Shown in pieces: positions 1 through 64,000 of a stretch of DNA of 64,000 nucleotides. Made by a program: the position numbers and the translations under genes. Below the pieces are notes generated by a model, which saw only the letters and a list, made by a program, of their open reading frames with translations, did no database searches and was not told where the DNA came from. How positions within the stretch are numbered: position 1 is the first letter of the stretch; each line of letters begins with the position of its first letter. The stretch comes from Psychrobacter sp. ANT_WB68 (lineage in GTDB: Bacteria; Pseudomonadota; Gammaproteobacteria; Pseudomonadales; Moraxellaceae), in NCBI RefSeq assembly GCF_008369115.1, contig NZ_VOAZ01000005.1, positions 62,001 to 126,000 of the forward strand. The letters are read 5' to 3'.

Positions 1-44
1 ACACGGGTCATGCCGCATTTTTTACCGACTAAACCGATCGCCAT
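1..44 (-). CDS. rplC: 50S ribosomal protein L3, N-terminal fragment
   Basis: The first 14 codons of ribosomal protein L3 are present, reading MAIGLVGKKCGMTR; the gene runs off the left edge. L3 is a primary 23S rRNA-binding protein that nucleates large-subunit assembly. It lies directly downstream of rpsJ on the same strand, the standard order of the S10 operon, which supports the call despite the short length. Confidence 0.85.
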   Translation of the reverse strand, partial: MAIGLVGKKCGMTR

Positions 45-92
45 TTTAGACCTCTTTATATCTTATATTAATGGGTTGGGTGTTTATGTGCA

Positions 93-404
93 TTAACCCA
101 AAGCAATTTGAACGTCAACACCCGCCGCCAAGTCAAGCTTCATTAGCGCATCCACAGTTTTGTCGGTAGGTTGAACGATGTCAACCATACGCTTATGAGT
201 ACGGATTTCGTACTGATCACGAGCGTCTTTGTTTACGTGTGGTGAAGTTAGAACGTTGAAGCGCTCAATGCGAGTCGGCAACGGTACAGGACCACAAACT
301 TGCGCACCGGTGCGCTTTGCAGTATCAACAATCTCTTGTGCTGATTGATCAATTAAACGATGATCAAAAGACTTAAGACGGATACGGATTCTCTGGTTAG
401 CCAT
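93..404 (-). CDS. rpsJ: 30S ribosomal protein S10
   Basis: A 103-residue protein of the usual S10 length, beginning [19 protein letters not shown] and containing the conserved [20 protein letters not shown] loop. S10 binds 16S rRNA in the small-subunit head and, as NusE, joins the NusB antitermination complex. It is the first gene of the S10 operon, with rplC 48 bp downstream. About 400 bp without a gene precede it, where the operon promoter and leader should lie. Confidence 0.98.
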
Positions 405-812
405 GCCAGCAAGCTCCTAATATGTGCTTTTGTCATTCTTGCTTTGCAAGGATATGAGCAAAAGCCGTTTGGTTAAATATTCACTTAAAGCGGCCTTCTG
501 TTCTTAACCAGAATGAGTTCTTTATCGGAACTTATAGCGTGCCAAAAGCAAAATAGTTTAAAGCCCCGCCGACCCTTCCATTATAGGATGTCAGCAAAGG
601 CATAATGAAATAGTGCTAGAAACGATGCTCTAGCTGTCATAGCGCCAGCTGTTTGATTGGCTGCGCATATATAATTCAGTGGTGTATATTATACATAGTA
701 TTTCTGTCATTGCAAGAGCAATATTGACGGTACTTCAAGATATTACGCTTTATACACAAGCCCTCTCATTGAAGAATAACCTTGTCTAAATCTAAGAACA
801 ATAATCATAATG
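405..812. other. Intergenic region between rng and rpsJ
   Basis: No coding sequence is supported here. Because rng and rpsJ are both on minus, this gap should hold the end of the rng transcript and the promoter plus leader of the S10 operon. A minus-strand TATAAT lies at 580-585. Gammaproteobacterial S10 leaders can be controlled by L4, but I could not identify such a structure by eye. Confidence 0.5.
580..585 (-). promoter_or_regulatory. Candidate -10 box for the S10 operon
   Basis: A perfect TATAAT reads on minus about 175 bp upstream of rpsJ. I see no good -35 hexamer at 17 bp and no extended -10 TG, so this rests on the -10 match and its sensible position only. Confidence 0.35.
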
Positions 813-2405
813 TCAGTCTAAAACAATATCGTATTGCTCTTGTGTATAAAGGTTTTCTACATCAAAAGTAATGACTCTGCCAAGCAGATATTCTAAGTCT
901 GCCACGGTATCTGACTCTGACGTCAATAGTAAATCGATGACCGCAGCATGGGCAACGACTGTAAACTTCTTAGGGGAGTTATAAGTACGTGCACAGCGCA
1001 TAATCTCGCGGAAGATCTCAAAGCAAACCGTTTCGGCTGTCTTAACAAAACCGCGACCTTGACAGGTTGAGCATGGCTCACAAAGCTGCTGACCGAGCGA
1101 CTCACGCGTGCGTTTGCGTGTCATCTCCACCAACCCGAGCTCACTGACTTGGGTAATTTTAGTTTTGGCGTAATCTTGTACCAGCTGAGACTGCAAGCTC
1201 TCAAGAATATCGTCTTTATGCTGCTGCTCCAGCATGTCGATGAAATCTAGAATGATAATACCGCCTAGATTGCGCAGACGTAGCTGCCGCGCTATCGCGT
1301 GGGTAGCTTCCAGATTGGTTTTATAAACCGTATCTTCTAACGAGCGTGCCCCAACGAAAGAGCCAGTATTGACATCAATCGTGGTCATTGCTTCGGTCTG
1401 ATCAATAATCAAATAACCACCAGACTTTAAGTCCACACGGCGTTTTAGAGCATCGCGTAAATCATCTTCGACACGATGCACATCAAACAGTGATTGCTCA
1501 GCGGTATAATGGACAATACGGTCATAGACAAAAGGCACAAACTCTTTGGCGAAGTGTCTGATCTGCTCATAGATTTGCGCATTATCAATCACAACTTTTT
1601 CGGTATCGGCATGTACCAAGTCACGAATTGCGCGCAGTGGCAGGGATAACTCTTGATAGATAAGCTCAGAGCTTTGATTGGGCTTCATTTCTTGGCGACG
1701 GGCACAAATGGTTCGCCACAGCTGCAATAGATAATAAATATCTTCTTCAAGTTTATCGACAGGCACGCGCTCAGCCGCTGTACGTGCAATGAGTCCACCT
1801 TTTAGATTAACCGTCTGCATCAGGCTACTAAGCTCAGTTTTTAGCCGTGTACGCTCTTCTTCGCCATCAATGCGTTGCGAGATACCGATGTGCTCACTTG
1901 ATGGCAGGTACACTAAATAGCGTGATGGCAGCGATATATTGGTGGTTAAGCGCGCCCCTTTACTGCCTAACTGATCTTTGGTCACTTGTACTAAAATGCG
2001 TTGACCTTCGTGCAGACGATGCTGGATAAGGGTTTTTGAAACGGGTACGACTTCCATACTTTGCGCACTGACAACGGGTGGCGTGATAGCTAAGTCATCA
2101 GCGGAAGCCTCTATAATAGTGCGTTCATTATTGCTAGCATCAGTTGCTTTATTTTTATTTTCAGCGACTGGACGCGGCTCACGCTGCATATCATTGACAT
2201 GTAAAAACGCCGTACGCGCTTGTCCAATATCAACAAAGGCTGCTTGCATACCAGGAAGCACACGTACCACTGTACCTAGATAGATATTGCCGACCAAACC
2301 CAGTTTATGATGACGCTCAATATAAATCTCGCCTAAGACACCGTTATCTAACACGGCGACCCGAGATTCCATCGGACTAATATTAATCAGCAGCTCTTCG
2401 GACAT
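813..2405 (-). CDS. rng: Ribonuclease G
   Basis: RNase E/G family endoribonuclease of 530 residues that matures the 5' end of 16S rRNA and degrades mRNA. The start MSEELLINISPMESRVAV matches the family; an in-frame ATG 18 bp upstream is less likely. An N-terminal S1 domain (about 35-170) carries an Asn/Ala/Glu-rich insertion, making the protein longer than the roughly 490 residues usual in enterics. The metal-binding catalytic region shows GGYLIIDQTEAMTTIDVNTG and IIILDFIDM, and the zinc-link cysteines are in CEPCSTCQGRG. It is the last gene of the mreB-mreC-mreD-maf-rng run, a conserved order. Confidence 0.95.
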   Translation of the reverse strand: MSEELLINISPMESRVAVLDNGVLGEIYIERHHKLGLVGNIYLGTVVRVLPGMQAAFVDIGQARTAFLHVNDMQREPRPVAENKNKATDASNNERTIIEASADDLAITPPVVSAQSMEVVPVSKTLIQHRLHEGQRILVQVTKDQLGSKGARLTTNISLPSRYLVYLPSSEHIGISQRIDGEEERTRLKTELSSLMQTVNLKGGLIARTAAERVPVDKLEEDIYYLLQLWRTICARRQEMKPNQSSELIYQELSLPLRAIRDLVHADTEKVVIDNAQIYEQIRHFAKEFVPFVYDRIVHYTAEQSLFDVHRVEDDLRDALKRRVDLKSGGYLIIDQTEAMTTIDVNTGSFVGARSLEDTVYKTNLEATHAIARQLRLRNLGGIIILDFIDMLEQQHKDDILESLQSQLVQDYAKTKITQVSELGLVEMTRKRTRESLGQQLCEPCSTCQGRGFVKTAETVCFEIFREIMRCARTYNSPKKFTVVAHAAVIDLLLTSESDTVADLEYLLGRVITFDVENLYTQEQYDIVLD

Positions 2406-2524
2406 AATATTTTCTCTTATCACTCAGCTTTCTTGTGAAGCGTTCATAGTTTGGTAGCCTCACAGTGTAGCAAATGCGCCTTACGTTTGCCCATCACCCT
2501 ACCGTGTCATTATGTGCATAAACA

Positions 2525-3241
2525 TTAACCATCTACTTTTAGCGAATTGACAATCTTCTTATCCTCTTGTATCTCTTTTACTTGCATCTCATTGATAAGT
2601 GCCAATGTCTGTGCAAGTGGTAAACCAACCACATTGGTATAGCTGCCATTGATACGGCTCACCCATGCTGCGCCCAAACCCTGAATGCCGTAACCACCAG
2701 CCTTATCCGCAGGTTCGCCACTTTCCCAATAACGACCCATCATCTCTTCGGTGAGCGGTACAAAGGTCACCTCAGTCCGCTCAGTGATCTGTCGTTGATT
2801 AACGACTTGCAATACTGGTTCATTATTTGGGCTGCTAGCATTTTCAGAGAACAATGATATATGGGTTGCTTGTACCGCTGTCCAAACTTCGTGAACATTA
2901 TCAGACATCTGCTGCCACATGCGATAAGCGTCTTCACGATTAGACGGTTTAACCAATACTGTCTTGCCGTCTGCTAAGACACCGATAGTATCAGCAGTTA
3001 AAATAACGATGGATTCAGATAAATCAGCATGATTGTCTTTTAAGTTTATATTTAATGCTTTATTTAATTGTTTTAGCGCCGCATCTGCCTTGGTAGCGAC
3101 CATGCGTTCAATATAATCTGTGGGTGCTTCATCAATATGAGGCGTCTCATCAATATCGACGCTCATGACAGTGAAGTCCAGTTGCGCCCTTGTGAGCAGC
3201 TCATGACGGCGCGGTGAGCCAGACGCTAGAATGAGTTCCAT
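2525..3241 (-). CDS. maf: Maf-family nucleoside triphosphate pyrophosphatase
   Basis: Maf/YhdE-type house-cleaning pyrophosphatase that hydrolyses non-canonical or excess NTPs to NMPs; it was historically linked to septum inhibition. The N-terminus MELILASGSPRRHELL is the family signature, with ILTADTIGV and KAGGYGIQGLGA further on. At 238 residues it exceeds the usual 190-210 because of two polar inserts, near residues 60-75 and 130-145. It lies between mreD and rng, as in many gammaproteobacteria. Which base it prefers cannot be read from the sequence. Confidence 0.93.
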   Translation of the reverse strand: MELILASGSPRRHELLTRAQLDFTVMSVDIDETPHIDEAPTDYIERMVATKADAALKQLNKALNINLKDNHADLSESIVILTADTIGVLADGKTVLVKPSNREDAYRMWQQMSDNVHEVWTAVQATHISLFSENASSPNNEPVLQVVNQRQITERTEVTFVPLTEEMMGRYWESGEPADKAGGYGIQGLGAAWVSRINGSYTNVVGLPLAQTLALINEMQVKEIQEDKKIVNSLKVDG

Positions 3242-3436
3242 CGTGATTCTCTTATTTTATCGAGTTATGAGTTTTTCTTTTTGCAGGCTTAATGGCAATG
3301 ACTTGGTTTGCGCTCACTCAATGCTTATCACCCAGTACCCAAGATTTGGCTAGTAAAAATCCGCTTCGATCATGTTCAGGTGGTGTTAAATGCTCGTTTT
3401 CTCGATTGGCTTAAAAGTCAGGCTTAGCATATAAAG

Positions 3437-3922
3437 CTAGCGCGCAAATTTGCGTAAGATAAATAGCACTAATGGCCAGCTTATGATGCTCATCAATAAA
3501 GAAAAGGCGGATTGGGCGACAAAGGTGTTTTGGATAAACATCTGTAGTACCCATAAAGTGACTTGGAAGACGACCAATCCTAGGCTTGCTATTAGCCAAG
3601 CGCTGATGGTATTTAGTTGTCTGATATAGATACTGGTCACTTTTATCACCAGTGCCACCATCACAGCGGCAAAAGCTTGCTGACCCAAATGTGTATCCAT
3701 CAATAAATCAGCGATGATGCCAATAGTAAAGGCACTAAAAATTCCGACATAACGCGGCTGAAACAGTAACCAAAAAATCAGCACCATCATCATGACCATC
3801 GGGCGCAATGTTGCCATGCTAGGGCTTAACGGATAAACACTGAGCGACGAGGCGACAATAAAGCTCAAGACAATCACGGCAAGCAACAGTCCAGTTGCAT
3901 TATCAGAATCAGGATATGCCAT
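3437..3922 (-). CDS. mreD: Rod shape-determining protein MreD
   Basis: A 161-residue inner-membrane protein with about five hydrophobic segments, following mreC on the same strand. MreD is part of the MreBCD/RodA/PBP2 elongasome that guides lateral wall synthesis. MreD proteins diverge strongly in sequence, so the call relies on length, membrane topology and position between mreC and maf as much as on similarity. Confidence 0.9.
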   Translation of the reverse strand: MAYPDSDNATGLLLAVIVLSFIVASSLSVYPLSPSMATLRPMVMMMVLIFWLLFQPRYVGIFSAFTIGIIADLLMDTHLGQQAFAAVMVALVIKVTSIYIRQLNTISAWLIASLGLVVFQVTLWVLQMFIQNTFVAQSAFSLLMSIISWPLVLFILRKFAR

Positions 3923-4074
3923 GAATACTTACCTTTATCGAGCGTTTAGCGGCTGCTATTTAACGATTTATCTAGCATTGAGAGAAATAAAGCGGCGGTT
4001 AACAATATCTTTGGATGCTATCCGTGCATGCTATCTATTATTACAAGCTCTGCACGATTACGCATAAAGTATTA

Positions 4075-4932
4075 CTATTCATTGATGCCTGCATTGTTTT
4101 TATTGACCAGCTTATCTTGTAGTACCAGCACGTAAGCATTGTCGATAAAGTTTGCCGCTGGCGTGACTTCAATACTCCTAAAGTTATCGGCTTGCGTGTC
4201 TTCAACATGCGCAATGCGACCAACTCGATAACCTGCTGGTATACGGCCGCCCAATCCTGACGATACCAGCTCATCACCCACGCGCACATCTGAGGTTTTA
4301 AAAACATAATTAAGGCGTAAAGACGTCGGTATGCCTTCGCCCGTAACAATAGCGCGCTGTCCAGTACGCTTGACCGTCACGGCGACCGATTGTTGCTCAT
4401 CGGTAATCAGTAATAAGCGGCTGGTATTGGGATAGACATTAATAATCTGACCTAAGATACCGTCTTCATCGATGACCGTCTGACCCACTTGTACGCCATC
4501 TTGCTCTCCTTTATTGAGCACCACAATTTGCCTGAGCAGATTGGTATCGGTGCCGATCACTTGCGCCAAATTTAAATCAAACTGTTCAGGGCGCGTAGTC
4601 GATAGGATGCCTTGCAGGCGGGCGTTTTGTGCCAAGATATAATCTTGCTGCTGGAGCTTGGCTTGGGCATGGATGAGTTGCGATTTGAGCTGCATATTTT
4701 CGCGGCGGAGCGCTTCTTTTGATTGCAAACTGCCACTTGACCAGTGTTTTGCATAGCTTGGCAATAATGACAGCTCATAGATAGGCTGCATAGCGGCATG
4801 AGTGGTCGTACGTATGGGATTGAACCATTCAGAATTTTTGCTATCAAACCACATCAATATCAGCGCCACTATCAATACAACAGCAGTCTTACGAAGCGCT
4901 AACGGTTGGCGAGCAAAAATACTTGGAATCAT
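4075..4932 (-). CDS. mreC: Rod shape-determining protein MreC
   Basis: Bitopic elongasome protein of 285 residues. A single membrane segment (about 15-30, VVLIVALILMWF) is followed by a periplasmic coiled coil (about 70-110, LRRENMQLKSQLIHAQAKL) and then the paired beta-barrel domain with QVIGTDTN and GIPTSLRL segments. MreC contacts PBP2 and transmits the MreB cue to wall synthesis. mreD follows by 152 bp and mreB precedes by 390 bp. Confidence 0.95.
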   Translation of the reverse strand: MIPSIFARQPLALRKTAVVLIVALILMWFDSKNSEWFNPIRTTTHAAMQPIYELSLLPSYAKHWSSGSLQSKEALRRENMQLKSQLIHAQAKLQQQDYILAQNARLQGILSTTRPEQFDLNLAQVIGTDTNLLRQIVVLNKGEQDGVQVGQTVIDEDGILGQIINVYPNTSRLLLITDEQQSVAVTVKRTGQRAIVTGEGIPTSLRLNYVFKTSDVRVGDELVSSGLGGRIPAGYRVGRIAHVEDTQADNFRSIEVTPAANFIDNAYVLVLQDKLVNKNNAGINE

Positions 4933-5322
4933 AGTTGGTCTAATCTAGAGGTTTTAATGTGAGCAATAACTGGCACTGCATAGAGCAGTATCAAATATCA
5001 AGATATAAAATATGACCCGATTAAAATTTTGTAGTTAGCATCTCATCAATAACAGTAATATATGCCAAAAACCAATGACCAAAACGACTAAGCAAGTGAT
5101 ATCTTGCTGCTACTGACTTTTTAGCATGGGTTTTGGCATGGGTTAATGTTATTAAAGGCAACCTGATTGGTTACCTTTAATAGAATAGAACGAATAAGAA
5201 AAAACGGTTTCTATGATAAAGCGTTCACGCAATGTTATGCTAGCATTAATAAAGCAGAGCCAATATGGCCATGCTTAATTACCAACTATACAAACAGTAC
5301 TAACTATATGAACAGTGCTGAT
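4933..5322. other. Gap between mreC and mreB
   Basis: No gene is supported in these 390 bp, which is longer than usual for genes of one elongasome cluster. It holds an imperfect 13-bp inverted repeat (5151-5163 with 5169-5181) that lacks a T-tract on minus and so is not a clear terminator. A separate mreC promoter may lie here. Confidence 0.5.
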
Positions 5323-6351
5323 TTAGACAAAAATCATATTTAGACTTTTGTTATTGATAAAATCAAGCGCAATACCACCGCCGCGACTGACGCAGGTTAA
5401 TGGGTCTTCAGCAACGGTTACAGGCAAACCCGTTTCTTTAGAGATTAACTTATCTAAATCGCGCAATAACGCGCCACCACCAGTCAAGACAATACCACGT
5501 TCAGCGATATCTGATGACAGCTCAGGCGGCGTTTGTTCAAGTGCTGCTTTTACCGCGCTCACAATGCCACTTAGCGGATCGCTCAGCGCTTTTTGTACTT
5601 CTTCTGAGTTGACCGTAAAGGTTTTTGGTACGCCTTCTGCCATGCTACGACCGCGAACTTCGACTTCTAATTGGCTGTCTTCGTTTAATGCCGAGCCAAC
5701 TTCTTGTTTGATACGCTCAGCCGTGGTTTCACCAATCACGCAACCATGGGTACGGCGAACATGAGTGATAATCGCTTCATCAAACATATCACCACCGATA
5801 CGAATCGATTCCGCATAAACGCAACCTGACAAAGCAATAACGGCAATCTCAGTGGTACCACCACCGATATCAACCACCATCGAACCACTGGCTTCATGGA
5901 CCGGCATGCCGGCACCAATTGCTGCTGCCATCGGCTCTTCTAGCAACAATACTTTGCTTGCGCCAGCTGACGAGACCGCTTCGCGAATCGCTTTGCGCTC
6001 AACGAGTGTGGACTTACATGGTACGCAAACCACCACGTTAGGCTGGGCCATAAAACGCTTGGCTCTAACCTTAGTGATAAAATGCTTGAGCATTTTTTGC
6101 GTCACTTCAAAGTCTGCAATCACGCCGTCTTTTAACGGGCGAATCGCCGTAATATTGGCAGGCGTACGACCCAGCATCTGCTTGGCATCAATACCAACAG
6201 CGGCGACGGTAGGGTTTTGGGTACGATTACTTCGTAACGCGACCACCGTAGGCTCATCGAGCACCACGCCTTTGCCAGGAATAAAAATAAGGGTGTTCGC
6301 AGTACCGAGGTCGATTGCGATATTATTTGATAAAAATCCAAACAGGTTCAT
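5323..6351 (-). CDS. mreB: Rod shape-determining protein MreB
   Basis: Actin-like cytoskeletal ATPase of 342 residues that polymerises under the inner membrane and directs elongation. The start [20 protein letters not shown] is chosen over an in-frame upstream start that would add 37 non-conserved residues. Actin-fold motifs are clear: phosphate 1 [13 protein letters not shown], phosphate 2 [14 protein letters not shown] and adenosine [15 protein letters not shown]. It heads the mreBCD-maf-rng block and is divergent from gatC across 754 bp. Confidence 0.98.
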
Positions 6352-7105
6352 GACTAATATATCCAGCGTCTTACGAATGAGGCGAATGAGATTGACTGAG
6401 GGGTTACTCGTCAGTGTTGTGCAGGTTGTCGTTAGACATGACCTGTGGCGAGAGTTTATCATCGCAACAAGTCAAACCGAAGCCATAATGATGAAATGAA
6501 AAAACTGAGCCAAATTATACCGATTTAGCTCAAAAAAAACACAGATATTTGCATCAGTACGCTAGGATTTTGCTCTTAAGCGCTAAAAATTGTTACAAAG
6601 TTTGAAATGGCGGACGATACCACTTCATTATATGAAACACCATTTAATTCAATAACTAACAAGGCGCTACAGCCATGTGACATTTCTGCTGAGTTTTTTA
6701 CTTGGTAATTTACTGAGCAGTGCGTGCATACTGTAACGTATTTCATAACGGAATAGTGAGCAATTGACAATCAATCCATAACTATCCGGTCAATTTTGCA
6801 AATATTACGATTTTATAAAGATAATAAAAAAAGCTCATTGATACTGATGGCCTATTTACAAAGACAGTCGAGCGTTTAGTAAAAGCATTGGTTAATAACA
6901 CCATTGAGCCAACAATGAAGAATAGTGCAGCAATCAAAGCCCCTGCTCTGTAATCTTGGGTCAGATGCTTTATAATAAGGGCACTCTCTATAAAACATTC
7001 AAATACAGCCCTTGTTTTAGTATGTTGTAGTGGTTATCTATCTGAATACTGACCTATTTTAGTCATATCCTACTCTAATAAAAACTGTCCTTAACTGGAG
7101 AAATT
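6352..7105. other. Divergent promoter region between mreB and gatC
   Basis: No convincing gene lies here; short open frames in it have no recognisable features. It should hold the outward promoters of mreB (minus) and gatCAB (plus). A TATAAT at 6971-6976 reads on plus about 130 bp before gatC but has no obvious -35. The region is A/T-rich, with a run of seven A at 6830-6836. Confidence 0.5.
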
Positions 7106-7420
7106 ATGTCACAGCCAACCCCAGCGACTGAAAATACTGTCAGTCGTCAAGAAATCTTAGAAGTTGCCCGCCTTGCTCGCCTTGGTGTTGATGAAGACAC
7201 CGCCAGCAGTTACGCCGACGATATCAGTAAAGTCTTAAAACTGATGCAAACGCTTGGCAATGTAGACACTACTGACATCAAACCTTTATCAAACATTCAT
7301 GAAGTTTGCCAAGATTTGCGCGCCGACGTCGCCAAACATGACATCAATCGCGAGCGCAATCAATCGATGGCGCCTGCTGTTGAAGCCGGTCTATATCTGG
7401 TGCCACAAGTGATTGAGTAA
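7106..7420 (+). CDS. gatC: Asp-tRNA(Asn)/Glu-tRNA(Gln) amidotransferase subunit C
   Basis: A 104-residue GatC, the small subunit that clamps GatA to GatB in the tRNA-dependent amidotransferase. The motif EVARLARLGVDEDTASSYADDISKVLKLMQTL and the C-terminal LRADVA segment are typical. The start follows a GGAG box at 7097-7100. It begins the gatCAB operon, with gatA 60 bp downstream. Confidence 0.97.
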   Translation: MSQPTPATENTVSRQEILEVARLARLGVDEDTASSYADDISKVLKLMQTLGNVDTTDIKPLSNIHEVCQDLRADVAKHDINRERNQSMAPAVEAGLYLVPQVIE

Positions 7421-7480
7421 TTATTCTTACCTTTATTTTATCCTATTTACTGCTATTCACATTTTGACGGACGACACCTT

Positions 7481-8977
7481 ATGTCTGAACTTCACCTCTT
7501 AAGTACCCAGCAGCTTATTACGGGCTTGCAAGACAAAAAATTTAGCAGCCTTGAGCTGACTGAACACTATATCAAACGCATCGATGCGCTTGATAGTAAG
7601 ATTAACAGCTTTATCACTCATACCTCTGAAACTGCGCGCGCGCAAGCACAAGCGGCAGACGAGATGCGTGCCCAAGGCGACAAGCGTCCACTGCTTGGTG
7701 TACCGATGGCACATAAAGACATTTTTTGTACCCAAGGCGTATTGACGACTTGCGGCTCAAAAATGCTGCATAACTTTATATCACCTTATGATGCCACTAT
7801 CGTCACCAATATCGATAAAGCGGGCATGATTAGCCTTGGTAAGCTCAATATGGATGAGTTTGCGATGGGCTCAGACAATGAGAGCTCACATTATGGCGCG
7901 GTACACAATCCTTGGAATCTAGCGCACGTCCCCGGTGGCTCATCAGGTGGTAGTGCCGCTGCGGTCGCCGCAGGCTTTGTCCCAGTTGCGACCGGTAGTG
8001 ATACGGGTGGCTCTATTCGTCAGCCTGCCTCATTTTGTGGTTTAACGGGTATCAAACCGACTTATGGTCGCGTCTCACGCTTTGGTATGATTGCCTACGC
8101 TTCAAGCCTTGATCAAGCGGGTAGCATGGGTCGTAGTGCCATGGACTGCGCCTACTTGTTACAACCGATGATCGGTCATGACACACGCGATGCCACCTCT
8201 ATCAAGCATGATATGCCTAATTATGTACAAGACTTAAATGAGGCAGCAGCCAGCGCTGGGGATAAACCTTTTGCCGGCTTACGTATTGGTGTTGCTAAAG
8301 AATACTTTAGCAAAGGTCTTGATGCTGAAGTCGAGCAAGCGGCGCGTGCAGCGTTAAAGAAATACGAAGAGCTTGGCGCTACCATTGTAGAGGTGACCAT
8401 CACTGACCCTGAGATTACCCTTGCCACTTATTATATGCTCGCACCGGCTGAAGCCTCTTCGAACTTGTCACGTTTCGATGGCGTGCGCTTTGGTTATCGC
8501 TGTGAAAACCCAACTGATCTGCTCGATTTATACACGCGTTCACGCTCAGAAGGCTTCGGCCCTGAGGTACAACGTCGTATTTTGACTGGTACTTATGCGC
8601 TATCGGCTGGTTACTTCGATGCTTATTATACCAAGGCACAAAAAGTGCGTCGTCTAATCGTGAAAGACTTCGAAGACGCTTTTGCTAACTGTGATGTCAT
8701 CGCCAGTCCAACTGCGCCAACCGCTGCTTATAAGCTTGGTGAAGACCTTGACTCTGCGACGCTGTACTTAGGTGACGTTTATACCATCGGTGTCAACTTA
8801 GCCGGTCTACCTGCCCTTAGTCAGCCAGTTGGTTTGACCTCAAACGGCTTACCAATCGGTTTGCAATTGATTGGTCAATATTGGCAAGAGAGCAAGCTGC
8901 TCTCTACCGCGCACCTATTCCAGCAGCATACAGACCACCATTTACAACACTCTACCATCGCGAAGGAGACGGTATAA
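7481..8977 (+). CDS. gatA: Asp-tRNA(Asn)/Glu-tRNA(Gln) amidotransferase subunit A
   Basis: Amidase-signature glutaminase of 498 residues that releases ammonia from glutamine and channels it to GatB. The Ser-cisSer-Lys triad is visible: Lys in [10 protein letters not shown], cis-Ser in [15 protein letters not shown] and the nucleophile Ser in [13 protein letters not shown]. The full-length family core is present without breaks. Its stop shares one base with the start of gatB (TAATG), so the two are probably translationally coupled. Confidence 0.98.
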
Positions 8978-10503
8978 TGAACACAGCAACTACTACTGAT
9001 CATGCCGCTCACCAAGAAATCGTCCGCAAAGAGCTGTTCGTCGATGGCTATGAAGTGGTCATCGGGATTGAGATTCACTGCCAGCTAAATACCGAAAGTA
9101 AAATATTCTCAAGCGCACCAACTGACTTCGGTCATGAGCCAAATACCCAAGCCAGTATCGTTGACTTAGGTCTACCAGGCGTATTGCCTGTGTTAAACAG
9201 CGGCGTGGTCGATCGTGCCTTAAAATTCGGTATCGGCGTCAATGCTGAGCTAGGGTTATTTAATACGTTTGACCGAAAAAACTACTTCTATCCTGATTTG
9301 CCAAAAGGCTATCAAATCACCCAAATGGCCAACCCTATCGTTGGCAAGGGTTATATCGATGTCGTGGTCAATGAAGGCGAGAAAAACGAATACCCTAAAC
9401 GCATGGGTATCACTCGCGCACATCTAGAAGAAGATGCCGGTAAATCAGTGCATGATGCCGTCGACGGTATGACCGGCGTCGATCTTAACCGCGCTGGTAC
9501 GCCATTAATCGAAATCGTCTCTGAGCCTGATATGCGTTCAGCTTATGAAGCCCTTGCTTATATCAAAGCCATTCATCAACTGGTCACTTGGCTCGGTATC
9601 TCAGATGCCATCATGGCAGAAGGCTCATTCCGCTGCGACTGTAACGTCTCTGTGCGCAAGCCAGGTGCAGAATTGGGCACACGTACTGAGCTTAAAAACC
9701 TCAACTCGTTCCGCTTTATCGAGCGTGCCATCAATCGTGAAATCGAGCGTCAAATCGATATCATCGAAGATGGTGGTAAAGTTATCCAAGCAACGATGCT
9801 TTATGATCCAGAGCGCGATGAAACTCGCACCATGCGTACCAAAGAAGATGCCAACGATTATCGCTATTTCCCTGACCCCGACTTGCTACCTGTGCGTATC
9901 GAGCAGCATACCGTTGATAGCATTCGGGCGGCAATGCCTGAGCTGCCTGTTGCCCGTCGTGCACGTTTTGAAGAGGCGCTTGGTCTCTCAGAATATGACG
10001 CTCGTATCCTAACAGGTAGCCGCCCGCTAGCCGATTACTTTGAAGCCGTTGTCGCTGAAGTTGGGCAACAAGATGCAAAAATGGCGGCTAACTGGGTCAT
10101 GGGCGATCTGCTAGGGGCGTTGAATAAAGATGATAAAGACATCATCGACTCTCCTATCAGCGCCAAGCAATTGGCTGGCATGTTGGCACGTATTAAAGAC
10201 GATACCCTATCTGGCAAATTGGCTAAGAAAGTATTTAGCGCCTTATATGAGCGCGAAGGCGGCGATGCTGATGACGCAGCAGATAAAATCATCGAAGAAA
10301 AAGGTCTTAAACAAGAAACTGATACGGGCGCGATTAAAGCCATCGTTGAAGACGTCATTGCGAAAAACCAAGTGATGGTTGAAGAGTATCGCGGCGGTAA
10401 AGAAAAAGCTTTTAACGGTCTGGTTGGTCAAGTGATGAAAGCCAGTCGCGGTAGTGCCAACCCGCAGCAAGTGAACCAAATCTTAAAAGAGCTGTTGAGT
10501 TAA
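8977..10503 (+). CDS. gatB: Asp-tRNA(Asn)/Glu-tRNA(Gln) amidotransferase subunit B
   Basis: GatB, about 508 residues, activates the mischarged tRNA by phosphorylation and transfers ammonia to it. The start [20 protein letters not shown] is preceded by AAGGAG at 8963-8968; an in-frame start 96 bp upstream lies inside gatA and is unlikely. [20 protein letters not shown], the [10 protein letters not shown] segment and the C-terminal YqeY-like tail ([20 protein letters not shown]) identify it. With gatC and gatA it supplies Gln-tRNA and/or Asn-tRNA by the indirect route. Confidence 0.98.
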
Positions 10504-10617
10504 GGTTAACTGCTCGTTGGTTATGCTGGCTATTATAGGTAAAATGCGATTGTAGATTTTGGCTAAAACAAATAGCTCTTGCAATATACATAATTTTGCG
10601 TAAAATAGTCAGTCATT

Positions 10618-10694
10618 CGGGGCGTAGCGCAGTCTGGTAGCGCACTACACTGGGGGTGTAGGGGTCGCAGGTTCAAATCCTGCCGTTCCGACCA
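10618..10694 (+). tRNA. tRNA-Pro (anticodon GGG)
   Basis: A 77-nt cloverleaf. The acceptor CGGGGCG pairs with CGTTCCG (two G-U pairs). The anticodon stem CTACA/TGTAG encloses loop CTGGGGG, giving anticodon GGG (proline, CCC). The T arm GCAGGTTCAAATCCTGC and an encoded CCA are present. It is the integration site of the mobile element: its 3' end is repeated at 21093-21113 while the tRNA itself remains intact on the left side. Confidence 0.97.
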
Positions 10695-10698
10695 AACA
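10678..10698 (+). repeat. attL: left 21-bp direct repeat in the tRNA-Pro 3' end
   Basis: The last 17 bases of tRNA-Pro (from TCCTGCCG) plus four bases (AACA) recur exactly at 21093-21113, in the same orientation. The bases just outside differ on both sides. An integrase gene starts 160 bp inside. This is the classic layout of site-specific integration that regenerates the tRNA 3' end. Confidence 0.93.
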
Positions 10699-10705
10699 CA
10701 ATATT

Positions 10706-10741
10706 AGGGCATACCGTCATTGACCGTATGCCCTTTATTTT
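10706..10741 (+). terminator. Intrinsic terminator just inside attL
   Basis: A 9-bp stem, AGGGCATAC with GTATGCCCT (10706-10714 and 10726-10734), is followed by TTATTTT. It probably ends the tRNA-Pro transcript now that the native terminator lies beyond attR, and it shields the element from read-through. Confidence 0.75.
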
Positions 10742-10794
10742 GGGCATTTTTCAGGTTTTCACCACCTTATAGGTGTATGGCGTTCCATATAGAA

Positions 10795-10815
10795 TGTTGG
10801 TATTATTGTTGGTAT
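10795..10815 (+). repeat. Left copy of a 21-bp integrase arm-type repeat
   Basis: A sequence containing two TTGGTATT units spaced 12 bp recurs exactly at 21013-21033, just inside attR, in the same orientation. A further inverted TACCAAC/CCAACA cluster lies at 10831-10852, overlapping the integrase promoter region. Tyrosine integrases bind such arm sites, and overlap with the int promoter would allow autoregulation. Confidence 0.75.
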
Positions 10816-10857
10816 TGAGCAGCACCAACATGGACAATACCAACAAAGGATAGACCC

Positions 10858-12099
10858 ATGCCCCTAACCCATACAGGTATCAACAAGCTACAGCCTAGCC
10901 CCACCTCTATTGACACAAAACGACCTGATAAACACAGTGATGGTAACGGGCTGCAATTATGGGTGCGTTATACAGGCGTTAAGTCATGGATCAGTGCCTA
11001 CAGGTGGCAAGGCAAACAGCAAACCCTCACTATTGGCACTTATCCAGTAATGAGCCTCCAAAATGCACGCCAGCGCAATATTGAGATTAAACGCTTGATA
11101 GCTGATGGTGTGAACCCTAAAGACGATAAGAAAAAGACACAAGCAGACAATGATGGATCAAGGGCGTTCGATACGATAGCCCAGCGTTGGCATGATGACC
11201 GCAAGGCACATATTGCTGCTACTACCTATAGCCGTGATTACTCACAGTACCAACGCGATATTAAGCCCGTCATTGGTCACATGAATATAGAAGACATAAC
11301 CGCGCCTGATATTTTGGCTATCGGTAAAGCTATCGAAGCGAGGGGCGCGAGTGACATGGCAAGGCGTGCAATGCGTCAAACAGGGCAAATCTTTAAACAA
11401 GCCATACGTGAGGGCTTAACAAACATCAACCCAGCCAACGACCTAACCGAAGCTTTAAAACCGCATAAGGTGAAGCACCATAGCCGTATCACCAGCCAGC
11501 AATTACCAAAGCTACTACAAGACATTGATGCCTATGAGGGTGATCTACTGGTGAAGCTAGGCTTATGGTTTATGTGCTATACGTTTGTAAGAACGCAAGA
11601 ATTACGCTTTATGGAATGGAGCGAGATAGACTATAAAGCCAAGATATGGCGCATACCAGCCGACAAAATGAAAATGGATAGACCGCACTTAGTACCGCTT
11701 GCCCCTCAAACAATGGCAATCTTAGAACAGATCAAGGCGCTAGGGTTTTCGGATCAATACGTTTTCTTTAATACCTCAACCCGTAAGCCATACAGTACAA
11801 ACGCTTTTATCACTGCCCTATGGCGCATGGGTTATAAGGGCAGAATGACGGGGCACGGTTTCCGTGGACTTGCCAGCACTACCCTACACGAACAGGAATA
11901 CATGCACGAAGCGATAGAGCTACAGCTGGCACATGAGAAAGAAAACAAAATCAGTAAAGCCTATAACGGGGCGCAGCATTTACCCTACAGAACTAAGATG
12001 ATGAATGAGTGGGCAAACTTCATTGATGATGCTTACGCTGGCAAGATAGATAACTTGATCCGTGCAGACTTCAAACAACAAGCACAAAAGCATGGCTAA
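10858..12099 (+). CDS. Tyrosine recombinase integrase (DUF4102/P4 type)
   Basis: Site-specific recombinase of 413 residues. The N-terminal DUF4102-like arm-binding domain (about 5-90) shows SDGNGLQLWVRYTG and TLTIGTYPVMSLQNAR. A core-binding SAM-like domain (about 100-200) and the catalytic domain follow. Catalytic residues are visible: Arg245 in TFVRTQELRF, His333 and Arg336 in TGHGFRG, His359 in LAHEKEN and the Tyr nucleophile at 369 in SKAYNGA. It adjoins attL, as expected for tRNA-targeting P4-type integrases, and the protein appears intact and functional. Confidence 0.96.
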   Translation: MPLTHTGINKLQPSPTSIDTKRPDKHSDGNGLQLWVRYTGVKSWISAYRWQGKQQTLTIGTYPVMSLQNARQRNIEIKRLIADGVNPKDDKKKTQADNDGSRAFDTIAQRWHDDRKAHIAATTYSRDYSQYQRDIKPVIGHMNIEDITAPDILAIGKAIEARGASDMARRAMRQTGQIFKQAIREGLTNINPANDLTEALKPHKVKHHSRITSQQLPKLLQDIDAYEGDLLVKLGLWFMCYTFVRTQELRFMEWSEIDYKAKIWRIPADKMKMDRPHLVPLAPQTMAILEQIKALGFSDQYVFFNTSTRKPYSTNAFITALWRMGYKGRMTGHGFRGLASTTLHEQEYMHEAIELQLAHEKENKISKAYNGAQHLPYRTKMMNEWANFIDDAYAGKIDNLIRADFKQQAQKHG

Positions 12100-12145
12100 T
12101 ATCATGCTGTAATGACCATACAAGGCTAGGACTAATTACCCGAAA

Positions 12146-12174
12146 GCCAGCCGTTCACACACCTTTAGGCTGGC
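12146..12174 (+). promoter_or_regulatory. Leader hairpin presenting an anti-SD loop
   Basis: GCCAGCC (12146-12152) pairs perfectly with GGCTGGC (12168-12174). The 15-nt loop ends in CACACCTTTA (12158-12167), the exact complement of the two tandem TAAAGGTGTG copies at 12198-12217, which include the ribosome-binding site of the next gene. There is no T-tract, so it is not a plain terminator. A related hairpin precedes the AlpA-type gene. Confidence 0.6.
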
Positions 12175-12197
12175 ACTGCCTTGCACCTACTTTGATT

Positions 12198-12217
12198 TAA
12201 AGGTGTGTAAAGGTGTG
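12198..12217 (+). repeat. Perfect tandem 10-bp repeat overlapping a ribosome-binding site
   Basis: TAAAGGTGTG occurs twice in direct succession, and the second copy places AAGGTG four bases before the ATG at 12222. It may be a protein operator, an RNA pairing target for the upstream hairpin loop, or both. Confidence 0.75.
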
Positions 12218-12221
12218 AATT

Positions 12222-13064
12222 ATGCAAGATAGTCCATCATTTACAGAACTTCATAACATCATAGAATATGCCGAAAGTAATGTTGATACCATTTTAAAGA
12301 TAGATGAAAGGTTAAGTTTCTATTTAAGGGCGCTTGAAGTTAGTACTAAAATCAATATGCTTGGAATGCACCAAATATCTACGGGCTATCCAAATGAGAT
12401 AAAAAACTTATTAGCAAAGGCGGTACAGGTAGAAGCAGCGATATTTTATACCTGTATAGCGTGTGATTATGGGTTCACATATTCTCAACCACGAGTAATA
12501 GATTTTCATGAGGCAAGGTTGTTTGTCACAAGGTTTTTTATAGAGAACTACAAAACAATGGATAGGTTTTCACTATGCGAACAATTATATTTTACCAATC
12601 AAGATAAGAATTTTTTAGCCGTGTTAGCTGAAAATAAAAATACTGTTTTTCACCCTGTTATTATATTCAAAGCTTTATATACCTCAATATTAGCCCAGCT
12701 TTATGCTTTAGCTGATAGGGAAGATGACGCTCTTAGCAGTTTAATGAATGCATCATTCTTCTATGGTGCAGAAATACAATCCAGTATGCCAATAACAGAA
12801 CAGCAGGCACAAAACCTAATTGATTTTGATATTAGTAAAAGAACCCAAAAAGCTAATGAAGCAAGATGGCAGGGTCATGTAGAGCGCCTAAGACGTAAAT
12901 ACTTAGAATTAGACGAAAGTCGTCAAGGTAGTGCAGATAAAAAACCAACTATCAAAGCAGTAGCGCAATGGATATATGAGCATCATAATGAACAAGAATT
13001 AGAGCTTGAAACTATTAGAGATCATCTTAGCAAAGCCCGTAGGGGAATTTTTACTAACGATTAA
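12222..13064 (+). CDS. Hypothetical protein of the mobile element
   Basis: I do not recognise this 280-residue protein. It has no signal peptide or membrane segment and looks mostly alpha-helical. The C-terminal third is basic and charged (SKRTQKANEARWQGHVERLR), then KPTIKAVAQWIYEHHNEQE, which could form a helix-turn-helix-like DNA-binding unit. It stands alone between the integrase and the regulator cluster, with a leader carrying tandem repeats over its ribosome-binding site. By position it could be a regulator or an immunity/exclusion factor; this is inference only. Confidence 0.75.
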   Translation: MQDSPSFTELHNIIEYAESNVDTILKIDERLSFYLRALEVSTKINMLGMHQISTGYPNEIKNLLAKAVQVEAAIFYTCIACDYGFTYSQPRVIDFHEARLFVTRFFIENYKTMDRFSLCEQLYFTNQDKNFLAVLAENKNTVFHPVIIFKALYTSILAQLYALADREDDALSSLMNASFFYGAEIQSSMPITEQQAQNLIDFDISKRTQKANEARWQGHVERLRRKYLELDESRQGSADKKPTIKAVAQWIYEHHNEQELELETIRDHLSKARRGIFTND

Positions 13065-13101
13065 TAAATAGTATCTGCAATGCAAACACTACTATTTACA
13101 T

Positions 13102-13147
13102 CGTAAGCAATACTAGTTGCAGCGTAAGCAATGACGGTTACGCTGCA
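13102..13147 (+). promoter_or_regulatory. Putative operator upstream of the AlpA-type gene
   Basis: CGTAAGCAAT occurs at 13102-13111 and again at 13123-13132, exactly 21 bp apart (two helical turns). The second copy overlaps a perfect 10-bp inverted repeat, TGCAGCGTAA with TTACGCTGCA (13118-13127 and 13138-13147). This combination suggests a binding site for a dimeric regulator, possibly AlpA, KilA-N or the upstream unknown protein. Confidence 0.55.
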
Positions 13148-13192
13148 TAACTATTCTACACTCTACTACCACCCCATAAGATAGCCCATGTA

Positions 13193-13215
13193 AGCCGTAG
13201 AACACCTTTACGGCT
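13193..13215 (+). promoter_or_regulatory. Second leader hairpin with an ACACCTTTA loop
   Basis: AGCCGTA (13193-13199) pairs with TACGGCT (13209-13215) around a 9-nt loop. The run ACACCTTTA (13202-13210) is shared exactly with the hairpin at 12146-12174, and the flanks (AAGCC before, GGCT after) also match. It lies 25 bp before the AlpA-type start codon. Confidence 0.55.
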
Positions 13216-13239
13216 CAACAAACTACATGGAGCTAGAAC

Positions 13240-13530
13240 ATGGCACACCCAACCCAAAACACCCCAGTAATTCCTTTTACTGATGATACCTCGCACGATA
13301 CCGAACCAACCACCGAAAACTATCAAGCTATGCAAATGCCTACTACTGGTATGGGCAGGGCTAAAGATATTCTGCCGTTCCTACCTTTTAGTAAAACCAC
13401 CCTTTTTGAATGGTCAAAAGATGGACGTTTCCCAGCTGGCAAAAAGCTAAGCCCTACTATGACCGCATGGAATTATTCAGACATTCACGAATGGCTTAAT
13501 TCTCACACCTCAACCACTAGCGAGGTGTAA
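13240..13530 (+). CDS. AlpA-type excisionase/transcriptional regulator
   Basis: A 96-residue protein with a disordered N-terminal 35 residues and then a MerR-like winged helix-turn-helix: AKDILPFLPFSKTTLFEWSK followed by GRFPAGKKLSPTMTAWNYSDIHEWL. AlpA proteins of P4-like elements activate or control integrase/excision or late satellite genes. It opens a tight run of genes (3-bp spacing to the next). Two candidate regulatory structures lie in its 175-bp upstream region. Confidence 0.88.
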   Translation: MAHPTQNTPVIPFTDDTSHDTEPTTENYQAMQMPTTGMGRAKDILPFLPFSKTTLFEWSKDGRFPAGKKLSPTMTAWNYSDIHEWLNSHTSTTSEV

Positions 13531-13533
13531 CCC

Positions 13534-13776
13534 ATGAACACACGGCAAACAAAGCAAAAATACAAACAAATCATTCTTAATCACATGCTGGCAGGCAAAA
13601 GCCTATCCACTTATGAAGCGTACGACCTCTATAACATAACGTGCTTTTTACAGCGTATCAGTGAGCTAAGAGATCAAGGCGTAACTATTCAAGATGAATG
13701 GGTAAAGAATAACGACAAACGCTTTAAACGCTACTGGATAGATCAACCAATACCGCAAACCGTAGAGGGGGTGTAA
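13534..13776 (+). CDS. Small helix-turn-helix-like protein
   Basis: Basic 80-residue protein: KQIILNHMLAGKSLSTYEAY, then LYNITCFLQRISELRDQGV and a short beta-like tail with FKRYWIDQP. The pattern resembles small winged-helix proteins of phages and satellites, in which a helix-turn-helix is followed by a hairpin. It sits between the AlpA-type and KilA-N genes with 3-bp and 2-bp gaps, so it is almost certainly co-transcribed. The role is presumably regulatory; no closer assignment can be made by eye. Confidence 0.75.
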   Translation: MNTRQTKQKYKQIILNHMLAGKSLSTYEAYDLYNITCFLQRISELRDQGVTIQDEWVKNNDKRFKRYWIDQPIPQTVEGV

Positions 13777-13778
13777 TC

Positions 13779-14306
13779 ATGCTTACTATCTCAAACAGCA
13801 CCATAAATATGAAAGACGGGCTTTATTCACTCAATGACCTACATAAAGTAAGTGGTAGAAGCCAAAAACATAAGCCAGCAAACTTCATGCGATTAGAAAA
13901 CACAAAAGCCTTGATTGACGAAATAGAGCGTTGCTCAGATATGAGCAACGGAACAAATTCAACAGCTTACAAGGTTATTCAAGGTGGTGACTCAGAACAG
14001 CAAGGCACATTTGTATGCCGTGAGCTTGTCTATAGTTATGCAATGTGGATTAGCCCACGTTTTCAACTACTCGTTATACGTGCCTTTGACTCAATAGCTA
14101 ATCAGCAAAAGCAACTTAGCCAGCGACTCAACGATTTATGCCATGACTTAAAGGTGGTTGATGATGGACTCACTAGCGCAGGGCGTTTCCTTTGCGTTGG
14201 TGGTAAGCAGATCAAGCCACAAATACAGAAAGATATTGATAGTACCCTAAAGCAGATGCAGCCAAGTCTTTTCAACGTGGAGGAGATAAGAAATGAGCAA
14301 AGATAA
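13779..14306 (+). CDS. KilA-N domain protein
   Basis: A 175-residue protein with an N-terminal KilA-N DNA-binding domain (about 10-110): MKDGLYSLNDLHKVSGRSQK, NFMRLENTKALIDEI, then the signature FVCRELVYSYAMWISPRFQL and VIRAFDSI. KilA-N proteins in phages and satellites act as antirepressors or DNA-binding regulators. The C-terminal 65 residues look helical. Its 3' end overlaps the next start by 14 bp. Confidence 0.9.
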   Translation: MLTISNSTINMKDGLYSLNDLHKVSGRSQKHKPANFMRLENTKALIDEIERCSDMSNGTNSTAYKVIQGGDSEQQGTFVCRELVYSYAMWISPRFQLLVIRAFDSIANQQKQLSQRLNDLCHDLKVVDDGLTSAGRFLCVGGKQIKPQIQKDIDSTLKQMQPSLFNVEEIRNEQR

Positions 14307-14829
14307 CAGAACCAATCTAACAGCCAACCACGGGGCATACGGTCGCAAACAGACAGGCAAACGTGGCTTACTACTTAGCTTTATTATATTCATGTCATGG
14401 GTAGCAGGTATCGGCTTGCTACTCTCACTAATCGCTTGCCAGTCAGTCAACGCAAAATTAATTGCAACCGATGATAGCAGCGGTTACTATATAGACCTCT
14501 CAAAAAAACACGCAAGCGGACAGCCAATCCGTAAACTTTTGGCTTTTTTTGTGCCTGTCATTGGTATGGACTCTCAATCCTCAATCAAACAGACAGACAC
14601 TGCCTCACAAGCGCACCTGAGCGCGACAAGGGGGCAAACCATCATATCTATAGCAAATCACTTGCTAACCGACTATGACGGGTTGACGCTGCAAAATAAA
14701 ATAGCCTTTGGGCGAATATGCAGGGCGGTTGCTTGCGTGACCGAGAGTAAGACCCGTCACCCTATACTTTTACCGTATAGCGTGACACATACTCAAAAAA
14801 CAACGCAAGGAGGGCATTATCATGCCTAA
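14293..14829 (+). CDS. Hypothetical protein with one or two hydrophobic segments
   Basis: A 178-residue protein I do not recognise. A strongly hydrophobic stretch (about 24-50, LLLSFIIFMSWVAGIGLLLS then LIACQS) looks like a membrane anchor, and a weaker one lies near 80-90. It overlaps the KilA-N gene by 14 bp and the next gene by 8 bp, with GGAGGAG before its ATG. A terminator-like hairpin followed by seven T lies inside it (14522-14550), so expression past that point may be limited. Confidence 0.65.
   Translation: MSKDNRTNLTANHGAYGRKQTGKRGLLLSFIIFMSWVAGIGLLLSLIACQSVNAKLIATDDSSGYYIDLSKKHASGQPIRKLLAFFVPVIGMDSQSSIKQTDTASQAHLSATRGQTIISIANHLLTDYDGLTLQNKIAFGRICRAVACVTESKTRHPILLPYSVTHTQKTTQGGHYHA
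14522..14550 (+). terminator. Terminator-like hairpin inside a coding region
   Basis: AGCCAA (14522-14527) pairs with TTGGCT (14539-14544) and runs straight into seven T (14544-14550). An A-rich run lies about 15 bp upstream. Its place inside an open frame, upstream of the replication gene, would allow attenuation. It may instead be chance in codons for FF. Confidence 0.35.
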
Positions 14830-15193
14830 TTCAATCCGTAAAACCTCAAACAACCAAACCACTACTAACAGCCCCCAAGCGATTGACGCGCAATCACGCC
14901 AGCGCAAAGTAATTGACGTTACATTTGCAGACGATGACGAAGTAATTTTAATGCCGTCTATCATGCTGTCCGATATTGCATGTGACCTGACAGGCGCTAT
15001 CACTGTATTAAATGATATTGGCGCACTCCTACACCTTATCTACAAGCAAGAAATAACACCCAGCCAAGCTATGTCTATGGCGCGTCTATCACATGATGCA
15101 GCCGATACATGGGCTAATCTGCTATGCAGTCAATTAAATATCATCAATGAACCACTAGCCATGACAGGTTACGGCAAGGAGGGCAGCCAATGA
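14822..15193 (+). CDS. Hypothetical protein of the mobile element
   Basis: A 123-residue acidic-to-neutral protein that I do not recognise. A polar N-terminal tail (1-30) is followed by VIDVTFADDDEVILMPSIML and a helical region (about 50-105) ending LLCSQLNIINEPLAM. An AAGGAGGG box lies a few bases before the ATG. It overlaps the previous gene by 8 bp and the following basic peptide by 4 bp (ATGA), so it belongs to the same operon as the DUF3987 protein. Confidence 0.7.
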   Translation: MPNSIRKTSNNQTTTNSPQAIDAQSRQRKVIDVTFADDDEVILMPSIMLSDIACDLTGAITVLNDIGALLHLIYKQEITPSQAMSMARLSHDAADTWANLLCSQLNIINEPLAMTGYGKEGSQ

Positions 15194-15303
15194 AACGCTA
15201 CCCACCAAAGCAAAGCCGTAAGCATGCCAAGCGCAAAAGCTACTATAAAAAATATAGAGCCACGCGCCAGCCGAACCAGTCGCAAGCAAGGGGGAACAGA
15301 TGA
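15190..15303 (+). CDS. Highly basic 37-residue peptide
   Basis: A short frame, MKRYPPKQSRKHAKRKSYYK and onwards, has 14 Lys/Arg and no acidic residues. Its start overlaps the upstream stop (ATGA, 15190-15193) and its stop overlaps the DUF3987 start (ATGA, 15300-15303). This double coupling argues that it is translated. It may bind nucleic acid or serve mainly to couple translation to the replication gene; no family was recognised. Confidence 0.6.
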   Translation: MKRYPPKQSRKHAKRKSYYKKYRATRQPNQSQARGNR

Positions 15304-17417
15304 CTACCACACAACAAACAGACAGCCATCAAAAAGCCCATGCATTTAGCACAGGCTTTGAAATGGTAAATCGATTTAATGCAGCCACACGGCAAGGGCT
15401 GGCAGATGACAATACGCTACTAAACTTCTACAACCTATGTGAGCAGTTAGGCATACAAGATAAGCTATTGCTCATTGATGATAATATTACCATAACCACA
15501 GGCTTTGATACAGGAACGATAGCGCCCACAGCTGGCACGATAGGGCTAGTATTAAGCAGCAATCAAGATCAACCCGTTACCATTGGCAGCATAACGCCTA
15601 ATGGCAGTCAAAAACCGTTAATCATTGACCGTATGCAGCCGTCTGCCTTAATCATTGGGACGTTAGATAGCACCCGTGAGCTGATAGCCGTTGATAACTT
15701 AGACGATGCAGTAATGCTTGCTCAATGCTTAATAAATGACAATGTTACGGTATTAACAAGCCTTGATAGTCTGTTATTTAATGGCATGGTAAAGCATTTT
15801 GCCGAAGCCTACCCCGTAACTATTTTTACCACCATAGATAAAAAAGATAAGGCATGTAAGCCGCTGGCAGGTTGCAATGTCAAAGCGGTTATTACTGTTT
15901 TTGATGTGCTGCTACAGTTAGATAACCATTCTACCTATGCCGACATACTAGCGGACAGTGATACAACCATACTCGATCTACAGGCTGAAATATGGGGCGA
16001 ACCTGAACCATTAGCCAATAATCCAAACAAGCCCACGCCCTACCCTATAGATGCGTTCACAGGCTTACTACAGCACGTTGTTAAAGCAGTGGCACACTAC
16101 ACGCAAGCACCGACTGCAATCGCAGGACAATGCGTTTTAGGGGCATTGGCACACATGGGGCAGCGGTTTATTGATGCGCCAATGGGGCACGGTTATATGC
16201 CAACCAGTCTAATATTAATCACAGAGGGCGAAAGTGGTAGCGGCAAGTCACAAGCAATGGGCTTAACTCACTTCAAAATACGTGAGTATGAAAAGCAGCT
16301 ATATGCTGATTATCTTATTGAGCTGTCATCATGGGAAAATGACAGGGTAAGCCTAAAAGGTAAGGAGTTAGCCGACTTCTTAGAGTCCAACCCAAAGCCC
16401 CAAAACCCTAAGACCATGTTTAAAGAAGCAACCATTGAGCCGATACTCGATAAGTTTATTGATGGCAGTATTAGTAACGCTTCATGGACAACAGACGAAG
16501 CCGCCCAATTCTTTAATGGTCACACCATGAAAGGTGATACCGCAGGCAATGCCCTATCATCATTGACGACCCTTTATAGTGATGGTGAGGTGTCCCGTTT
16601 ACGCTCGCAAAAGTCTGCCTATGCTACACCACATACAGACGCTTACAACGTGCGTATGACGCTATTACTACAAGGACAGCGCGTTATCTTAGAGCCAGCA
16701 CTAGCCGACCCCGTGATGAATGGACAAGGCTTTTTAGCCCGTGCCTTGATTGCTTGTCCCGAAGACTTGCGAGGTCAAAGAGTATGGAACGATGAACAGC
16801 GCAATAACGAAAGCCCTTATGATAATCCGCACTTAATAGAATACTGGTCACGCTGCCAGAGCTTACTTGATCCATTGCCAGCCAATCTACCCAATGACAG
16901 CACAGGCGCACCACAGCGCATTAAAATGCAATGGGCAGACAAGCAGACTAGGCAAGTCTTTAGCGACTTCAAACAGGCAATAGAAGACAGACAGGCACAG
17001 GGGCAGCCGTTAGAGTATCTAAAAGCGTATGCCTCACGCATGGCAGAAAATGCGAGCCGTATTGCGTCATTAATGGCGTTCTTTGATGGGCGCAAGGCAA
17101 TCACTACTGATGATATTAAACGGGCTTTTATGTTGGTTGAGTATTCAACAGCCGAACGCTTACGCTACCTTGATGCAACGCCAACAGGTGAGCAGAACGA
17201 CAGTGAGAAGTTAAGCAGCTGGCTAGTGGATAAAGCGAGGGGTAAAAATCCACCTATCTTGAATAAGTCGTTTGTATCGCAAAATGCACCTAATGCGATT
17301 AGAGGTAAGAAACTTAATAGCTTACTTGATGACTTAGAAAGCATGGGGCACGTTCGGTTAGAAAATGAGGGGCGCAGGCGTTTAGTGTGTATTAATCCAA
17401 AGCTAATTAATGAATAG
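15300..17417 (+). CDS. DUF3987 P-loop replication protein (primase/helicase-like)
   Basis: A 705-residue protein. The N-terminal 230 residues may be a degenerate Toprim-like domain (uncertain). A DUF3987 ATPase region follows, with TPYPIDAFTGLLQHVVKAVA and a Walker A GESGSGKS at 310-317. Further conserved segments are WTTDEAAQFF, LYSDGEVSRLRSQKSAY and LLLQGQRVILEPALAD. The C-terminus (about 620-705) looks like a winged helix. DUF3987 proteins are common in satellites, IMEs and prophage remnants and are thought to unwind or prime at the element's own origin. It is the last gene of the operon, and a terminator follows at 17669. Confidence 0.9.
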   Translation: MTTTQQTDSHQKAHAFSTGFEMVNRFNAATRQGLADDNTLLNFYNLCEQLGIQDKLLLIDDNITITTGFDTGTIAPTAGTIGLVLSSNQDQPVTIGSITPNGSQKPLIIDRMQPSALIIGTLDSTRELIAVDNLDDAVMLAQCLINDNVTVLTSLDSLLFNGMVKHFAEAYPVTIFTTIDKKDKACKPLAGCNVKAVITVFDVLLQLDNHSTYADILADSDTTILDLQAEIWGEPEPLANNPNKPTPYPIDAFTGLLQHVVKAVAHYTQAPTAIAGQCVLGALAHMGQRFIDAPMGHGYMPTSLILITEGESGSGKSQAMGLTHFKIREYEKQLYADYLIELSSWENDRVSLKGKELADFLESNPKPQNPKTMFKEATIEPILDKFIDGSISNASWTTDEAAQFFNGHTMKGDTAGNALSSLTTLYSDGEVSRLRSQKSAYATPHTDAYNVRMTLLLQGQRVILEPALADPVMNGQGFLARALIACPEDLRGQRVWNDEQRNNESPYDNPHLIEYWSRCQSLLDPLPANLPNDSTGAPQRIKMQWADKQTRQVFSDFKQAIEDRQAQGQPLEYLKAYASRMAENASRIASLMAFFDGRKAITTDDIKRAFMLVEYSTAERLRYLDATPTGEQNDSEKLSSWLVDKARGKNPPILNKSFVSQNAPNAIRGKKLNSLLDDLESMGHVRLENEGRRRLVCINPKLINE

Positions 17418-17668
17418 CTAACCTTAGCTACCCTTAAAAAGCTGCTAAACTTGCTAAACTTCATATAGCCCTTGCCAGTCAAGGGCTTAGCTTTAGGTAA
17501 GCCACTGCTAAGCATTGCTATACTTGCTAAACACGGCTAACATTTAGCGGAACTATAGCAACTTTAGCAGGACGTTAGCAGCTGCTAACTAAGCTACAAG
17601 CTATAATTGGTAAGGCTTAGATGAAATTTAGCAAGTTTAGCGACTTTTTGTATGTATAAAACTATATT
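17418..17668. repeat. GCTAA/TTAGC iteron-like cluster
   Basis: At least a dozen copies of GCTAA or its reverse TTAGC occur between the DUF3987 stop and its terminator, many spaced 9-11 bp. Examples are GCTAAACTT twice in tandem at 17444-17461, GCTAAGCATTGCTATACTTG near 17507-17526 and TTTAGCAAGTTTAGCGAC near 17627-17644. No gene is present. Short phased repeats next to a replication protein gene suggest an origin or a replication-control site. Confidence 0.65.
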
Positions 17669-17695
17669 GGCAGGCGTTTATCGCCTGCCTTTTTT
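17669..17695 (+). terminator. Intrinsic terminator after the DUF3987 operon
   Basis: GGCAGGCG (17669-17676) pairs with CGCCTGCC (17682-17689) around a 5-nt loop and is followed by six T. The T-tract continues into a 20-bp sequence that recurs at 18227-18246 on the other side of the next gene. Confidence 0.9.
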
Positions 17696-17710
17696 ATAGT
17701 GTAAAGAAAC
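17691..17710 (+). repeat. Left copy of a 20-bp direct repeat flanking the lipoprotein gene
   Basis: The sequence TTTTTATAGTGTAAAGAAAC is identical at 18227-18246. The hairpin-forming DNA immediately before each copy is also related (GGCAGGCGTTTAT versus GGTAGGCATTTAT), so the duplicated unit is about 45 bp. Confidence 0.85.
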
Positions 17711-17766
17711 TGAACTATAATCGTGTTAATCTATAGCTTATTGAATAAATATTAACAGGCAGACAA

Positions 17767-18168
17767 ATGAAAAAATTAGCTTTTATATTCTTAATATCAC
17801 TCACAGCTTGCCGACCCTTTGATGATATAGACAGTGATACTGATGATTATATAGGAGTTAGTGAGGTGCATTGGTCATCATATGGCAATGTTAAGCCATA
17901 CCCATTTACTACTAGCTATGGCAATATTGCTTGCAGTTTGAACGAAGTATCGTTCTATCCTGACGATACTGCAAATGATGAGTTAACAATAGGCTTTCCA
18001 TTAAATAAGTTAGCTCAGATCAGACAAAAAACCAGCGGTGTGACAGCAAACGTGAAAAATACTATCAAGCGTGATGCCGATTTGTCCGAGGCTATTAGAA
18101 TGGGGCTAGATAGGTGTAAACAAACAGAGGAACGATTAGAGAAGTTCAAAGCGCAAAATAGTAAATAG
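17767..18168 (+). CDS. DUF2511-like putative lipoprotein
   Basis: A 133-residue protein with a short lipoprotein signal MKKLAFIFLISLTAC, so Cys15 would be lipidated. The mature part has VSEVHWSSYGNVKPYPFTTS, GNIACSLNEVSFYPDD and FPLNKLAQ, resembling the small secreted DUF2511/YebY group. It stands alone with its own upstream space, between two copies of a terminator-linked 20-bp repeat, like a cargo cassette. Envelope lipoproteins on mobile elements can exclude phages or related elements, but nothing here proves that role. Confidence 0.7.
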   Translation: MKKLAFIFLISLTACRPFDDIDSDTDDYIGVSEVHWSSYGNVKPYPFTTSYGNIACSLNEVSFYPDDTANDELTIGFPLNKLAQIRQKTSGVTANVKNTIKRDADLSEAIRMGLDRCKQTEERLEKFKAQNSK

Positions 18169-18200
18169 TAAAAACTAACTAATGATTTAGATATAAAAAA

Positions 18201-18231
18201 GGTAGGCATTTATGCAGTACCAGCCCTTTTT
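18201..18231 (+). terminator. Terminator-like repeat after the lipoprotein gene
   Basis: A degenerate version of the 17669 terminator, GGTAGGCATTTATGCAGTACC followed closely by CCCTTTTT. The stem is weaker than in the left copy. It is the second half of the duplicated 45-bp unit around the lipoprotein gene. Confidence 0.45.
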
Positions 18232-18246
18232 ATAGTGTAAAGAAAC
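18227..18246 (+). repeat. Right copy of the 20-bp direct repeat
   Basis: Identical to 17691-17710 and in the same orientation. Together the two copies bracket the DUF2511-like gene. Confidence 0.85.
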
Positions 18247-18600
18247 CCTAAGGTTTCCCTAAGGTTATGGATCAACAGACATCGCCGCGCATGTTGTGAA
18301 ATGTTGTTATTGGCAGCACTCACTACCCCAAGATAACCACAAGGTTAGAACCTTATAAAACCTTACATTCAGCAAGCCGCCGACTTGTTAAAACCTGTTA
18401 TTCAAACGCGATTTAATCAATGCCAGAACCTGAGAAAACCTGAACCCAAAACATGACAAAACATGACATTTTGCACCGCCGCCAACCTGTCAAAACCCGT
18501 CATTTTAAGCCGATACGCTTAACGCAAGAACCTTACAAAACCATACATTCAAAACCAAATTACACACCACGCAATGTTAACAAATGCTAACATTTTGCAC
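18247..18600. repeat. Array of paired 10-bp repeats phased at about 11 bp
   Basis: Eight units each consist of two near-identical 10-bp halves, roughly AACCTGNCAA then AACCTGNCAT, often followed by TT. They start near 18291, 18349, 18382, 18427, 18450, 18484, 18529 and 18573. From 18349 on, the starts are 33, 45, 23, 34, 45 and 44 bp apart, close to multiples of 11. Examples are AACATGACAAAACATGACAT (18450-18469) and AACCTGTCAAAACCCGTCAT (18484-18503). A CCCTAAGGTTTCCCTAAGG pair with 11-bp spacing precedes them. No gene is present. Confidence 0.75.
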
Positions 18601-18700
18601 GCTCAACAGCGCATGACTGCCATTATCACAAAGCCATATAGCATAAGGGCTTAGATAGTTTCTTAACAAGTATCGCACGCGCACGCGAGGCAGGCAGCAA

Positions 18701-18990
18701 TTAAAGGGGTTCTCATACCGTATAAAAAGGTTTTCGGAGTCCATAAAGGGGCTAATTTTTCGGACTGTTTTAAAAGGACTTGGATAGGTTTTTGGACATC
18801 TTAGAGGGGACTTTTTATAGTCCATAAAAAGAGCGACTTTTGCAAATAGTACGCACAAGCGCAAGTGAGGTTTCCCCTAGTTTTGCTAGTCCATAAAAAG
18901 GGGTAATTTTCGGACATCGTAAGAGGGGTTAAAAGTGAATTGTTGGACACGTTAGAGCGAGTTTATGGAACAGTACGCGCACGGGGCATA
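18701..18990. repeat. GTCCATAAA / GGACATC repeat cluster
   Basis: Three copies of AGTCCATAAA with a following purine-rich run (near 18738, 18819 and 18888) alternate with three copies of GGACA-C-TTAGAG or GGACATCGTAAGAGGGG (near 18794, 18912 and 18945). Several adjacent pairs are inverted relative to each other, such as CTTTTTAT and ATAAAAAG around 18811-18831. No plausible gene overlaps. This is a third repeat family of the same non-coding region, probably part of an origin or partition site. Confidence 0.65.
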
Positions 18991-19151
18991 TTTTGCCAAT
19001 GATTTATAGTTTCGCGACAAGTATCGTAGTAACTATTTATAGCTACCTAACCGCCTTAGTGGAATGTTCTATAATAATGACGATGGAAGCAGGCATTGAT
19101 TCACATTGCATATTATTTTCATTTATTGCTGTCTGTGTAAATTTAAAAAGC

Positions 19152-19177
19152 CGTAAAATACAGTTAAGTATTTTACG
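19152..19177. repeat. Perfect 10-bp inverted repeat
   Basis: CGTAAAATAC (19152-19161) and GTATTTTACG (19168-19177) are separated by six bases. The site lies downstream of the minus-strand YHYH gene and could act as its transcript-end hairpin, although no T-tract follows. Confidence 0.5.
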
Positions 19178-19236
19178 ACTAGAAAAGCGTTTCATTCAAT
19201 TTCGTGTCATTAAATCGAAATCATATAGATTAATAT

Positions 19237-19362
19237 TTAATGACAGTGATAAGTTCCTCTCTTAGTATCGTTATGGCAACCTGCTGAGTTAGTACCACCA
19301 CCATGAGCGAATGCAGTAGAAACAAATGTCATTGTGACAAGTACAAGCATTAACTTTTTCAT
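19237..19362 (-). CDS. YHYH-type small secreted protein
   Basis: A 41-residue protein: signal peptide MKKLMLVLVTMTFVSTAFA, then a mature part of only about 22 residues, HGGGTNSAGCHNDTKRGTYH, followed by Cys-His. This matches the short YHYH-motif family (HGGxTNxxGCHxxxKxGxYHCH), whose members are exported and rich in Cys and His, probably for metal or disulfide chemistry. It is divergent from, and unrelated to, the operon genes and looks like a cargo gene. An 11-bp inverted repeat (19205-19215 with 19235-19245) overlaps its stop. Confidence 0.8.
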   Translation of the reverse strand: MKKLMLVLVTMTFVSTAFAHGGGTNSAGCHNDTKRGTYHCH

Positions 19363-19628
19363 AAATTAATTCCACTATAGTTGATTGTTAAAACTTAATT
19401 ATACAAGCAAAAGTTTATTAGTTATATTTTGTAAAATATTCTAATAACAGAAAATAACTGCATTTTATCAATCAAAGTTATTGTCATAATATAAAAATTT
19501 GTTCAATGATTATATAAAAATCAACTATGCCTACTGCCGCCAATACTCATAGCCTTAGCGACTAACTACAGTTAGGCATTACACCCTACCGTAAGCAGCT
19601 ACAAGGTAAAGAAGCCTACAGCGTAGCA

Positions 19629-19832
19629 ATGAGCTATCAATACAAGGGCAATACATACCGCTATAACATCAAACTGCTAAAGACGCGCTGCAATTATGGC
19701 GGCTATCGGTACTGGTGGGCGTGTCCATCATGTAGTAAGCGCATAGGCATGCTGTATTGTTCTGGGCTTTACGTGTGTAGGCATCTCGAAAAGAATGGGC
19801 GCAAGCAAAGTTTTTACGTCAAGACTGGATAA
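19629..19832 (+). pseudogene. Truncated zinc-ribbon protein fragment
   Basis: The frame encodes 67 residues: MSYQYKGNTYRYNIKLLKTR then CNYGGYRYWWACPSCSKR and MLYCSGLYVCRH. This resembles the middle of a larger zinc-ribbon family found in mobile DNA, with the pattern CxxGGxRxWFxCPxCxRR then LYxxxxFxCRHC. The last Cys of CRHC is lost, the tail is unrelated and the N-terminal part is missing. An open frame extends about 75 bp upstream of the ATG without a start, supporting decay. A real short protein cannot be excluded. Confidence 0.5.
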
Positions 19833-19911
19833 AGAATGGTTTATCCAAGTTTTTTTATGATATTTGACCCAGTCATAACACTTTTATTTTGAAACGACTA
19901 TACAAGACATT

Positions 19912-20571
19912 TCAGAACTCTTTAGAAATTAAGTATGCTGTGAAGATAGTTAAAATACTGATATATATTACTTCTAAAAATAAAAAATTTCCTAAACTAT
20001 TACTTATGAAGTTTTGCCAAAATTCTTTTAGAGGTAAATCCCTAAATAGTAAGAATGGAATCGCTAGATAGACAAAAAACAACAATAATCCCATCGGTCT
20101 TCTTAAACTTTGAAGTTCCATTGAAGAAACACTAAACTCTCCTGTTTGAGCCCATTTTTTGCCATCTCGTATTTTATTTTTGGTATGATTATTTAGACCT
20201 TTAAAGACGGTAAAAGAAGATAATGCTATAATCGTAAATATTATAAAAAATGTGAAACTATCATTAATTACGTAATTTGTCTTAGAAAGATTATTGTTCT
20301 TTGATAAAAATGTAATTTTTGTATTTAAGTTAAATATGTTAAAAGCAAAATAATAGAAAATGACAAATAAAAAATTTCCCCACCAGTAAAAGTATGGTAA
20401 GGGTGAGAAATCATTTAAAACTTGGAAAAAAAAATAATCTGAGTTGGGATGTGTTTGTGAGTTTTTTTTATTATAAAGTTGTCCAAAAATTCTATTCATA
20501 ATAAACCACACAAAGTAGAAGCTAAACTCATTATTTAAAATAATATCACGAAAATATAAAAAAGCAAACAA
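19912..20571 (-). CDS. AT-rich hypothetical membrane protein (cargo)
   Basis: A 219-residue protein dominated by Phe, Ile, Leu and Asn with about four or five hydrophobic segments (near 8-25, 60-80, 108-125, 160-180 and 195-215). Its base composition is far more AT-rich than the rest of the window, pointing to a separate foreign origin. No domain was recognised. A hydrophilic loop near 125-155 carries RDGKKWAQTGEF. By location, near the right end of the element beside an IS remnant, it is probably cargo; membrane effectors of anti-phage systems can look like this, but no partner gene is visible. Confidence 0.65.
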   Translation of the reverse strand: MFAFLYFRDIILNNEFSFYFVWFIMNRIFGQLYNKKNSQTHPNSDYFFFQVLNDFSPLPYFYWWGNFLFVIFYYFAFNIFNLNTKITFLSKNNNLSKTNYVINDSFTFFIIFTIIALSSFTVFKGLNNHTKNKIRDGKKWAQTGEFSVSSMELQSLRRPMGLLLFFVYLAIPFLLFRDLPLKEFWQNFISNSLGNFLFLEVIYISILTIFTAYLISKEF

Positions 20572-20666
20572 AAATCCGTTAAAAATATAATTTTTCTATA
20601 CTATAACCAAGCCCATTTAAAAGTGTTATAAACTAATTATCAAACCCAATTGTTATCATAAAGACC

Positions 20667-20747
20667 ATGACTTACTCACTAGATTTTCGCCGCGCTATTA
20701 TGGACTTCAATCAATTAGATTTAAAAAAGTCCTATCAACACGGCTAA
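20667..20747 (+). pseudogene. IS630-type transposase N-terminal remnant
   Basis: Only 26 codons, MTYSLDFRRAIMDFNQLDLK and onwards, then stop. MTYSxDFRxxxxxF is the usual beginning of IS630-family HTH transposase proteins; the helix-turn-helix and DDE parts are absent. It is probably what is left of an insertion near the right end of the element. Confidence 0.5.
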
Positions 20748-21012
20748 AAGCTATAGCCGTTATAAACTTTCGGATGTTTACTAGCTTAAATAATATTAAT
20801 TAGCTTGCGGTTTATAAGTTGAAATACATGATATTTGCGCGAATTGTATGCGATATTGCACGACCCCAAATAGCTATTTCAATCGCGCATATTAAGTTCT
20901 GATCAAATAACACTCTTATAATCATGTTGAACTGACAGACAGTGCAAACAATTACAAGATAATATTTAGTTGATGGGGTGAACATTGAATAACAGCAAAA
21001 TCAAAAAACGAT

Positions 21013-21033
21013 TGTTGGTATTATTGTTGGTAT
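21013..21033 (+). repeat. Right copy of the integrase arm-type repeat
   Basis: Exact 21-bp match to 10795-10815 in the same orientation, 60 bp inside attR. Matching arm sites at both ends suit an integrase/excisionase intasome. Confidence 0.75.
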
Positions 21034-21092
21034 CGTCAATATTTAATATTATAAAACCTATATAATACAATGCGTACAGACTCTACTTTACT

Positions 21093-21113
21093 TCCTGCCG
21101 TTCCGACCAAACA
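21093..21113 (+). repeat. attR: right 21-bp direct repeat of the tRNA-Pro 3' end
   Basis: Exact copy of 10678-10698. The upstream tRNA body is absent here, so this is the attachment scar marking the element's right border. Confidence 0.93.
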
Positions 21114-21130
21114 TAGTAGTAATACAGAAA

Positions 21131-21163
21131 AGCCAATCATTGTTTTCAATGGTTGGCTTTTTT
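21131..21163. terminator. Terminator beyond attR (original tRNA-Pro terminator)
   Basis: AGCCAATCATTG (21131-21142) pairs with CAATGGTTGGCT (21147-21158, one G-U), followed by TTTTTT. It lies 17 bp beyond attR and was probably the native tRNA-Pro terminator before insertion. On minus, an A-run gives a shorter T-tract (TTTTC), so it may also serve the convergent YdhR-like gene. Confidence 0.85.
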
Positions 21164-21188
21164 ATATTTAATTATTCTTCATTCAGTA

Positions 21189-21491
21189 TTACAAAGACGC
21201 TTTGGTAATCGCACTTAGTGCTTCATTAATGATAAATACTTTAGATTTAATGTCTTTGAAACCAAATGAAGTCAGTCTTTTGGTATGCTTCTCTAAATAT
21301 CTATTAGCATCCTCTAAATTGTCAAACACATAAATACCGCCCGCTTCTTGCGTCTCTTCGTTTTCTGTCCATAGTTTATAGACCAGACCATTTTCAGTGG
21401 CGATGTCTTCAGCAAGCTCTTTCATGGCGTCAAAGAACGCACTGCTAAAAGGTCCGCTATAAGGAAAGTCTATTTGCAAAAGATATTTCAT
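21189..21491 (-). CDS. YdhR-like putative monooxygenase
   Basis: A 100-residue protein of the YdhR dimeric alpha/beta ferredoxin-like family: MKYLLQIDFPYSGPFSSAFF, AEDIATENGLVYKLWTENEE and GGIYVFDNLEDANRYLEKH. The fold is shared with small monooxygenases and heme-degrading enzymes, but the substrate is unknown. It is divergent from the DUF1853 gene, immediately beyond the element's right border, so it belongs to the chromosome. Confidence 0.85.
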   Translation of the reverse strand: MKYLLQIDFPYSGPFSSAFFDAMKELAEDIATENGLVYKLWTENEETQEAGGIYVFDNLEDANRYLEKHTKRLTSFGFKDIKSKVFIINEALSAITKASL

Positions 21492-21632
21492 TTTTTAACC
21501 CTCATTGTTATTGAATAGTCGGCAAAATACATACTGCCAGATAATTACAATCTTAACATATTACGATTGCCTATAGACTTTCAGCCAGTGAAACGCTAGG
21601 GTAAATACTGTATGTTTACTTTGGTTTGACCT

Positions 21633-22580
21633 ATGTCTGAGCTTAAGACTCCACGCACCGAAACTCTCGCAACTCATGCACCTTGGGAAACTTACCGGCG
21701 ACCTTACGTACGTGATTTGGCCTACGTACTTGCCTGCCCTAACGTCTTGACAGAGTGGTTAGATGTTGCACCGCACCAAAACACCCATACAGTGTCGGTA
21801 CATAGTGCAAGCTTTTGGCAACAGCAATTTGAGGGATATCAGCAGCGTTTAAAAGAGCTGGATACCACCAATGACTATCAGGCGCTGACCCGCTACTTAT
21901 TAAAGCGCCCTAGCCCTAATCGCTTAGGTTTTCACTTTGAAGGTTTATTGTCATTTTGGCTAGAGGATGGCTTTGCACGCAAGTTGCATCCGTATGAGAT
22001 ACTGGCTAATAACGTGCAGTTATACAATGGCAAGCAGACGATTGGTGAGCTAGATTTGATTTTATACAATCATAAAGAACACCTAATGGAACATTGGGAA
22101 TTGGCGATTAAGTTTTTTATGGGTTCCCCACCTTTTGAGCCGATCAATTGGGTTGGTATCAATTCCAATGACAATCTACAGCGCAAAATGACCCACATGC
22201 AAACCAAGCAGTTTTGTAGCGTTTGGGTGGATACTAAAAATCATGGAAAGGTGAAAATTGATAAGCGCTATGGCGTGATAAAAGGGCGGTTTTTCTTACC
22301 AATGAGCATCACTTGCTTCGTCTCTCCTCATTGGTTAACATCCAGCTTCCCCATGCACGAATGGTGTGATAAGACCGATAGCGCAACGCTTGCGACGATT
22401 GATATAGCCGCATTGCGCGCCGCTCACTATATAGAATGGTTTAGCAAGCGCGACTTCTATGATGGTCGCCAGTTACCACTTGTAACGTCTGAAAATGGTA
22501 TCTTAAAAACAGGACTATACTTTGAAGGTAATAGACCAATCGTCATTTATCCTAAAAAACCCGACCAAGCAGAAGATTAA
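21633..22580 (+). CDS. DUF1853 family protein
   Basis: A 315-residue cytosolic protein. Hallmarks are VRDLAYVLACPNVL near the N-terminus, RLGFHFEGLLSFWLED, then GELDLILYNHKEHLMEHWELAIKF. The family (DUF1853) has features like restriction-type nuclease folds: the Glu/Asp...Glu-x-Lys pattern GELDLIL...HWELAIKF fits a PD-(D/E)XK core, although no activity is established. It is convergent with the DUF2726 gene, whose product has a similar nuclease-like core. Confidence 0.85.
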   Translation: MSELKTPRTETLATHAPWETYRRPYVRDLAYVLACPNVLTEWLDVAPHQNTHTVSVHSASFWQQQFEGYQQRLKELDTTNDYQALTRYLLKRPSPNRLGFHFEGLLSFWLEDGFARKLHPYEILANNVQLYNGKQTIGELDLILYNHKEHLMEHWELAIKFFMGSPPFEPINWVGINSNDNLQRKMTHMQTKQFCSVWVDTKNHGKVKIDKRYGVIKGRFFLPMSITCFVSPHWLTSSFPMHEWCDKTDSATLATIDIAALRAAHYIEWFSKRDFYDGRQLPLVTSENGILKTGLYFEGNRPIVIYPKKPDQAED

Positions 22581-22601
22581 CTTTAAGCTTTTATTATAAT
22601 C

Positions 22602-23132
22602 TTAATAACTCTCAATCACCTGCATCAGCTCATATCGCAGCATATCGGCACTCGGCATACGCTCGGCGTGAAAGCGAACGATGGCAATGCCCGCACTGGC
22701 AAGCGCTTTATCTTTTTTATCATCGGCCTTTTGACGCGCTTTACTACTATGTGTCCAATCATCAAGCTCGATGGCAATCAAGGTTGTCTGTGCATCGACA
22801 TCAACGATGACATAGTCGACGCTTTGGCGACAAATGCGATTAAACCAAAAACTGCGTTCGGAGGTTTCATTGCTATTGGCTTCGATGATGCGTGACAGCT
22901 GAACTTGGACAAAAACATGATATTCTGGCAAGGCATTTTTCAATTTTTTGAAAAATATTACTTCAGTGTCCGTCATGATAGGCATGGGTGCGAATGGCCA
23001 AATAGCCAGCTCATCACCGCGCACAGGTGGCGGCTCAGGTTCAGTGACTTGTTTGTCAGAAAACAGTTTTGGCAGGGTAATCAGCCCTACAAACCCAACC
23101 GCCAGTATTAAAAATATAACGCCAAATGACAT
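22602..23132 (-). CDS. Membrane-anchored DUF2726 protein
   Basis: A 176-residue protein with an N-terminal membrane segment (about 3-22, FGVIFLILAVGFVGLITL), a proline-rich linker and a DUF2726 domain (about 55-175). The domain has VDYVIVDVDAQTTLIAIELD, a restriction-endonuclease-like core, and ends GIAIVRFHAERMPSADML. DUF2726 proteins are often found with DNA-topology or nuclease domains. It is convergent with DUF1853, with only 21 bp between them. Confidence 0.85.
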   Translation of the reverse strand: MSFGVIFLILAVGFVGLITLPKLFSDKQVTEPEPPPVRGDELAIWPFAPMPIMTDTEVIFFKKLKNALPEYHVFVQVQLSRIIEANSNETSERSFWFNRICRQSVDYVIVDVDAQTTLIAIELDDWTHSSKARQKADDKKDKALASAGIAIVRFHAERMPSADMLRYELMQVIESY

Positions 23133-23444
23133 GGTTTTACCTTATACATAATGAAAGCAGTCAGCTATGTGTCATGGTATCATTAACTTAAATGACGACA
23201 CATATCCGACCGCGACAGGGCAGCCTTTATAGGCTGACAGGTTATACAAAGAGAAGCAGGAAAGAGCGGCGCTCATCGTAACTAAGTATGAGCAAATGGA
23301 CAAACATTAAAACAAAAAACACGACAATAGATGTCGTGTTTGAATAAAGTCAGCTAGAACCAGAAAATACAAAGAATCCTAATTAAGCTTGTGCTGTTTA
23401 TTTAGCCATAATAGTAATTTGGTTGTCGCAATATAGGTACTATT
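23133..23444. other. Gap between the DUF2726 and SPOR genes
   Basis: No gene is supported. It contains the terminator of the minus-strand folC/SPOR transcript at 23311-23341 and presumably the DUF2726 promoter. Confidence 0.5.
23311..23341 (-). terminator. Terminator after the SPOR/LysM gene
   Basis: AAACACGACA (23317-23326) pairs with TGTCGTGTTT (23332-23341). Read on minus, the stem is followed by a long T-rich run (complement of the A-run at 23311-23319). Confidence 0.85.
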
Positions 23445-24635
23445 TTAACGCCAGTATAAGACCCAAGCACTCGTGGTATTAACTTTGGGATCGCTATTAA
23501 TCTTATCTTTTAACGCCAATGCCGCCACTTTACCACGTTCAGGACCAACGATGACGCGCACACCGCGACTGGTCGGACTGGTCTTGACTTGATAGCCTGC
23601 AGATTGTAACTTCTTTGCTAATTCATCCGCTTTAGCTTGGTCATTTGCCAAGGCCACTTGCACGCCAAAGCTACCTTTAGCATCCGTTTCTTTTACTTCC
23701 TTACGGGCTTCGCTGAGTTTCTGCTGCGCTTCACGCTTCGCATCCGCTGACTTCTTAGCTAAAGCTTCTTCTTTTTGACGCTTGTCTTCGCGCGCCTGCT
23801 CAGCGGCGGCTGCTTCACGTGCCAAACGCTCCACCTGCTTACGCGATGGAATGGTAATACTTTGACCCAGTTGTAGCGCTGTCGACGGTGAAAGGTTATT
23901 CGCTTGTGCCAAGACTTCCACTGGCATATTGTATTGCCGCGCCAGTTTAATCAGCCCATCTCCTCTTTTGACTTGATAATCAGAGGGCGACTTAGGCGGC
24001 TCACTTTTAGCCGCTTCTGCTGCCTCTCGTTTTTTCTCAGCCGCAGCTTGCTCTTGTTTCTTAGCATCAACCTGCTTTTTTGCCTCAGCTTCCTTTTTAC
24101 TGTCTGCTAACTTCTTAGCGGCAGCCTGCTCTTTAATCGCCGCTTGCCTTTGAGCCTCTTTTTGCGCTTGGGCAGCTTTTTGCTGGTCGCCAGTGTTTGT
24201 CTCGCTTTCAGCTGACGCAGCAGCGCTAGTCTTTTTTATTGGCGTTGTAGCCTCATTTTTTTCCGCGTCGAATTTATCACTCTCTTCAGTAGCTGGTGCG
24301 CTACTGGCCATATACTGCTGGCTTTCCGCACGGGCTTTTGCCAATGCTTGGGCCTCAGCAGCTTCTTGTTCGGTTAAGAACTGCTGGGCGCGCTTTTCTT
24401 GTTCGGCAACACGAGCAGCGCGCTCTTTTTGTTTTTGTGCCAAGATCCGCTTTTCAGTCTCGATATCCGTCGTTAATGGCTGAGGAGATTCTTGTGCGGG
24501 GCTTGGCTTATCTATCATCGCTGACGCTGGTTGTGGTTTATTGCTATCACCAATTTGTTGCACCATGGCGTATAGCATCACGCTACCGCCAATAATCATC
24601 CCAATGCCCAATAAGGCTTGTCTCGAAAAGTTCAT
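23445..24635 (-). CDS. SPOR domain protein with LysM domain
   Basis: A 396-residue bitopic protein: membrane segment at about 8-27 (ALLGIGMIIGGSVMLYAMV), a long Ala/Glu/Lys/Gln-rich coiled coil (about 60-215), a LysM peptidoglycan-binding domain (about 218-264, YQVKRGDGLIKLARQYN), another charged helix, and a C-terminal SPOR domain (about 318-395). SPOR domains bind glycan strands lacking stem peptides at the septum. It occupies the DedD position next to folC. The LysM plus SPOR combination with a very long coiled coil is less usual than plain DedD/FtsN. Confidence 0.88.
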   Translation of the reverse strand: MNFSRQALLGIGMIIGGSVMLYAMVQQIGDSNKPQPASAMIDKPSPAQESPQPLTTDIETEKRILAQKQKERAARVAEQEKRAQQFLTEQEAAEAQALAKARAESQQYMASSAPATEESDKFDAEKNEATTPIKKTSAAASAESETNTGDQQKAAQAQKEAQRQAAIKEQAAAKKLADSKKEAEAKKQVDAKKQEQAAAEKKREAAEAAKSEPPKSPSDYQVKRGDGLIKLARQYNMPVEVLAQANNLSPSTALQLGQSITIPSRKQVERLAREAAAAEQAREDKRQKEEALAKKSADAKREAQQKLSEARKEVKETDAKGSFGVQVALANDQAKADELAKKLQSAGYQVKTSPTSRGVRVIVGPERGKVAALALKDKINSDPKVNTTSAWVLYWR

Positions 24636-24891
24636 CCGTTTACGTCTCTTAGTTGGTAATAAGGTTGATTGAGCGGCACAACTGTCGCCTCAAAACTATA
24701 CTTAGCTAGCTTTAATAAATAGTCTTGATAGTTGCCATTGCCGCCGGTTACGTCCATACATTTTTAAATATTATGCCGAGCTGTTCATAGCATTGTGTAG
24801 CAATGTGCTAAATCACTTTGATTATAAAGTATATTCTTCATACTGTCTGCCATCATGCCACTACTAAGATTAACATTAAATAAGTAGGATT

Positions 24892-26259
24892 TTAACTTAA
24901 ATTATCAGTATCAAGTGCCGCTAGTGCCTCACCGATCGTATGAAAAGAGCCACATACCACGATTAAATCCTCTGGCTGGCTGGCGTTTATCACAGCATCA
25001 GTCGCTTCTGATAAACGTTCAAACTCGTGTATTTGCGCACTATCAACATAGCTTGATAAGATACTTTTCAAATGCTCAGTGCTCGCCGCCCGTGGATAAT
25101 CAATCTCAGCGATATACCAATCACTAATGGGCAAGCCCGCTTCGGTCAAACGCTGCACGACTTTATTGATATCTTTATCGCCCAACATGGAAAATAGCAT
25201 TTTAATACTGGCAGGTTTACTAGTTACTTGTTCGGAACTATTTTGCTTCACTAAATGCTGCTGCCAAAGCGGTAATAATTGCGCCAATAAAAACTCGACA
25301 CCTTGTTCATTGTGGGCTACATCGAACAACCAATGGCGATTATGCGTCTCACGATAATCAAAACGACCGGCGAGCTTGACCGTCTGTAATGCCTGCCTAA
25401 TAGCATTGCTGTCGACATTTAATGAACTTGCCAGTACCGCAGATAAGGCATTAGCAGTATTGGTCAATGACAGCGCTGGGCGTGGTAGCTCCATGGTGAC
25501 AGCCGCATTACTATATTGCCAAACGTCCGTATCCACTTCACAATAGTCAAAGTCTTTTCCAGCTTGATAACAGGTTGCCCGATGCATATCGATAACTTGC
25601 TGCACACTAGCTGGCATCGCTTTAGCGCCATAAATTAAGCTGATACCTTCTCGTAAGATACCTGCTTTCTCACGCCCAATATCTTCGACATTATCCCCCA
25701 GCCAATCGACATGATCGATGGCAATATTGGTAATCACCGCCATATCAGGATCGATGATATTGACCACATCCAAGCGCCCGCCTAGCCCAACTTCTAATAC
25801 CCAGACATCACAATCCGCTTCGGCAAATATCAACAATGCGGCAAGTGTCGTCATCTCAAAAAAAGATAAGGTTAGACCACACTGTAATCGCGCTACTTCT
25901 ACTTTGCTAAACGCATTGATTAAAGTCTCATCGCTGACCATCTCGCCATTGATGCGCACCCGCTCGTTAAATACACTCAGATGCGGTGATTGATACAAGG
26001 CGGTCTTATAACCTGCCGCTTGACACATCTGCGCAATGACAGCGGTTGTCGAACCTTTACCATTAGTACCTGCCACAGTAAAGACATAAGCATCATCTTT
26101 AGCTGACTGTACCACACCTAACGCCTCAGCAACCGGCAATACTCGTGACAATCCCATATCTATCGCCGAGACATGAATCTGCTGCATATAATCGAGCCAT
26201 TCGCTCAAACTAGAATGTGTAGTGGGAGTATTAGGCTTAGAAACTAAAGAGTCAGACAT
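24892..26259 (-). CDS. folC: Dihydrofolate synthase / folylpolyglutamate synthase
   Basis: Mur-ligase-family enzyme of 455 residues that adds glutamate to dihydropteroate and to folates. The P-loop VAGTNGKGSTTAVIAQ is near residues 63-78; the DVWVLEVGLGGRLDVVN and ITNIAIDHVDWLG motifs follow, with FDVAHNEQGVEF in the C-terminal domain. It lies in the conserved order accD-folC-SPOR gene, all on minus. The 213-bp gap after accD contains a terminator, so folC probably has its own promoter. Confidence 0.96.
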   Translation of the reverse strand: MSDSLVSKPNTPTTHSSLSEWLDYMQQIHVSAIDMGLSRVLPVAEALGVVQSAKDDAYVFTVAGTNGKGSTTAVIAQMCQAAGYKTALYQSPHLSVFNERVRINGEMVSDETLINAFSKVEVARLQCGLTLSFFEMTTLAALLIFAEADCDVWVLEVGLGGRLDVVNIIDPDMAVITNIAIDHVDWLGDNVEDIGREKAGILREGISLIYGAKAMPASVQQVIDMHRATCYQAGKDFDYCEVDTDVWQYSNAAVTMELPRPALSLTNTANALSAVLASSLNVDSNAIRQALQTVKLAGRFDYRETHNRHWLFDVAHNEQGVEFLLAQLLPLWQQHLVKQNSSEQVTSKPASIKMLFSMLGDKDINKVVQRLTEAGLPISDWYIAEIDYPRAASTEHLKSILSSYVDSAQIHEFERLSEATDAVINASQPEDLIVVCGSFHTIGEALAALDTDNLS

Positions 26260-26329
26260 GGAAAGAACCTATATTAAAATAGTCAATTAGAAAATATTCA
26301 TTTAAAAAATAAGGACAGTATATAACTAC

Positions 26330-26380
26330 CTGACCAAAAAGCAAAAATAGCATTTACCGTCATTGACGATAAATGCTATT
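26330..26380 (-). terminator. Terminator after accD
   Basis: A 16-bp stem with one mismatch joins 26346-26361 and 26365-26380 around a 3-nt loop. Read on minus it is followed by TTTTTGCTTTTT. It separates accD from folC. Confidence 0.85.
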
Positions 26381-26472
26381 CGTTAGCTTTATATAATTGG
26401 CAGAATTTAGCATGCTACTAAATAGTACGCAGTGATAAATTCAATCACCTATTTGTCGAGTAGCTCAGTATA

Positions 26473-27408
26473 TTAAGCATCAACATTAGGTACGCGGCAT
26501 AGCTTTGCTAGCAAGCGATAGATGGTATCAATCAACTGATGACGATGGACTACCTCATCAACCACGCCGTGCTCTAACAAGAATTCAGCGCGCTGGAATG
26601 GCTCTTCTAGTGTTTCACGGACGGTTTGTTCAATCACGCGCTTGCCAGCAAAGCCAATCATGGCTTTTGGTTCTGCTAAATGGATATCACCTAGCATAGC
26701 AAGCGATGCCGTCACTCCGCCATAGACAGGATTGGTCAATACCACAATATACGGTATGCCAGCAATTCTCAAACGTTCAATCGCTGCGGCAGTTCGTGCC
26801 ATTTGCATCAATGATAGCAGACCCTCTTGCATACGCGCACCGCCTGAGGCAGCAAAACAAACCAAGGGTACTTTATCTTCAAGGGCTTTTTCGGCCGCTT
26901 GCACAAAACGGTCACCAACCACTGACCCCATAGAGCCACCCATAAAGCGGAAGTCAAACGCACAGGTTACGATGTCGAGATTGCGCAGTTTGCCGTACAT
27001 CACAATCAGCGCCTCAGACTCACCTGTCTTTTCTTGTGCTTCCGTCATGCGCTGCGGATACGGCTTACTATCGACAAAGCTCAATGGATCTTTGGCAATA
27101 AACTCTTGTCCTAGCTCACCATCTACTTGATCGAGCAACCATTTTAAGCGCTCACGAGCACTCATCGGTAAATGATGATCACAATGCGGGCAGACGTAAC
27201 AATTAAAAATCAGCGCCGTATTGGTAATCATAGAGTGACAGCTACTACACTTGGTTGACGGTTCGGTCTCTACCGCTGTCAAAGGCGCAGTCAGTTGTTG
27301 CTTAATGCCCGGTATCGGACGATTAAACCATGATTGCCCAGCAGTATTAGCATTGTTAGGAGTAGTCATATCAGGTTTTATTATCGTATCAGTCATAGTA
27401 TTCGCCAT
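26473..27408 (-). CDS. accD: Acetyl-CoA carboxylase carboxyltransferase subunit beta
   Basis: Beta subunit of the biotin carboxyl-carrier-dependent carboxyltransferase that makes malonyl-CoA for fatty acid synthesis. The N-terminal zinc ribbon is clear (CSSCHS...CYVCPHCDHH), followed by the crotonase-fold core with GGSMGSVVGDRF, ASGGARMQEG and NPVYGGVTASLAML. I place the start at ATG 27408 (MANTMTDT) rather than a TTG two codons upstream. The roughly 35-residue polar N-terminal extension is longer than in E. coli. It lies between trpA and folC, as in related genera. Confidence 0.95.
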   Translation of the reverse strand: MANTMTDTIIKPDMTTPNNANTAGQSWFNRPIPGIKQQLTAPLTAVETEPSTKCSSCHSMITNTALIFNCYVCPHCDHHLPMSARERLKWLLDQVDGELGQEFIAKDPLSFVDSKPYPQRMTEAQEKTGESEALIVMYGKLRNLDIVTCAFDFRFMGGSMGSVVGDRFVQAAEKALEDKVPLVCFAASGGARMQEGLLSLMQMARTAAAIERLRIAGIPYIVVLTNPVYGGVTASLAMLGDIHLAEPKAMIGFAGKRVIEQTVRETLEEPFQRAEFLLEHGVVDEVVHRHQLIDTIYRLLAKLCRVPNVDA

Positions 27409-27727
27409 TATCAAAGGCTTATCGACAAGTTGGCTCGTTTACTTGTCCCTAAGAGTCGTTTTATAAGAATCAGTCTAAAAGTTACATACCTTCATAACAT
27501 GAGCAGCTATAAAGCACGCTTACGCGCAACTGTAACAATTTATATGTGATGTTAGTTTACACACGTAAACTAACTTTAGCAAAGTCATTTGACGGTGTCT
27601 TTATAAACATTGTTATAAAAGTTGTGATAAACCTTACTATAAAACCGCTATCGACCCTCTTACGAATAATAAGACAATGACGTTGCTAAGCCATTCACAC
27701 TTTGATGCCAATACCTTCGATATAATA
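27409..27727. other. Gap between trpA and accD
   Basis: No gene is supported in these roughly 320 bp. Several short GTTATAAA/TTACTATAAAA repeats occur near 27600-27645 without clear hairpins. The accD promoter presumably lies here. Confidence 0.45.
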
Positions 27728-28552
27728 TTAGACCGTCAAACTATCGAGTGCGCCGCGTAGCTCGTCCATTTTCGCCATGATTTTTTGCTGAGCACCCGCC
27801 ACCGCAGAGGCGTCGCTTGCATCTATATCAGCGAAGTTCTGCACCAGCGCACTACCAACAATAATACCATCGGCATGCTTACCAATCGCTTTGGCGGACG
27901 CTGCATCACGAATACCAAAACCCACACATACTGGCAAATCTGTCTCCGCTTTAATTGCCTGCACTTGGGTGGCAACATCATCAGTATCTAGCGTTGCTGA
28001 GCCAGTGACACCTTTTAAAGACACATAATAAATATAGCCACCACAATGAGTCAGCACTTGCTCACGGCGCTCAGGCAAAGTAGTTGGCGATAATAAGAAA
28101 ATCTCATTCATCGCATGCTCAGTTAAATGCTGAGTAAAGCTACCCGCTTCTGCTGGCGGCAAATCAACCATCAAAATGCCATCAACGCCTGATTGCTCAC
28201 ATAAGGCGACAAAGCTATCATAACCAATGATTTCAACGGGATTAAGATAACCCATGAGGATAATCGGCGTCTGCGTGTCTTGCTGACGGAACTCTGCGAC
28301 CATTTTTAATGCATCACGCGTACTGGTACCTGCTGCTAATGCTCGCTCTCCAGCCAATGCGACCGTTGGACCATCTGCCATTGGGTCAGAAAACGGCAAG
28401 CCAACCTCAATCATATCCGCGCCATGTTTGACTAAGTCGTGTAACAAACCAACAAAGCTATTAGGTGTTGGATCGCCTGCCATCACATAAGGAATCAGGG
28501 CTTTTTTATTTTGGGCTTTCAAAGTCTCAAAAGTGCTTTCAATTCGGGTCAT
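27728..28552 (-). CDS. trpA: Tryptophan synthase alpha chain
   Basis: TIM-barrel subunit of 274 residues that cleaves indole-3-glycerol phosphate to indole and glyceraldehyde 3-phosphate. Catalytic Glu is in MIEVGLPFSDPMADGP and catalytic Asp in DGILMVDLPPAEA; the phosphate loops VCVGFGIRDA and DGIIVGSALV are present. It follows trpB by about 140 bp on the same strand. Confidence 0.97.
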   Translation of the reverse strand: MTRIESTFETLKAQNKKALIPYVMAGDPTPNSFVGLLHDLVKHGADMIEVGLPFSDPMADGPTVALAGERALAAGTSTRDALKMVAEFRQQDTQTPIILMGYLNPVEIIGYDSFVALCEQSGVDGILMVDLPPAEAGSFTQHLTEHAMNEIFLLSPTTLPERREQVLTHCGGYIYYVSLKGVTGSATLDTDDVATQVQAIKAETDLPVCVGFGIRDAASAKAIGKHADGIIVGSALVQNFADIDASDASAVAGAQQKIMAKMDELRGALDSLTV

Positions 28553-28693
28553 AGTGGTCTCTTAATTATTATTAGCTGAACTTTCGACTCTTTATTTGAT
28601 AAATAACATTCATTAGAAAATTCTTACAAAATAAAGAGTACTAAGTCATTTTTCTTATAAGGAGTCATTCAATTACTACTAAAACAATAGCAG

Positions 28694-29968
28694 CTACAAC
28701 TCAATCCCTTCCGCCTTCATCACTGAATGCAAATCCTTATCACCACGACCTGACATATTGACGATAATGGTCTGATCAGGGGTCATGGTTTTAGCCAGTT
28801 TAAGCGCATAGGCGACTGCATGAGCAGACTCGAGCGCAGGGATAATACCTTCTTTACGGGTGGCTTCATGGAAAGCTTCTAATGACTCTTTATCGGTACA
28901 ACCCACATATTCAACGCGCTTCATATCTTTTAAGAAGCTATGCTCAGGACCAACACCAGGATAATCAAGACCTGCCGAGATAGAATGCGTCTCTTGAATT
29001 TGACCTTCATCATCCGCCATCAAATACGTACGGTTACCATGTAGCACGCCGATACGACCAGCAGCTAATGGTGCGGAATGACGACCGGTTTCAATACCGT
29101 CGCCTGTCGCTTCAACACCATACATTTTGACTTCAGTGTCGTTTAAGAAATCAAAGAACAGACCAATAGCGTTTGAGCCACCACCGACACAAGCGACTAG
29201 GGCATCTGGTAATTTGCCAGTCATTTGCAAATGCTGAATGCGCGCTTCTTTACCAATAATCGCTTGGAAATCACGTACCAATAGCGGATAAGGATGCGGG
29301 CCTGCAACAGTGCCGATGATGTAATAAGTACTATCCACATTGGTGACCCAGTCGCGCATGGCTTCATTCATCGCGTCTTTAAGCGTACGCGAACCCGAGG
29401 TAACAGGCACGACAGTTGCACCTAGCAAACGCATACGGTAGACGTTCATCTTTTGGCGCTCGACATCATCAGCGCCCATATAAACGATACATTCTAACCC
29501 TAAGCGCGCAGCAATCGTCGCCGTCGCAACACCATGTTGCCCTGCTCCAGTTTCCGCAATAATACGTTTTTTACCACTCATTTTGGCAAGTAGCGCCTGC
29601 CCGATGGTGTTATTCACCTTATGGGCGCCCGTATGGTTTAGATCTTCACGTTTAAAATAAATCTGCGCACCGCCTATCTCATCACTCAAACGCTTGGCAT
29701 GATAAAGCGGTGTTGGACGACCGACATAATTAACCAAATCGTTATGATACTCTTCCCAAAACGCCGGATCGGCTTTTACCTTGGTATACAGCGCCTCTAG
29801 CTCCTCTAATGCTGCCATCAGCGTTTCAGAAACAAAACGACCGCCATGAACGCCGAAATGTCCACGCGCATCAGGATATTGGTTAAAGTCTTGTACGTTT
29901 TCTGGGTTGGTAAAGGTATTGATGGCTTTAGCAGCGGTAGATACATCTTTGCTCGCGACATGACTCAT
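28694..29968 (-). CDS. trpB: Tryptophan synthase beta chain
   Basis: PLP-dependent beta-replacement subunit of 424 residues that condenses indole with serine. The Schiff-base Lys lies in [13 protein letters not shown]; the phosphate-binding loop is in [10 protein letters not shown] and the catalytic Glu in [12 protein letters not shown]. About 25 extra N-terminal residues precede the conserved [13 protein letters not shown] segment. It lies between trpF and trpA. No TrpR operator or attenuator was recognised upstream. Confidence 0.97.
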
Positions 29969-30055
29969 GATAATTCCTACTATAATAAGTGGTATTTTTT
30001 AGAATAAATATGGGGGATAATTTTTCAAGTAATGAGCTAGTTGATCGATATCAAA

Positions 30056-30739
30056 CTAGCTACTGATATTCGAAGGTTCGCCAAGCGTCTCATTTTGCCA
30101 TCGGTCACGTTTTACCGCTTTCATAAAGGCGCGCATTTTGGCAGCGTCTTTTTTGCCTTTGTCAGACTCAATCCCGCCGCTAACGTCAACGGCATAAATA
30201 GGCAGCTCTAAAGTAGCAGCGACATTATCGGCGTCAAGCCCACCCGCTAAGATAATAGGTAACGAGCTGTCTTGCGGTAATAGATTCCAATCAAATCGTG
30301 CCCCAGTACCGCCATACTTATTCGGATGGTAAGCATCTAACAATATACTGTTCGCTCCAGCTGCGGCAAACTCATTAATTTCGGCGCTTACGCTAGCAGC
30401 GGTGTGCTGTTCCGTATTGATACGCAACGCTTTTATCCAGCGCTTATTGACCGCACTTGCCAGCTGCTGACACTGCTCGGGCGTTTCATCACCGTGGAAT
30501 TGAATGATATCAAAAGAGACACGGTTTGCCAGTTCAATCAGTTCTGCTCGCGGCATATTTACCACCAATGCCACGACACTTATAAAAGCTGGCAAAGAAG
30601 CACTTAGCAATTGCGCCTGCTCGATAGTAACAGCGCGCGGACTCGGTGGATAAAACACCAAGCCAACGGCATCGACACCCAACTGAGCAGCAATTTTAAT
30701 ATCACTAGGCTGGGTAAAACCACAAAACTTAACCTGCAT
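30056..30739 (-). CDS. trpF: Phosphoribosylanthranilate isomerase
   Basis: A 227-residue TIM-barrel isomerase that converts phosphoribosylanthranilate to CdRP in tryptophan synthesis. MQVKFCGFTQPSDI carries the catalytic Cys, VDAVGLVFYPPSPRAV follows, and the catalytic Asp is in NSILLDAYHPNKYGGTGARFDW. It heads the trpF-trpB-trpA run on minus, 87 bp upstream of trpB. Confidence 0.96.
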   Translation of the reverse strand: MQVKFCGFTQPSDIKIAAQLGVDAVGLVFYPPSPRAVTIEQAQLLSASLPAFISVVALVVNMPRAELIELANRVSFDIIQFHGDETPEQCQQLASAVNKRWIKALRINTEQHTAASVSAEINEFAAAGANSILLDAYHPNKYGGTGARFDWNLLPQDSSLPIILAGGLDADNVAATLELPIYAVDVSGGIESDKGKKDAAKMRAFMKAVKRDRWQNETLGEPSNISS

Positions 30740-30949
30740 AATGTGACCTTATATATAACACTAAATATGACGTTGATAAATTGGCTTGACTAACATAGCG
30801 GACAATAAATACTCATTACCAACGCTAAAAAGCAAATATGATGATTTGTTAATTGAATGGCAAATCCATTGCATCCAAAAACTTATCCTAGCATACTTTT
30901 ATTCACAGTTTTGTTTATGATTGCGATTGATTAATATAGGAATAGTAGA

Positions 30950-32569
30950 ATGTCTAAAACGGTCGCGGAAACGCCTCATCACACTGCTAGCAATAATACG
31001 ACGAGCATAAACCCAGCTCATTATTTAATGTGGTTCCGTCGTGACCTGCGAGTTCATGATAATACGGCATTGGCAGCGCTTTGCGAGCGTGCAAATGAGA
31101 ATAACGCATTAGTAAGTGCTATTTTCTTTATGACGCCTGAGCAATGGCACGCACATGATATGTCGCTCACACAGCTTGATCATATCGCCCGCACCTTACC
31201 TATCCTCGCAAAAAATCTGCACCAACAATTAAACATCACCTTAAACGTGCAGGTCTGCGCAAGATTTTCTGACTGCGTAGAGTCGTTAGACGCGCTATGT
31301 GCCGCAAATAATATCAGCACCATCATGGCCAATCACGAGTATGAAGGCAATGAGATTGACCGCGATAAGCAGCTAACCAAGCAACTGGCGAAAAATAATA
31401 TTGCGTTTGTGCGCTGGCATGACCAATGTATCTTACCGCCGCAAAGCATTACCACCAACGATGGCGATAGCATGTATCAAGTATTTACGCCATTTTACAA
31501 GAAATGGCGGCATACCTTAGATGTTAGTAGCATGCAAATGCATGAGGCAGCAGCCATCCATCACAATAATGCCAATATAGAAAGCTCAAAACAGACGGTC
31601 AATACGATAGAAGCATTAAGCCAAAAAGTGGTTAAGGATTATCAGCAGTTATTAGCAAACAACGCCCAACTCAGTCATATTGATAGTAAGGCACAGCTTG
31701 ACCATGCTCGGACTGCTTACCCTGCTGGTGAAGATGCTGCTTGCCAGCGTTTAAAGGAATTTATTGCTGATGATATCGATAACTACGATATAAGCCGCGA
31801 TGTGCCAAGTTTACAAGCCACCAGTCAGCTATCAGCCTATCTTACCATTGGAGCGATTAGTCCGAGACTTTGTTATCTACAAGCGAGCGAAGCAGCAGAA
31901 AAACGACACGGTAATGATAGAGACACTCTTAATAACTCTGACAATAACGATATCAATCATTGGATAAGCGAGTTGGCTTGGCGAGATTTTTATCGTCATG
32001 TGCTAGTAGATAAGCCCGCACTTATCCGTCACAAAGCTTATAAAGAAGAGACTGATAGCAAGATTAATTGGTCGTATGATAATGATGATTTTCATGCATG
32101 GTGTACTGGTATGACTGGCGTGCCATTAGTGGATGCGGCAATGCGATGTCTGAATACGACCGGCTTTATGCACAATCGCTTGCGGATGGTCACAGCGATG
32201 TTTTTAAGCAAGGACTTACTGCTTGATTGGCGCTTAGGCGAGCGCTACTTTATACAGCAGTTGATAGATGGAGATTTTGCTTCCAATAACGGTGGTTGGC
32301 AATGGAGCGCATCTACAGGCACGGATTCTGCTCCCTACTTCCGTATTATGAATCCCTTTAGCCAAGCAAAGACCCATGATAGCGATGGCGAATTTATCAA
32401 GGCATGGCTGCCTGAGCTGAAGGAAGTACCTGCCAGCATCTTGCACAGCGAGGATAAGATGCGACAGGCATTAACAAAAGGTGGAAAGTTTGCTGACATT
32501 GATTACCCAGTACCGATGGTCGAACATAAAGCAGCACGCCAGTTAGTGATTGCTGAATTTAAAAGATAG
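30950..32569 (+). CDS. phrB: Deoxyribodipyrimidine photolyase
   Basis: Class I CPD photolyase of 539 residues that repairs UV dimers using blue light. The N-terminal antenna-binding Rossmann domain starts at MWFRRDLRVHDNTALAALCE, after about 28 extra N-terminal residues. The C-terminal FAD domain has WISELAWRDFYRHVL, MRCLNTTGFMHNRLRM and DFASNNGGWQWSASTGTD with the electron-transfer Trp. Such a gene suits a surface or ice habitat. It is divergent from trpF. Confidence 0.96.
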   Translation: MSKTVAETPHHTASNNTTSINPAHYLMWFRRDLRVHDNTALAALCERANENNALVSAIFFMTPEQWHAHDMSLTQLDHIARTLPILAKNLHQQLNITLNVQVCARFSDCVESLDALCAANNISTIMANHEYEGNEIDRDKQLTKQLAKNNIAFVRWHDQCILPPQSITTNDGDSMYQVFTPFYKKWRHTLDVSSMQMHEAAAIHHNNANIESSKQTVNTIEALSQKVVKDYQQLLANNAQLSHIDSKAQLDHARTAYPAGEDAACQRLKEFIADDIDNYDISRDVPSLQATSQLSAYLTIGAISPRLCYLQASEAAEKRHGNDRDTLNNSDNNDINHWISELAWRDFYRHVLVDKPALIRHKAYKEETDSKINWSYDNDDFHAWCTGMTGVPLVDAAMRCLNTTGFMHNRLRMVTAMFLSKDLLLDWRLGERYFIQQLIDGDFASNNGGWQWSASTGTDSAPYFRIMNPFSQAKTHDSDGEFIKAWLPELKEVPASILHSEDKMRQALTKGGKFADIDYPVPMVEHKAARQLVIAEFKR

Positions 32570-32647
32570 CGTTGAGTTTAAAAACTGTAGTAAATTTAAA
32601 AAACAGTGCTGCTCAAACAGGGCCGCTGATAGTTTTGATAAAAAATA

Positions 32648-32923
32648 CTAGCTGTCTATTTTCAACAAACGGATTTCCAACTCATTTTGCGTCACATTGC
32701 CAGTTTGCATTAAGCTACTTTGTGGCACCCTAGCCGCTCTATCCATATCTGAATTCGATATTCGCGTTTTAATCGTGTAGATGGCATAGATTAATAAGCT
32801 AAAGCTGATGATCAACAATACCCAAGTCGCAAACGACAGTGACTCTTTTGCTTTGGGTCGTTTGGTTAATTTGTGCTTCTCATGAGCAGAGGGCTGATTA
32901 TTAGGAGTTGTCATATACGCCAC
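32648..32923 (-). CDS. Small membrane-anchored hypothetical protein
   Basis: A 91-residue protein with a polar N-terminus, one membrane segment (about 30-50, FATWVLLIISFSLLIYAIYT) and a 40-residue outside tail. The layout of the first 55 residues resembles that of the DUF4230-like protein just upstream (M-YMT...W.VLLI...IYAIY), so it may be a truncated relative produced by duplication. The function is unknown. Confidence 0.65.
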   Translation of the reverse strand: MAYMTTPNNQPSAHEKHKLTKRPKAKESLSFATWVLLIISFSLLIYAIYTIKTRISNSDMDRAARVPQSSLMQTGNVTQNELEIRLLKIDS

Positions 32924-33107
32924 CTCTTATATTATATGAGCTTATTTTATCGACAGTATTCATAAGGCTGTCGATAATCATAAATAAGTCCTGCTATATA
33001 ATATAATAACCTTAATACCCGTCATTTCAAGCAACATTTATTAACTGACCAGCTATGCTTTAGGCTGCTTTCAGTAATGCTCTTAATTTCTCTCCTAATA
33101 TTAAGCT

Positions 33108-33863
33108 TTAACCATTAGTCGTTGGCATCTGACACGCCCCTGCGCCTTGCGTAGTCACCGTAACCACGGCGCCAGTCAAAGCAAATAACTGCTGCAATTG
33201 TGTTTGTGCATTTTGGAGCGCCATATTCATCACATCACCGCGGCAAGCACGCTCAAGGACTTCTTTTTTCGCCATACTTTGCGCTTGTTGCAAAATCTTT
33301 GGATCGACTTGCATCATACCAAAAGCGCCCGTTTGCCAATCATAGATTTCAATATCATCTAGATAAACCGAAAATATCTCTGATGGTGGCAAAGTGATAT
33401 GAATCTGAGGCATGATAGAAATGGGATTGTTGGCATCCGCGCTTTCAGCATTTTTTATAGCAGTCTCTATGGGCTCTATCACTTGCACCATCTCAGGCGT
33501 CAATGCACTCAAGTCAATCCCCGCTTCTACGCGCCCACGGGCGATGAACAAGCCTTTTTGCTCGTCTTGCCATAGCTTCATCCAACTACCAGCGCGCTGG
33601 CTAGTAATAACCGTATCGACACTAAATGCCACCGTCTCCAAACGATTCAATTTCTGAATTTGCATCACCACGCCTTCACGGGTGATGGTTTCTATCGGTT
33701 TCTCCTTAGTACTGTTTTGCAAACTATAAATCGCAAAAACAAGCGCGGCGAGACCGATAAGTAAAACTATCCATGACATCATCGCGATAGGTTTTCTCGC
33801 TTGCGGATGACTGCCATTGTTATTGCCCACGGGTGAGCGGTTATCAGAGTTGGTCATGTACAC
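33108..33863 (-). CDS. DUF4230-like membrane-anchored protein
   Basis: A 251-residue protein with a membrane segment at about 28-48 (MSWIVLLIGLAALVFAIYS) and an extracytoplasmic domain: RLETVAFSVDTVITSQ, GLFIARGRVEAGIDLSAL, IHITLPPSEIFSVYLDD and a C-terminal helix-beta tail. This order (GxVxAGIDLS, then LPxxEI) fits the DUF4230 pattern. No catalytic role is known. It is followed on minus by the 91-residue membrane protein. Confidence 0.7.
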   Translation of the reverse strand: MYMTNSDNRSPVGNNNGSHPQARKPIAMMSWIVLLIGLAALVFAIYSLQNSTKEKPIETITREGVVMQIQKLNRLETVAFSVDTVITSQRAGSWMKLWQDEQKGLFIARGRVEAGIDLSALTPEMVQVIEPIETAIKNAESADANNPISIMPQIHITLPPSEIFSVYLDDIEIYDWQTGAFGMMQVDPKILQQAQSMAKKEVLERACRGDVMNMALQNAQTQLQQLFALTGAVVTVTTQGAGACQMPTTNG

Positions 33864-34516
33864 TACCTCAAGGTTTTATTATTTATTTTGATAAGTATAT
33901 AATCGGTAAATATTACGCCCTTAATGCTATTTCTTTATAATGATTTCAAGAAGTTACTACCAATCCTCTACATAACTGACTTTTATTTATGACAAGACTA
34001 TTTATATATTGAGTGATACCTAAAGATTTACAAATAACGCCATTGCATTAAATAACGTCGTGGTATGAAGTAAGCATTACTTTAGCGGTAATATTGTAAA
34101 GAGCAGCTTAATTTAGCAGCTTTATAGACGGCCTATTTTTCATGATATTGACGGGTTTATAGAGTGTTTGAGAGGAAAAAACAAAAAATCATTGCGTCTT
34201 AGGCGAACTTTACCTAACATAGCCAGATTGTATAAGCAAAATGTTGGCGCACCCCTATTTTTCTGGCTTATATGTCCAAAATATGACGTTGCCAACACGG
34301 ACGTTTACGACAAAATGAAAAGTTTCAACCTTTTTACAAGGCGTTTTATGAACGCACTTTCTACTAACGTACTGTTTGTCGCAGTACTTTTTAGCTAGGT
34401 CTGTCCTAGACTATTACCAAGTGATAAAAGGTAAGCTGGCGTCGGCCATCAAAGCACACGCTTAATATCCTACTATTTCTTATTTATTTTATCGTTGATA
34501 AGGTTATGCTTTATTT
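33864..34516. other. Divergent gap between the DUF4230-like gene and proS
   Basis: No supported gene in about 650 bp. An open frame at 34168-34398 has no recognisable features. The region should contain the divergent promoters and possibly a proS leader; I could not identify a T-box or other riboswitch. Confidence 0.45.
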
Positions 34517-36235
34517 ATGAAAGCCAGTCAATTTTTGTTTGCCACGCTAAAAGAAACTCCCAGCGATGCTGATATCGCCTCAAGCCAATTAATGGTAAGA
34601 GCAGGTCTGATTCGTAAAATCGCCTCTGGATTATATATCTGGTTGCCGATGGGTTTGCGCGTGTTGCAAAAAGTCGAACGCATCGTTCGCGAAGAGATGC
34701 AAAATATCGGCGCTCAAGAAGTGCTTATGCCAATGACGCAGCCAGCTGAGCTGTGGCAGACGACCGGTCGTTTTGACGATTATGGTCCTGAGCTATTACG
34801 CTTTAAAGACCGTCATGATCGTGATTTCGTACTTGGTCCAACGCACGAAGAAGTGATCACCAATCTTGCCCAAGGTGAGCTGCGCAGTTATAAGCAATTG
34901 CCGATTACCTTTTTCCAAATCCAAGGTAAGTTCCGTGATGAGATTCGTCCACGTTTTGGCGTGATGCGTGCGCGTGAATTCACCATGAAAGACGCCTACT
35001 CATTCCACGTTGATCAAGCGTCATTGGCAAAGACTTACGATGATATGTATGACGCTTATACGCGCATCTTCACCCGTTTGGGTTTAGATTTCCGTGCGGT
35101 ACAAGCGGATACCGGTTCTATTGGCGGTTTTGCTTCGCATGAGTTCCATGTATTGGCAGACAGCGGTGAAGATGATATTGCTTTCTCTGATTCTTCTGAG
35201 TATGCCGCCAACGTTGAGCTGGCGGAAGCGGTGAGCACTGCAGAACGTCAGCCTGCGACGATGCCTCGCGAGAATGTCGATACCATCGATATGCCAACCT
35301 GTGAGGCAGTCGCTGAATATTTAAATGTTCCGCTTGCCACAACGGTAAAAACTTTGATTGTGCAAGGTCATACTGCAGAAGGCGAGCCGCAGCTTATCGC
35401 TGTGGTATTGCGCGGCGACCATACGCTAAACACCATCAAAGCTGAAAAAATCGAAGAAGCCAATGTCCCTTTAACCATGGCAACGGAAGAAGAGCTAAAA
35501 GCAGCGGGTCTACATAAAGGTTATATTGGCGTTGAGCTTGATATTCCCGTCTTTGTTGATCGTGCAGCAGCGGCGCTATCGGACTTTGTCTCTGGGGCTA
35601 ACGAAGTTAACAAGCATACCATTGGTATGAATTGGGAACGCGACGCTCATATCACCCGTATTGTTGATATTCGCAATGTTCATGAAGGTGATCCTTCTCC
35701 TGATGGTAAAGGCACGCTACAAATCAAACGTGGTATCGAAGTCGGTCATATCTTCCAGCTGGGTGATAAATACTCACAAGCGATGAATGCTACCGTATCT
35801 GGTGAAGATGGCAAGCCTGTCACCCTTATGATGGGTTGCTACGGTATTGGCGTAAGCCGTATCATCGCTGCTGCTATCGAGCAGAACAACGATGAAAATG
35901 GCATCATGTGGCCATCAACGCCAAATGTTAGTGATTCTTTAGCACCGTTTGAAGTCGCTATCGTGCCAATGAAGTCGAAAGAAGAAACGGTCATGCAAAC
36001 CGCTACGGCATTGTACGAAGAGCTAAAAGCCCTTGGTGTCAATGTATTGCTTGATGATCGTAACGAGCGTCCAGGCGTTAAATTCGCTGACCTTGAGCTG
36101 ATTGGTATTCCGCATCGTATCGTAGTATCTGATCGCAACTTGGCAGAAGACAAGTACGAATACGTCAATCGCCGTGATAGCGAAAAGCAATTACTCAGCC
36201 GTGATGAAGTACTAGCAAAAGTAAGCGGTAAATAG
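34517..36235 (+). CDS. proS: Prolyl-tRNA synthetase
   Basis: Class II synthetase of 572 residues, bacterial type. It has motif 1 near [20 protein letters not shown], motif 2 around [23 protein letters not shown] and motif 3 in [16 protein letters not shown]. The inserted YbaK-like editing domain (about 230-385) hydrolyses Ala-tRNA(Pro). The C-terminal anticodon-binding domain ends with [15 protein letters not shown]. It is convergent with queF across a shared terminator. Confidence 0.98.
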
Positions 36236-36258
36236 TTTTTCAATAAAAACTATGCCAT

Positions 36259-36300
36259 AAAAAGCGCCTATCTTAGTGAATAAGATAGGCGCTTTTTTTT
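36259..36300. terminator. Bidirectional terminator between proS and queF
   Basis: A perfect 14-bp stem (36262-36275 and 36281-36294) with a 5-nt loop carries a T-run on plus and an A-run on the other side, so it can stop both convergent transcripts. Confidence 0.93.
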
Positions 36301-36345
36301 GGCTATAATTCGCTAAATATGATTAATCATTATTCACGCTTATAT

Positions 36346-37203
36346 CTACTGACGAATCAAGCGACTAGGCACAGGCAATAATGCAATATCACTCACACGG
36401 CATGGATTGATATCAATACCACCTCGTCTTGTATACCAAGCACGAACCATGAGCGCACTTGGCTCATAATATTGGCTCAAATCAGCAAATATTTGCTCAA
36501 CACATTGCTCATGAAAGCCATTATGCTGACGAAAACTTAAAATATAACGTAGCATTCCAGCCTCATCGACTGTTTTATTACTGCTAATAGAAACCGCCAA
36601 TGTACCCCAGTCTGGCTGATTGGTCACCGGACAATTACTACGCAGCAGGTTAGAATAAAAGCTAAAAATTTTACCAGCTTCTTTTTCAGAACCTACTGAA
36701 TCAGTTGCTAATAACGACGCATCAGGATGCAGCGTTAACGCGACTTTCTCGCTGCTATTCGCCAGTGCAGCATCAATACAAATGCCTTCAGGTTTTGCAA
36801 TTAACAGACTTGACGTGTCATTCTCTAAACCAAACAACTCAACCTGCACCTCTGCCTGTACGCATGCTGATAAGTCTGTGGCAATCAGTGCTTGTACATC
36901 TTCCCAGCTAGAAAATTCAGTAAAATTAATACTGTTTAAATATAACTTTAGTGATTTTGACTCAACGATAAATGGCGAGCTGGCCGGCACACCGAAACGT
37001 GCAATGGCGACTTGCGAGAGTCCTTGCGGATTCAGCCAAGACATCTCAAAAGCCTGCCACCAGTCCACGCCCACTGCCAACTTGTCATCATGCCAGCCGA
37101 TCGCATCGCGCCCCATGCTTCTTGCAATAGGATAAAGCGTCTCTGGACTATATTCAGTCGGATAGTCAGTGGTTTGCTCACCCAAGATACCATGAATACT
37201 CAT
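36346..37203 (-). CDS. queF: NADPH-dependent 7-cyano-7-deazaguanine reductase
   Basis: Long-form (E. coli-type) QueF of 285 residues, reducing preQ0 to preQ1 for queuosine synthesis. The QueF substrate/NADPH motif is FIVESKSLKLYLNS, and the catalytic Cys lies in NLLRSNCPVTNQPDWG. The C-terminal half has HEQCVEQIFADL and the end RGGIDINPCRVS. It is the last gene before the terminator shared with proS, about 100 bp from the ABC transporter genes. Confidence 0.96.
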   Translation of the reverse strand: MSIHGILGEQTTDYPTEYSPETLYPIARSMGRDAIGWHDDKLAVGVDWWQAFEMSWLNPQGLSQVAIARFGVPASSPFIVESKSLKLYLNSINFTEFSSWEDVQALIATDLSACVQAEVQVELFGLENDTSSLLIAKPEGICIDAALANSSEKVALTLHPDASLLATDSVGSEKEAGKIFSFYSNLLRSNCPVTNQPDWGTLAVSISSNKTVDEAGMLRYILSFRQHNGFHEQCVEQIFADLSQYYEPSALMVRAWYTRRGGIDINPCRVSDIALLPVPSRLIRQ

Positions 37204-37303
37204 TTGTCTTCCTAATATTAAACCATTAAAATTTTACCAAAATATTAAACTACCAATCGGGTACAGCAGGTCGTAAAAGCACTATCTTGTTAAATAGCAA
37301 GTA

Positions 37304-38110
37304 CTACAAACGCACGCGTGAGCCATTGCTCAGTAGGCGATAGGCAATAGTATAGAATATCGCACAGAATACAAAAATAGCAGCCATCGAATACCAAACA
37401 TTCACATCAGAATACCCTAGGATACCGTAACGGAACGAGTTTACCATGTAGACAATAGGATTCAACAACGAGATGTTTTGCCAAAATGGTGATAGATTTT
37501 CCATCGAGTAAAACACCCCACCAAGATAAGTAAGTGGCGTTAATACAAAGCTTGGAATAATAGAGATATCATCAAATGAGCGGGCAAATACAGCGTTAAT
37601 AAAACCGCCGAGTGAAAATAAGATAGACGTACCCAGCACCGTAAATATCGTCACAAATAAATGCTCAATACCAAGCTCGGTAAAGAATAGCGCCACTATC
37701 GAGACAATAATACCAATCGCCAGTCCACGAAAGATACCACCACTAATATAACCCATCAAAATAGCATGCTTGGAGACTGGCGAAACCAACAGCTCCTCGA
37801 TACTGGCGGTAAATTTGGCACTAAAGAAGCTTGAGACGACGTTAGAGTAGCTGTTGGTAATAATCGCCATCATAATCAAACCGGGCACGATAAACTGCAT
37901 GTATGGCACGCCACCCATCTCACCGACACGTGAGCCAATCATCTTCCCGAAGATGACAAAATATAAGCTCATGGTAATGACTGGCGGCAATAAGGTCTGT
38001 GGCCAAATACGTAGAATCCGGCGAACCTCTTTTAGCAAGATAGTACGAAAAGAGATCCACTTCTTATTCCATGACATTGTTTTATTATGATCAATCATTT
38101 CCTGACTCAT
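37304..38110 (-). CDS. yadH: ABC-2 type exporter permease (YadH-like)
   Basis: A 268-residue permease with about six membrane segments. Typical features are LRIWPQTLLPPVITMSLYFV, GVPYMQFIVPGLIMMAIITN, EELLVSPVSKHAILMGYISG and PLTYLGGVFYSMENLSPFWQ. It pairs with the upstream ATPase, whose stop overlaps its start by four bases (ATGA). The YadGH exporter family is widespread, but the substrate is not established. Confidence 0.9.
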   Translation of the reverse strand: MSQEMIDHNKTMSWNKKWISFRTILLKEVRRILRIWPQTLLPPVITMSLYFVIFGKMIGSRVGEMGGVPYMQFIVPGLIMMAIITNSYSNVVSSFFSAKFTASIEELLVSPVSKHAILMGYISGGIFRGLAIGIIVSIVALFFTELGIEHLFVTIFTVLGTSILFSLGGFINAVFARSFDDISIIPSFVLTPLTYLGGVFYSMENLSPFWQNISLLNPIVYMVNSFRYGILGYSDVNVWYSMAAIFVFCAIFYTIAYRLLSNGSRVRL

Positions 38111-39069
38111 AATCCCGCCTCCTTCATACTGTCTGCACTCTGAATATTTTTGTCTACCAAGCGCATAAAAAGCTCTTCTAATCGATTGGCCTTATTACGC
38201 ATACTTGCCACCGTGATACCTTGCTCTGATAACTGGTCAAAAACACCATTTAACGACTCGCCTTCTGTCAATGTCACTTCAAGCGTCTGGTCATCTGGTT
38301 GCGACAGTTCCGTCACTCCTGTCAGATCCAGTTGACGCGTAAGCGGCGTATTTAAATCAAAGACGAAGGTCTCAACCGATAGCTGCGCCAATAAGTCTTT
38401 CATTTCAGTATTAATACGAATCTCACCATGATCCAAAATTGCAATGCGCTTACACAGCTGCTCCGCTTCCTCTAAATAGTGAGTGGTCAAAATAATCGTG
38501 GTATTTTCTTCGATATTAATCTGCTGCATAAATTCCCACATAGAGCGGCGCAGCTCGATATCGACCCCAGCCGTTGGCTCATCAAGGATTAGCAATTTTG
38601 GTTTATGAATCAAGGCGCGGGCAATCATCAGACGACGTTTCATACCGCCTGATAGCTCGCGTGATTTACTGTCGCGTTTATCCCATAAACCAAGTGCCAT
38701 CAGCAGCCTTTTTGCCCTTGGGCGTGCTTCTTTGGCAGGAATACCAAAGTAACCCGCTTGGGTAATCAAGATATCTTCAACTTTTTCAAACTGATTAAAA
38801 TTAAATTCTTGCGGCACTACCCCAAGGTATTGCTTGGCAATCGAAGGATTTTCTAACAAATCTGTGCCAAAAATCTTGACGCTACCGGTCGTAGGCTTAA
38901 ATAACGAGCTAATAATGCCAATCATCGTTGATTTACCAGCACCATTTGGCCCAAGTAGCGCAAAAAAACCACCCTGTGGGACGGTTAAACTGACATCTTT
39001 AAGTGCCGAAAACCCATTAGCGTAGGTTTTGGATAAATTCTGGATAGCAAGTGCTGGTACCTCAGACAT
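38107..39069 (-). CDS. yadG: ABC exporter ATP-binding protein (YadG-like)
   Basis: A 320-residue ATPase with Walker A LLGPNGAGKSTMIG, signature RELSGGMKRRLMIARAL, Walker B KLLILDEPTAGVD and H-loop ILTTHYLEEAEQL. The C-terminal 100 residues are the regulatory extension seen in drug/polysaccharide-type exporters. It is translationally coupled to the permease gene. Confidence 0.92.
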   Translation of the reverse strand: MSEVPALAIQNLSKTYANGFSALKDVSLTVPQGGFFALLGPNGAGKSTMIGIISSLFKPTTGSVKIFGTDLLENPSIAKQYLGVVPQEFNFNQFEKVEDILITQAGYFGIPAKEARPRAKRLLMALGLWDKRDSKSRELSGGMKRRLMIARALIHKPKLLILDEPTAGVDIELRRSMWEFMQQINIEENTTIILTTHYLEEAEQLCKRIAILDHGEIRINTEMKDLLAQLSVETFVFDLNTPLTRQLDLTGVTELSQPDDQTLEVTLTEGESLNGVFDQLSEQGITVASMRNKANRLEELFMRLVDKNIQSADSMKEAGL

Positions 39070-39427
39070 GAATACCTCTTTATTGGTTATAAATTTATAT
39101 GAACAGCGATTTTTAAAGTATGTTTTTTAGAATACTAGTATCTAGAAGAGACAATGTAATGTCATCAAATGAGGCTGCTAATGATAAATTTCAACTGCAC
39201 CACACTAGAAGCATCATATTGATAATACTCATCATTAAAAAAGCGCCTACCTCATTAAATGAAATAGGCGCTTTATCCATGCGTGCGGTAAAGTGCTAGA
39301 TAAAATCTTTATCAAAAATCATGCGGGAACATTTAAACTGGGCGGCTATCAAACCATTTACCTAACCTAAACCAGCAGCAATGCCAATGAATCCAAAAAC
39401 AGACGATTATCTAACGACCAATAAAAG
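39070..39427. other. Gap between the ABC ATPase gene and the cytochrome gene
   Basis: No gene is supported. It holds the cytochrome gene's terminator and presumably the promoter for the ABC operon. Confidence 0.5.
39235..39273 (-). terminator. Terminator after the cytochrome c gene
   Basis: AAAGCGCCTA (39240-39249) pairs with TAGGCGCTTT (39264-39273). Read on minus it is followed by TTTTTT. The stem core GCGCCTA matches the proS/queF terminator. Confidence 0.85.
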
Positions 39428-40093
39428 CTAGCTCGCTTGCTCAACCATATAGTCAACCGCGTTTTGCACTTCTTCATCAGGAATATCTGCACCACCTTTA
39501 GCAGGCATGGCGTTGAAGCCATTGATGGCATGCGTATATAAGGTATCTTTGCCTTTTGAGATACGTGGTCCCCAAGCACCAGCATCACCTAACATAGGCG
39601 AGCCAAGTAAGCCTGAAGCATGACAAGTTTGACATACAGCACTATAAACTGCTTTACCATCACGAGGGCCATCGCCCGCTGCTGGACCAGCAGAACGCGC
39701 CGTCACGTCACACACTTCGTCATCTTCAAAGCATACTTTGGCAACAGGCTGAATACGAGCAATCAAGTTAGGATACAAAGCAATCAGCTTTTGTACTTGC
39801 GGCGTATCTTGTGGAATGGGCTCTTCAACTGCGGCAGGTGCTGCTGCCGTTGCTTCAGCAGGCGCATCGGCGTTGGCTGCGTCTGCAGTGGCATCAGTAG
39901 CTGCCGCATCGGTAGTATCTGCAGCGGCTTGGGTATCGTCACCCAACTTTTGAGGCGCGTTTTCGACAACGGCTTGCCCTTCTGCGACATCAGATACGGT
40001 TACGGGAGTGTCTACAACACTTTCAGCTTGGCTCACAGCGATACTAGCGATTCCTAGAATGGCAGCTGCCGATAACATAACTACTTTTCTCAT
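39428..40093 (-). CDS. c5-type cytochrome c with Ala/Thr/Asp-rich linker
   Basis: A 221-residue exported cytochrome: signal peptide MRKVVMLSAAAILGIASIAV to about residue 23, a long acidic Ala/Thr/Asp-rich low-complexity linker (about 25-95), and a C-terminal class I cytochrome domain. The heme site CQTCH and the Met ligand region GFNAMPAKGG fit the cytochrome c5 family. It is probably a periplasmic electron carrier; the linker may tether or space the heme domain. Confidence 0.9.
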   Translation of the reverse strand: MRKVVMLSAAAILGIASIAVSQAESVVDTPVTVSDVAEGQAVVENAPQKLGDDTQAAADTTDAAATDATADAANADAPAEATAAAPAAVEEPIPQDTPQVQKLIALYPNLIARIQPVAKVCFEDDEVCDVTARSAGPAAGDGPRDGKAVYSAVCQTCHASGLLGSPMLGDAGAWGPRISKGKDTLYTHAINGFNAMPAKGGADIPDEEVQNAVDYMVEQAS

Positions 40094-40464
40094 TCGTCAC
40101 GTTCTCTTATTGCGTATACAAGGGCCGACATGGCTTAGACATTCTGTCTGTCCTCCTTTGACAACCAAACAGCTATCAATAGCAAACAGCCATCCCGCAT
40201 GCAGGCGCGCTTGTAATCGGTGATTATAAATATGAATTCTCCCTGACATTATAAGGGAAAAGACAGGTAGATTGCCATGCCTGTTTGCTGACTATGGTGT
40301 TTTTTCTTAAAAAACCTCGATAGCCACCTTCATTCGTTGGCTTTATGGCTTTTATTTGTTAGACTAAGCGGTCTTAATTTTTAGACGCCACGTAGTTCTA
40401 ACTGTGGCTAATTACCCTTGTTCATACACGGTGTTAGTTAGTACAGTTTTAGTCAGTAAATTAT
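40094..40464. other. Divergent gap between the cytochrome gene and tRNA-Arg
   Basis: No gene is supported. The region should contain promoters for the cytochrome (minus) and tRNA-Arg (plus). No strong repeat or hairpin was noticed. Confidence 0.45.
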
Positions 40465-40541
40465 GCGCTCGTAGCTCAGTTGGATAGAGTATCGGTCTCC
40501 GAAGCCGAGGGTCGTGGGTTCGATTCCCGCCGAGCGCACCA
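40465..40541 (+). tRNA. tRNA-Arg (anticodon CCG)
   Basis: A 77-nt cloverleaf. Acceptor GCGCTCG pairs with CGAGCGC; the anticodon stem TCGGT/GCCGA encloses loop CTCCGAA with anticodon CCG (Arg, CGG). The T arm GTGGGTTCGATTCCCGC is present and CCA is encoded. No duplication of its 3' end was seen nearby, so this tRNA is not occupied by an element here. Confidence 0.97.
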
Positions 40542-40651
40542 ATCATCATGAATGATATTTTACCTTTGCCTAGTGTTCATTCTATAACTTAAATTTTCAT
40601 ATTATTCACTATATACCTATATAAATAAATACCCTACATTAGGAGATAGTC

Positions 40652-40735
40652 TTGAATATTTTGTACATAGTTGCATTATTTTTTGCATCTGTGTTTTGGG
40701 TAGCAGTGATCTTCTGGCTTTTATTAAAACGATAA
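40652..40735 (+). CDS. Possible 27-residue membrane peptide
   Basis: A short frame starting at TTG, with AGGAG at 40641-40645. The peptide is (M)NILYIVALFFASVFWVAVIF, then WLLLKR: one perfect transmembrane helix with a positive C-terminus. The good ribosome-binding site and clean hydrophobic helix favour a real small membrane protein, but the non-ATG start and size leave doubt. Confidence 0.45.
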   Translation: MNILYIVALFFASVFWVAVIFWLLLKR

Positions 40736-40774
40736 GCAATCAAATCAATGTTATAAAGCCTCGCTTAACCTATC

Positions 40775-41140
40775 CTACTCTGCATCTTGTAAATTAGCGG
40801 TAAGCTGAGCACGGCTGGGTACACGGTGATAATTAATCACGGGTACGTCGCCCAAACGGCGCTGACCGACAGCAACTTTTTTATCTATCGTAATCATGGC
40901 AAGTTTTTTATGGTGCTTGCTGATTAGCAAATGATTGCTCTTACGGCTTACACGATAGTCAGGAAAATACTGCTGTACCAGCTCTGAGGTTTTGTGCAGC
41001 GCATCATTCATCGATGTTTTTTCGCCTTGTGACTTTACACTGTCGTTATCAGCGCCTTTAGGGGTGCGCGATTTTGCTAGTAACCATAGTCCAACCACGA
41101 CTGCTAGTAATATGACAAGCCACCACATTCCATCTATCAT
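40775..41140 (-). CDS. Hypothetical membrane-anchored protein
   Basis: A 121-residue protein with one N-terminal membrane segment (about 5-22, MWWLVILLAVVVGLWLLA), a polar linker and a small cytoplasmic-looking domain: YFPDYRVSRKSNHLLISKHH, LAMITIDKKVAVGQRRLGDV, then VINYHRVPSRAQL. No family was recognised. It is divergent from the sirtuin gene, with only 35 bp between their starts. Confidence 0.65.
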   Translation of the reverse strand: MIDGMWWLVILLAVVVGLWLLAKSRTPKGADNDSVKSQGEKTSMNDALHKTSELVQQYFPDYRVSRKSNHLLISKHHKKLAMITIDKKVAVGQRRLGDVPVINYHRVPSRAQLTANLQDAE

Positions 41141-41175
41141 AGAAGTCTCTATCCATTCTTCATAAGGGTTAGGTC

Positions 41176-41976
41176 ATGTTAGCAGAATTATCATCAGCGT
41201 TAATAGCAGAAGTCGAACGTGCTGCCAAACTACTGGGCGCAAAACAGCATATTTGTATTTTAACAGGCGCAGGAATTTCCGCCGAAAGCGGTATCCCCAC
41301 TTTTCGAGATAAGCAGACAGGCCTATGGGAAAACTATGGTGCTGAAGACTTGGCGACACCAGAGGCTTTTACGCGCGACCCAAAGCTGGTTTGGTCATGG
41401 TATCAGTGGCGCAGACGAGTGGTTGCGGATAAAAAACCGAACCCTGCCCATGATGCCTTAGCACAGTGGCAGTACCATACTCAATCATCTGGTCAGAAAG
41501 TAACGCTTATTACCCAAAATGTCGATGATTTACATGAGCAGGCTGGCAGTACCGTTACCCATCTACATGGACACTTATGGCGCAATCGCTGTAGCCAATG
41601 CGAGATACCCTATCAGAACAAGTCTAAGGGATCATATAGCAGCGCAGACAGCATGGATTATAGCGAGGCACTGATTAGTTGCCCGCATTGCGATGGCTAT
41701 ATCAGACCAGATATTGTTTGGTTTGGCGAAGCGTTGCCTGTAGAGGCATGGGAGACGGCAGAAGAAGCGGCTGCTAACTGCGAAGTCTTTATCAGTATTG
41801 GTACATCCAGTCTCGTCTACCCTGCTGCTGGACTGGCACAGCTAGCAAAAGAAAATGGTGCCGAAATTATCGAGATAAACACAAATCCGACACCCAATAC
41901 TATCGTGGATATCACCTTAGCGGAAAAAGCGGGGATGGTAATGCCGTTATTAATCCAAAGAATCACTGCGCTGTAG
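41176..41976 (+). CDS. cobB: NAD-dependent protein deacylase, Sir2 family
   Basis: A sirtuin of 266 residues. NAD-binding motifs are ILTGAGISAESGIPTFRD and TQNVDDLHEQAG; the catalytic His is in THLHGHLWR. A structural zinc site is formed by CSQC and CPHC. IRPDIVWFGEALP and GTSSLVYPAAGL complete the fold. It removes acetyl or other acyl groups from lysines, as in control of acetyl-CoA synthetase. Acyl preference cannot be decided here. Confidence 0.93.
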   Translation: MLAELSSALIAEVERAAKLLGAKQHICILTGAGISAESGIPTFRDKQTGLWENYGAEDLATPEAFTRDPKLVWSWYQWRRRVVADKKPNPAHDALAQWQYHTQSSGQKVTLITQNVDDLHEQAGSTVTHLHGHLWRNRCSQCEIPYQNKSKGSYSSADSMDYSEALISCPHCDGYIRPDIVWFGEALPVEAWETAEEAAANCEVFISIGTSSLVYPAAGLAQLAKENGAEIIEINTNPTPNTIVDITLAEKAGMVMPLLIQRITAL

Positions 41977-42004
41977 TCGATTGACCCTAAAAGAATGGCA
42001 GTTG

Positions 42005-42048
42005 AAAAAAGAAAAGGCTTGACGATTTATACCAACCGTTAAGCCTTT
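42005..42048 (-). terminator. Terminator after the adenine deaminase gene
   Basis: A 12-bp stem with one G-U pair (42013-42024 and 42037-42048). On minus it is followed by TTTTCTTTTTT. It lies between the convergent sirtuin and deaminase genes. Confidence 0.8.
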
Positions 42049-42075
42049 ACGATTAAGTTTTTATGCCATCAGTGC

Positions 42076-43074
42076 TTATCGCAGAGCGAGATCAACTTTC
42101 GCTAAGTATTCCTGTTTTAACGCATCGCTGATAAATGATGAGTGAAAAGAGTTCCTAACCAAAGTAATGATATCGTTTTCCGTTAGCGGCAGGTTTTCAC
42201 ATAGATTGATAAAGTTTTGATTGATATAGCCCTTAAAATAGGCAGGATCATCGGAATTGACACTAACATTGAGACCATAATCTAACAGCGCTTTGATATT
42301 ATGCGCTTGATAGCTGTCAAAAACTTTGAGTTCGATATTGGAGTTTGGGCAAACCGTCAGCGGCATTTGCTCTTCTTTTAGGCGTTGCATCAACGCTGCA
42401 CTTTTTATCGATTGCACCCCATGGTCAATTCTGTTGATATCTAATAAGTCTAATGCCTCATAAATATACGAAAAGTCCGCTTCTTCGCCAGCATGAGCAA
42501 CCAACTTAAAGCCCGCTTCTTTGGCTTTTTTAAAGACCTCTTTAAACTTAGCAGGTGGATTACCCAATTCCGAAGAATCAAGACCGACACCGATAATATC
42601 ATCCTTAAACGCCAGCGCTTCTTCTAATGTTTCAAACGCGTCTTCTTGCGATAAATGCCTTAAAAAACACATGATAATGCAAGAGGTAATGCCATATTGT
42701 GCTTTAGCATCAGCGAGTGCCTCTTTGATACCCGTAATAACGGCTTCAAAAGGTACGCCTCTTGTGGTGTGCGTTTGCGGGTCAAAAAATATCTCAGTAT
42801 GAATGACATTGTCTTCTACACACTTAAGGATATATTCCCACGTCAAATCATAAAAATCGTCTTTGGTCATCAGGACATTGGCGCCCGCATAATAAATGTC
42901 TAAAAAGGTTTGTAGATTGGTAAAGTTATAGGCGCGGCGTACATCTTCGATGTCATTATAAGGGATGTCTATATTATTCTTTTTCGCCAATCTGAACATG
43001 AGCTCCGGTTCTAATGAGCCTTCAATATGCAAATGCAGTTCTGCTTTTGGTAATTTCTTTATTAATTCAATCAT
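42076..43074 (-). CDS. Adenine deaminase (adenosine-deaminase-like family)
   Basis: A 332-residue amidohydrolase. Metal ligands and catalytic residues are visible in ELHLHIEGSLEPELMF, KLVAHAGEEADFSY and NVSVNSDDPAYFKGYI. HLHIEGSLEPE and FFDPQTHTTRGVPFE match the subgroup exemplified by Pseudomonas PA0148, which acts on adenine rather than adenosine. It converts adenine to hypoxanthine in purine salvage. Older annotations often call such genes add. It is a single gene with its own terminator. Confidence 0.85.
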   Translation of the reverse strand: MIELIKKLPKAELHLHIEGSLEPELMFRLAKKNNIDIPYNDIEDVRRAYNFTNLQTFLDIYYAGANVLMTKDDFYDLTWEYILKCVEDNVIHTEIFFDPQTHTTRGVPFEAVITGIKEALADAKAQYGITSCIIMCFLRHLSQEDAFETLEEALAFKDDIIGVGLDSSELGNPPAKFKEVFKKAKEAGFKLVAHAGEEADFSYIYEALDLLDINRIDHGVQSIKSAALMQRLKEEQMPLTVCPNSNIELKVFDSYQAHNIKALLDYGLNVSVNSDDPAYFKGYINQNFINLCENLPLTENDIITLVRNSFHSSFISDALKQEYLAKVDLALR

Positions 43075-43274
43075 AGTGTTCCAGTAATGGCTTTTACAAG
43101 CGCTGCTTTTGTCAGCGTTGTTTATCTTTAGAAGCTGTATTATATTTCAATTAGCCATAAAACCCTATAGACAAACACCGAACCATTGCATTCAGCTGTG
43201 AATACCACTTTATAAAGGTTACTTGATAAAAGCCAATTCAAAAACACTGTGTTAAAAACACTATTCCAAAAACG

Positions 43275-43799
43275 TTACTTTAAAAATACCACGGTATCAG
43301 ACAGCTCATTACCAGCGGGATCATTCCCAAGATGATAATACTGACGCAATAACTGACCTACCTCATCTAACAGCTGTGCTAAGCTTTCTTCGGTTTTTTG
43401 ATTGGCAATACTTGAGACCGCTTTTTCGCACATAGCACTCCACACGGTCGGACTCACGTGCGTGCTGATACCGCGATCAGCGACGATTTCTAGCTTATGC
43501 TCGCAGATATTGACGTAGATTAAAACGCCGGTATTTTCTTCCGTATCCCAAACGCGATATTCGCTAAACAAATCAATCGCACGGTCACGACAATCCATAT
43601 GATAAGCATCTTGGATAGGTAAGTGATTTTCAATAATTAAAAACACCTCCCCGCGATGGCCACGCTCAGCCAGCCGCACCTGCTCTGTTAGCCGAGCTTT
43701 AGCGGCTGGGGTCAGCCATTTGCTATGCAGCATAGGGACAAACAGTACTTGACGCCACCAACGAGCAAAACTTGCCTGCGACGAATTGCTTTTTACCAT
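43275..43799 (-). CDS. TPM domain protein
   Basis: A 174-residue protein with a TPM domain (about 35-150): LTEQVRLAERGHRGEVFLII, YRVWDTEENTGVLIYVNICE, HKLEIVADRGI. A hydrophobic N-terminal stretch is weak, so it may be cytosolic or peripheral. It is the third gene of the lemA-TPM-TPM cluster, a conserved arrangement whose membrane-stress or photosystem-repair-like role is poorly understood in bacteria. Confidence 0.88.
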   Translation of the reverse strand: MVKSNSSQASFARWWRQVLFVPMLHSKWLTPAAKARLTEQVRLAERGHRGEVFLIIENHLPIQDAYHMDCRDRAIDLFSEYRVWDTEENTGVLIYVNICEHKLEIVADRGISTHVSPTVWSAMCEKAVSSIANQKTEESLAQLLDEVGQLLRQYYHLGNDPAGNELSDTVVFLK

Positions 43800-43861
43800 T
43801 ATATTATTTCCTCAAGTACGCCATTACTGGCAGTCATCTAATGTCTGAACCCAACAAGCTG

Positions 43862-45070
43862 TTACCAAGAGCCGCCTGCACCACCGCCGCCAAAGCCACC
43901 ACCACCGCCGCCGAAGCCGCCACCGCCAAAACCACCGCCGCCGAAGCCGCCACTACCGCCACCCATACCCGGTAAGAACACCATGCCACCGCCACCGCGT
44001 CCTCCACGACCGCCGCGCCCGCCACCTGAACCGCGAGAAATTAAAAACAGCCATAGAAATATCGCCATAATTAATGTCATAAAGAAACCGCCGCCCAATG
44101 CCAGTGAGCCTGCAAAGAAACCGCCCGCGGTCAGAATAGAGCCAAATATGCGCCCAAAGATACTGGTAATAAAGCTTCCAAATATCATTGCCATCACGAA
44201 TAAAAATACTGGCGATGGGTTTTCACCAATATCACTTTGGCTTTGGCTGCGTTCAGCCGCTTGCGCATCAGCGCGCGCTAACACTTCAGGGTCAGCAGTC
44301 AGACGCGTTTGCAGAGCACCAACGCCGGCCAATATCCCAGCGCCATAGTCATTTTGCTTAAATAGCGGTGTGATATCTTCACGGATAATACGGTTGACCG
44401 CAGAATCGGGCAACACCCCCTCTAATCCATAACCAGTTAAAATATACATATCGCGGTCATTGACGGCAACGACCATCAGCAAACCATCATCAATGTCTTT
44501 ATTACCAAGCTGCCATTTTTCTGCAACCTGTAACGCATAATCAAATATTGGTATGCCATTGGTCGTCGGGACGATGACAACCGCTGCTTGCGCCAAACCT
44601 TGCTGATAAATGCTTCTAAGCTGCGCCTCTAAGCGTTGTTTTTCTTGCGGGTTTAAGATATTGGCTTGATCAACAACGGGTGAATTCAGTATCAGCTTAT
44701 TGGCATCGACACCTTTAGCGCTTGACTGTACAGGCGGCTTAGCGGATGTTCCCGCTCGTGTCCCTGCTGCATTTTCGCTACTGCCCTTAGTAGCGTTTGC
44801 CGCATTGGGGTTAATAGCATCATTACCAAGAATGGCCTCATTAATCGCTTCGTTACCTAAGACCGCATCATTGATGGCTTCATTAGACTCTGCAGCTTTT
44901 GCAATAGCCACCAATTCCTCGACACTACGATTTTGCATATCCGAGGCACTATCGGTAGCGACAGCAATATTATTATTAACATCGGCATTGGAAGCAGCAT
45001 GCAACACAGAGCCACTAGCAATGCCTAATGTGAATAATAATGCGGATAAGAGTGCTTTTGAATTATTCAT
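43862..45070 (-). CDS. TPM domain membrane protein with glycine-rich tail
   Basis: A 402-residue protein: signal peptide (about 1-25), an Ala/Asn-rich linker with three imperfect 10-residue repeats (NEAINDAVLG, NEAINEAILG, NDAINPNAAN), a TPM domain (about 128-250, VVDQANILNPQEKQRLEAQL), two membrane segments (about 285-350) and a Gly-rich C-terminus (about 352-402) of GGRGG and GGGGFGG repeats ending GGSW. Gly-rich tails ending in -SW/-SF are typical of YgcG-type TPM proteins. It follows lemA. Confidence 0.9.
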   Translation of the reverse strand: MNNSKALLSALLFTLGIASGSVLHAASNADVNNNIAVATDSASDMQNRSVEELVAIAKAAESNEAINDAVLGNEAINEAILGNDAINPNAANATKGSSENAAGTRAGTSAKPPVQSSAKGVDANKLILNSPVVDQANILNPQEKQRLEAQLRSIYQQGLAQAAVVIVPTTNGIPIFDYALQVAEKWQLGNKDIDDGLLMVVAVNDRDMYILTGYGLEGVLPDSAVNRIIREDITPLFKQNDYGAGILAGVGALQTRLTADPEVLARADAQAAERSQSQSDIGENPSPVFLFVMAMIFGSFITSIFGRIFGSILTAGGFFAGSLALGGGFFMTLIMAIFLWLFLISRGSGGGRGGRGGRGGGGMVFLPGMGGGSGGFGGGGFGGGGFGGGGGGFGGGGAGGSW

Positions 45071-45209
45071 CTAATCTATACCACCTCAAATAACATCTGT
45101 ACTAAATCAATGGCTGCGAAACCAAACTAACTACTGCAAAGCAGCGGATAAAGATTCGTTTGATAGATAAAATCAAAGAAAACTCCTCTTTATCCACCCT
45201 AACTTTACC

Positions 45210-45842
45210 TTACTGAGCCGTCTTCGCATTGTCATTACCGAAGTTAACACTTGGCGCAGTCGATATTTCTGTCTCATTAGCCACGCTAAAGTTTGGCTTT
45301 GGACCCATACCGAATACTTTGGCGGTAATGTTGGTTGGGAACTGGCGCACAGTGGTGTTATAGCCCTGAACTTCTTGGATATAACGGTTGCGAGCAACGG
45401 CAATACGATTTTCCGTACCTTCAAGCTGAGCCTGTAAATCTTGGAACAAGGCATCTGACTTTAGCTCAGGATAACGCTCAGAAACTGCCATTAGGCGTGA
45501 TAGCGCCCCAGTCATCTGGTCTTGGGCGGCGGCATAACGTTCCATCGCTGCAGGGTCATTGAGCAGCTCTGGCGTAATAGTAATACCACCAGCTTGTGAG
45601 CGCGCAGCAGCAACCTGAGTAAATACTTCTTGTTCTTGCTTAGCATATTGCTGCACAACTTTGACTAAGTTTGGCACCAAGTCCGAACGGCGCTGATATT
45701 GGTTGACGACTTCCGACCATGAAGCGGTGACTTGCTCGTCTTGCGCTTGCAGATTGTTATAACCACAACCTGTCAAACCAATGGTAGAGGTGGCTAATAC
45801 AGCTGATAGCAACATAGGTTTTACAATAGATTTACGTGTCAT
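45210..45842 (-). CDS. lemA: LemA family protein
   Basis: A 210-residue protein starting MTRKSIVKPMLLSAVLATST, with AGGAGAG before the ATG; a longer frame upstream is not favoured. Residues around STIGLTGCGYNNLQ look like a lipobox. The LemA helical core follows: ASWSEVVNQYQRRSDLVPNL, VKVVQQYAKQEQEVFTQVAA and YPELKSDALFQDLQAQLEGTE. It is the first gene of the lemA-TPM-TPM run. Confidence 0.92.
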   Translation of the reverse strand: MTRKSIVKPMLLSAVLATSTIGLTGCGYNNLQAQDEQVTASWSEVVNQYQRRSDLVPNLVKVVQQYAKQEQEVFTQVAAARSQAGGITITPELLNDPAAMERYAAAQDQMTGALSRLMAVSERYPELKSDALFQDLQAQLEGTENRIAVARNRYIQEVQGYNTTVRQFPTNITAKVFGMGPKPNFSVANETEISTAPSVNFGNDNAKTAQ

Positions 45843-46826
45843 CGTTGACTCTCCTAAGAATGATAAATAACAAACAAGACGTTTTTTAAGCGCTTTTTTA
45901 ATCATACACATTTCTATAGACTTATATGTCGTCCTCTACAAATGTGTCGCCTATAATATATTGTGCTAATAATGGCGCTATCATGTTACTTTTACAATTC
46001 ATCGTTACCAAAACACAACCGCAAAAGCACAGCGCCTAGCAAGAGCCTTTGCGCATTTTCAAGGATTTCTTGTTCCATTAATCCTTACTATATTTTTAGC
46101 AATATTCAAAAAATGGTTAAAAAACCATGACAAACAAAGGATTCTATCAAGCTCTATCATGAACTAAGGATGAATAAACGCTATATATGAACGTTCTTAT
46201 AAAGAAAATTCTAGTAATTAACTGAAAAATATGGCAAATTGCAGTTACGTAGCCGTACGGTTTGAATACATTTGGTAGTGGACTTATTATCTTTTTGATA
46301 CTAGCAAGTTGCTAATACCTTCTTAAAAAGGATTAGTAGGTAGACAGAAGCCTGCTATTTCATACTACTATACAGATGTGGCCTACCAATATGGCTCATA
46401 GCAAGTTGATTGCCATCACCTCGATGATGGATATTTAATATTATAACCGCCTGTCTTATCCGCTGCTCTACTTATAACGGCTCCAATATCTATGATGTGA
46501 TGACAGACTATCGTCATCAGTCAGCAACAAGATAGAGAAAAAATAGCAACCGTTAATCATTTATTACCATATATAAGCAAATCGCTTTGGTGAATAGTTA
46601 ACACTGATAAACGTTTGCCTATGGTTAATAGTAATAATAATCCAAGCGGATAAAGACAGACAACTACAGTCCATTCTTGGTGGCTATGCACATATGAAGC
46701 TTAAAAGATAATTTTAAGTCTATGCAAACAATTTAAGTGGTTAGCATTAATAAGGATATTAAATCGCTAGCTCACTCTTTGTATCTTCATATCTAGTCAT
46801 TTTGAGACAGTTGAAGGAATAGATAT
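45843..46826. other. Long gap between lemA and the symporter gene
   Basis: Nearly 1 kb without a supported gene, between divergent transcripts. It is AT-rich with scattered short direct repeats but no long hairpin, tRNA or recognisable riboswitch. It presumably carries both promoters and perhaps decayed DNA. Confidence 0.5.
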
Positions 46827-48377
46827 ATGGAAGGTTTAGTCAATTTAGTAAACGGAATTATCTGGAGCCCCGCATTAATTTACTTATGCTTGGGCGCCGG
46901 TCTATTTTATTCCATCATGACGCGCTTTGTACAAGTACGTTTATTCGGTGAAATGATCAAATTGCTATTTACTGGTAAATCTAGTGAACAAGGCATTTCA
47001 TCGTTTCAGGCACTTGCCGTCTCGCTTGCTGGTCGTGTGGGTATGGGTAACATCGCAGGGGTAGCAGCTGCTATCGGCTTCGGTGGTCCTGGTGCTGTAT
47101 TTTGGATGTGGGTTGTAGCCTTCTTAGGCGCTTCTACTGCCTATGTTGAATCTACACTGGCACAGATTTATAAAGAAAAAGATGTGATTACTGGCGAATA
47201 TCGTGGTGGCCCTGCCTATTACTTTGAACGTGCGCTTGGCCAAAAATGGTACGGTATCCTTTTCGCAATCGCTTCTATTTTATCATGTGGTATGTTCTTA
47301 CCTGGTGTACAGGCGAATGGCGTTATTAGTGCTTTTGCCCAAGTCATGGGTGAAGGAACTATCATGAATGTGGCAGGATTAGAAGTCGGCTCTATGCGTC
47401 TGGTCGGTCTCGCTATCATTTTGGTAATCCTAGGTATCATCATCTTCGGTGGTATTAAACGCATTGCAACCTTTACTGAGTACGCCGTTCCGTTTATGGC
47501 AATCGGTTATATTTTGTTAGCCTTAATTATCATGTTCAGTAATTTCAGTTTGATACCAGATGTATTTGGTTTGATTATCGGTGATGCATTTACTGCACAA
47601 GCGGGTTTTGGTGCGGCAATTGGTTGGGGTGTAAAACGTGGTATTTACTCTAATGAAGCCGGTCAAGGTACAGGTCCTCACGCTGCTGCTGCTGCTGAAG
47701 TCCAGCATCCATCACAGCAAGGTTTAGTACAAGCATTCTCAGTTTACGTTGATACGTTACTGGTTTGTTCTGCTACCGCATTTATGATTCTGTCTACTGG
47801 CATGTATAACATTCAAGGTACGTTACCAGATGGTCAGTTCATTCTACAAAATGTAGCTGCTGCTACTGAAATTAATTCACCAGCCTTCACACAAATGGCA
47901 ATGCAATCAGTATACGGTACTTTTGGTAATGTGTTTATCGCAATCGCTGTATTTTTCTTTGCCTTTACAACCATCTTGGCTTACTACTATATTGCGGAAG
48001 TTAACGTTACTTATTTAACACGCTTTATCGGTCGCGGTGCTCATAAAACAGGTCTTTTCTTAGCTAAAGTCTTAATCATGGTGATGGTTGCCTACGGTGG
48101 TCTTAACTCAGCAGGCTATGTTTGGGCTATTGGTGATATCGGTGTTGGTCTTATGGCTTGGCTGAATATCGTTGGTATCTTGATTATCTTCTTTGTGGCT
48201 CGCCCAACGCTTACTATGCTTAGAGACTATGAGTCGCAACTTAAAGCTGGCGTGACAGAATATACTTTTGATCCAGCAAAATTTGGTATCAAAAACGCCC
48301 CTTATTGGGAAGAGCGTCATTTGAAACAGCAACAAAAAATGGCAGCACAAGACCCACTACATAAAGAGCATCGTTAA
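46827..48377 (+). CDS. Sodium:alanine symporter family protein
   Basis: A 516-residue AgcS-type transporter with about eleven membrane segments. Family signatures are LAGRVGMGNIAGVAAAIGFG near the N-terminus, FWMWVVAFLGASTAYVESTL, YRGGPAYYFERALG and GVKRGIYSNEAGQGTGPHAA in the middle. It imports alanine or glycine with Na+ or H+. It is a single gene with its own strong terminator. Confidence 0.93.
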   Translation: MEGLVNLVNGIIWSPALIYLCLGAGLFYSIMTRFVQVRLFGEMIKLLFTGKSSEQGISSFQALAVSLAGRVGMGNIAGVAAAIGFGGPGAVFWMWVVAFLGASTAYVESTLAQIYKEKDVITGEYRGGPAYYFERALGQKWYGILFAIASILSCGMFLPGVQANGVISAFAQVMGEGTIMNVAGLEVGSMRLVGLAIILVILGIIIFGGIKRIATFTEYAVPFMAIGYILLALIIMFSNFSLIPDVFGLIIGDAFTAQAGFGAAIGWGVKRGIYSNEAGQGTGPHAAAAAEVQHPSQQGLVQAFSVYVDTLLVCSATAFMILSTGMYNIQGTLPDGQFILQNVAAATEINSPAFTQMAMQSVYGTFGNVFIAIAVFFFAFTTILAYYYIAEVNVTYLTRFIGRGAHKTGLFLAKVLIMVMVAYGGLNSAGYVWAIGDIGVGLMAWLNIVGILIIFFVARPTLTMLRDYESQLKAGVTEYTFDPAKFGIKNAPYWEERHLKQQQKMAAQDPLHKEHR

Positions 48378-48415
48378 TCCTCTTTAAAGTGTGTGCTTAC
48401 TCGCCAATGTATGAA

Positions 48416-48450
48416 AAAGCCCGAGACCATCGTCTCGGGCTTCTTTGTTC
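48416..48450 (+). terminator. Terminator after the symporter gene
   Basis: AAGCCCGAGAC (48417-48427) pairs perfectly with GTCTCGGGCTT (48432-48442) around a 4-nt loop and is followed by CTTTG. An A-run precedes it, so it may also work on minus. Confidence 0.85.
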
Positions 48451-48519
48451 GCATGATTTTGACATGAAGATATTTAAATATAAAGTATTGAAGTATTTTG
48501 CGATAAGTCAGTAGATACA

Positions 48520-48549
48520 AAGAAGCCTAGCTCTGCGGCTAGGCTTCTT
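48520..48549 (-). terminator. Terminator after the first fasciclin gene
   Basis: AAGAAGCCTAGC (48520-48531) pairs with GCTAGGCTTCTT (48538-48549). On minus the stem runs into TTTG. It serves the fasciclin lipoprotein gene at 48588-49196. Confidence 0.75.
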
Positions 48550-48587
48550 AGAGACTATCTAATATTAGTTACATGGATAAAATAAGC

Positions 48588-49196
48588 TTATTTAGGCAAT
48601 AATACAGTATCGATTACATGTACTACACCGTTGGTTGCCATCATGTCAGTTCCAGTGATGTTTGCTGTATTACCGCTTGCATCAGTAATAACATTGGCAT
48701 CGCTAATCATGATGGTTTGACCATTGACCGTTTCAATAGCGGTGTTATAAGGAATGTCAGCGGCTTTTACGACCATAGGAACAACATGGTACGGTAGTAC
48801 ACTTTTTAGCAAATCAGTATTAGCCAATAACTCTTCTTTAGTCACATTCAACTTGGTCAATACCGCAGCAAATGCTTCGTCAGTAGGTGCAAAGACAGTA
48901 TATGTGCCTGCGTCCATCATCATCGTATCAAGACCAGCAGCTTTCAATGCAGCAGTTAGTATTGATAAATCTGGGTTGGCGGCAGCAATTTCAGCAATAC
49001 TTTGTGTCGCTGCTGCTTCAGGCATAGACGCTGCATCAGCTTCTGCGACTGCTTCAGGAGCGACTTCTGGTTCTACGGCCACATCAGTGGTTGCTTCTGG
49101 CTCAACCGGCTCCGTTACTGCTTTTTTATCATCACAGGCTGCTAGTGACAGTGCAGCAGTAACAACGGCAATAGATAGTAGGCTTTTCTTTAACAT
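48588..49196 (-). CDS. Fasciclin (FAS1) domain lipoprotein
   Basis: A 202-residue protein with lipoprotein signal LSIAVVTAALSLAACDD, an acidic Glu/Val/Ala-rich linker (about 25-65) and one FAS1 domain (about 66-202). Conserved FAS1 motifs are TYTVFAPTDEAFAAVL and NGVVHVIDTVLLPK. FAS1 domains mediate adhesion or protein-protein contacts; here it would sit on the envelope. It is related to the second FAS1 gene 340 bp upstream. Confidence 0.93.
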   Translation of the reverse strand: MLKKSLLSIAVVTAALSLAACDDKKAVTEPVEPEATTDVAVEPEVAPEAVAEADAASMPEAAATQSIAEIAAANPDLSILTAALKAAGLDTMMMDAGTYTVFAPTDEAFAAVLTKLNVTKEELLANTDLLKSVLPYHVVPMVVKAADIPYNTAIETVNGQTIMISDANVITDASGNTANITGTDMMATNGVVHVIDTVLLPK

Positions 49197-49534
49197 AGTA
49201 CATTCCTTTGAGGTAGATAACTATTAAATACGGGATAACTTAAAATATAAACGATGAAAAGATGGCTTATAAACGATATTCTCAAGATAATTTAAGGCTC
49301 TTCTAACTCAGCTACGCTTATAGTTAGCTAACATCTTAACTGATTTATTTTTAATTCATATATTCTTAGGTAGTAACACTGTGGCAATAACGTATATAAC
49401 ACGCGTATTTCGTATTTTGTTTTATAACTAAATATAAAGCTGCTTACGACAGCTTCATATCTAGTTGTTCGACAATCAAACCATGCTTTATTCAAAACGG
49501 TAATAACATAGCTTTAAAATTTTCTTCTACTATA
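49197..49534. other. Gap between the two fasciclin genes
   Basis: No gene is supported; the spacing suggests separate promoters for the two paralogues. No hairpin with a T-tract was obvious. Confidence 0.45.
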
Positions 49535-50089
49535 TTATTTAGGCAACAATACTCTATCAATTACATGTACGACGCCATTACTAGCAGCGATGTCTGTTTT
49601 TAGGATATTGGTTGTGCGCCCATTCTCATCCATCAATTTACCTTGCGCAGTCACCATCAGCGTATCTTTGCTTAGCATCATCACATTGCCTGGCTTAACA
49701 TCTTTTGCGTACACTGGAGCAGCACCGTTAATCACGTGATAGCCTAAAATTTTGGTCAATAAGGGCTTATTGGCAAAAAGTTGTGCTTTGGTCATGCCAG
49801 TTTCTTGTAGCACTTGCAAGAATGCAGCATTAGTTGGAGCAAAAATTGTATAGTGAGCATTAGGGTTAGACAGCGCGCCCGCTAAATCAGCGGCGACAAC
49901 GGCTTCTACCAGTAGAGAAAAATCAGGATTACTTTGAGCGATTTGTACCACATTCACTTTTGCCATTGGCTGACTGTGCATTGGCGCTTTCATGGCAGAG
50001 GTTTTAGTGGGCATCATATTATTACAGGCGCTAAGACCCGCGATAGAGAGTGCCAGTGTGCCAAGGGTAGCGATTTTGAGAATTTTCAT
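49535..50089 (-). CDS. Fasciclin (FAS1) domain lipoprotein, paralogue
   Basis: A 184-residue protein with lipobox AGLSACNN, a Met/Lys-rich linker and one FAS1 domain (about 50-184) including HYTIFAPTNAAFLQVL and NGVVHVIDRVLLPK. It differs from its neighbour in the linker, which is basic and Met-rich here. It is probably an old tandem duplication. Confidence 0.92.
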   Translation of the reverse strand: MKILKIATLGTLALSIAGLSACNNMMPTKTSAMKAPMHSQPMAKVNVVQIAQSNPDFSLLVEAVVAADLAGALSNPNAHYTIFAPTNAAFLQVLQETGMTKAQLFANKPLLTKILGYHVINGAAPVYAKDVKPGNVMMLSKDTLMVTAQGKLMDENGRTTNILKTDIAASNGVVHVIDRVLLPK

Positions 50090-50863
50090 AATATTATCCT
50101 TAATGATTGAATATCTATAACTTATTGAATTTTACGACGGTCTTACGGGTTAGATTGTCTTTCCTTAGAACCACTGTGTATAGCTCTCGCTAACTTTTAG
50201 CCTTTAGACACTCGTATTTAATAACCTGTTGTTAATGACGACTCCTTACAATCTGTTGTCATTAACTATTCTCAATAACGCTCAAGTTGTCAATCACGCG
50301 CGTATAAAAACCATTAGCATTAACTAATAAGTATTGCTTACGAAACATCAATCCTTCTGAAATTAAATTAACATATAGCCAAGCGTTATGAATTTATGTT
50401 TAGTCTATTTTTTGTGCTATGAATGTAAGTTTTGTCAGTGTTTTAGGTGAACAATTAGAGCTTTACGATAGAAAGCAAAGCTTTATGTAATCATCGAGTA
50501 AAAGGATATTCATTTGTGCCAAGTAACGTTGTGCAATAGAATTTAAAACTATCACGATACATTAAATAATAAAGCCAGTAATGATAAAATCAGCAACGAC
50601 AAAACCAGCAATGAAATGCCAAACTCCTCATATTTTCAAATACTATAACTGCAATGGTTTTGCCAAAGTGGAATAAAGACAATTCCGCGAGCCATAGGTA
50701 TTTCATGCTAGAATAATCCAGATTTGCTTATTGGTTTTTAAGCCATTATTTTATTAAACGTAGTATTTTAGACGCTCTACCCTATTACAAAGCCAAAATT
50801 GAAAAACTCTGAACGACTTCTCTTTCTTCCTTTTATTATATTGACTCTATAAGCAGCGCTCCT
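50090..50863. other. Gap upstream of metH
   Basis: A 774-bp divergent region with no supported gene. It includes three imperfect 15-bp tandem repeats at 50571-50615. I looked for a cobalamin or SAM riboswitch before metH and could not identify one by eye. Confidence 0.5.
50571..50615 (+). repeat. Three imperfect 15-bp tandem repeats
   Basis: AAAGCCAGTAATGAT, AAAATCAGCAACGAC and AAAACCAGCAATGAA follow each other without gaps, about 250 bp upstream of metH. Their role is unknown; they could be a regulator binding array or a simple-sequence expansion. Confidence 0.6.
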
Positions 50864-53800
50864 ATGACTCAACAGACCACAACATCATCGACTTCCTCTT
50901 CCTCTTCCGCTGATAGCAATGCCGATTTATCGAATATGGCTGATGACTTTATCCTCACGCCACCTGCTATGTTTCCTTATAAGGCGCAGCAGCAAAACGC
51001 ACGCGCTCGTATTACCGAGCAAATAGCGTCACGGATTATGATGTTAGATGGCGCGATGGGCACGCACATTCAGAATTATAAGTTGGAAGAGGCGGATTAT
51101 CGCGGCGAGCGTTTTGCTGACATTGAACAAGATGTACGCGGTAATAATGATTTGCTGGTACTCACGCAGCCGCATATGATCAAAGAGATTCATATCGCCC
51201 ATCTTGAGGCAGGTGCGGATATTATTGAGACCAACAGCTTCAATGGTACGCGCCTATCGATGGCCGATTATAATATGCAACATCTGGTGCCAGAGCTGAA
51301 TAAAACGGCTGCCAAGATTGCTCGCGAAGCTGCTGATGAATTTACCGCCAAGACCCCAGAGAAGCCACGCTTCGTGGCTGGGGTCATAGGACCGACATCG
51401 CGTACTTGTTCGCTGTCACCTGATGTCAATGATCCGGCCTTTCGTAATATTACCTTTGATGAATTGGTGCTTAATTATCGTGAAGCGACGCTGGCATTAA
51501 TAGAAGGCGGCGTTGATATTCTGTTAATCGAGACCATCTTTGATACGCTAAATGCCAAGGCAGCAATCTTTGCGGTAACGGGCGTTTTTGAGGATATTGG
51601 TTTTGAATTACCGATTATGATTTCGGGTACGATTACCGATGCGTCAGGTCGAACTTTATCAGGTCAAACGGCTGAAGCCTTTTATAACTCGATTCGCCAT
51701 GCCAAACCGCTATCGGTTGGCTTTAACTGTGCATTAGGTGCTGATGCGCTACGTCCGCATATCCAAACATTATCTAATATTGCCAATACTTATGTGTCAG
51801 CGCATCCAAATGCTGGTCTGCCCAATGAGTTTGGTGAGTACGATGAAGGTGCTAGAGAAACCACAGCATTGCTTGAAGGCTTTGCCAAAGCCGGTATCTT
51901 AAACATCGTCGGCGGCTGCTGTGGTACGACGCCTGAGCACATTCGCCAAATCGCTAATATGGTGGCCAATTATCCACCACGCGTGATTCCTGAGATCCCA
52001 CCTGCCTGCCGCTTATCAGGACTTGAACCTTTTACCATCAATAAAGACAGTCTATTCGTCAACGTCGGTGAACGTACCAACGTGACGGGTTCAAAGAAAT
52101 TCTTACGTTTAATCAAAACAGAAGCCTATACCGAAGCACTCGATGTCGCCCGTGACCAAGTCGAAGGGGGCGCGCAAATCGTCGATATCAATATGGATGA
52201 AGGCATGCTTGACTCCAAGCAAGCGATGATTCACTTCGTTAATCTGGTCTCGGGCGAGCCAGATATCAGCCGTGTGCCATTGATGCTCGACTCGTCAAAA
52301 TGGGACATTATCGAAGAAGGGCTTAAACGTACCCAAGGTAAATGTGTCGTTAACTCAATCTCATTAAAAGAAGGTCATGCCGAGTTCGTTGAGCGTGCCA
52401 AGCTCTGCATGCGCTACGGTGCCGCTGTTATTGTCATGGCATTTGATGAAGACGGACAAGCCGACACTTATGAACGTAAGATTCAGATTTGTCAACGTAG
52501 CTATGATGTCTTGGTTAATGAAGTTGGCTTCCCGTCTGAAGATATTATCTTTGACCCCAATATTTTTGCCGTCGCCACCGGTATTACCGAACATAATAAC
52601 TACGGCGCCGACTTTATCAACGCCACCAAATGGATTACAGAAAACTTGCCCAATGCCATGGTATCGGGCGGCGTCTCTAACGTTTCGTTCAGTTTCCGTG
52701 GTAATCCAATTCGTGAAGCCATTAACTCTGTATTCCTCTATCATGCGATTCAAAATGGCTTAACCATGGGTATCGTCAATCCAGCCATGCTTGAGCTTTA
52801 TGACGATATTCCAAAGGAAGCACGTGATGCAATCGAAGATGTGATGCTCAATCGCAACCAAGGCGAGAGCGGTCAAGATGCCACCGAACGGTTGATGACC
52901 ATTGCTGAAAGCTATCAAGACGGCGGTAAGAAAAAAGACAGTACCGTCGATATGTCATGGCGTGAAGGCACGGTAGAAGAACGGATTGCCCATGCTTTAG
53001 TAAAAGGTATCACTACCTTTATCGATGCTGATACCAAAGAAGCGTGGGAGAAATATCCCAAGCCACTAGAAGTGATCGAAGGTCCACTGATGGATGGTAT
53101 GAATATTGTCGGCGACTTATTTGGTGCCGGTAAAATGTTCTTACCGCAAGTGGTGAAATCTGCGCGCGTCATGAAGCAATCGGTTGCTTGGTTAAACCCG
53201 TATATCGAAGCGGAAAAAGTCGAGGGCGAAAAGAAAGGTAAAATCCTCATGGCGACAGTCAAAGGTGATGTCCATGATATCGGCAAAAACATCGTCGGCG
53301 TAGTACTTGGCTGTAACGGCTACGATATCGTCGATCTGGGTGTCATGGTACCGTGTGAGAAAATCCTTGATACCGCTATCGCAGAGGAAGTCGATATCAT
53401 CGGGCTATCAGGTCTGATTACACCGAGCCTCGATGAGATGGTCTATGTTGCCAAGCAAATGCAAGAGCGTGGCATGACCCTACCTTTGATGATTGGCGGG
53501 GCAACGACTTCTAAGGCCCATACCGCGGTCAAAGTCGAACCACAATACCAAAACAATGCTGTCATCTATGTAGCGGATGCTTCACGCTCAGTCGGCGTAG
53601 TCACTAAGCTGCTGTCCAAAGAGCACCGTCAAGGTCTTATCGATGAGACGCGCGAAGAATACATAAAGGTACGTGAGCGCCTTGCTAAGCGTCAACCGAA
53701 AGCAGCAAAAATATCTTATGCTGAATCAATAGAGCTTGGTTTTAAGGATGATTGGGAAAACTATGTACCGCCAGTACCTAATAAGCTCGGACAAGTGATA

Positions 53801-54679
53801 TTTGACGATTATCCCATCACCAACCTGTTGCCTTATATCGACTGGACGCCGTTCTTTATTTCTTGGGGTCTGGCGGGTAAATATCCAAAAATCTTGCAAG
53901 ATGATGTGGTCGGCGAAGCGGCACGTGATTTGTTTGATAATGCCAATGACTTGATGCAAAAGATGATTGATGAAAAATTAATCGTCGCAAAAGGGGTATT
54001 TAAACTCATGCCAGCCCGTCGCACTGCCGCGGATACGGTAACTGTCTATAACAAAGCTCCGACTGAGGGCGGCACAGCAGAATATCAATTTGAGCATCTG
54101 CGCCAACAAAGCGATAAAGCCAGCGGCAAACCTAACTTTAGCTTGGCGGACTTTATCTCACCATCAGAAACTCATACTGATTATCTTGGTGGCTTTACCG
54201 TCTCGATAGTTGGCACAGAAGCGCTGGCTGAGAAGTATAAAGCCGCTGGAGATGACTATAATGCCATTATGGTACAAGCCTTATCTGACCGTTTAGCCGA
54301 AGCCTTTGCCGAGCATCTGCATGAGCTGATTCGTAAAGAATATTGGGGTTACCAACCGACTGAGTCACTTACTAATGATGAGATGATTAAAGAAAAATAC
54401 GTCGGTATCCGCCCTGCGCCTGGTTACCCTGCCTGCCCTGAGCATACCGAAAAAGGTAAATTGTTTGAATGGCTGGGCACCGTTGACGCTATCGGCACGA
54501 GGCTGACTGAAAGCTATGCGATGTGGCCTGCATCTTCGGTCAGCGGCTTCTATTACTCTCATCCTGAGAGTGAATACTTTAACGTTGGTAAAATCAGCAC
54601 CGATCAGTTAGAGAGCTATGCGGAGCGTAAAGGTTGGGATATGAAAACCGCTGAAAAGTGGTTGAATCCGAATTTGTAG
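50864..54679 (+). CDS. metH: Cobalamin-dependent methionine synthase
   Basis: A 1271-residue four-module enzyme. The homocysteine domain has zinc Cys in GFNCALGAD and [10 protein letters not shown]. The methyltetrahydrofolate domain has [18 protein letters not shown]. The cobalamin domain has [20 protein letters not shown], where His is the lower cobalt ligand, and [15 protein letters not shown]. The C-terminal AdoMet reactivation domain has [18 protein letters not shown] Ser/Thr-rich N-terminal extension of about 45 residues explains the extra length over E. coli. It transfers methyl from methyl-THF to homocysteine. Confidence 0.98.
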
Positions 54680-54747
54680 GTTAACAATTAGGTTACGTTC
54701 CCATTAGAATCAATTAGCTACTATTGCTAAATAGTCTATAAAACTTT

Positions 54748-54771
54748 CGATTCAAACCAAGGTTTGAATCG
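54748..54771. terminator. Perfect inverted repeat between convergent genes
   Basis: CGATTCAAACC (54748-54758) and GGTTTGAATCG (54761-54771) are exact complements separated by two bases. On minus it is followed by AAAGTTTTAT, a weak T-tract. It may end the metH transcript, the convergent one, or both. Confidence 0.5.
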
Positions 54772-54779
54772 AACTACAT

Positions 54780-55280
54780 TTAATTCTGCGGAAAAAATAA
54801 AACGTTATATAAGGTCTCAATATCATCGTATCGAGTAAACTGTCCTTTATTAATCGTGCGTATGTTAGGTCGTTCTGCTTTTAAACCATTAGCATTAGCT
54901 TTAGTATGCTTTGCAACTTTAGCGTTTTCTAATCCAGTTAAGGGCTTTCCTGCCACTGCGCCAAAGAAGTAGAAAGATTTTAACTCTAATGTATCTTCAT
55001 CAAAGAGTATCCAGACAATACATCCTGAAGGCTTATTGGCTAAGCGAACATTGACTTTTTGACCTGATGTCTTAGCACCAAATTTTGAAGTCTTTAGTTG
55101 AATATGACGAATAATGTTATTATCTTCAAGGACAACATCGCAACCTGCGTTGTCAACTTCAGGTTTCATGACCTCTAATTGGCAATCGTCCTTTAGCCAC
55201 GATAACTTAAGCATTTCACCAATAAATAAGTGTTCAATAAGCTTTTCTCTAAAACTTGAATGTTCAAAATGTTTACTCAT
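54780..55280 (-). CDS. Hypothetical protein with nuclease-like core
   Basis: A 166-residue protein. The N-terminal half contains DNAGCDVVLEDNNIIRHIQL followed by KTS, which fits the Asp...(Gln/Glu)-x-Lys core of PD-(D/E)XK nucleases, and VRLANKPSGCIVWILFDE. The C-terminal half is basic (KVAKHTKANANGLKAERPN). There is no recognised name. It stands alone beside metH; stand-alone proteins of this type can be solitary restriction-like nucleases, but no methylase partner is present. Confidence 0.65.
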   Translation of the reverse strand: MSKHFEHSSFREKLIEHLFIGEMLKLSWLKDDCQLEVMKPEVDNAGCDVVLEDNNIIRHIQLKTSKFGAKTSGQKVNVRLANKPSGCIVWILFDEDTLELKSFYFFGAVAGKPLTGLENAKVAKHTKANANGLKAERPNIRTINKGQFTRYDDIETLYNVLFFPQN

Positions 55281-55306
55281 AATTTACCTTAATATTTTGA
55301 AGTAAC

Positions 55307-55453
55307 TCAATCTGATTTACTTTTTGCAAGCCGACACCTCTCTGAACAATAAATCACCTGCTCCCAATCCTTTTCCCACTTCTTACGCCAGCTAAACGAA
55401 CGCTGGCACACGGGGCAGATTTTTTGCGGTAAGTTTACTTTTTTATGTGCCAT
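55307..55453 (-). CDS. DUF2256 zinc-ribbon protein
   Basis: A 48-residue protein, [20 protein letters not shown] then [20 protein letters not shown]. The paired CxxC...CxxxC pattern and the N-terminal MAHKK are the DUF2256 signature. A near-identical paralogue lies 40 bp upstream, so this is a tandem duplication. The function of the family is unknown; zinc binding is inferred. Confidence 0.88.
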
Positions 55454-55492
55454 CGTCTGCTCCCTTCTATATCTCTACTTCACTATTAACGT

Positions 55493-55663
55493 TTATCTAT
55501 CTTCTTTTTTATGATCCAACCCTTCATACTTTTTCACGCGGCGGCATTGGTCAGAGCAATAGACCATGCTCTCCCAGTTTTTATCTAGCTTTTTAGTCCA
55601 ACTAAACTCACGCTCGCAGACAGGACATTCCTTTTTGCGGACGTTTTTCTTTTTATGCGCCAT
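55493..55663 (-). CDS. DUF2256 zinc-ribbon protein, paralogue
   Basis: A 56-residue protein starting MAHKKKNVRKKECPVCEREF, then SWTKKLDKNWESMVYCSDQC. The start is set by similarity to its neighbour; a longer upstream frame overlaps the TolB-like gene and is rejected. It lies 30 bp after the TolB-like lipoprotein gene, so the three minus-strand genes may be co-transcribed. Confidence 0.88.
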   Translation of the reverse strand: MAHKKKNVRKKECPVCEREFSWTKKLDKNWESMVYCSDQCRRVKKYEGLDHKKEDR

Positions 55664-55692
55664 GATATTTACCTTTAAATTAAAAAAACGAT

Positions 55693-56685
55693 TTAACGAC
55701 CCCAAATGGGTGAGCGCACTACCCCGTCCGTCTTACTGCTAATAGCATAGCTTGCATTACCGGATAATGAATGAATAACTAAGCTGCCGCCATTTTGACC
55801 ACTCACTTGTGGAAGCTTTGTGGGGTAGACGGCATACTGTGCAGAGGGGGACAGACGCGCTGGCTCATCCAGCCCCGTTTCTGCCAGATTGATGACTTGT
55901 CCTGTAGCGAGCATCATCACCGCCGCCTTGCGACCATTAAGATAGGCCAAATGCTGACCATCTAAGCTCAGTTGCGGACTGGCCGCATAGCCTGCTGTCG
56001 GTATAATGCTCGCATGACCAGTGGTAAAGCTATAACGATAAATGCTGGGGCGTCCAGCGCGAACTTTATCACTAGTATAGACGAAGCTTTGCCCATCGGC
56101 AGCGTAGCTTGGCTGCACTTCGGTACTAGGCAAGGTGGTGAGCTGTCTCGTATTACCGTCATTCAGACGCATCTCATAGATATCGGCATTGCCGCCAACC
56201 GTTGAGCTATAGAGCAGTTTTTGCCCATCAGGCGAAAATGACGCTGATAAATTACTGCCCTCCCCATCTACGATTAGATTTTGGGTTTTACTTTTACGGT
56301 CATATATATAAATCTTTGGATGCTGGCGCGCGGCTTGTTTACTGTAAGCAAGTATTTGACCATCTGCTGACCATGCCGGTGCATAAATATAACCATTGAG
56401 CTGATCTATCAATTGGCGGTCGCTGCCATCAGGACGAATGCTATAAAGCGTCGATATCTTTGCCGCGCCAAAACCCTGTTCCTCGACATAAGCAATGCGC
56501 CCTTGTCGATCTATCGCTGGCATGCGTGCCGTCAGCGGATTACTCACACTCATATCAGCAGGCGTTTTAGTGAGCGTGTTCGGCAATGTCTGACAACCCG
56601 TTAACATACTAAAAGTCGTTAACGCCATGATGCTACTCATCGTACCTATATTGATGAATGGCTTGGATACAAAGGTTTTTAACAT
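55693..56685 (-). CDS. TolB-like beta-propeller lipoprotein
   Basis: A 330-residue protein with lipobox MLTGCQTLPN and four or five WD40-like PD40 repeats: PAWSADGQILAYSKQ, ASFSPDGQKLLYSST, PSYAADGQSFVYTSD and PQLSLDGQHLAYLNG. This gives a beta-propeller like the C-terminus of TolB. It is not tolB itself, because it lacks the N-terminal TolB domain and a tol-pal context. It is probably an outer-membrane-anchored scaffold. Confidence 0.88.
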   Translation of the reverse strand: MLKTFVSKPFINIGTMSSIMALTTFSMLTGCQTLPNTLTKTPADMSVSNPLTARMPAIDRQGRIAYVEEQGFGAAKISTLYSIRPDGSDRQLIDQLNGYIYAPAWSADGQILAYSKQAARQHPKIYIYDRKSKTQNLIVDGEGSNLSASFSPDGQKLLYSSTVGGNADIYEMRLNDGNTRQLTTLPSTEVQPSYAADGQSFVYTSDKVRAGRPSIYRYSFTTGHASIIPTAGYAASPQLSLDGQHLAYLNGRKAAVMMLATGQVINLAETGLDEPARLSPSAQYAVYPTKLPQVSGQNGGSLVIHSLSGNASYAISSKTDGVVRSPIWGR

Positions 56686-56837
56686 AAAATGACGTCCAAT
56701 AAAGCGTTGATTATTGCGTGCTGAGGAGCTTAATAAGTCAGGCTAAAAAATTGATAGCATAAAAAATATCGTGATACTTTGAACATTTCGCCTTAGCCGC
56801 TAATGACAGTGTAGCGTAAACCATCGCAAATTTTAGA

Positions 56838-56873
56838 TAAAAAAATGCCTCACTGATAAGCGAGGCGTTTTTT
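56838..56873. terminator. Terminator after the META gene
   Basis: AATGCCTC (56844-56851) pairs with GAGGCGTT (56862-56869, one G-U). T-runs flank it on both strands, so it can act in both directions; the minus-strand META gene ends 41 bp upstream. Confidence 0.85.
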
Positions 56874-56909
56874 ATATAACAACTATGATAGTGGATCTAA
56901 CGGACTATC

Positions 56910-57398
56910 TTATTTAGAAACTGCTTTAAAGTGGGCAACTTGATTGCTATTTGTAATGGTTAGGATAGGCGTGTTATTCGCATTGTTGCTGATGCTATAT
57001 TTACCTTGTACGGTCGCCATCGTTGCTGTATCAAAACTTGCTTGTGGCTCAGGACATGCCATCATAGTAGATAAGACATTACCTAATACAACATTGCCAT
57101 TTACCACGCTATAACTGGCGCCAATATTATTACAAGTATTCACAAAGGCTACACGGTCATTACCGTTATCTTTAAAGAATTTCAATGTCAATGGCTTGGC
57201 TGGATCAAAGAACAGCTGACTAACTTTTTGGCCATTGGTGCGCTTAGCATCAACGAGCTGCCAATCATACGCTTGTAACGCAGTAGAAGTAATTGGTTGC
57301 GTCACTGGTGCAGTAACGGTAGGGGCAGTTTGGCAACCAGCAGCCAATGTACCTACAGCAAGCGTGGCAGCCATCATCATTTTAGTCATGTTTTTCAT
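56910..57398 (-). CDS. META domain lipoprotein (HslJ-like)
   Basis: A 162-residue protein with lipobox GTLAAGCQTAPT and a META domain (about 45-160): YDWQLVDAKRTNGQKVSQLF, FVNTCNNIGASYSVVNGNVV, STMMACPEP. META/HslJ proteins are linked to heat-shock or antibiotic resistance in enterics. I choose ATG 57398 (MKNMTKMMMA), which has AGGAG upstream, over a start seven codons earlier. Confidence 0.88.
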   Translation of the reverse strand: MKNMTKMMMAATLAVGTLAAGCQTAPTVTAPVTQPITSTALQAYDWQLVDAKRTNGQKVSQLFFDPAKPLTLKFFKDNGNDRVAFVNTCNNIGASYSVVNGNVVLGNVLSTMMACPEPQASFDTATMATVQGKYSISNNANNTPILTITNSNQVAHFKAVSK

Positions 57399-57764
57399 AT
57401 AAACTCCTAGAGGTTTCAAATATAAATGTACAAAGGTAAAAAGGTAAAAACATCATTGTTTATCATATTAAGCGGTAGCATTTGCTATGATTAATTTGTT
57501 TTTATCATCAGTCTAAACAATGCGGCTATTATGCCTATAATGCATAAGCCTGTCATGATAGATTAAGTACTAATTACCGTTATATTTGTTCCGCTCTACA
57601 GTATTTTTGCTAACATGCCTTGCCAAGCTTTCTATTAACTGTTAGCACACAATCTTTTGTCTTATGCTTAAGAAACTATTGTATATTTAAAGGCTTATCA
57701 AGCTATATCTACATCTACGTCTGTTCATTTACCTCTAATAGATACCGGTAGTCAGTCTCTTTCA
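57399..57764. other. Gap between the lipase chaperone and META genes
   Basis: No gene is supported in about 365 bp. The META promoter should lie here. Nothing else was seen. Confidence 0.45.
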
Positions 57765-58871
57765 TTAATTCATCTCGGCAGCTTTTTGCTGCTGTAGAGC
57801 GGCATAACCTGTCAGACGTTTGCGTTCAGCTTCATTAAACAGTTGCTGCTCGATCTGATTGATTTGGGTTTGAGCTTGTGCCTTATCCACATTTTGTTTT
57901 AGTAGCTGCTGTTTTTGTGCTTGATACTGCTTAAAACGTTGGTCAAAGTTAGCATCTTGTTGATCAACTTGCGCAAGCCGTGCTGCTGCTGGCGCACCGA
58001 CCAGTTCACGCCGCATATTATATAATGCTTCAGCCGTTGCACCCTGCGCTTGCATCTGCTCTGTACGCTTGATGAGCTCATCGAGATTGGCCTGTTGGGC
58101 GATATTGGTTTTAATCGCATTGTCTGGCATACGGCTAATATAATCTTGTCTTGCCGCTTCTTTTTGGGCGTCAGACAACTGCTTATCTTGATTGATTTTA
58201 ACCATGGCAATACTGTAATCATCATACTCATCTTCTGTACCAAAAAAGGCCGTGATAGTCTCTTGATCAAAATGCTGCTGGCGTAATTTGGCCACATCTT
58301 GCTTTTGCTGTGCCACCACGTTTAAATCTAGCTCACCATTTTCTGTCGCCTGTAGTTGTAGATTTCCGTAACGGCTTTCTATGGCAGGAAGGGCCTTAAG
58401 ATATGCCACGTACTGGTCAAATATGGTGACCGCTTGGCTCGCTGCTGGCTCTGGTGTATGACTGCGGATATAACTCTCCACACGGGCATAAATTGTCGCT
58501 TCTTCTTCCTCACCTAGCGCCGATAAAAAATAATCAAATAAGCGTCGCAGACCTTCGGTGACGACCAACTGTTTATTTTCATCAATGATAATCTCGCCAT
58601 CAACATCCGTTCCTTGCAGGGAGCGCGGTAAATCCTCTAGCCCCGTGGTAAATCGGCCACTGCTTTGCTTAGATTTATTGCCAATGTCGTTTTTAGAGCC
58701 AGTTTTGTCTGTGGCGTTAGCGCTAGCTTGACTGTAGCCTACGGTAGAATTCGCTTGAGCAGACGCGTTGCTAGCGTTATTGGGCTTAAACCACCAAATA
58801 ATCGCCACTACTAAAACGACTATCGCAGCGATGATGACGGGCAAAAATGGTGAACGGCGATTATTTGACAT
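57765..58871 (-). CDS. lifO: Lipase-specific foldase (lipase chaperone)
   Basis: A 368-residue steric chaperone anchored by an N-terminal membrane segment (about 8-27, FLPVIIAAIVVLVVAIIWWF), with an Ala/Ser/Asn linker and the helical foldase domain. The family motif region is present as RSLQGTDVDGEIIIDENKQL followed by RRLFDYFLSALGE. It folds the secreted lipase in the periplasm before type II secretion. It lies just downstream of its lipase, separated by a terminator-like hairpin. Confidence 0.94.
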   Translation of the reverse strand: MSNNRRSPFLPVIIAAIVVLVVAIIWWFKPNNASNASAQANSTVGYSQASANATDKTGSKNDIGNKSKQSSGRFTTGLEDLPRSLQGTDVDGEIIIDENKQLVVTEGLRRLFDYFLSALGEEEEATIYARVESYIRSHTPEPAASQAVTIFDQYVAYLKALPAIESRYGNLQLQATENGELDLNVVAQQKQDVAKLRQQHFDQETITAFFGTEDEYDDYSIAMVKINQDKQLSDAQKEAARQDYISRMPDNAIKTNIAQQANLDELIKRTEQMQAQGATAEALYNMRRELVGAPAAARLAQVDQQDANFDQRFKQYQAQKQQLLKQNVDKAQAQTQINQIEQQLFNEAERKRLTGYAALQQQKAAEMN

Positions 58872-58933
58872 AATGAGAATATCTTATTTAATCAAACGGT
58901 TTATGTAAGGATTGACTATCGATGAAAATGGAT

Positions 58934-58966
58934 AAAGAAAAGGGTCATTTCCGTGTTGACCCTTTT
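58934..58966 (-). terminator. Hairpin between lipase and foldase genes
   Basis: AAAAGGGTCA (58938-58947) pairs with TGACCCTTTT (58957-58966). On minus it is followed by CTTTATC after the TTTT of the stem. Placed between lipase and chaperone, it would let only part of transcription reach the chaperone. Confidence 0.7.
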
Positions 58967-59018
58967 GCTATAAAAGCTATAAATATGCTCACTTATATAC
59001 AAACTTTAAAAACTGGCT

Positions 59019-60107
59019 TTATAAGTTTGCTTTTTTCAGACGGTTAACCTGATCGCGATATAAGGTTTTAGGACTAGGCTGTCCCCATGCCGTTAAGCCT
59101 AGCACTTGGTTTGTTGAATCTAGATGGTTCATTTTATAGTCATCACGAATGACATAGCCCAAACGGCTAGAACAGGGAGAAACCAAACCATCATTTTCTT
59201 CGCCATTGAAGGTTGTCCCAGTCAAGGCTAAGAGATAATCACTAGGATCTAAACCGTTGGTAACTTGACCGATACCGCTAAAAGAGTAGTACTTAATACC
59301 ATTGACTTCAGTATTGGTAGGTTGACCACAATAGCTGCTAGGCATAGCGGCGGGAAATTTGGCATTAAAATTTGCGGAAGACGCCGTAGATAAGGCCGTT
59401 ACCGCCTCCCAACCGTCTTGTTCTTGTATGTCTTTGAAGCTGATACCTGAGCCGACATCCATAAAGCCACCAACGAATTTAAAGAACCCTAAAGCAATCT
59501 GAGAGCCTACGTTAAACTCACCTTCAGCATAGCCACTATCCGCGCTACCTTCCACGACTTGTTTCATAACCCAGTCAGCCATCTTTGAACCTTGCTCAGG
59601 GCTTGAAACAGCGGTAACAGAGGCTACATAATTAGGCGCCACACCAGCGACATAGCGGATATCGATCCCGCCCATACTGTGTCCGAATAAATTCACTTTA
59701 GGCTTACCTGAAATCGCTGTAATGGTTTTGATTTGTTGCAGTAATTGCTCACCTCTTACTTCACTATTATTGACGGCCGATGTCTTTGTGGTATACACCT
59801 CACTACCACCTCCCATTAAGGTTTCAGGAATACCATAAAAATAGTCGAGCACCCCAAATAGCTTCGTCCAACCGCCCAGCCCATGCGCCATTACGACAGG
59901 ATATTTGGTATCCGTATGGGTCGAGGTAAAATACTTACTACTGACCATTTTACAGCCCGTCGGATTGGCACAGTTATAATACTGTCCAGCCGCTTGAGCA
60001 GAGGTGGTTTGTAAAGCCATTAGGAGCACACCGGCACCGATAGCACCAAGTGAGGGTACAAATACGCTGGGCGTAAGCGTCACGCGAAGACGGTTTTTGA
60101 GAGTCAT
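59019..60107 (-). CDS. lip: Secreted triacylglycerol lipase
   Basis: A 362-residue family I lipase with signal peptide to about residue 39 (ALQTTSAQAA). The oxyanion region is VVMAHGLGGWTKLFGVLDYF, and nucleophile Ser144 lies in the GHSMGG elbow. The catalytic His is probably in NHLDSTNQVLG near the end, and Asp/calcium residues lie in DGLVSPCSSRLGY. A pair of Cys before that may form a disulfide. It hydrolyses long-chain triglycerides and depends on the downstream foldase; Psychrobacter lipases of this type are cold-active. Confidence 0.95.
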   Translation of the reverse strand: MTLKNRLRVTLTPSVFVPSLGAIGAGVLLMALQTTSAQAAGQYYNCANPTGCKMVSSKYFTSTHTDTKYPVVMAHGLGGWTKLFGVLDYFYGIPETLMGGGSEVYTTKTSAVNNSEVRGEQLLQQIKTITAISGKPKVNLFGHSMGGIDIRYVAGVAPNYVASVTAVSSPEQGSKMADWVMKQVVEGSADSGYAEGEFNVGSQIALGFFKFVGGFMDVGSGISFKDIQEQDGWEAVTALSTASSANFNAKFPAAMPSSYCGQPTNTEVNGIKYYSFSGIGQVTNGLDPSDYLLALTGTTFNGEENDGLVSPCSSRLGYVIRDDYKMNHLDSTNQVLGLTAWGQPSPKTLYRDQVNRLKKANL

Positions 60108-60464
60108 AACAACATCCTTGTTATTGTAAAAAAAGGGTCTTAAAGAGGTTCTTTATCGGACTTGTCTTATAACACTTAGCTATTGCGTCCTGCACCAAGT
60201 GCTAAAAACCATTGCCAATTCATTTAGCAAACAAAATTACAATACTTATATAATTACCAACATTCAACCGCTTTTTTACGTTTCAGCTGTATTTGGATGA
60301 CTCTATAGTCACGTACCTGCATATAAACACGCTGAGACGATTGCTATCAGTATATTGTACGGATTCGAAGCATGCATATATACTTGCTAAACACTTAGAA
60401 AAACAGCCCCTACTACATTTATGGTATAATTGACAACCCAAATTCTATAACTATAAGTACGACG
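60108..60464. other. Divergent gap between the lipase and map genes
   Basis: No gene is supported. It contains an extended -10 promoter for map at 60422-60430 and presumably the lipase promoter. Confidence 0.5.
60422..60430 (+). promoter_or_regulatory. Extended -10 promoter for map
   Basis: TGGTATAAT lies 35 bp before the map start codon, a perfect TGN-TATAAT element. No convincing -35 is visible, which extended -10 promoters tolerate. Confidence 0.5.
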
Positions 60465-61259
60465 ATGATGACTAAAAAATCCCTTATCCAATCTCCGGAA
60501 GCCATAGAAAAAATGCGCGTGGCCGGTAAACTTGCGAGCGATGTGCTTGTGATGCTCGACGAACACGTTAAAGTAGGCGTCAGCACTGAAGCATTAAACC
60601 AAATCGCCCATGATTATATCGTTAATGTGCAAGAAGCAATTCCTGCGCCTCTTAACTATAACGGCTTCCCAAAATCTATCTGCACCTCAGTTAACCACGT
60701 GGTGTGTCATGGTATTCCAGCTGAAAATAAGCTGCTTAAAGATGGCGATATCATCAATATCGATGTTACGGTCATTAAAGACGGCTATTACGGCGATACC
60801 TCAAAAATGTGGATTGTCGGCAATGGCTCTATCATGGCACAGCGTATTTGCAAAGTGGCACAAGAAGCCCTTTATGCAGGCATGAGTGTGGTCAAAAATG
60901 GCGCGCGCTTGGGTGATGTCGGCGCAGCTATTCAAGCAGTGGTCGAACCTGAACGCTTTAGTATCGTACGCGAGTTCTGTGGTCACGGGATCAGTAATGA
61001 GTTCCATCACGAGCCGCAAGTGATGCACTATGGTAAAAAAGGCACGGGTTTTGAGCTAAAAACAGGCATGACCTTTACCATTGAACCGATGATTAACGAA
61101 GGTAAATGGCAGACCAAGATTTTACCGGATGAATGGACAGCAATCACCAAAGACCGCAAGCTGTCGGCGCAGTGGGAACATACCTTGGTGGTGACGGACA
61201 ATGGCTGTGAGGTGTTTACCACTCGCCCCGAAGAAGACTTAAGCTTTTTAACCCAGTAA
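60465..61259 (+). CDS. map: Type I methionine aminopeptidase
   Basis: A 264-residue metallopeptidase that removes N-terminal Met. Metal ligands are the Asp residues in INIDVTVIKDGYYGDTSKMW, His in CGHGISNEFHHEP, and Glu in FTIEPMINEG and QWEHTLVVT. The start MMTKKS could begin at either Met. It lies 172 bp upstream of glnD in the same direction, a frequent order, but a terminator stands between them. Confidence 0.96.
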   Translation: MMTKKSLIQSPEAIEKMRVAGKLASDVLVMLDEHVKVGVSTEALNQIAHDYIVNVQEAIPAPLNYNGFPKSICTSVNHVVCHGIPAENKLLKDGDIINIDVTVIKDGYYGDTSKMWIVGNGSIMAQRICKVAQEALYAGMSVVKNGARLGDVGAAIQAVVEPERFSIVREFCGHGISNEFHHEPQVMHYGKKGTGFELKTGMTFTIEPMINEGKWQTKILPDEWTAITKDRKLSAQWEHTLVVTDNGCEVFTTRPEEDLSFLTQ

Positions 61260-61269
61260 TATCATAAAA

Positions 61270-61293
61270 GATCGCCTAGGCGGTCTTTTTTTT
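61270..61293 (+). terminator. Terminator after map
   Basis: GATCGCC and GGCGGTC form a short GC-rich stem around CTAG, followed by eight T. Confidence 0.85.
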
Positions 61294-61431
61294 ATCTTAT
61301 AATTGAGGCATATTAACGATACCTTTTATTGAGTTGCTGCTTTTATATTCTCAATAGTAATATTCTTTATGCTTTCCATAAGACATTGGTTTTAACACCA
61401 CCATTTGCAAACTTTTAACTGGATAACCCTC

Positions 61432-64000
61432 ATGTTTAATTGTGATGTCGCTGCTATTGATTTGACCCCCATGCCGCTAGTGTCAGACCATAGCGTGACA
61501 ACCAACACGATGAATATATCAATATCTGATATTCCTGACTGGCTGATTCAAATCAATGATGATATCAGTCGCGCGCTCGAACGCGGTGTCAATATTCGCC
61601 AATTGGTTGCGGCACGTGCCTGCGTCATCGATGACTTACTAATAGCTTTGTTTAAGTGGTTTGAGCTTGATAAAACGGATTTGGCATTGTTTGCCACTGG
61701 TGGCTATGGTCGTGGTGAGCTGTCGTTATACTCAGATGTGGATATTTTACTGTTAATGCCAAACGAGATTGAGGCTAATAGCAGAGAGAAGATTGACAAC
61801 TTGGTCGCGTTACTGTGGGATATTGGACTTGAGCCTGCCCTATCAGTACGCAGCGTCAATGAGTGCTTGGAAGCGGCGCTGGATCATACCGTTGCTAGTA
61901 CTTTGTTAGAAGCGAGGCTGTTAATTGGCAATGAAGAGCTGCAAGAAGTACCGCATAAAATTGTCAATACTCAATGGACGCCACGTGATTTTTACGAGGT
62001 AAAAATCGCTGAAGCAAAAGCGCGTTACTTACAGCACAATGCCACCGAGTATAATCTTGAGCCCAATATCAAAACCGCGCCCGGTGGTCTGCGGGATATT
62101 CACATTATTGGTTGGGTGACCAAGCGCTACTTTCGGGTCAGTAAACTCTATGATTTGGTACAACAAAACTTTTTGACTGAAAAAGAGTTCGATGAGTTAA
62201 ATTTTGCCGAAGGCTATTTATGGCAAATACGTCATTACTTGCATGAGCTGACGGTTCGCAATGAAAACAAGCTGTTGTTTGATTATCAGCGTGAAATCGC
62301 TCAGTTAATGGGCTATGAGACGCAGCTAGACGACCAACCAAACGCTGCCGTCGAACGTTTTATGCGCGACTACTATCGCTGTGCCATGCAAATATCGACA
62401 TTATCTGAGATGTTGACCAATCATTATTATGAGACGATTATAGAGCCGCAATTGCCAGATGAGGAACGTCCAAAAAAACATCCAATTAACGCCCGCTTCA
62501 ATCAAGTAGGCGAACAAATTGCGATGTCACATCATCGTGTATTTGCCCAGCACCCTGAATCGATTTTAGAGATGTTTTTACTCATGGGTCAATACGGCAT
62601 CAAAAATGTCCGTACCCATACGCTGCGTGCGCTAAAAATAGCGGCCCGCGGCATCGATCGGGTTTATAGAGACAATCCGACGCACCAAGCGCTTTTCTTA
62701 GCCAATTTAAAAGAGCAAAATTACTTATTTCATCGTCTGCGCACCATGAATCGTTACGGCGTTTTGGGCAGTTATATTCCTGCTTTCGCCCAAGTAACGG
62801 GACTGATGCAGTACGACTTATTTCACCGTTATACGGTTGATGCGCATACCTTATTTTTGATTCGCATTTTACATCGCTTTACCGATCCACGTTTTTCTGA
62901 AGACTTTCCACTGGTCAGCGCTATCTTCCAACGTATCGAGCGCAAAGAGATTTTGGTATTGGCAGCGATGTTTCATGATATCGCCAAAGGTCGTGGCGGC
63001 AACCATAGTCAGCTTGGCCAAACGGAATCGATTGAATTTTGTCTTGCCCATGGCATGAGCACAGCGGACGCTCATTTGGTTGGTTGGTTAACCCGCTATC
63101 ATCTACTTATGTCGATGACGGCGCAGAAAAAGGACATCTCCGACCCAGAAGTGGTGACGCTGTTTGCAGATTTAGTCGGTAACGTTACCCATCTCAATCA
63201 TCTGTATGTACTAACGGTCGCTGACATGAATGCCACCAATCCACAGCTTTGGAACAGCTGGCGCGCCACCTTAATGAAACAGTTGTATTCACAAACGCGG
63301 CGCATCTTACGCGCCGATATCGATGCCCCAACCAACCGCCAAGATATGATTAGTGCTACGCGCAAACAAGCGCTGGCGATGCTTGATAATGTTGATAATC
63401 AGCATATGAATCGCGAGGAAGTCTTAAGATTGTGGGATGACTTGGGTGATGAGTATTTTCTGCGAGAAATTGCAGAGGATATCTTGTGGCATACGGAAGC
63501 TATCTTAAACCATCCACCCATAGGACGAGCTTCTGATGCCGACAGTACACCTCTAGTGGTGTTACGCGAGCACCGGGAGCTGGCGCTTGATGCGGTACAG
63601 GTATTTGTTTACACCCAAGATCAGGTGAATTTATTTGCTGTCACCATGGCCGTGTTTGACCAGATGAATCTAGATGTTTTGGATGCGCGCATCATTACCG
63701 CAACCCGAGATTTTGCCTTGGACTCCTACGTACTGCTCGATCGTAGCGGCACGCTACTGGTCGATGTCGACAGCCAACAAGAGCTTAAGCAGCGCTTAAT
63801 CGATGCTTTTAAAAACCCGACCGTTCCTAAGCTCACGCATCGAAAGATTCCGCGTCAGCTGCGACATTTTGATGTGGCGACGACGATTAACTTTGAGTTT
63901 AATGACGCTTCAAATCAGCACATCATGAGTTTAGAGACACTTGATCAACCAGGCTTACTAGCCCGCGTTGGACAAGTATTTTTACAACAAAAGATTGAAG
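61432..64000 (+). CDS. glnD: Bifunctional uridylyltransferase/uridylyl-removing enzyme, partial
   Basis: GlnD, the nitrogen sensor that uridylylates or de-uridylylates PII. About 856 codons are present before the window ends. The nucleotidyltransferase motif GGYGRGELSLYSDVDILLL (about 85-105) and NIKTAPGGLRDIH are intact. The HD domain has MFHDIAKGRGGNHSQLG (about 510-525). The first ACT domain begins near DAVQVFVYTQDQVNLFAVTM; the second ACT domain is mostly cut off. The start ATG 61432 gives MFNCDVAAIDLTPMPLVSDH. Confidence 0.95.
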   Translation, partial: MFNCDVAAIDLTPMPLVSDHSVTTNTMNISISDIPDWLIQINDDISRALERGVNIRQLVAARACVIDDLLIALFKWFELDKTDLALFATGGYGRGELSLYSDVDILLLMPNEIEANSREKIDNLVALLWDIGLEPALSVRSVNECLEAALDHTVASTLLEARLLIGNEELQEVPHKIVNTQWTPRDFYEVKIAEAKARYLQHNATEYNLEPNIKTAPGGLRDIHIIGWVTKRYFRVSKLYDLVQQNFLTEKEFDELNFAEGYLWQIRHYLHELTVRNENKLLFDYQREIAQLMGYETQLDDQPNAAVERFMRDYYRCAMQISTLSEMLTNHYYETIIEPQLPDEERPKKHPINARFNQVGEQIAMSHHRVFAQHPESILEMFLLMGQYGIKNVRTHTLRALKIAARGIDRVYRDNPTHQALFLANLKEQNYLFHRLRTMNRYGVLGSYIPAFAQVTGLMQYDLFHRYTVDAHTLFLIRILHRFTDPRFSEDFPLVSAIFQRIERKEILVLAAMFHDIAKGRGGNHSQLGQTESIEFCLAHGMSTADAHLVGWLTRYHLLMSMTAQKKDISDPEVVTLFADLVGNVTHLNHLYVLTVADMNATNPQLWNSWRATLMKQLYSQTRRILRADIDAPTNRQDMISATRKQALAMLDNVDNQHMNREEVLRLWDDLGDEYFLREIAEDILWHTEAILNHPPIGRASDADSTPLVVLREHRELALDAVQVFVYTQDQVNLFAVTMAVFDQMNLDVLDARIITATRDFALDSYVLLDRSGTLLVDVDSQQELKQRLIDAFKNPTVPKLTHRKIPRQLRHFDVATTINFEFNDASNQHIMSLETLDQPGLLARVGQVFLQQKIE

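Follow-up and report, generated by a model that had tools for sequence, protein, structure and literature searches.

The tRNA-Pro locus and its features

Within the 64,000-nucleotide stretch of Psychrobacter DNA analyzed here (the window), bases 10678-21113 constitute a 10.4-kb island in a tRNA-Pro(GGG) gene, which reproduces base for base the observation made in a preliminary description of this DNA. The following features are present.

10618..10694, +, tRNA-Pro(GGG), the integration site (ARAGORN; Rfam RF00005)
10678..10698, +, attL core, 21 bp (exact repeat of 21093-21113)
10795..10815, +, left arm-type repeat, 21 bp (exact repeat of 21013-21033)
10858..12099, +, tyrosine integrase, 413 aa (Pfam PF13356, PF22022, PF00589)
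12222..13064, +, ORF of 280 aa occupying the variable one-gene slot that separates int from alpA (79% homolog in element L121)
13240..13530, +, AlpA regulator, 96 aa (PF05930)
13534..13776, +, winged HTH protein (HTH_39), 80 aa (PF14090)
13779..14306, +, KilA-N protein, 175 aa (PF04383, phrog_129)
14293..14829, +, conserved ORF of 178 aa (cluster C4, 20 of 26 elements)
14822..15193, +, conserved ORF of 123 aa (cluster C5, 20 of 26 elements)
15190..15303, +, ORF of 37 aa, conserved and very basic (matched by tblastn in 20 of 25 other elements)
15300..17417, +, DUF3987 primase-helicase, 705 aa (PF13148; phrog_2373, helicase)
17424..17649, no strand, iteron-like region, candidate replication origin (repeat count; inverted repeat I1)
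17767..18168, +, lipoprotein-like ORF of 133 aa (cluster C15, 3 of 26 elements; lipoprotein reading made by eye)
18200..19050, no strand, conserved non-coding block (matches in other elements; twin-decamer array and GGAC/GTCC repeats)
19629..19832, +, ORF of 67 aa, a short version of the C11 family (relatives 156-187 aa)
19912..20571, -, AT-rich, membrane-protein-like cargo ORF of 219 aa (membrane reading made by eye)
21013..21033, +, right arm-type repeat, 21 bp (exact repeat of the left arm)
21093..21113, +, attR core, 21 bp (exact repeat of attL; empty site in G102 and G085)

Both borders of the island are correct, because the exact 21-mer TCCTGCCGTTCCGACCAAACA, which serves as the att core, occurs at 10678 and again at 21093, matching the earlier claim that the tRNA 3′ end is repeated at each border. 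The second 21-bp repeat that had been noted just inside each end is likewise present in exact copies, as TGTTGGTATTATTGTTGGTAT at 10795 and 21013. This arm-type pair is carried by seven other tRNA-Pro elements (L099, L100, L106, L112, L139, L144 and L151) and by L156, in which a second exact core was not found. L098, L104 and L110, which have more distant integrases, gave no such pair. The preliminary description had proposed a search of relatives for the empty tRNA-Pro site, and such sites, with borders as here, are present in two congeners (G102, 90%; G085, 81%). When the flanks of the island are joined, they align with both genomes without interruption across the 21-bp core. These are two of 40 hand-chosen tRNA-Pro loci examined, among which 15 carry a nearly full-length integrase of this clade no more than 2.5 kb behind the tRNA, and 11 hold a second exact att core. 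The locus therefore presents the combination of att repeats, an integrase and an empty site in relatives that marks an integrative element at a tRNA.

The integrase is intact, as originally described. Its 413-codon frame is uninterrupted, it contains Arm-DNA-bind_3, central and Phage_integrase domains (Pfam), and it retains R245, H333, R336, H359 and Y369, which we take to be the catalytic set. Comparison with three tRNA-Pro elements yields an integrase dN/dS of 0.05-0.06, and the values for the int and DUF3987 genes (0.05-0.20) reflect purifying selection. The suggestion that the island may still excise gains from this selection, from the complete attL/attR/arm set and from the empty sites with the same borders.

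Pfam supports each member of the gene set first listed for the island (AlpA, HTH, KilA-N and DUF3987), with the HTH protein assigned to HTH_39. The KilA-N protein also has a weak PHROG match to ‘lysis, amidase’ (E 0.0017) that spans its KilA-N part. An Rfam match to sRNA-Xcc1 at 14677-14766 was set aside because its score (39.4) falls below the gathering score of 53 and because it lies inside the 178-aa ORF. For the 280-aa slot ORF, no convincing family match was found in Pfam, PHROGs, PADLOC or NCBIfam and no relative was found in IMG/VR; the 219-aa cargo ORF likewise gave no convincing family. None of the 11 island ORFs scanned has a convincing Pfam or PHROG match to virion, terminase, relaxase or conjugation families, in keeping with the earlier statement that virion, packaging and transfer genes are lacking.

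Structure prediction weakly suggests that the DUF3987 protein joins an N-terminal DnaG/Toprim-like fold to an AAA+ part. The AlphaFold model has a mean pLDDT of 65.7, with the AAA+ part poorly modeled. Foldseek returned weak DnaG and MCM matches, none at E <= 0.001 (best E 1.6e-3), and the better DnaG rows have TM scores by target of 0.31-0.39. A search of solved structures by sequence gave no match. The 280 nucleotides after the primase gene contain 13 copies of GCTAA/TTAGC, compared to a Markov mean of 4.3 and a maximum of 9 of 200. Such an iteron-like region is found in eight of 17 DUF3987-type elements versus none of nine with the other primase type. The preliminary description mentions neither this region, nor the conserved non-coding block, nor the AT-rich character of the cargo end.

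A mosaic family and its conserved non-coding block

The island is a member of a widespread mosaic family that occurs in Psychrobacter and in other Moraxellaceae. Its layout runs from the integrase through a single variable ORF, AlpA and small regulators to the primase-helicase, the non-coding block and the cargo. We compared a hand-picked set of 26 elements with the common order int, slot, AlpA, HTH, C4/C5 and primase, in which AlpA is present in 24 and the HTH gene in 23; int and primase occur in all 26, largely by selection. The records that hold relatives of the island are from Psychrobacter, in line with the Moraxellaceae host first proposed. Among 11 regions from Moraxellaceae outside this genus, only four have a match to the AlpA cluster. 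The nearest integrase among the loci examined is that of G033 (98%), whose primase is of another type, and the nearest primase is that of G082 (92%), whose integrase is 78% identical and which is located at tmRNA. Because these nearest relatives come from different elements and sites, the comparison indicates that modules reassort within the family.

Of the 25 other elements, 14 have a match to the non-coding block (E <= 1e-3), and the block is found across different integrase types and primase types. It comprises a twin-decamer array (18350-18545), in which tandem 10-mers have four-base words that are equal within a unit and differ between units, and a set of GGAC/GTCC repeats (18720-18960). 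An RNA gene is not favored here because folding is not in excess (z -0.51, -1.22 and -0.37). We also considered the block as a cos or pac site common to phages; one motif scan of IMG/VR matched only the record L225, and a second matched none.

Links to phages and plasmids

Beyond the preliminary description, we observe phage contigs that carry the left arm and att core of the island, RepM plasmids with related modules and the conserved block itself. The phage contig L222/G113 carries int (94%), AlpA (88%) and HTH (75%) genes with the same core and arms, and has tail and lysis genes upstream. The contig L226/G106 is more distant (int 81%, AlpA 53%, HTH 38%) and includes an O-like replication gene and TerL. 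A third record, G111 (71 kb), holds int (71%), AlpA and a DUF3987 relative (66% over residues 205-704), with a TerL match ~18 kb from int on its other side, and may be one phage or two neighbors. When short peptide patterns were used to search IMG/VR, the single DUF3987 sequence retrieved no relative and a 15-row alignment retrieved one record, G111. Neither the DUF3987 protein nor the right part of the island (searched against 50,697 phage records) had a match in the phage collection.

The contigs that share the left arm (int, slot ORF, AlpA, HTH and primase), together with G111, are what would be expected if the island were a temperate-phage remnant that kept this arm, lost its late genes and is now stuck. 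We nevertheless consider this explanation unlikely, since about two dozen elements have the same layout and likewise lack late genes, int and DUF3987 are under constraint, and the non-coding block is found by similarity in only one of 11 such virus records, namely L225, a 10-kb RepM record.

Three circular Psychrobacter plasmids, pA52P5, pA37P2 and pA17P3, join RepM with an integrase, an HTH gene and a primase, and therefore some relatives of the island may live as plasmids. The block matches strongly in pA52P5 and pA37P2 and over 37 bases in pA17P3. The first two also carry a DUF3987 protein 58% identical to that of the island, and a C5-type ORF is shared as well. The plasmids differ in being circular, in having the additional RepM initiator and a Q-type phage antiterminator, and in an integrase of another clade (27-30% in pA52P5 and pA37P2). 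When the att core of these plasmids was sought in 33 distinct tRNA/tmRNA sequences of the fetched loci, none matched convincingly. A genome search with the repM-int spacer of pA37P2 recognized no tRNA site; it gave short matches, several of which lie near the right ends of other elements, within them, or ahead of the integrases of those elements.

These plasmids raise the alternative that the island is mobilizable or plasmid-like, either transferred by conjugation with the non-coding block acting as an oriT mimic, or persisting as a RepM plasmid. An oriT mimic requires no relaxase of its own, which suits this alternative. We view it as unlikely, given that a RepM-like gene was not found in the island and that the block occurs in just three of 72,556 plasmid records, each of which MOB-suite classes as non-mobilizable. 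Moreover, the Q-type antiterminator of the three plasmids and of L225 suggests a link to phages.

The preliminary description had also proposed a test for co-occurrence with a helper prophage, and the result ran in the opposite direction. A TerL family match at E <= 1e-6 is present in 12 of 59 carriers of the island family versus 20 of 46 non-carriers (p=0.018, uncorrected for kinship), so any association between the family and TerL carriage is a negative one. This comparison covers one TerL family, and other TerL types may be missed; 86 of the 105 genomes match at E <= 0.001, mostly weakly, and the 32 with E <= 1e-6 were counted while the rest were dropped by hand. A negative association is what might be seen if the island were a stable genomic island kept for host benefit as phage defense cargo and seldom moving. 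Some relatives have defense genes as their cargo, which points the same way, as with the restriction-modification systems of L098 and L118. This account is quite unlikely in light of the patchy distribution, the empty sites, the exchange of modules across sites and the low integrase dN/dS.

Known satellites and a possible life cycle

P4-like satellites are defined by psu, sid and delta, and PICIs and cfPICIs by terS/ppi packaging or capsid genes. The parallel drawn earlier with these elements extends to the integrase, AlpA and primase-helicase layout and stops at the defining genes: no psu, sid or delta match (Pfam or PHROGs) and no terS/ppi or capsid gene was found in the 11 island ORFs. To our knowledge, experimental work on satellites that lack packaging genes covers few systems.

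In layout the island resembles the PICMIs (phage-inducible chromosomal minimalist islands) of Vibrionaceae, defined by a co-localized integrase, AlpA and DUF3987/DUF5906 primase (PMC10803314). The island carries all three (PF00589, PF05930 and PF13148) within 10858-17417, and the scan of its 11 ORFs revealed no capsid-remodeling or terminase genes. As in PICMIs, a single uncharacterized ORF separates int and alpA, at least one ORF separates alpA and prim, non-coding stretches are present, and cargo lies at the prim end. However, the authors give integration next to fis as a hallmark and an average length of 6.7 kb, whereas the island is at tRNA-Pro, is 10.4 kb long and resides in Moraxellaceae. 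It also differs in a slot ORF that does not overlap int and in its iteron region and twin-decamer block. Excision induced by a helper and packaging as concatemers further characterize PICMIs.

Two Pseudomonas systems offer further parallels. AH14b, a satellite of Pseudomonas sp. ANT_H14 that its authors conclude is packed in the capsids of its helper, is described as having an integrase, AlpA, a Rha-type regulator, a primase and a helicase, with no structural genes found (PMC4936722). It differs in its size (16.8 kb), its separate primase and helicase genes and its named helper prophage. Pseudomonas tmRNA islands with IntY and AlpA, one of which is moved by a jumbo phage, share a tmRNA/tRNA site, defense cargo and a lack of transfer genes; they are larger, have alpA at the far end, and their description does not mention a primase (PMC12595487).

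Taken together, the island is probably an intact, minimal, helper-dependent integrative element of Psychrobacter that resembles a satellite, with transfer by phage as the presumed route. The integrase would recombine the 21-bp core at the 3′ end of tRNA-Pro and use the arm sites at both ends of the island, as suggested by their conservation and by the empty sites. By analogy with AlpA satellites, entry or induction of a helper phage would lead AlpA and the small regulators to turn on int and the replication operon. The DUF3987 primase-helicase might then replicate the excised circle, starting at the iteron region that follows its gene. Because the island gave no gene for packaging or transfer, packaging of the multimers would fall to the terminase and capsid of the helper, by analogy with PICMIs and AH14b. 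Cargo occupies the 3′ end and in relatives includes restriction systems.

The proposal that this is a phage-parasitic island is plausible in its layout, which follows the PICMI pattern, but neither a packaging signal (cos or pac site) nor a helper phage was identified. Other observations that weigh against a satellite are the absence of phage-record matches for the right part, the TerL association, the single IMG/VR record for DUF3987, the related modules on RepM plasmids and the sparse AlpA-cluster matches outside the genus.

The non-coding block is a concrete candidate for the missing packaging signal. More speculatively, it could be a helper-facing packaging or replication signal of a new Moraxellaceae-wide family of minimal satellites, in which a DNA signal replaces encoded packaging genes and what is recognized is the repetition rather than any fixed sequence. 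We regard this as rather unlikely; if true, twin decamers would represent a new kind of signal. Modules common to phages with the same att core and to circular plasmids provide a natural system for traffic among phages, satellites and plasmids. A family of this kind, its dozens of members lying at tRNA or tmRNA genes of Psychrobacter that can be cultured, would make the packaging of such elements accessible to experiment. The island seems able to integrate and to copy itself, and it may travel inside a borrowed virus.

Borders and integration site

The preliminary description placed the island between exact copies of the 3′ end of a tRNA gene, with a second repeat just inside each end, and both 21-bp repeats are indeed exact at those borders:

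10618-10694, tRNA-Pro(GGG)
10678-10698 and an exact copy at 21093-21113, 21-bp att core (last 17 tRNA bases plus 4 downstream bases)
10795-10815 and 21013-21033, second exact 21-bp repeat

Unique DNA plus one att copy gives an element of 10,415 bp. A 421-bp gatB-tRNA query matches 104 of 105 genus genomes, including the genome under study, and the DNA behind tRNA-Pro was taken from 40 hand-chosen, non-random relatives. Bases 10400-10698 were joined to 21114-21640 and aligned to these loci. The junction is spanned, uninterrupted across the core, in two of them (G102, 90%; G085, 81%), and so the empty site exists in relatives with the same borders; no empty site with other borders was seen. A nearly full-length integrase of the island's clade lies within 2.5 kb of the tRNA in 15 of the 40 loci, three carry an integrase fragment (one at a contig end), and 22 carry none. 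A second exact 17-bp core is present within the DNA fetched at 11 loci.

Gene content and distribution of the family

The integrase, previously described as intact, is encoded by an uninterrupted ORF with arm-binding, central and catalytic domains (Pfam), and the proposed AlpA, HTH_39, KilA-N and DUF3987 genes each have Pfam support. The reported lack of virion, packaging and transfer genes holds across the 11 larger ORFs scanned, none of which has a convincing match to such families in Pfam or PHROGs. For the integrase, dN/dS is 0.05-0.06 in comparisons with three tRNA-Pro elements and 0.12 with one tmRNA element. DUF3987 gives 0.10-0.20 and AlpA 0.14-0.19 (three comparisons each), KilA-N 0.14 and 0.34, and the 280-aa ORF between int and alpA 0.26 (one comparison). 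Higher values are observed for a 178-aa ORF (0.52-0.56) and a lipoprotein-like ORF (0.31-0.50). Judged by these ratios, the mobility and replication genes are kept up by selection. The N-terminal part of the DUF3987 protein is predicted, with weak scores, to have a DnaG/Toprim-like fold, an assignment we regard as tentative.

Two smaller features lie toward the right end. A minus-strand ORF of ~41 aa (19237-19362) has a signal-peptide-like start and an HGGG...YHCH tail, and may be the source of 79-81% matches in other genomes. Positions 20680-20748 show 84% DNA identity to another fetched locus (L120), and a short frame at 20668-20745 presumably resembles the beginning of an IS630-type transposase.

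At E <= 0.001, matches to the DUF3987 protein turn up in 59 of 105 genomes, a count that takes in proteins sharing the N-terminal part alone; long relatives (56-92%) occupy some two dozen loci, spread over 22 genomes besides that of the island. We assembled a set of 26 elements, comprising 23 relatives with a right border found, the island and two plasmids. Loci with no border found fall outside this set, as does L122, which has DUF3987 and no match to the island's integrase. Integrase and primase are present in 26 of 26, largely through selection, since elements were chosen for the integrase and mostly also for the primase or tRNA site. ORF clustering reveals a common order of integrase, a single ORF whose family varies, AlpA (24/26, with an additional tblastn match in L110), winged HTH (23/26), small ORFs or KilA-N, the ORF clusters C4 and C5 (20/26 each), a basic ORF of 37 aa (in 20 of the other 25 elements) and a primase-helicase. 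By similarity the primases form two types with ~230 N-terminal residues in common: DUF3987 (17 elements) and another (nine), which is DUF927 in the one representative tested (L144).

Integration sites include tRNA-Pro and tmRNA (seven loci), and other elements adjoin tRNA-Gly, Phe, Arg or Leu genes. Among the loci examined, the nearest integrase (98%, in G033) accompanies another primase type, and the nearest primase (92%, in G082) accompanies a 78% integrase at tmRNA. From such comparisons, modules are seen to reassort among elements. Beyond the genus, primase relatives at E <= 1e-20 occur in 90 of 299 Moraxellaceae genomes and six of 16 genera. Eleven regions were fetched from 10 non-Psychrobacter genomes; an integrase of the cluster lies upstream on the same strand in 10, the eleventh being cut at the contig start. 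A tmRNA or tRNA gene adjoins the integrase in six, and an AlpA-cluster match is found in four.

Restriction systems occur as cargo, type I in L098 (and L110, via shared clusters) and type IIG in L118 (and L119, via a shared cluster). In L254 (G048), next to an integrase, one ORF pair and the motif of the non-coding block described below each occur twice at a spacing of ~3.7 kb, which may mark the remnant of a duplicated element. A tRNA-Arg(CCG) gene of the kind that adjoins family elements in G061 and G042 (L133, L135) is located at 40465-40541; inspection by eye found no integrase-like ORF of >= 120 aa beside it, and the contig has no other integrase match.

Non-coding signals

Behind the primase gene, a 280-nt stretch contains 13 GCTAA/TTAGC words (mean 4.3 and maximum 9 in 200 Markov simulations). 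Such clusters (11 to 17 words) are found in eight of 17 DUF3987-type elements, and none of the nine elements with the other primase type has more than two words. The natural reading of this iteron-like region (17424-17649) is a candidate primase-linked origin; however, nine DUF3987-type elements are without the cluster.

A conserved non-coding block (18200-19050) is matched at E <= 1e-3 in 14 of the other 25 elements, over 126 to 818 aligned bases. These 14 cover the two primase types, several kinds of integrase and both plasmids; the remaining 11 have no match at this threshold. The core motif occurs 21 times, in 20 of the 105 genomes. By coordinates, 16 occurrences lie no more than 5 kb from a primase match; four are near an integrase of this kind (G072, G039, two in G048) and the last is on contig C50 of G022. 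RNA folding of the block reveals no structure excess.

A twin-decamer unit, AC-NNNN-[CTA]-AAAAC-NNNN-[CTA]-A[TC], was spotted first and evaluated statistically afterwards. Across the 26 elements, the right parts hold 40 units on the plus strand, where ~1 is expected, and one on the minus strand, distributed over 14 elements; the left, coding parts hold two. The words within units agree at 3.58 of 4 positions versus 2.07 for shuffled pairs (maximum 2.58 in 5000), and the 22 distinct word pairs at 3.32 versus 2.04 (maximum 2.68), although these figures are not independent because the units share ancestry. Examples from 18350-18545 are CTTA/CTTA and ATGA/ATGA, with words equal or nearly so inside a unit and different across units.

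Relationships to plasmids, phages and known satellites

Plasmids pA52P5 and pA37P2 carry RepM, integrase, Q antiterminator, HTH and C5, and their DUF3987 protein shares 58% identity with that of the island. Plasmid pA17P3 and L225, a 10-kb IMG/VR record, have a similar plan (RepM, integrase, Q, HTH), in which the primase is replaced by a 924-aa protein that is 95% alike in the two; in L225 an HNH gene separates the gene for this protein from the block. RepM, integrase and Q antiterminator occur together in all four of L225, L258, L036 and L037, a plasmid-like sister lineage whose members are possible satellite-plasmid hybrids.

Integrase relatives (71-95%) are found at 11 IMG/VR loci, one match spanning 66 residues only. 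The 36.5-kb record L222/G113 (integrase 94%, AlpA 88%, HTH 75%) has the same core and arms as the island, a tRNA reduced to its last 27 nt, and upstream tail, tape-measure and endolysin genes, and thus represents either a phage attP or a tandem-array junction. Another, L226/G106 (also L215), combines an 81% integrase at tmRNA with AlpA (53%), HTH (38%), an O-like replication gene and TerL. In L223/G114, phage tail and lysis genes are followed directly by an att core and an element with the other primase type, an apparent phage-satellite tandem at tRNA-Pro. G111 carries an integrase (71%), AlpA and a DUF3987 relative, with a TerL match on the integrase's other side, and is either one phage or two neighbours. 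From these records, the left arm and attachment core are common to phages and islands.

In the island's own genome, contig C1 holds an apparent prophage (terS, terL, portal, major head protein, tape measure, endolysin), and contig C2 a second element with DUF3987. Across the genus, the suggested co-occurrence with a helper prophage runs the other way: hits to one TerL family (E <= 1e-6) are rarer in carriers (12/59) than in non-carriers (20/46; Fisher p=0.018, kinship uncorrected).

The most likely course would be excision under integrase and AlpA control, after which the DUF3987 primase-helicase would copy the excised element and a helper would package it. Such a course is reported for PICMI115 (PMC10803314) and proposed for AH14b (PMC4936722); the former paper also gives 135 PICMI-like hits, 67 in Vibrionaceae, with complete ones in Vibrio only. 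We found no description of the island's family in the literature searched, whose scope took in neither preprints nor most subscription papers. The island is a real and probably functional member of a widespread family of minimal satellite-like elements, a variation on a type of element already known. The conserved non-coding block is the part of the island most worth attention.
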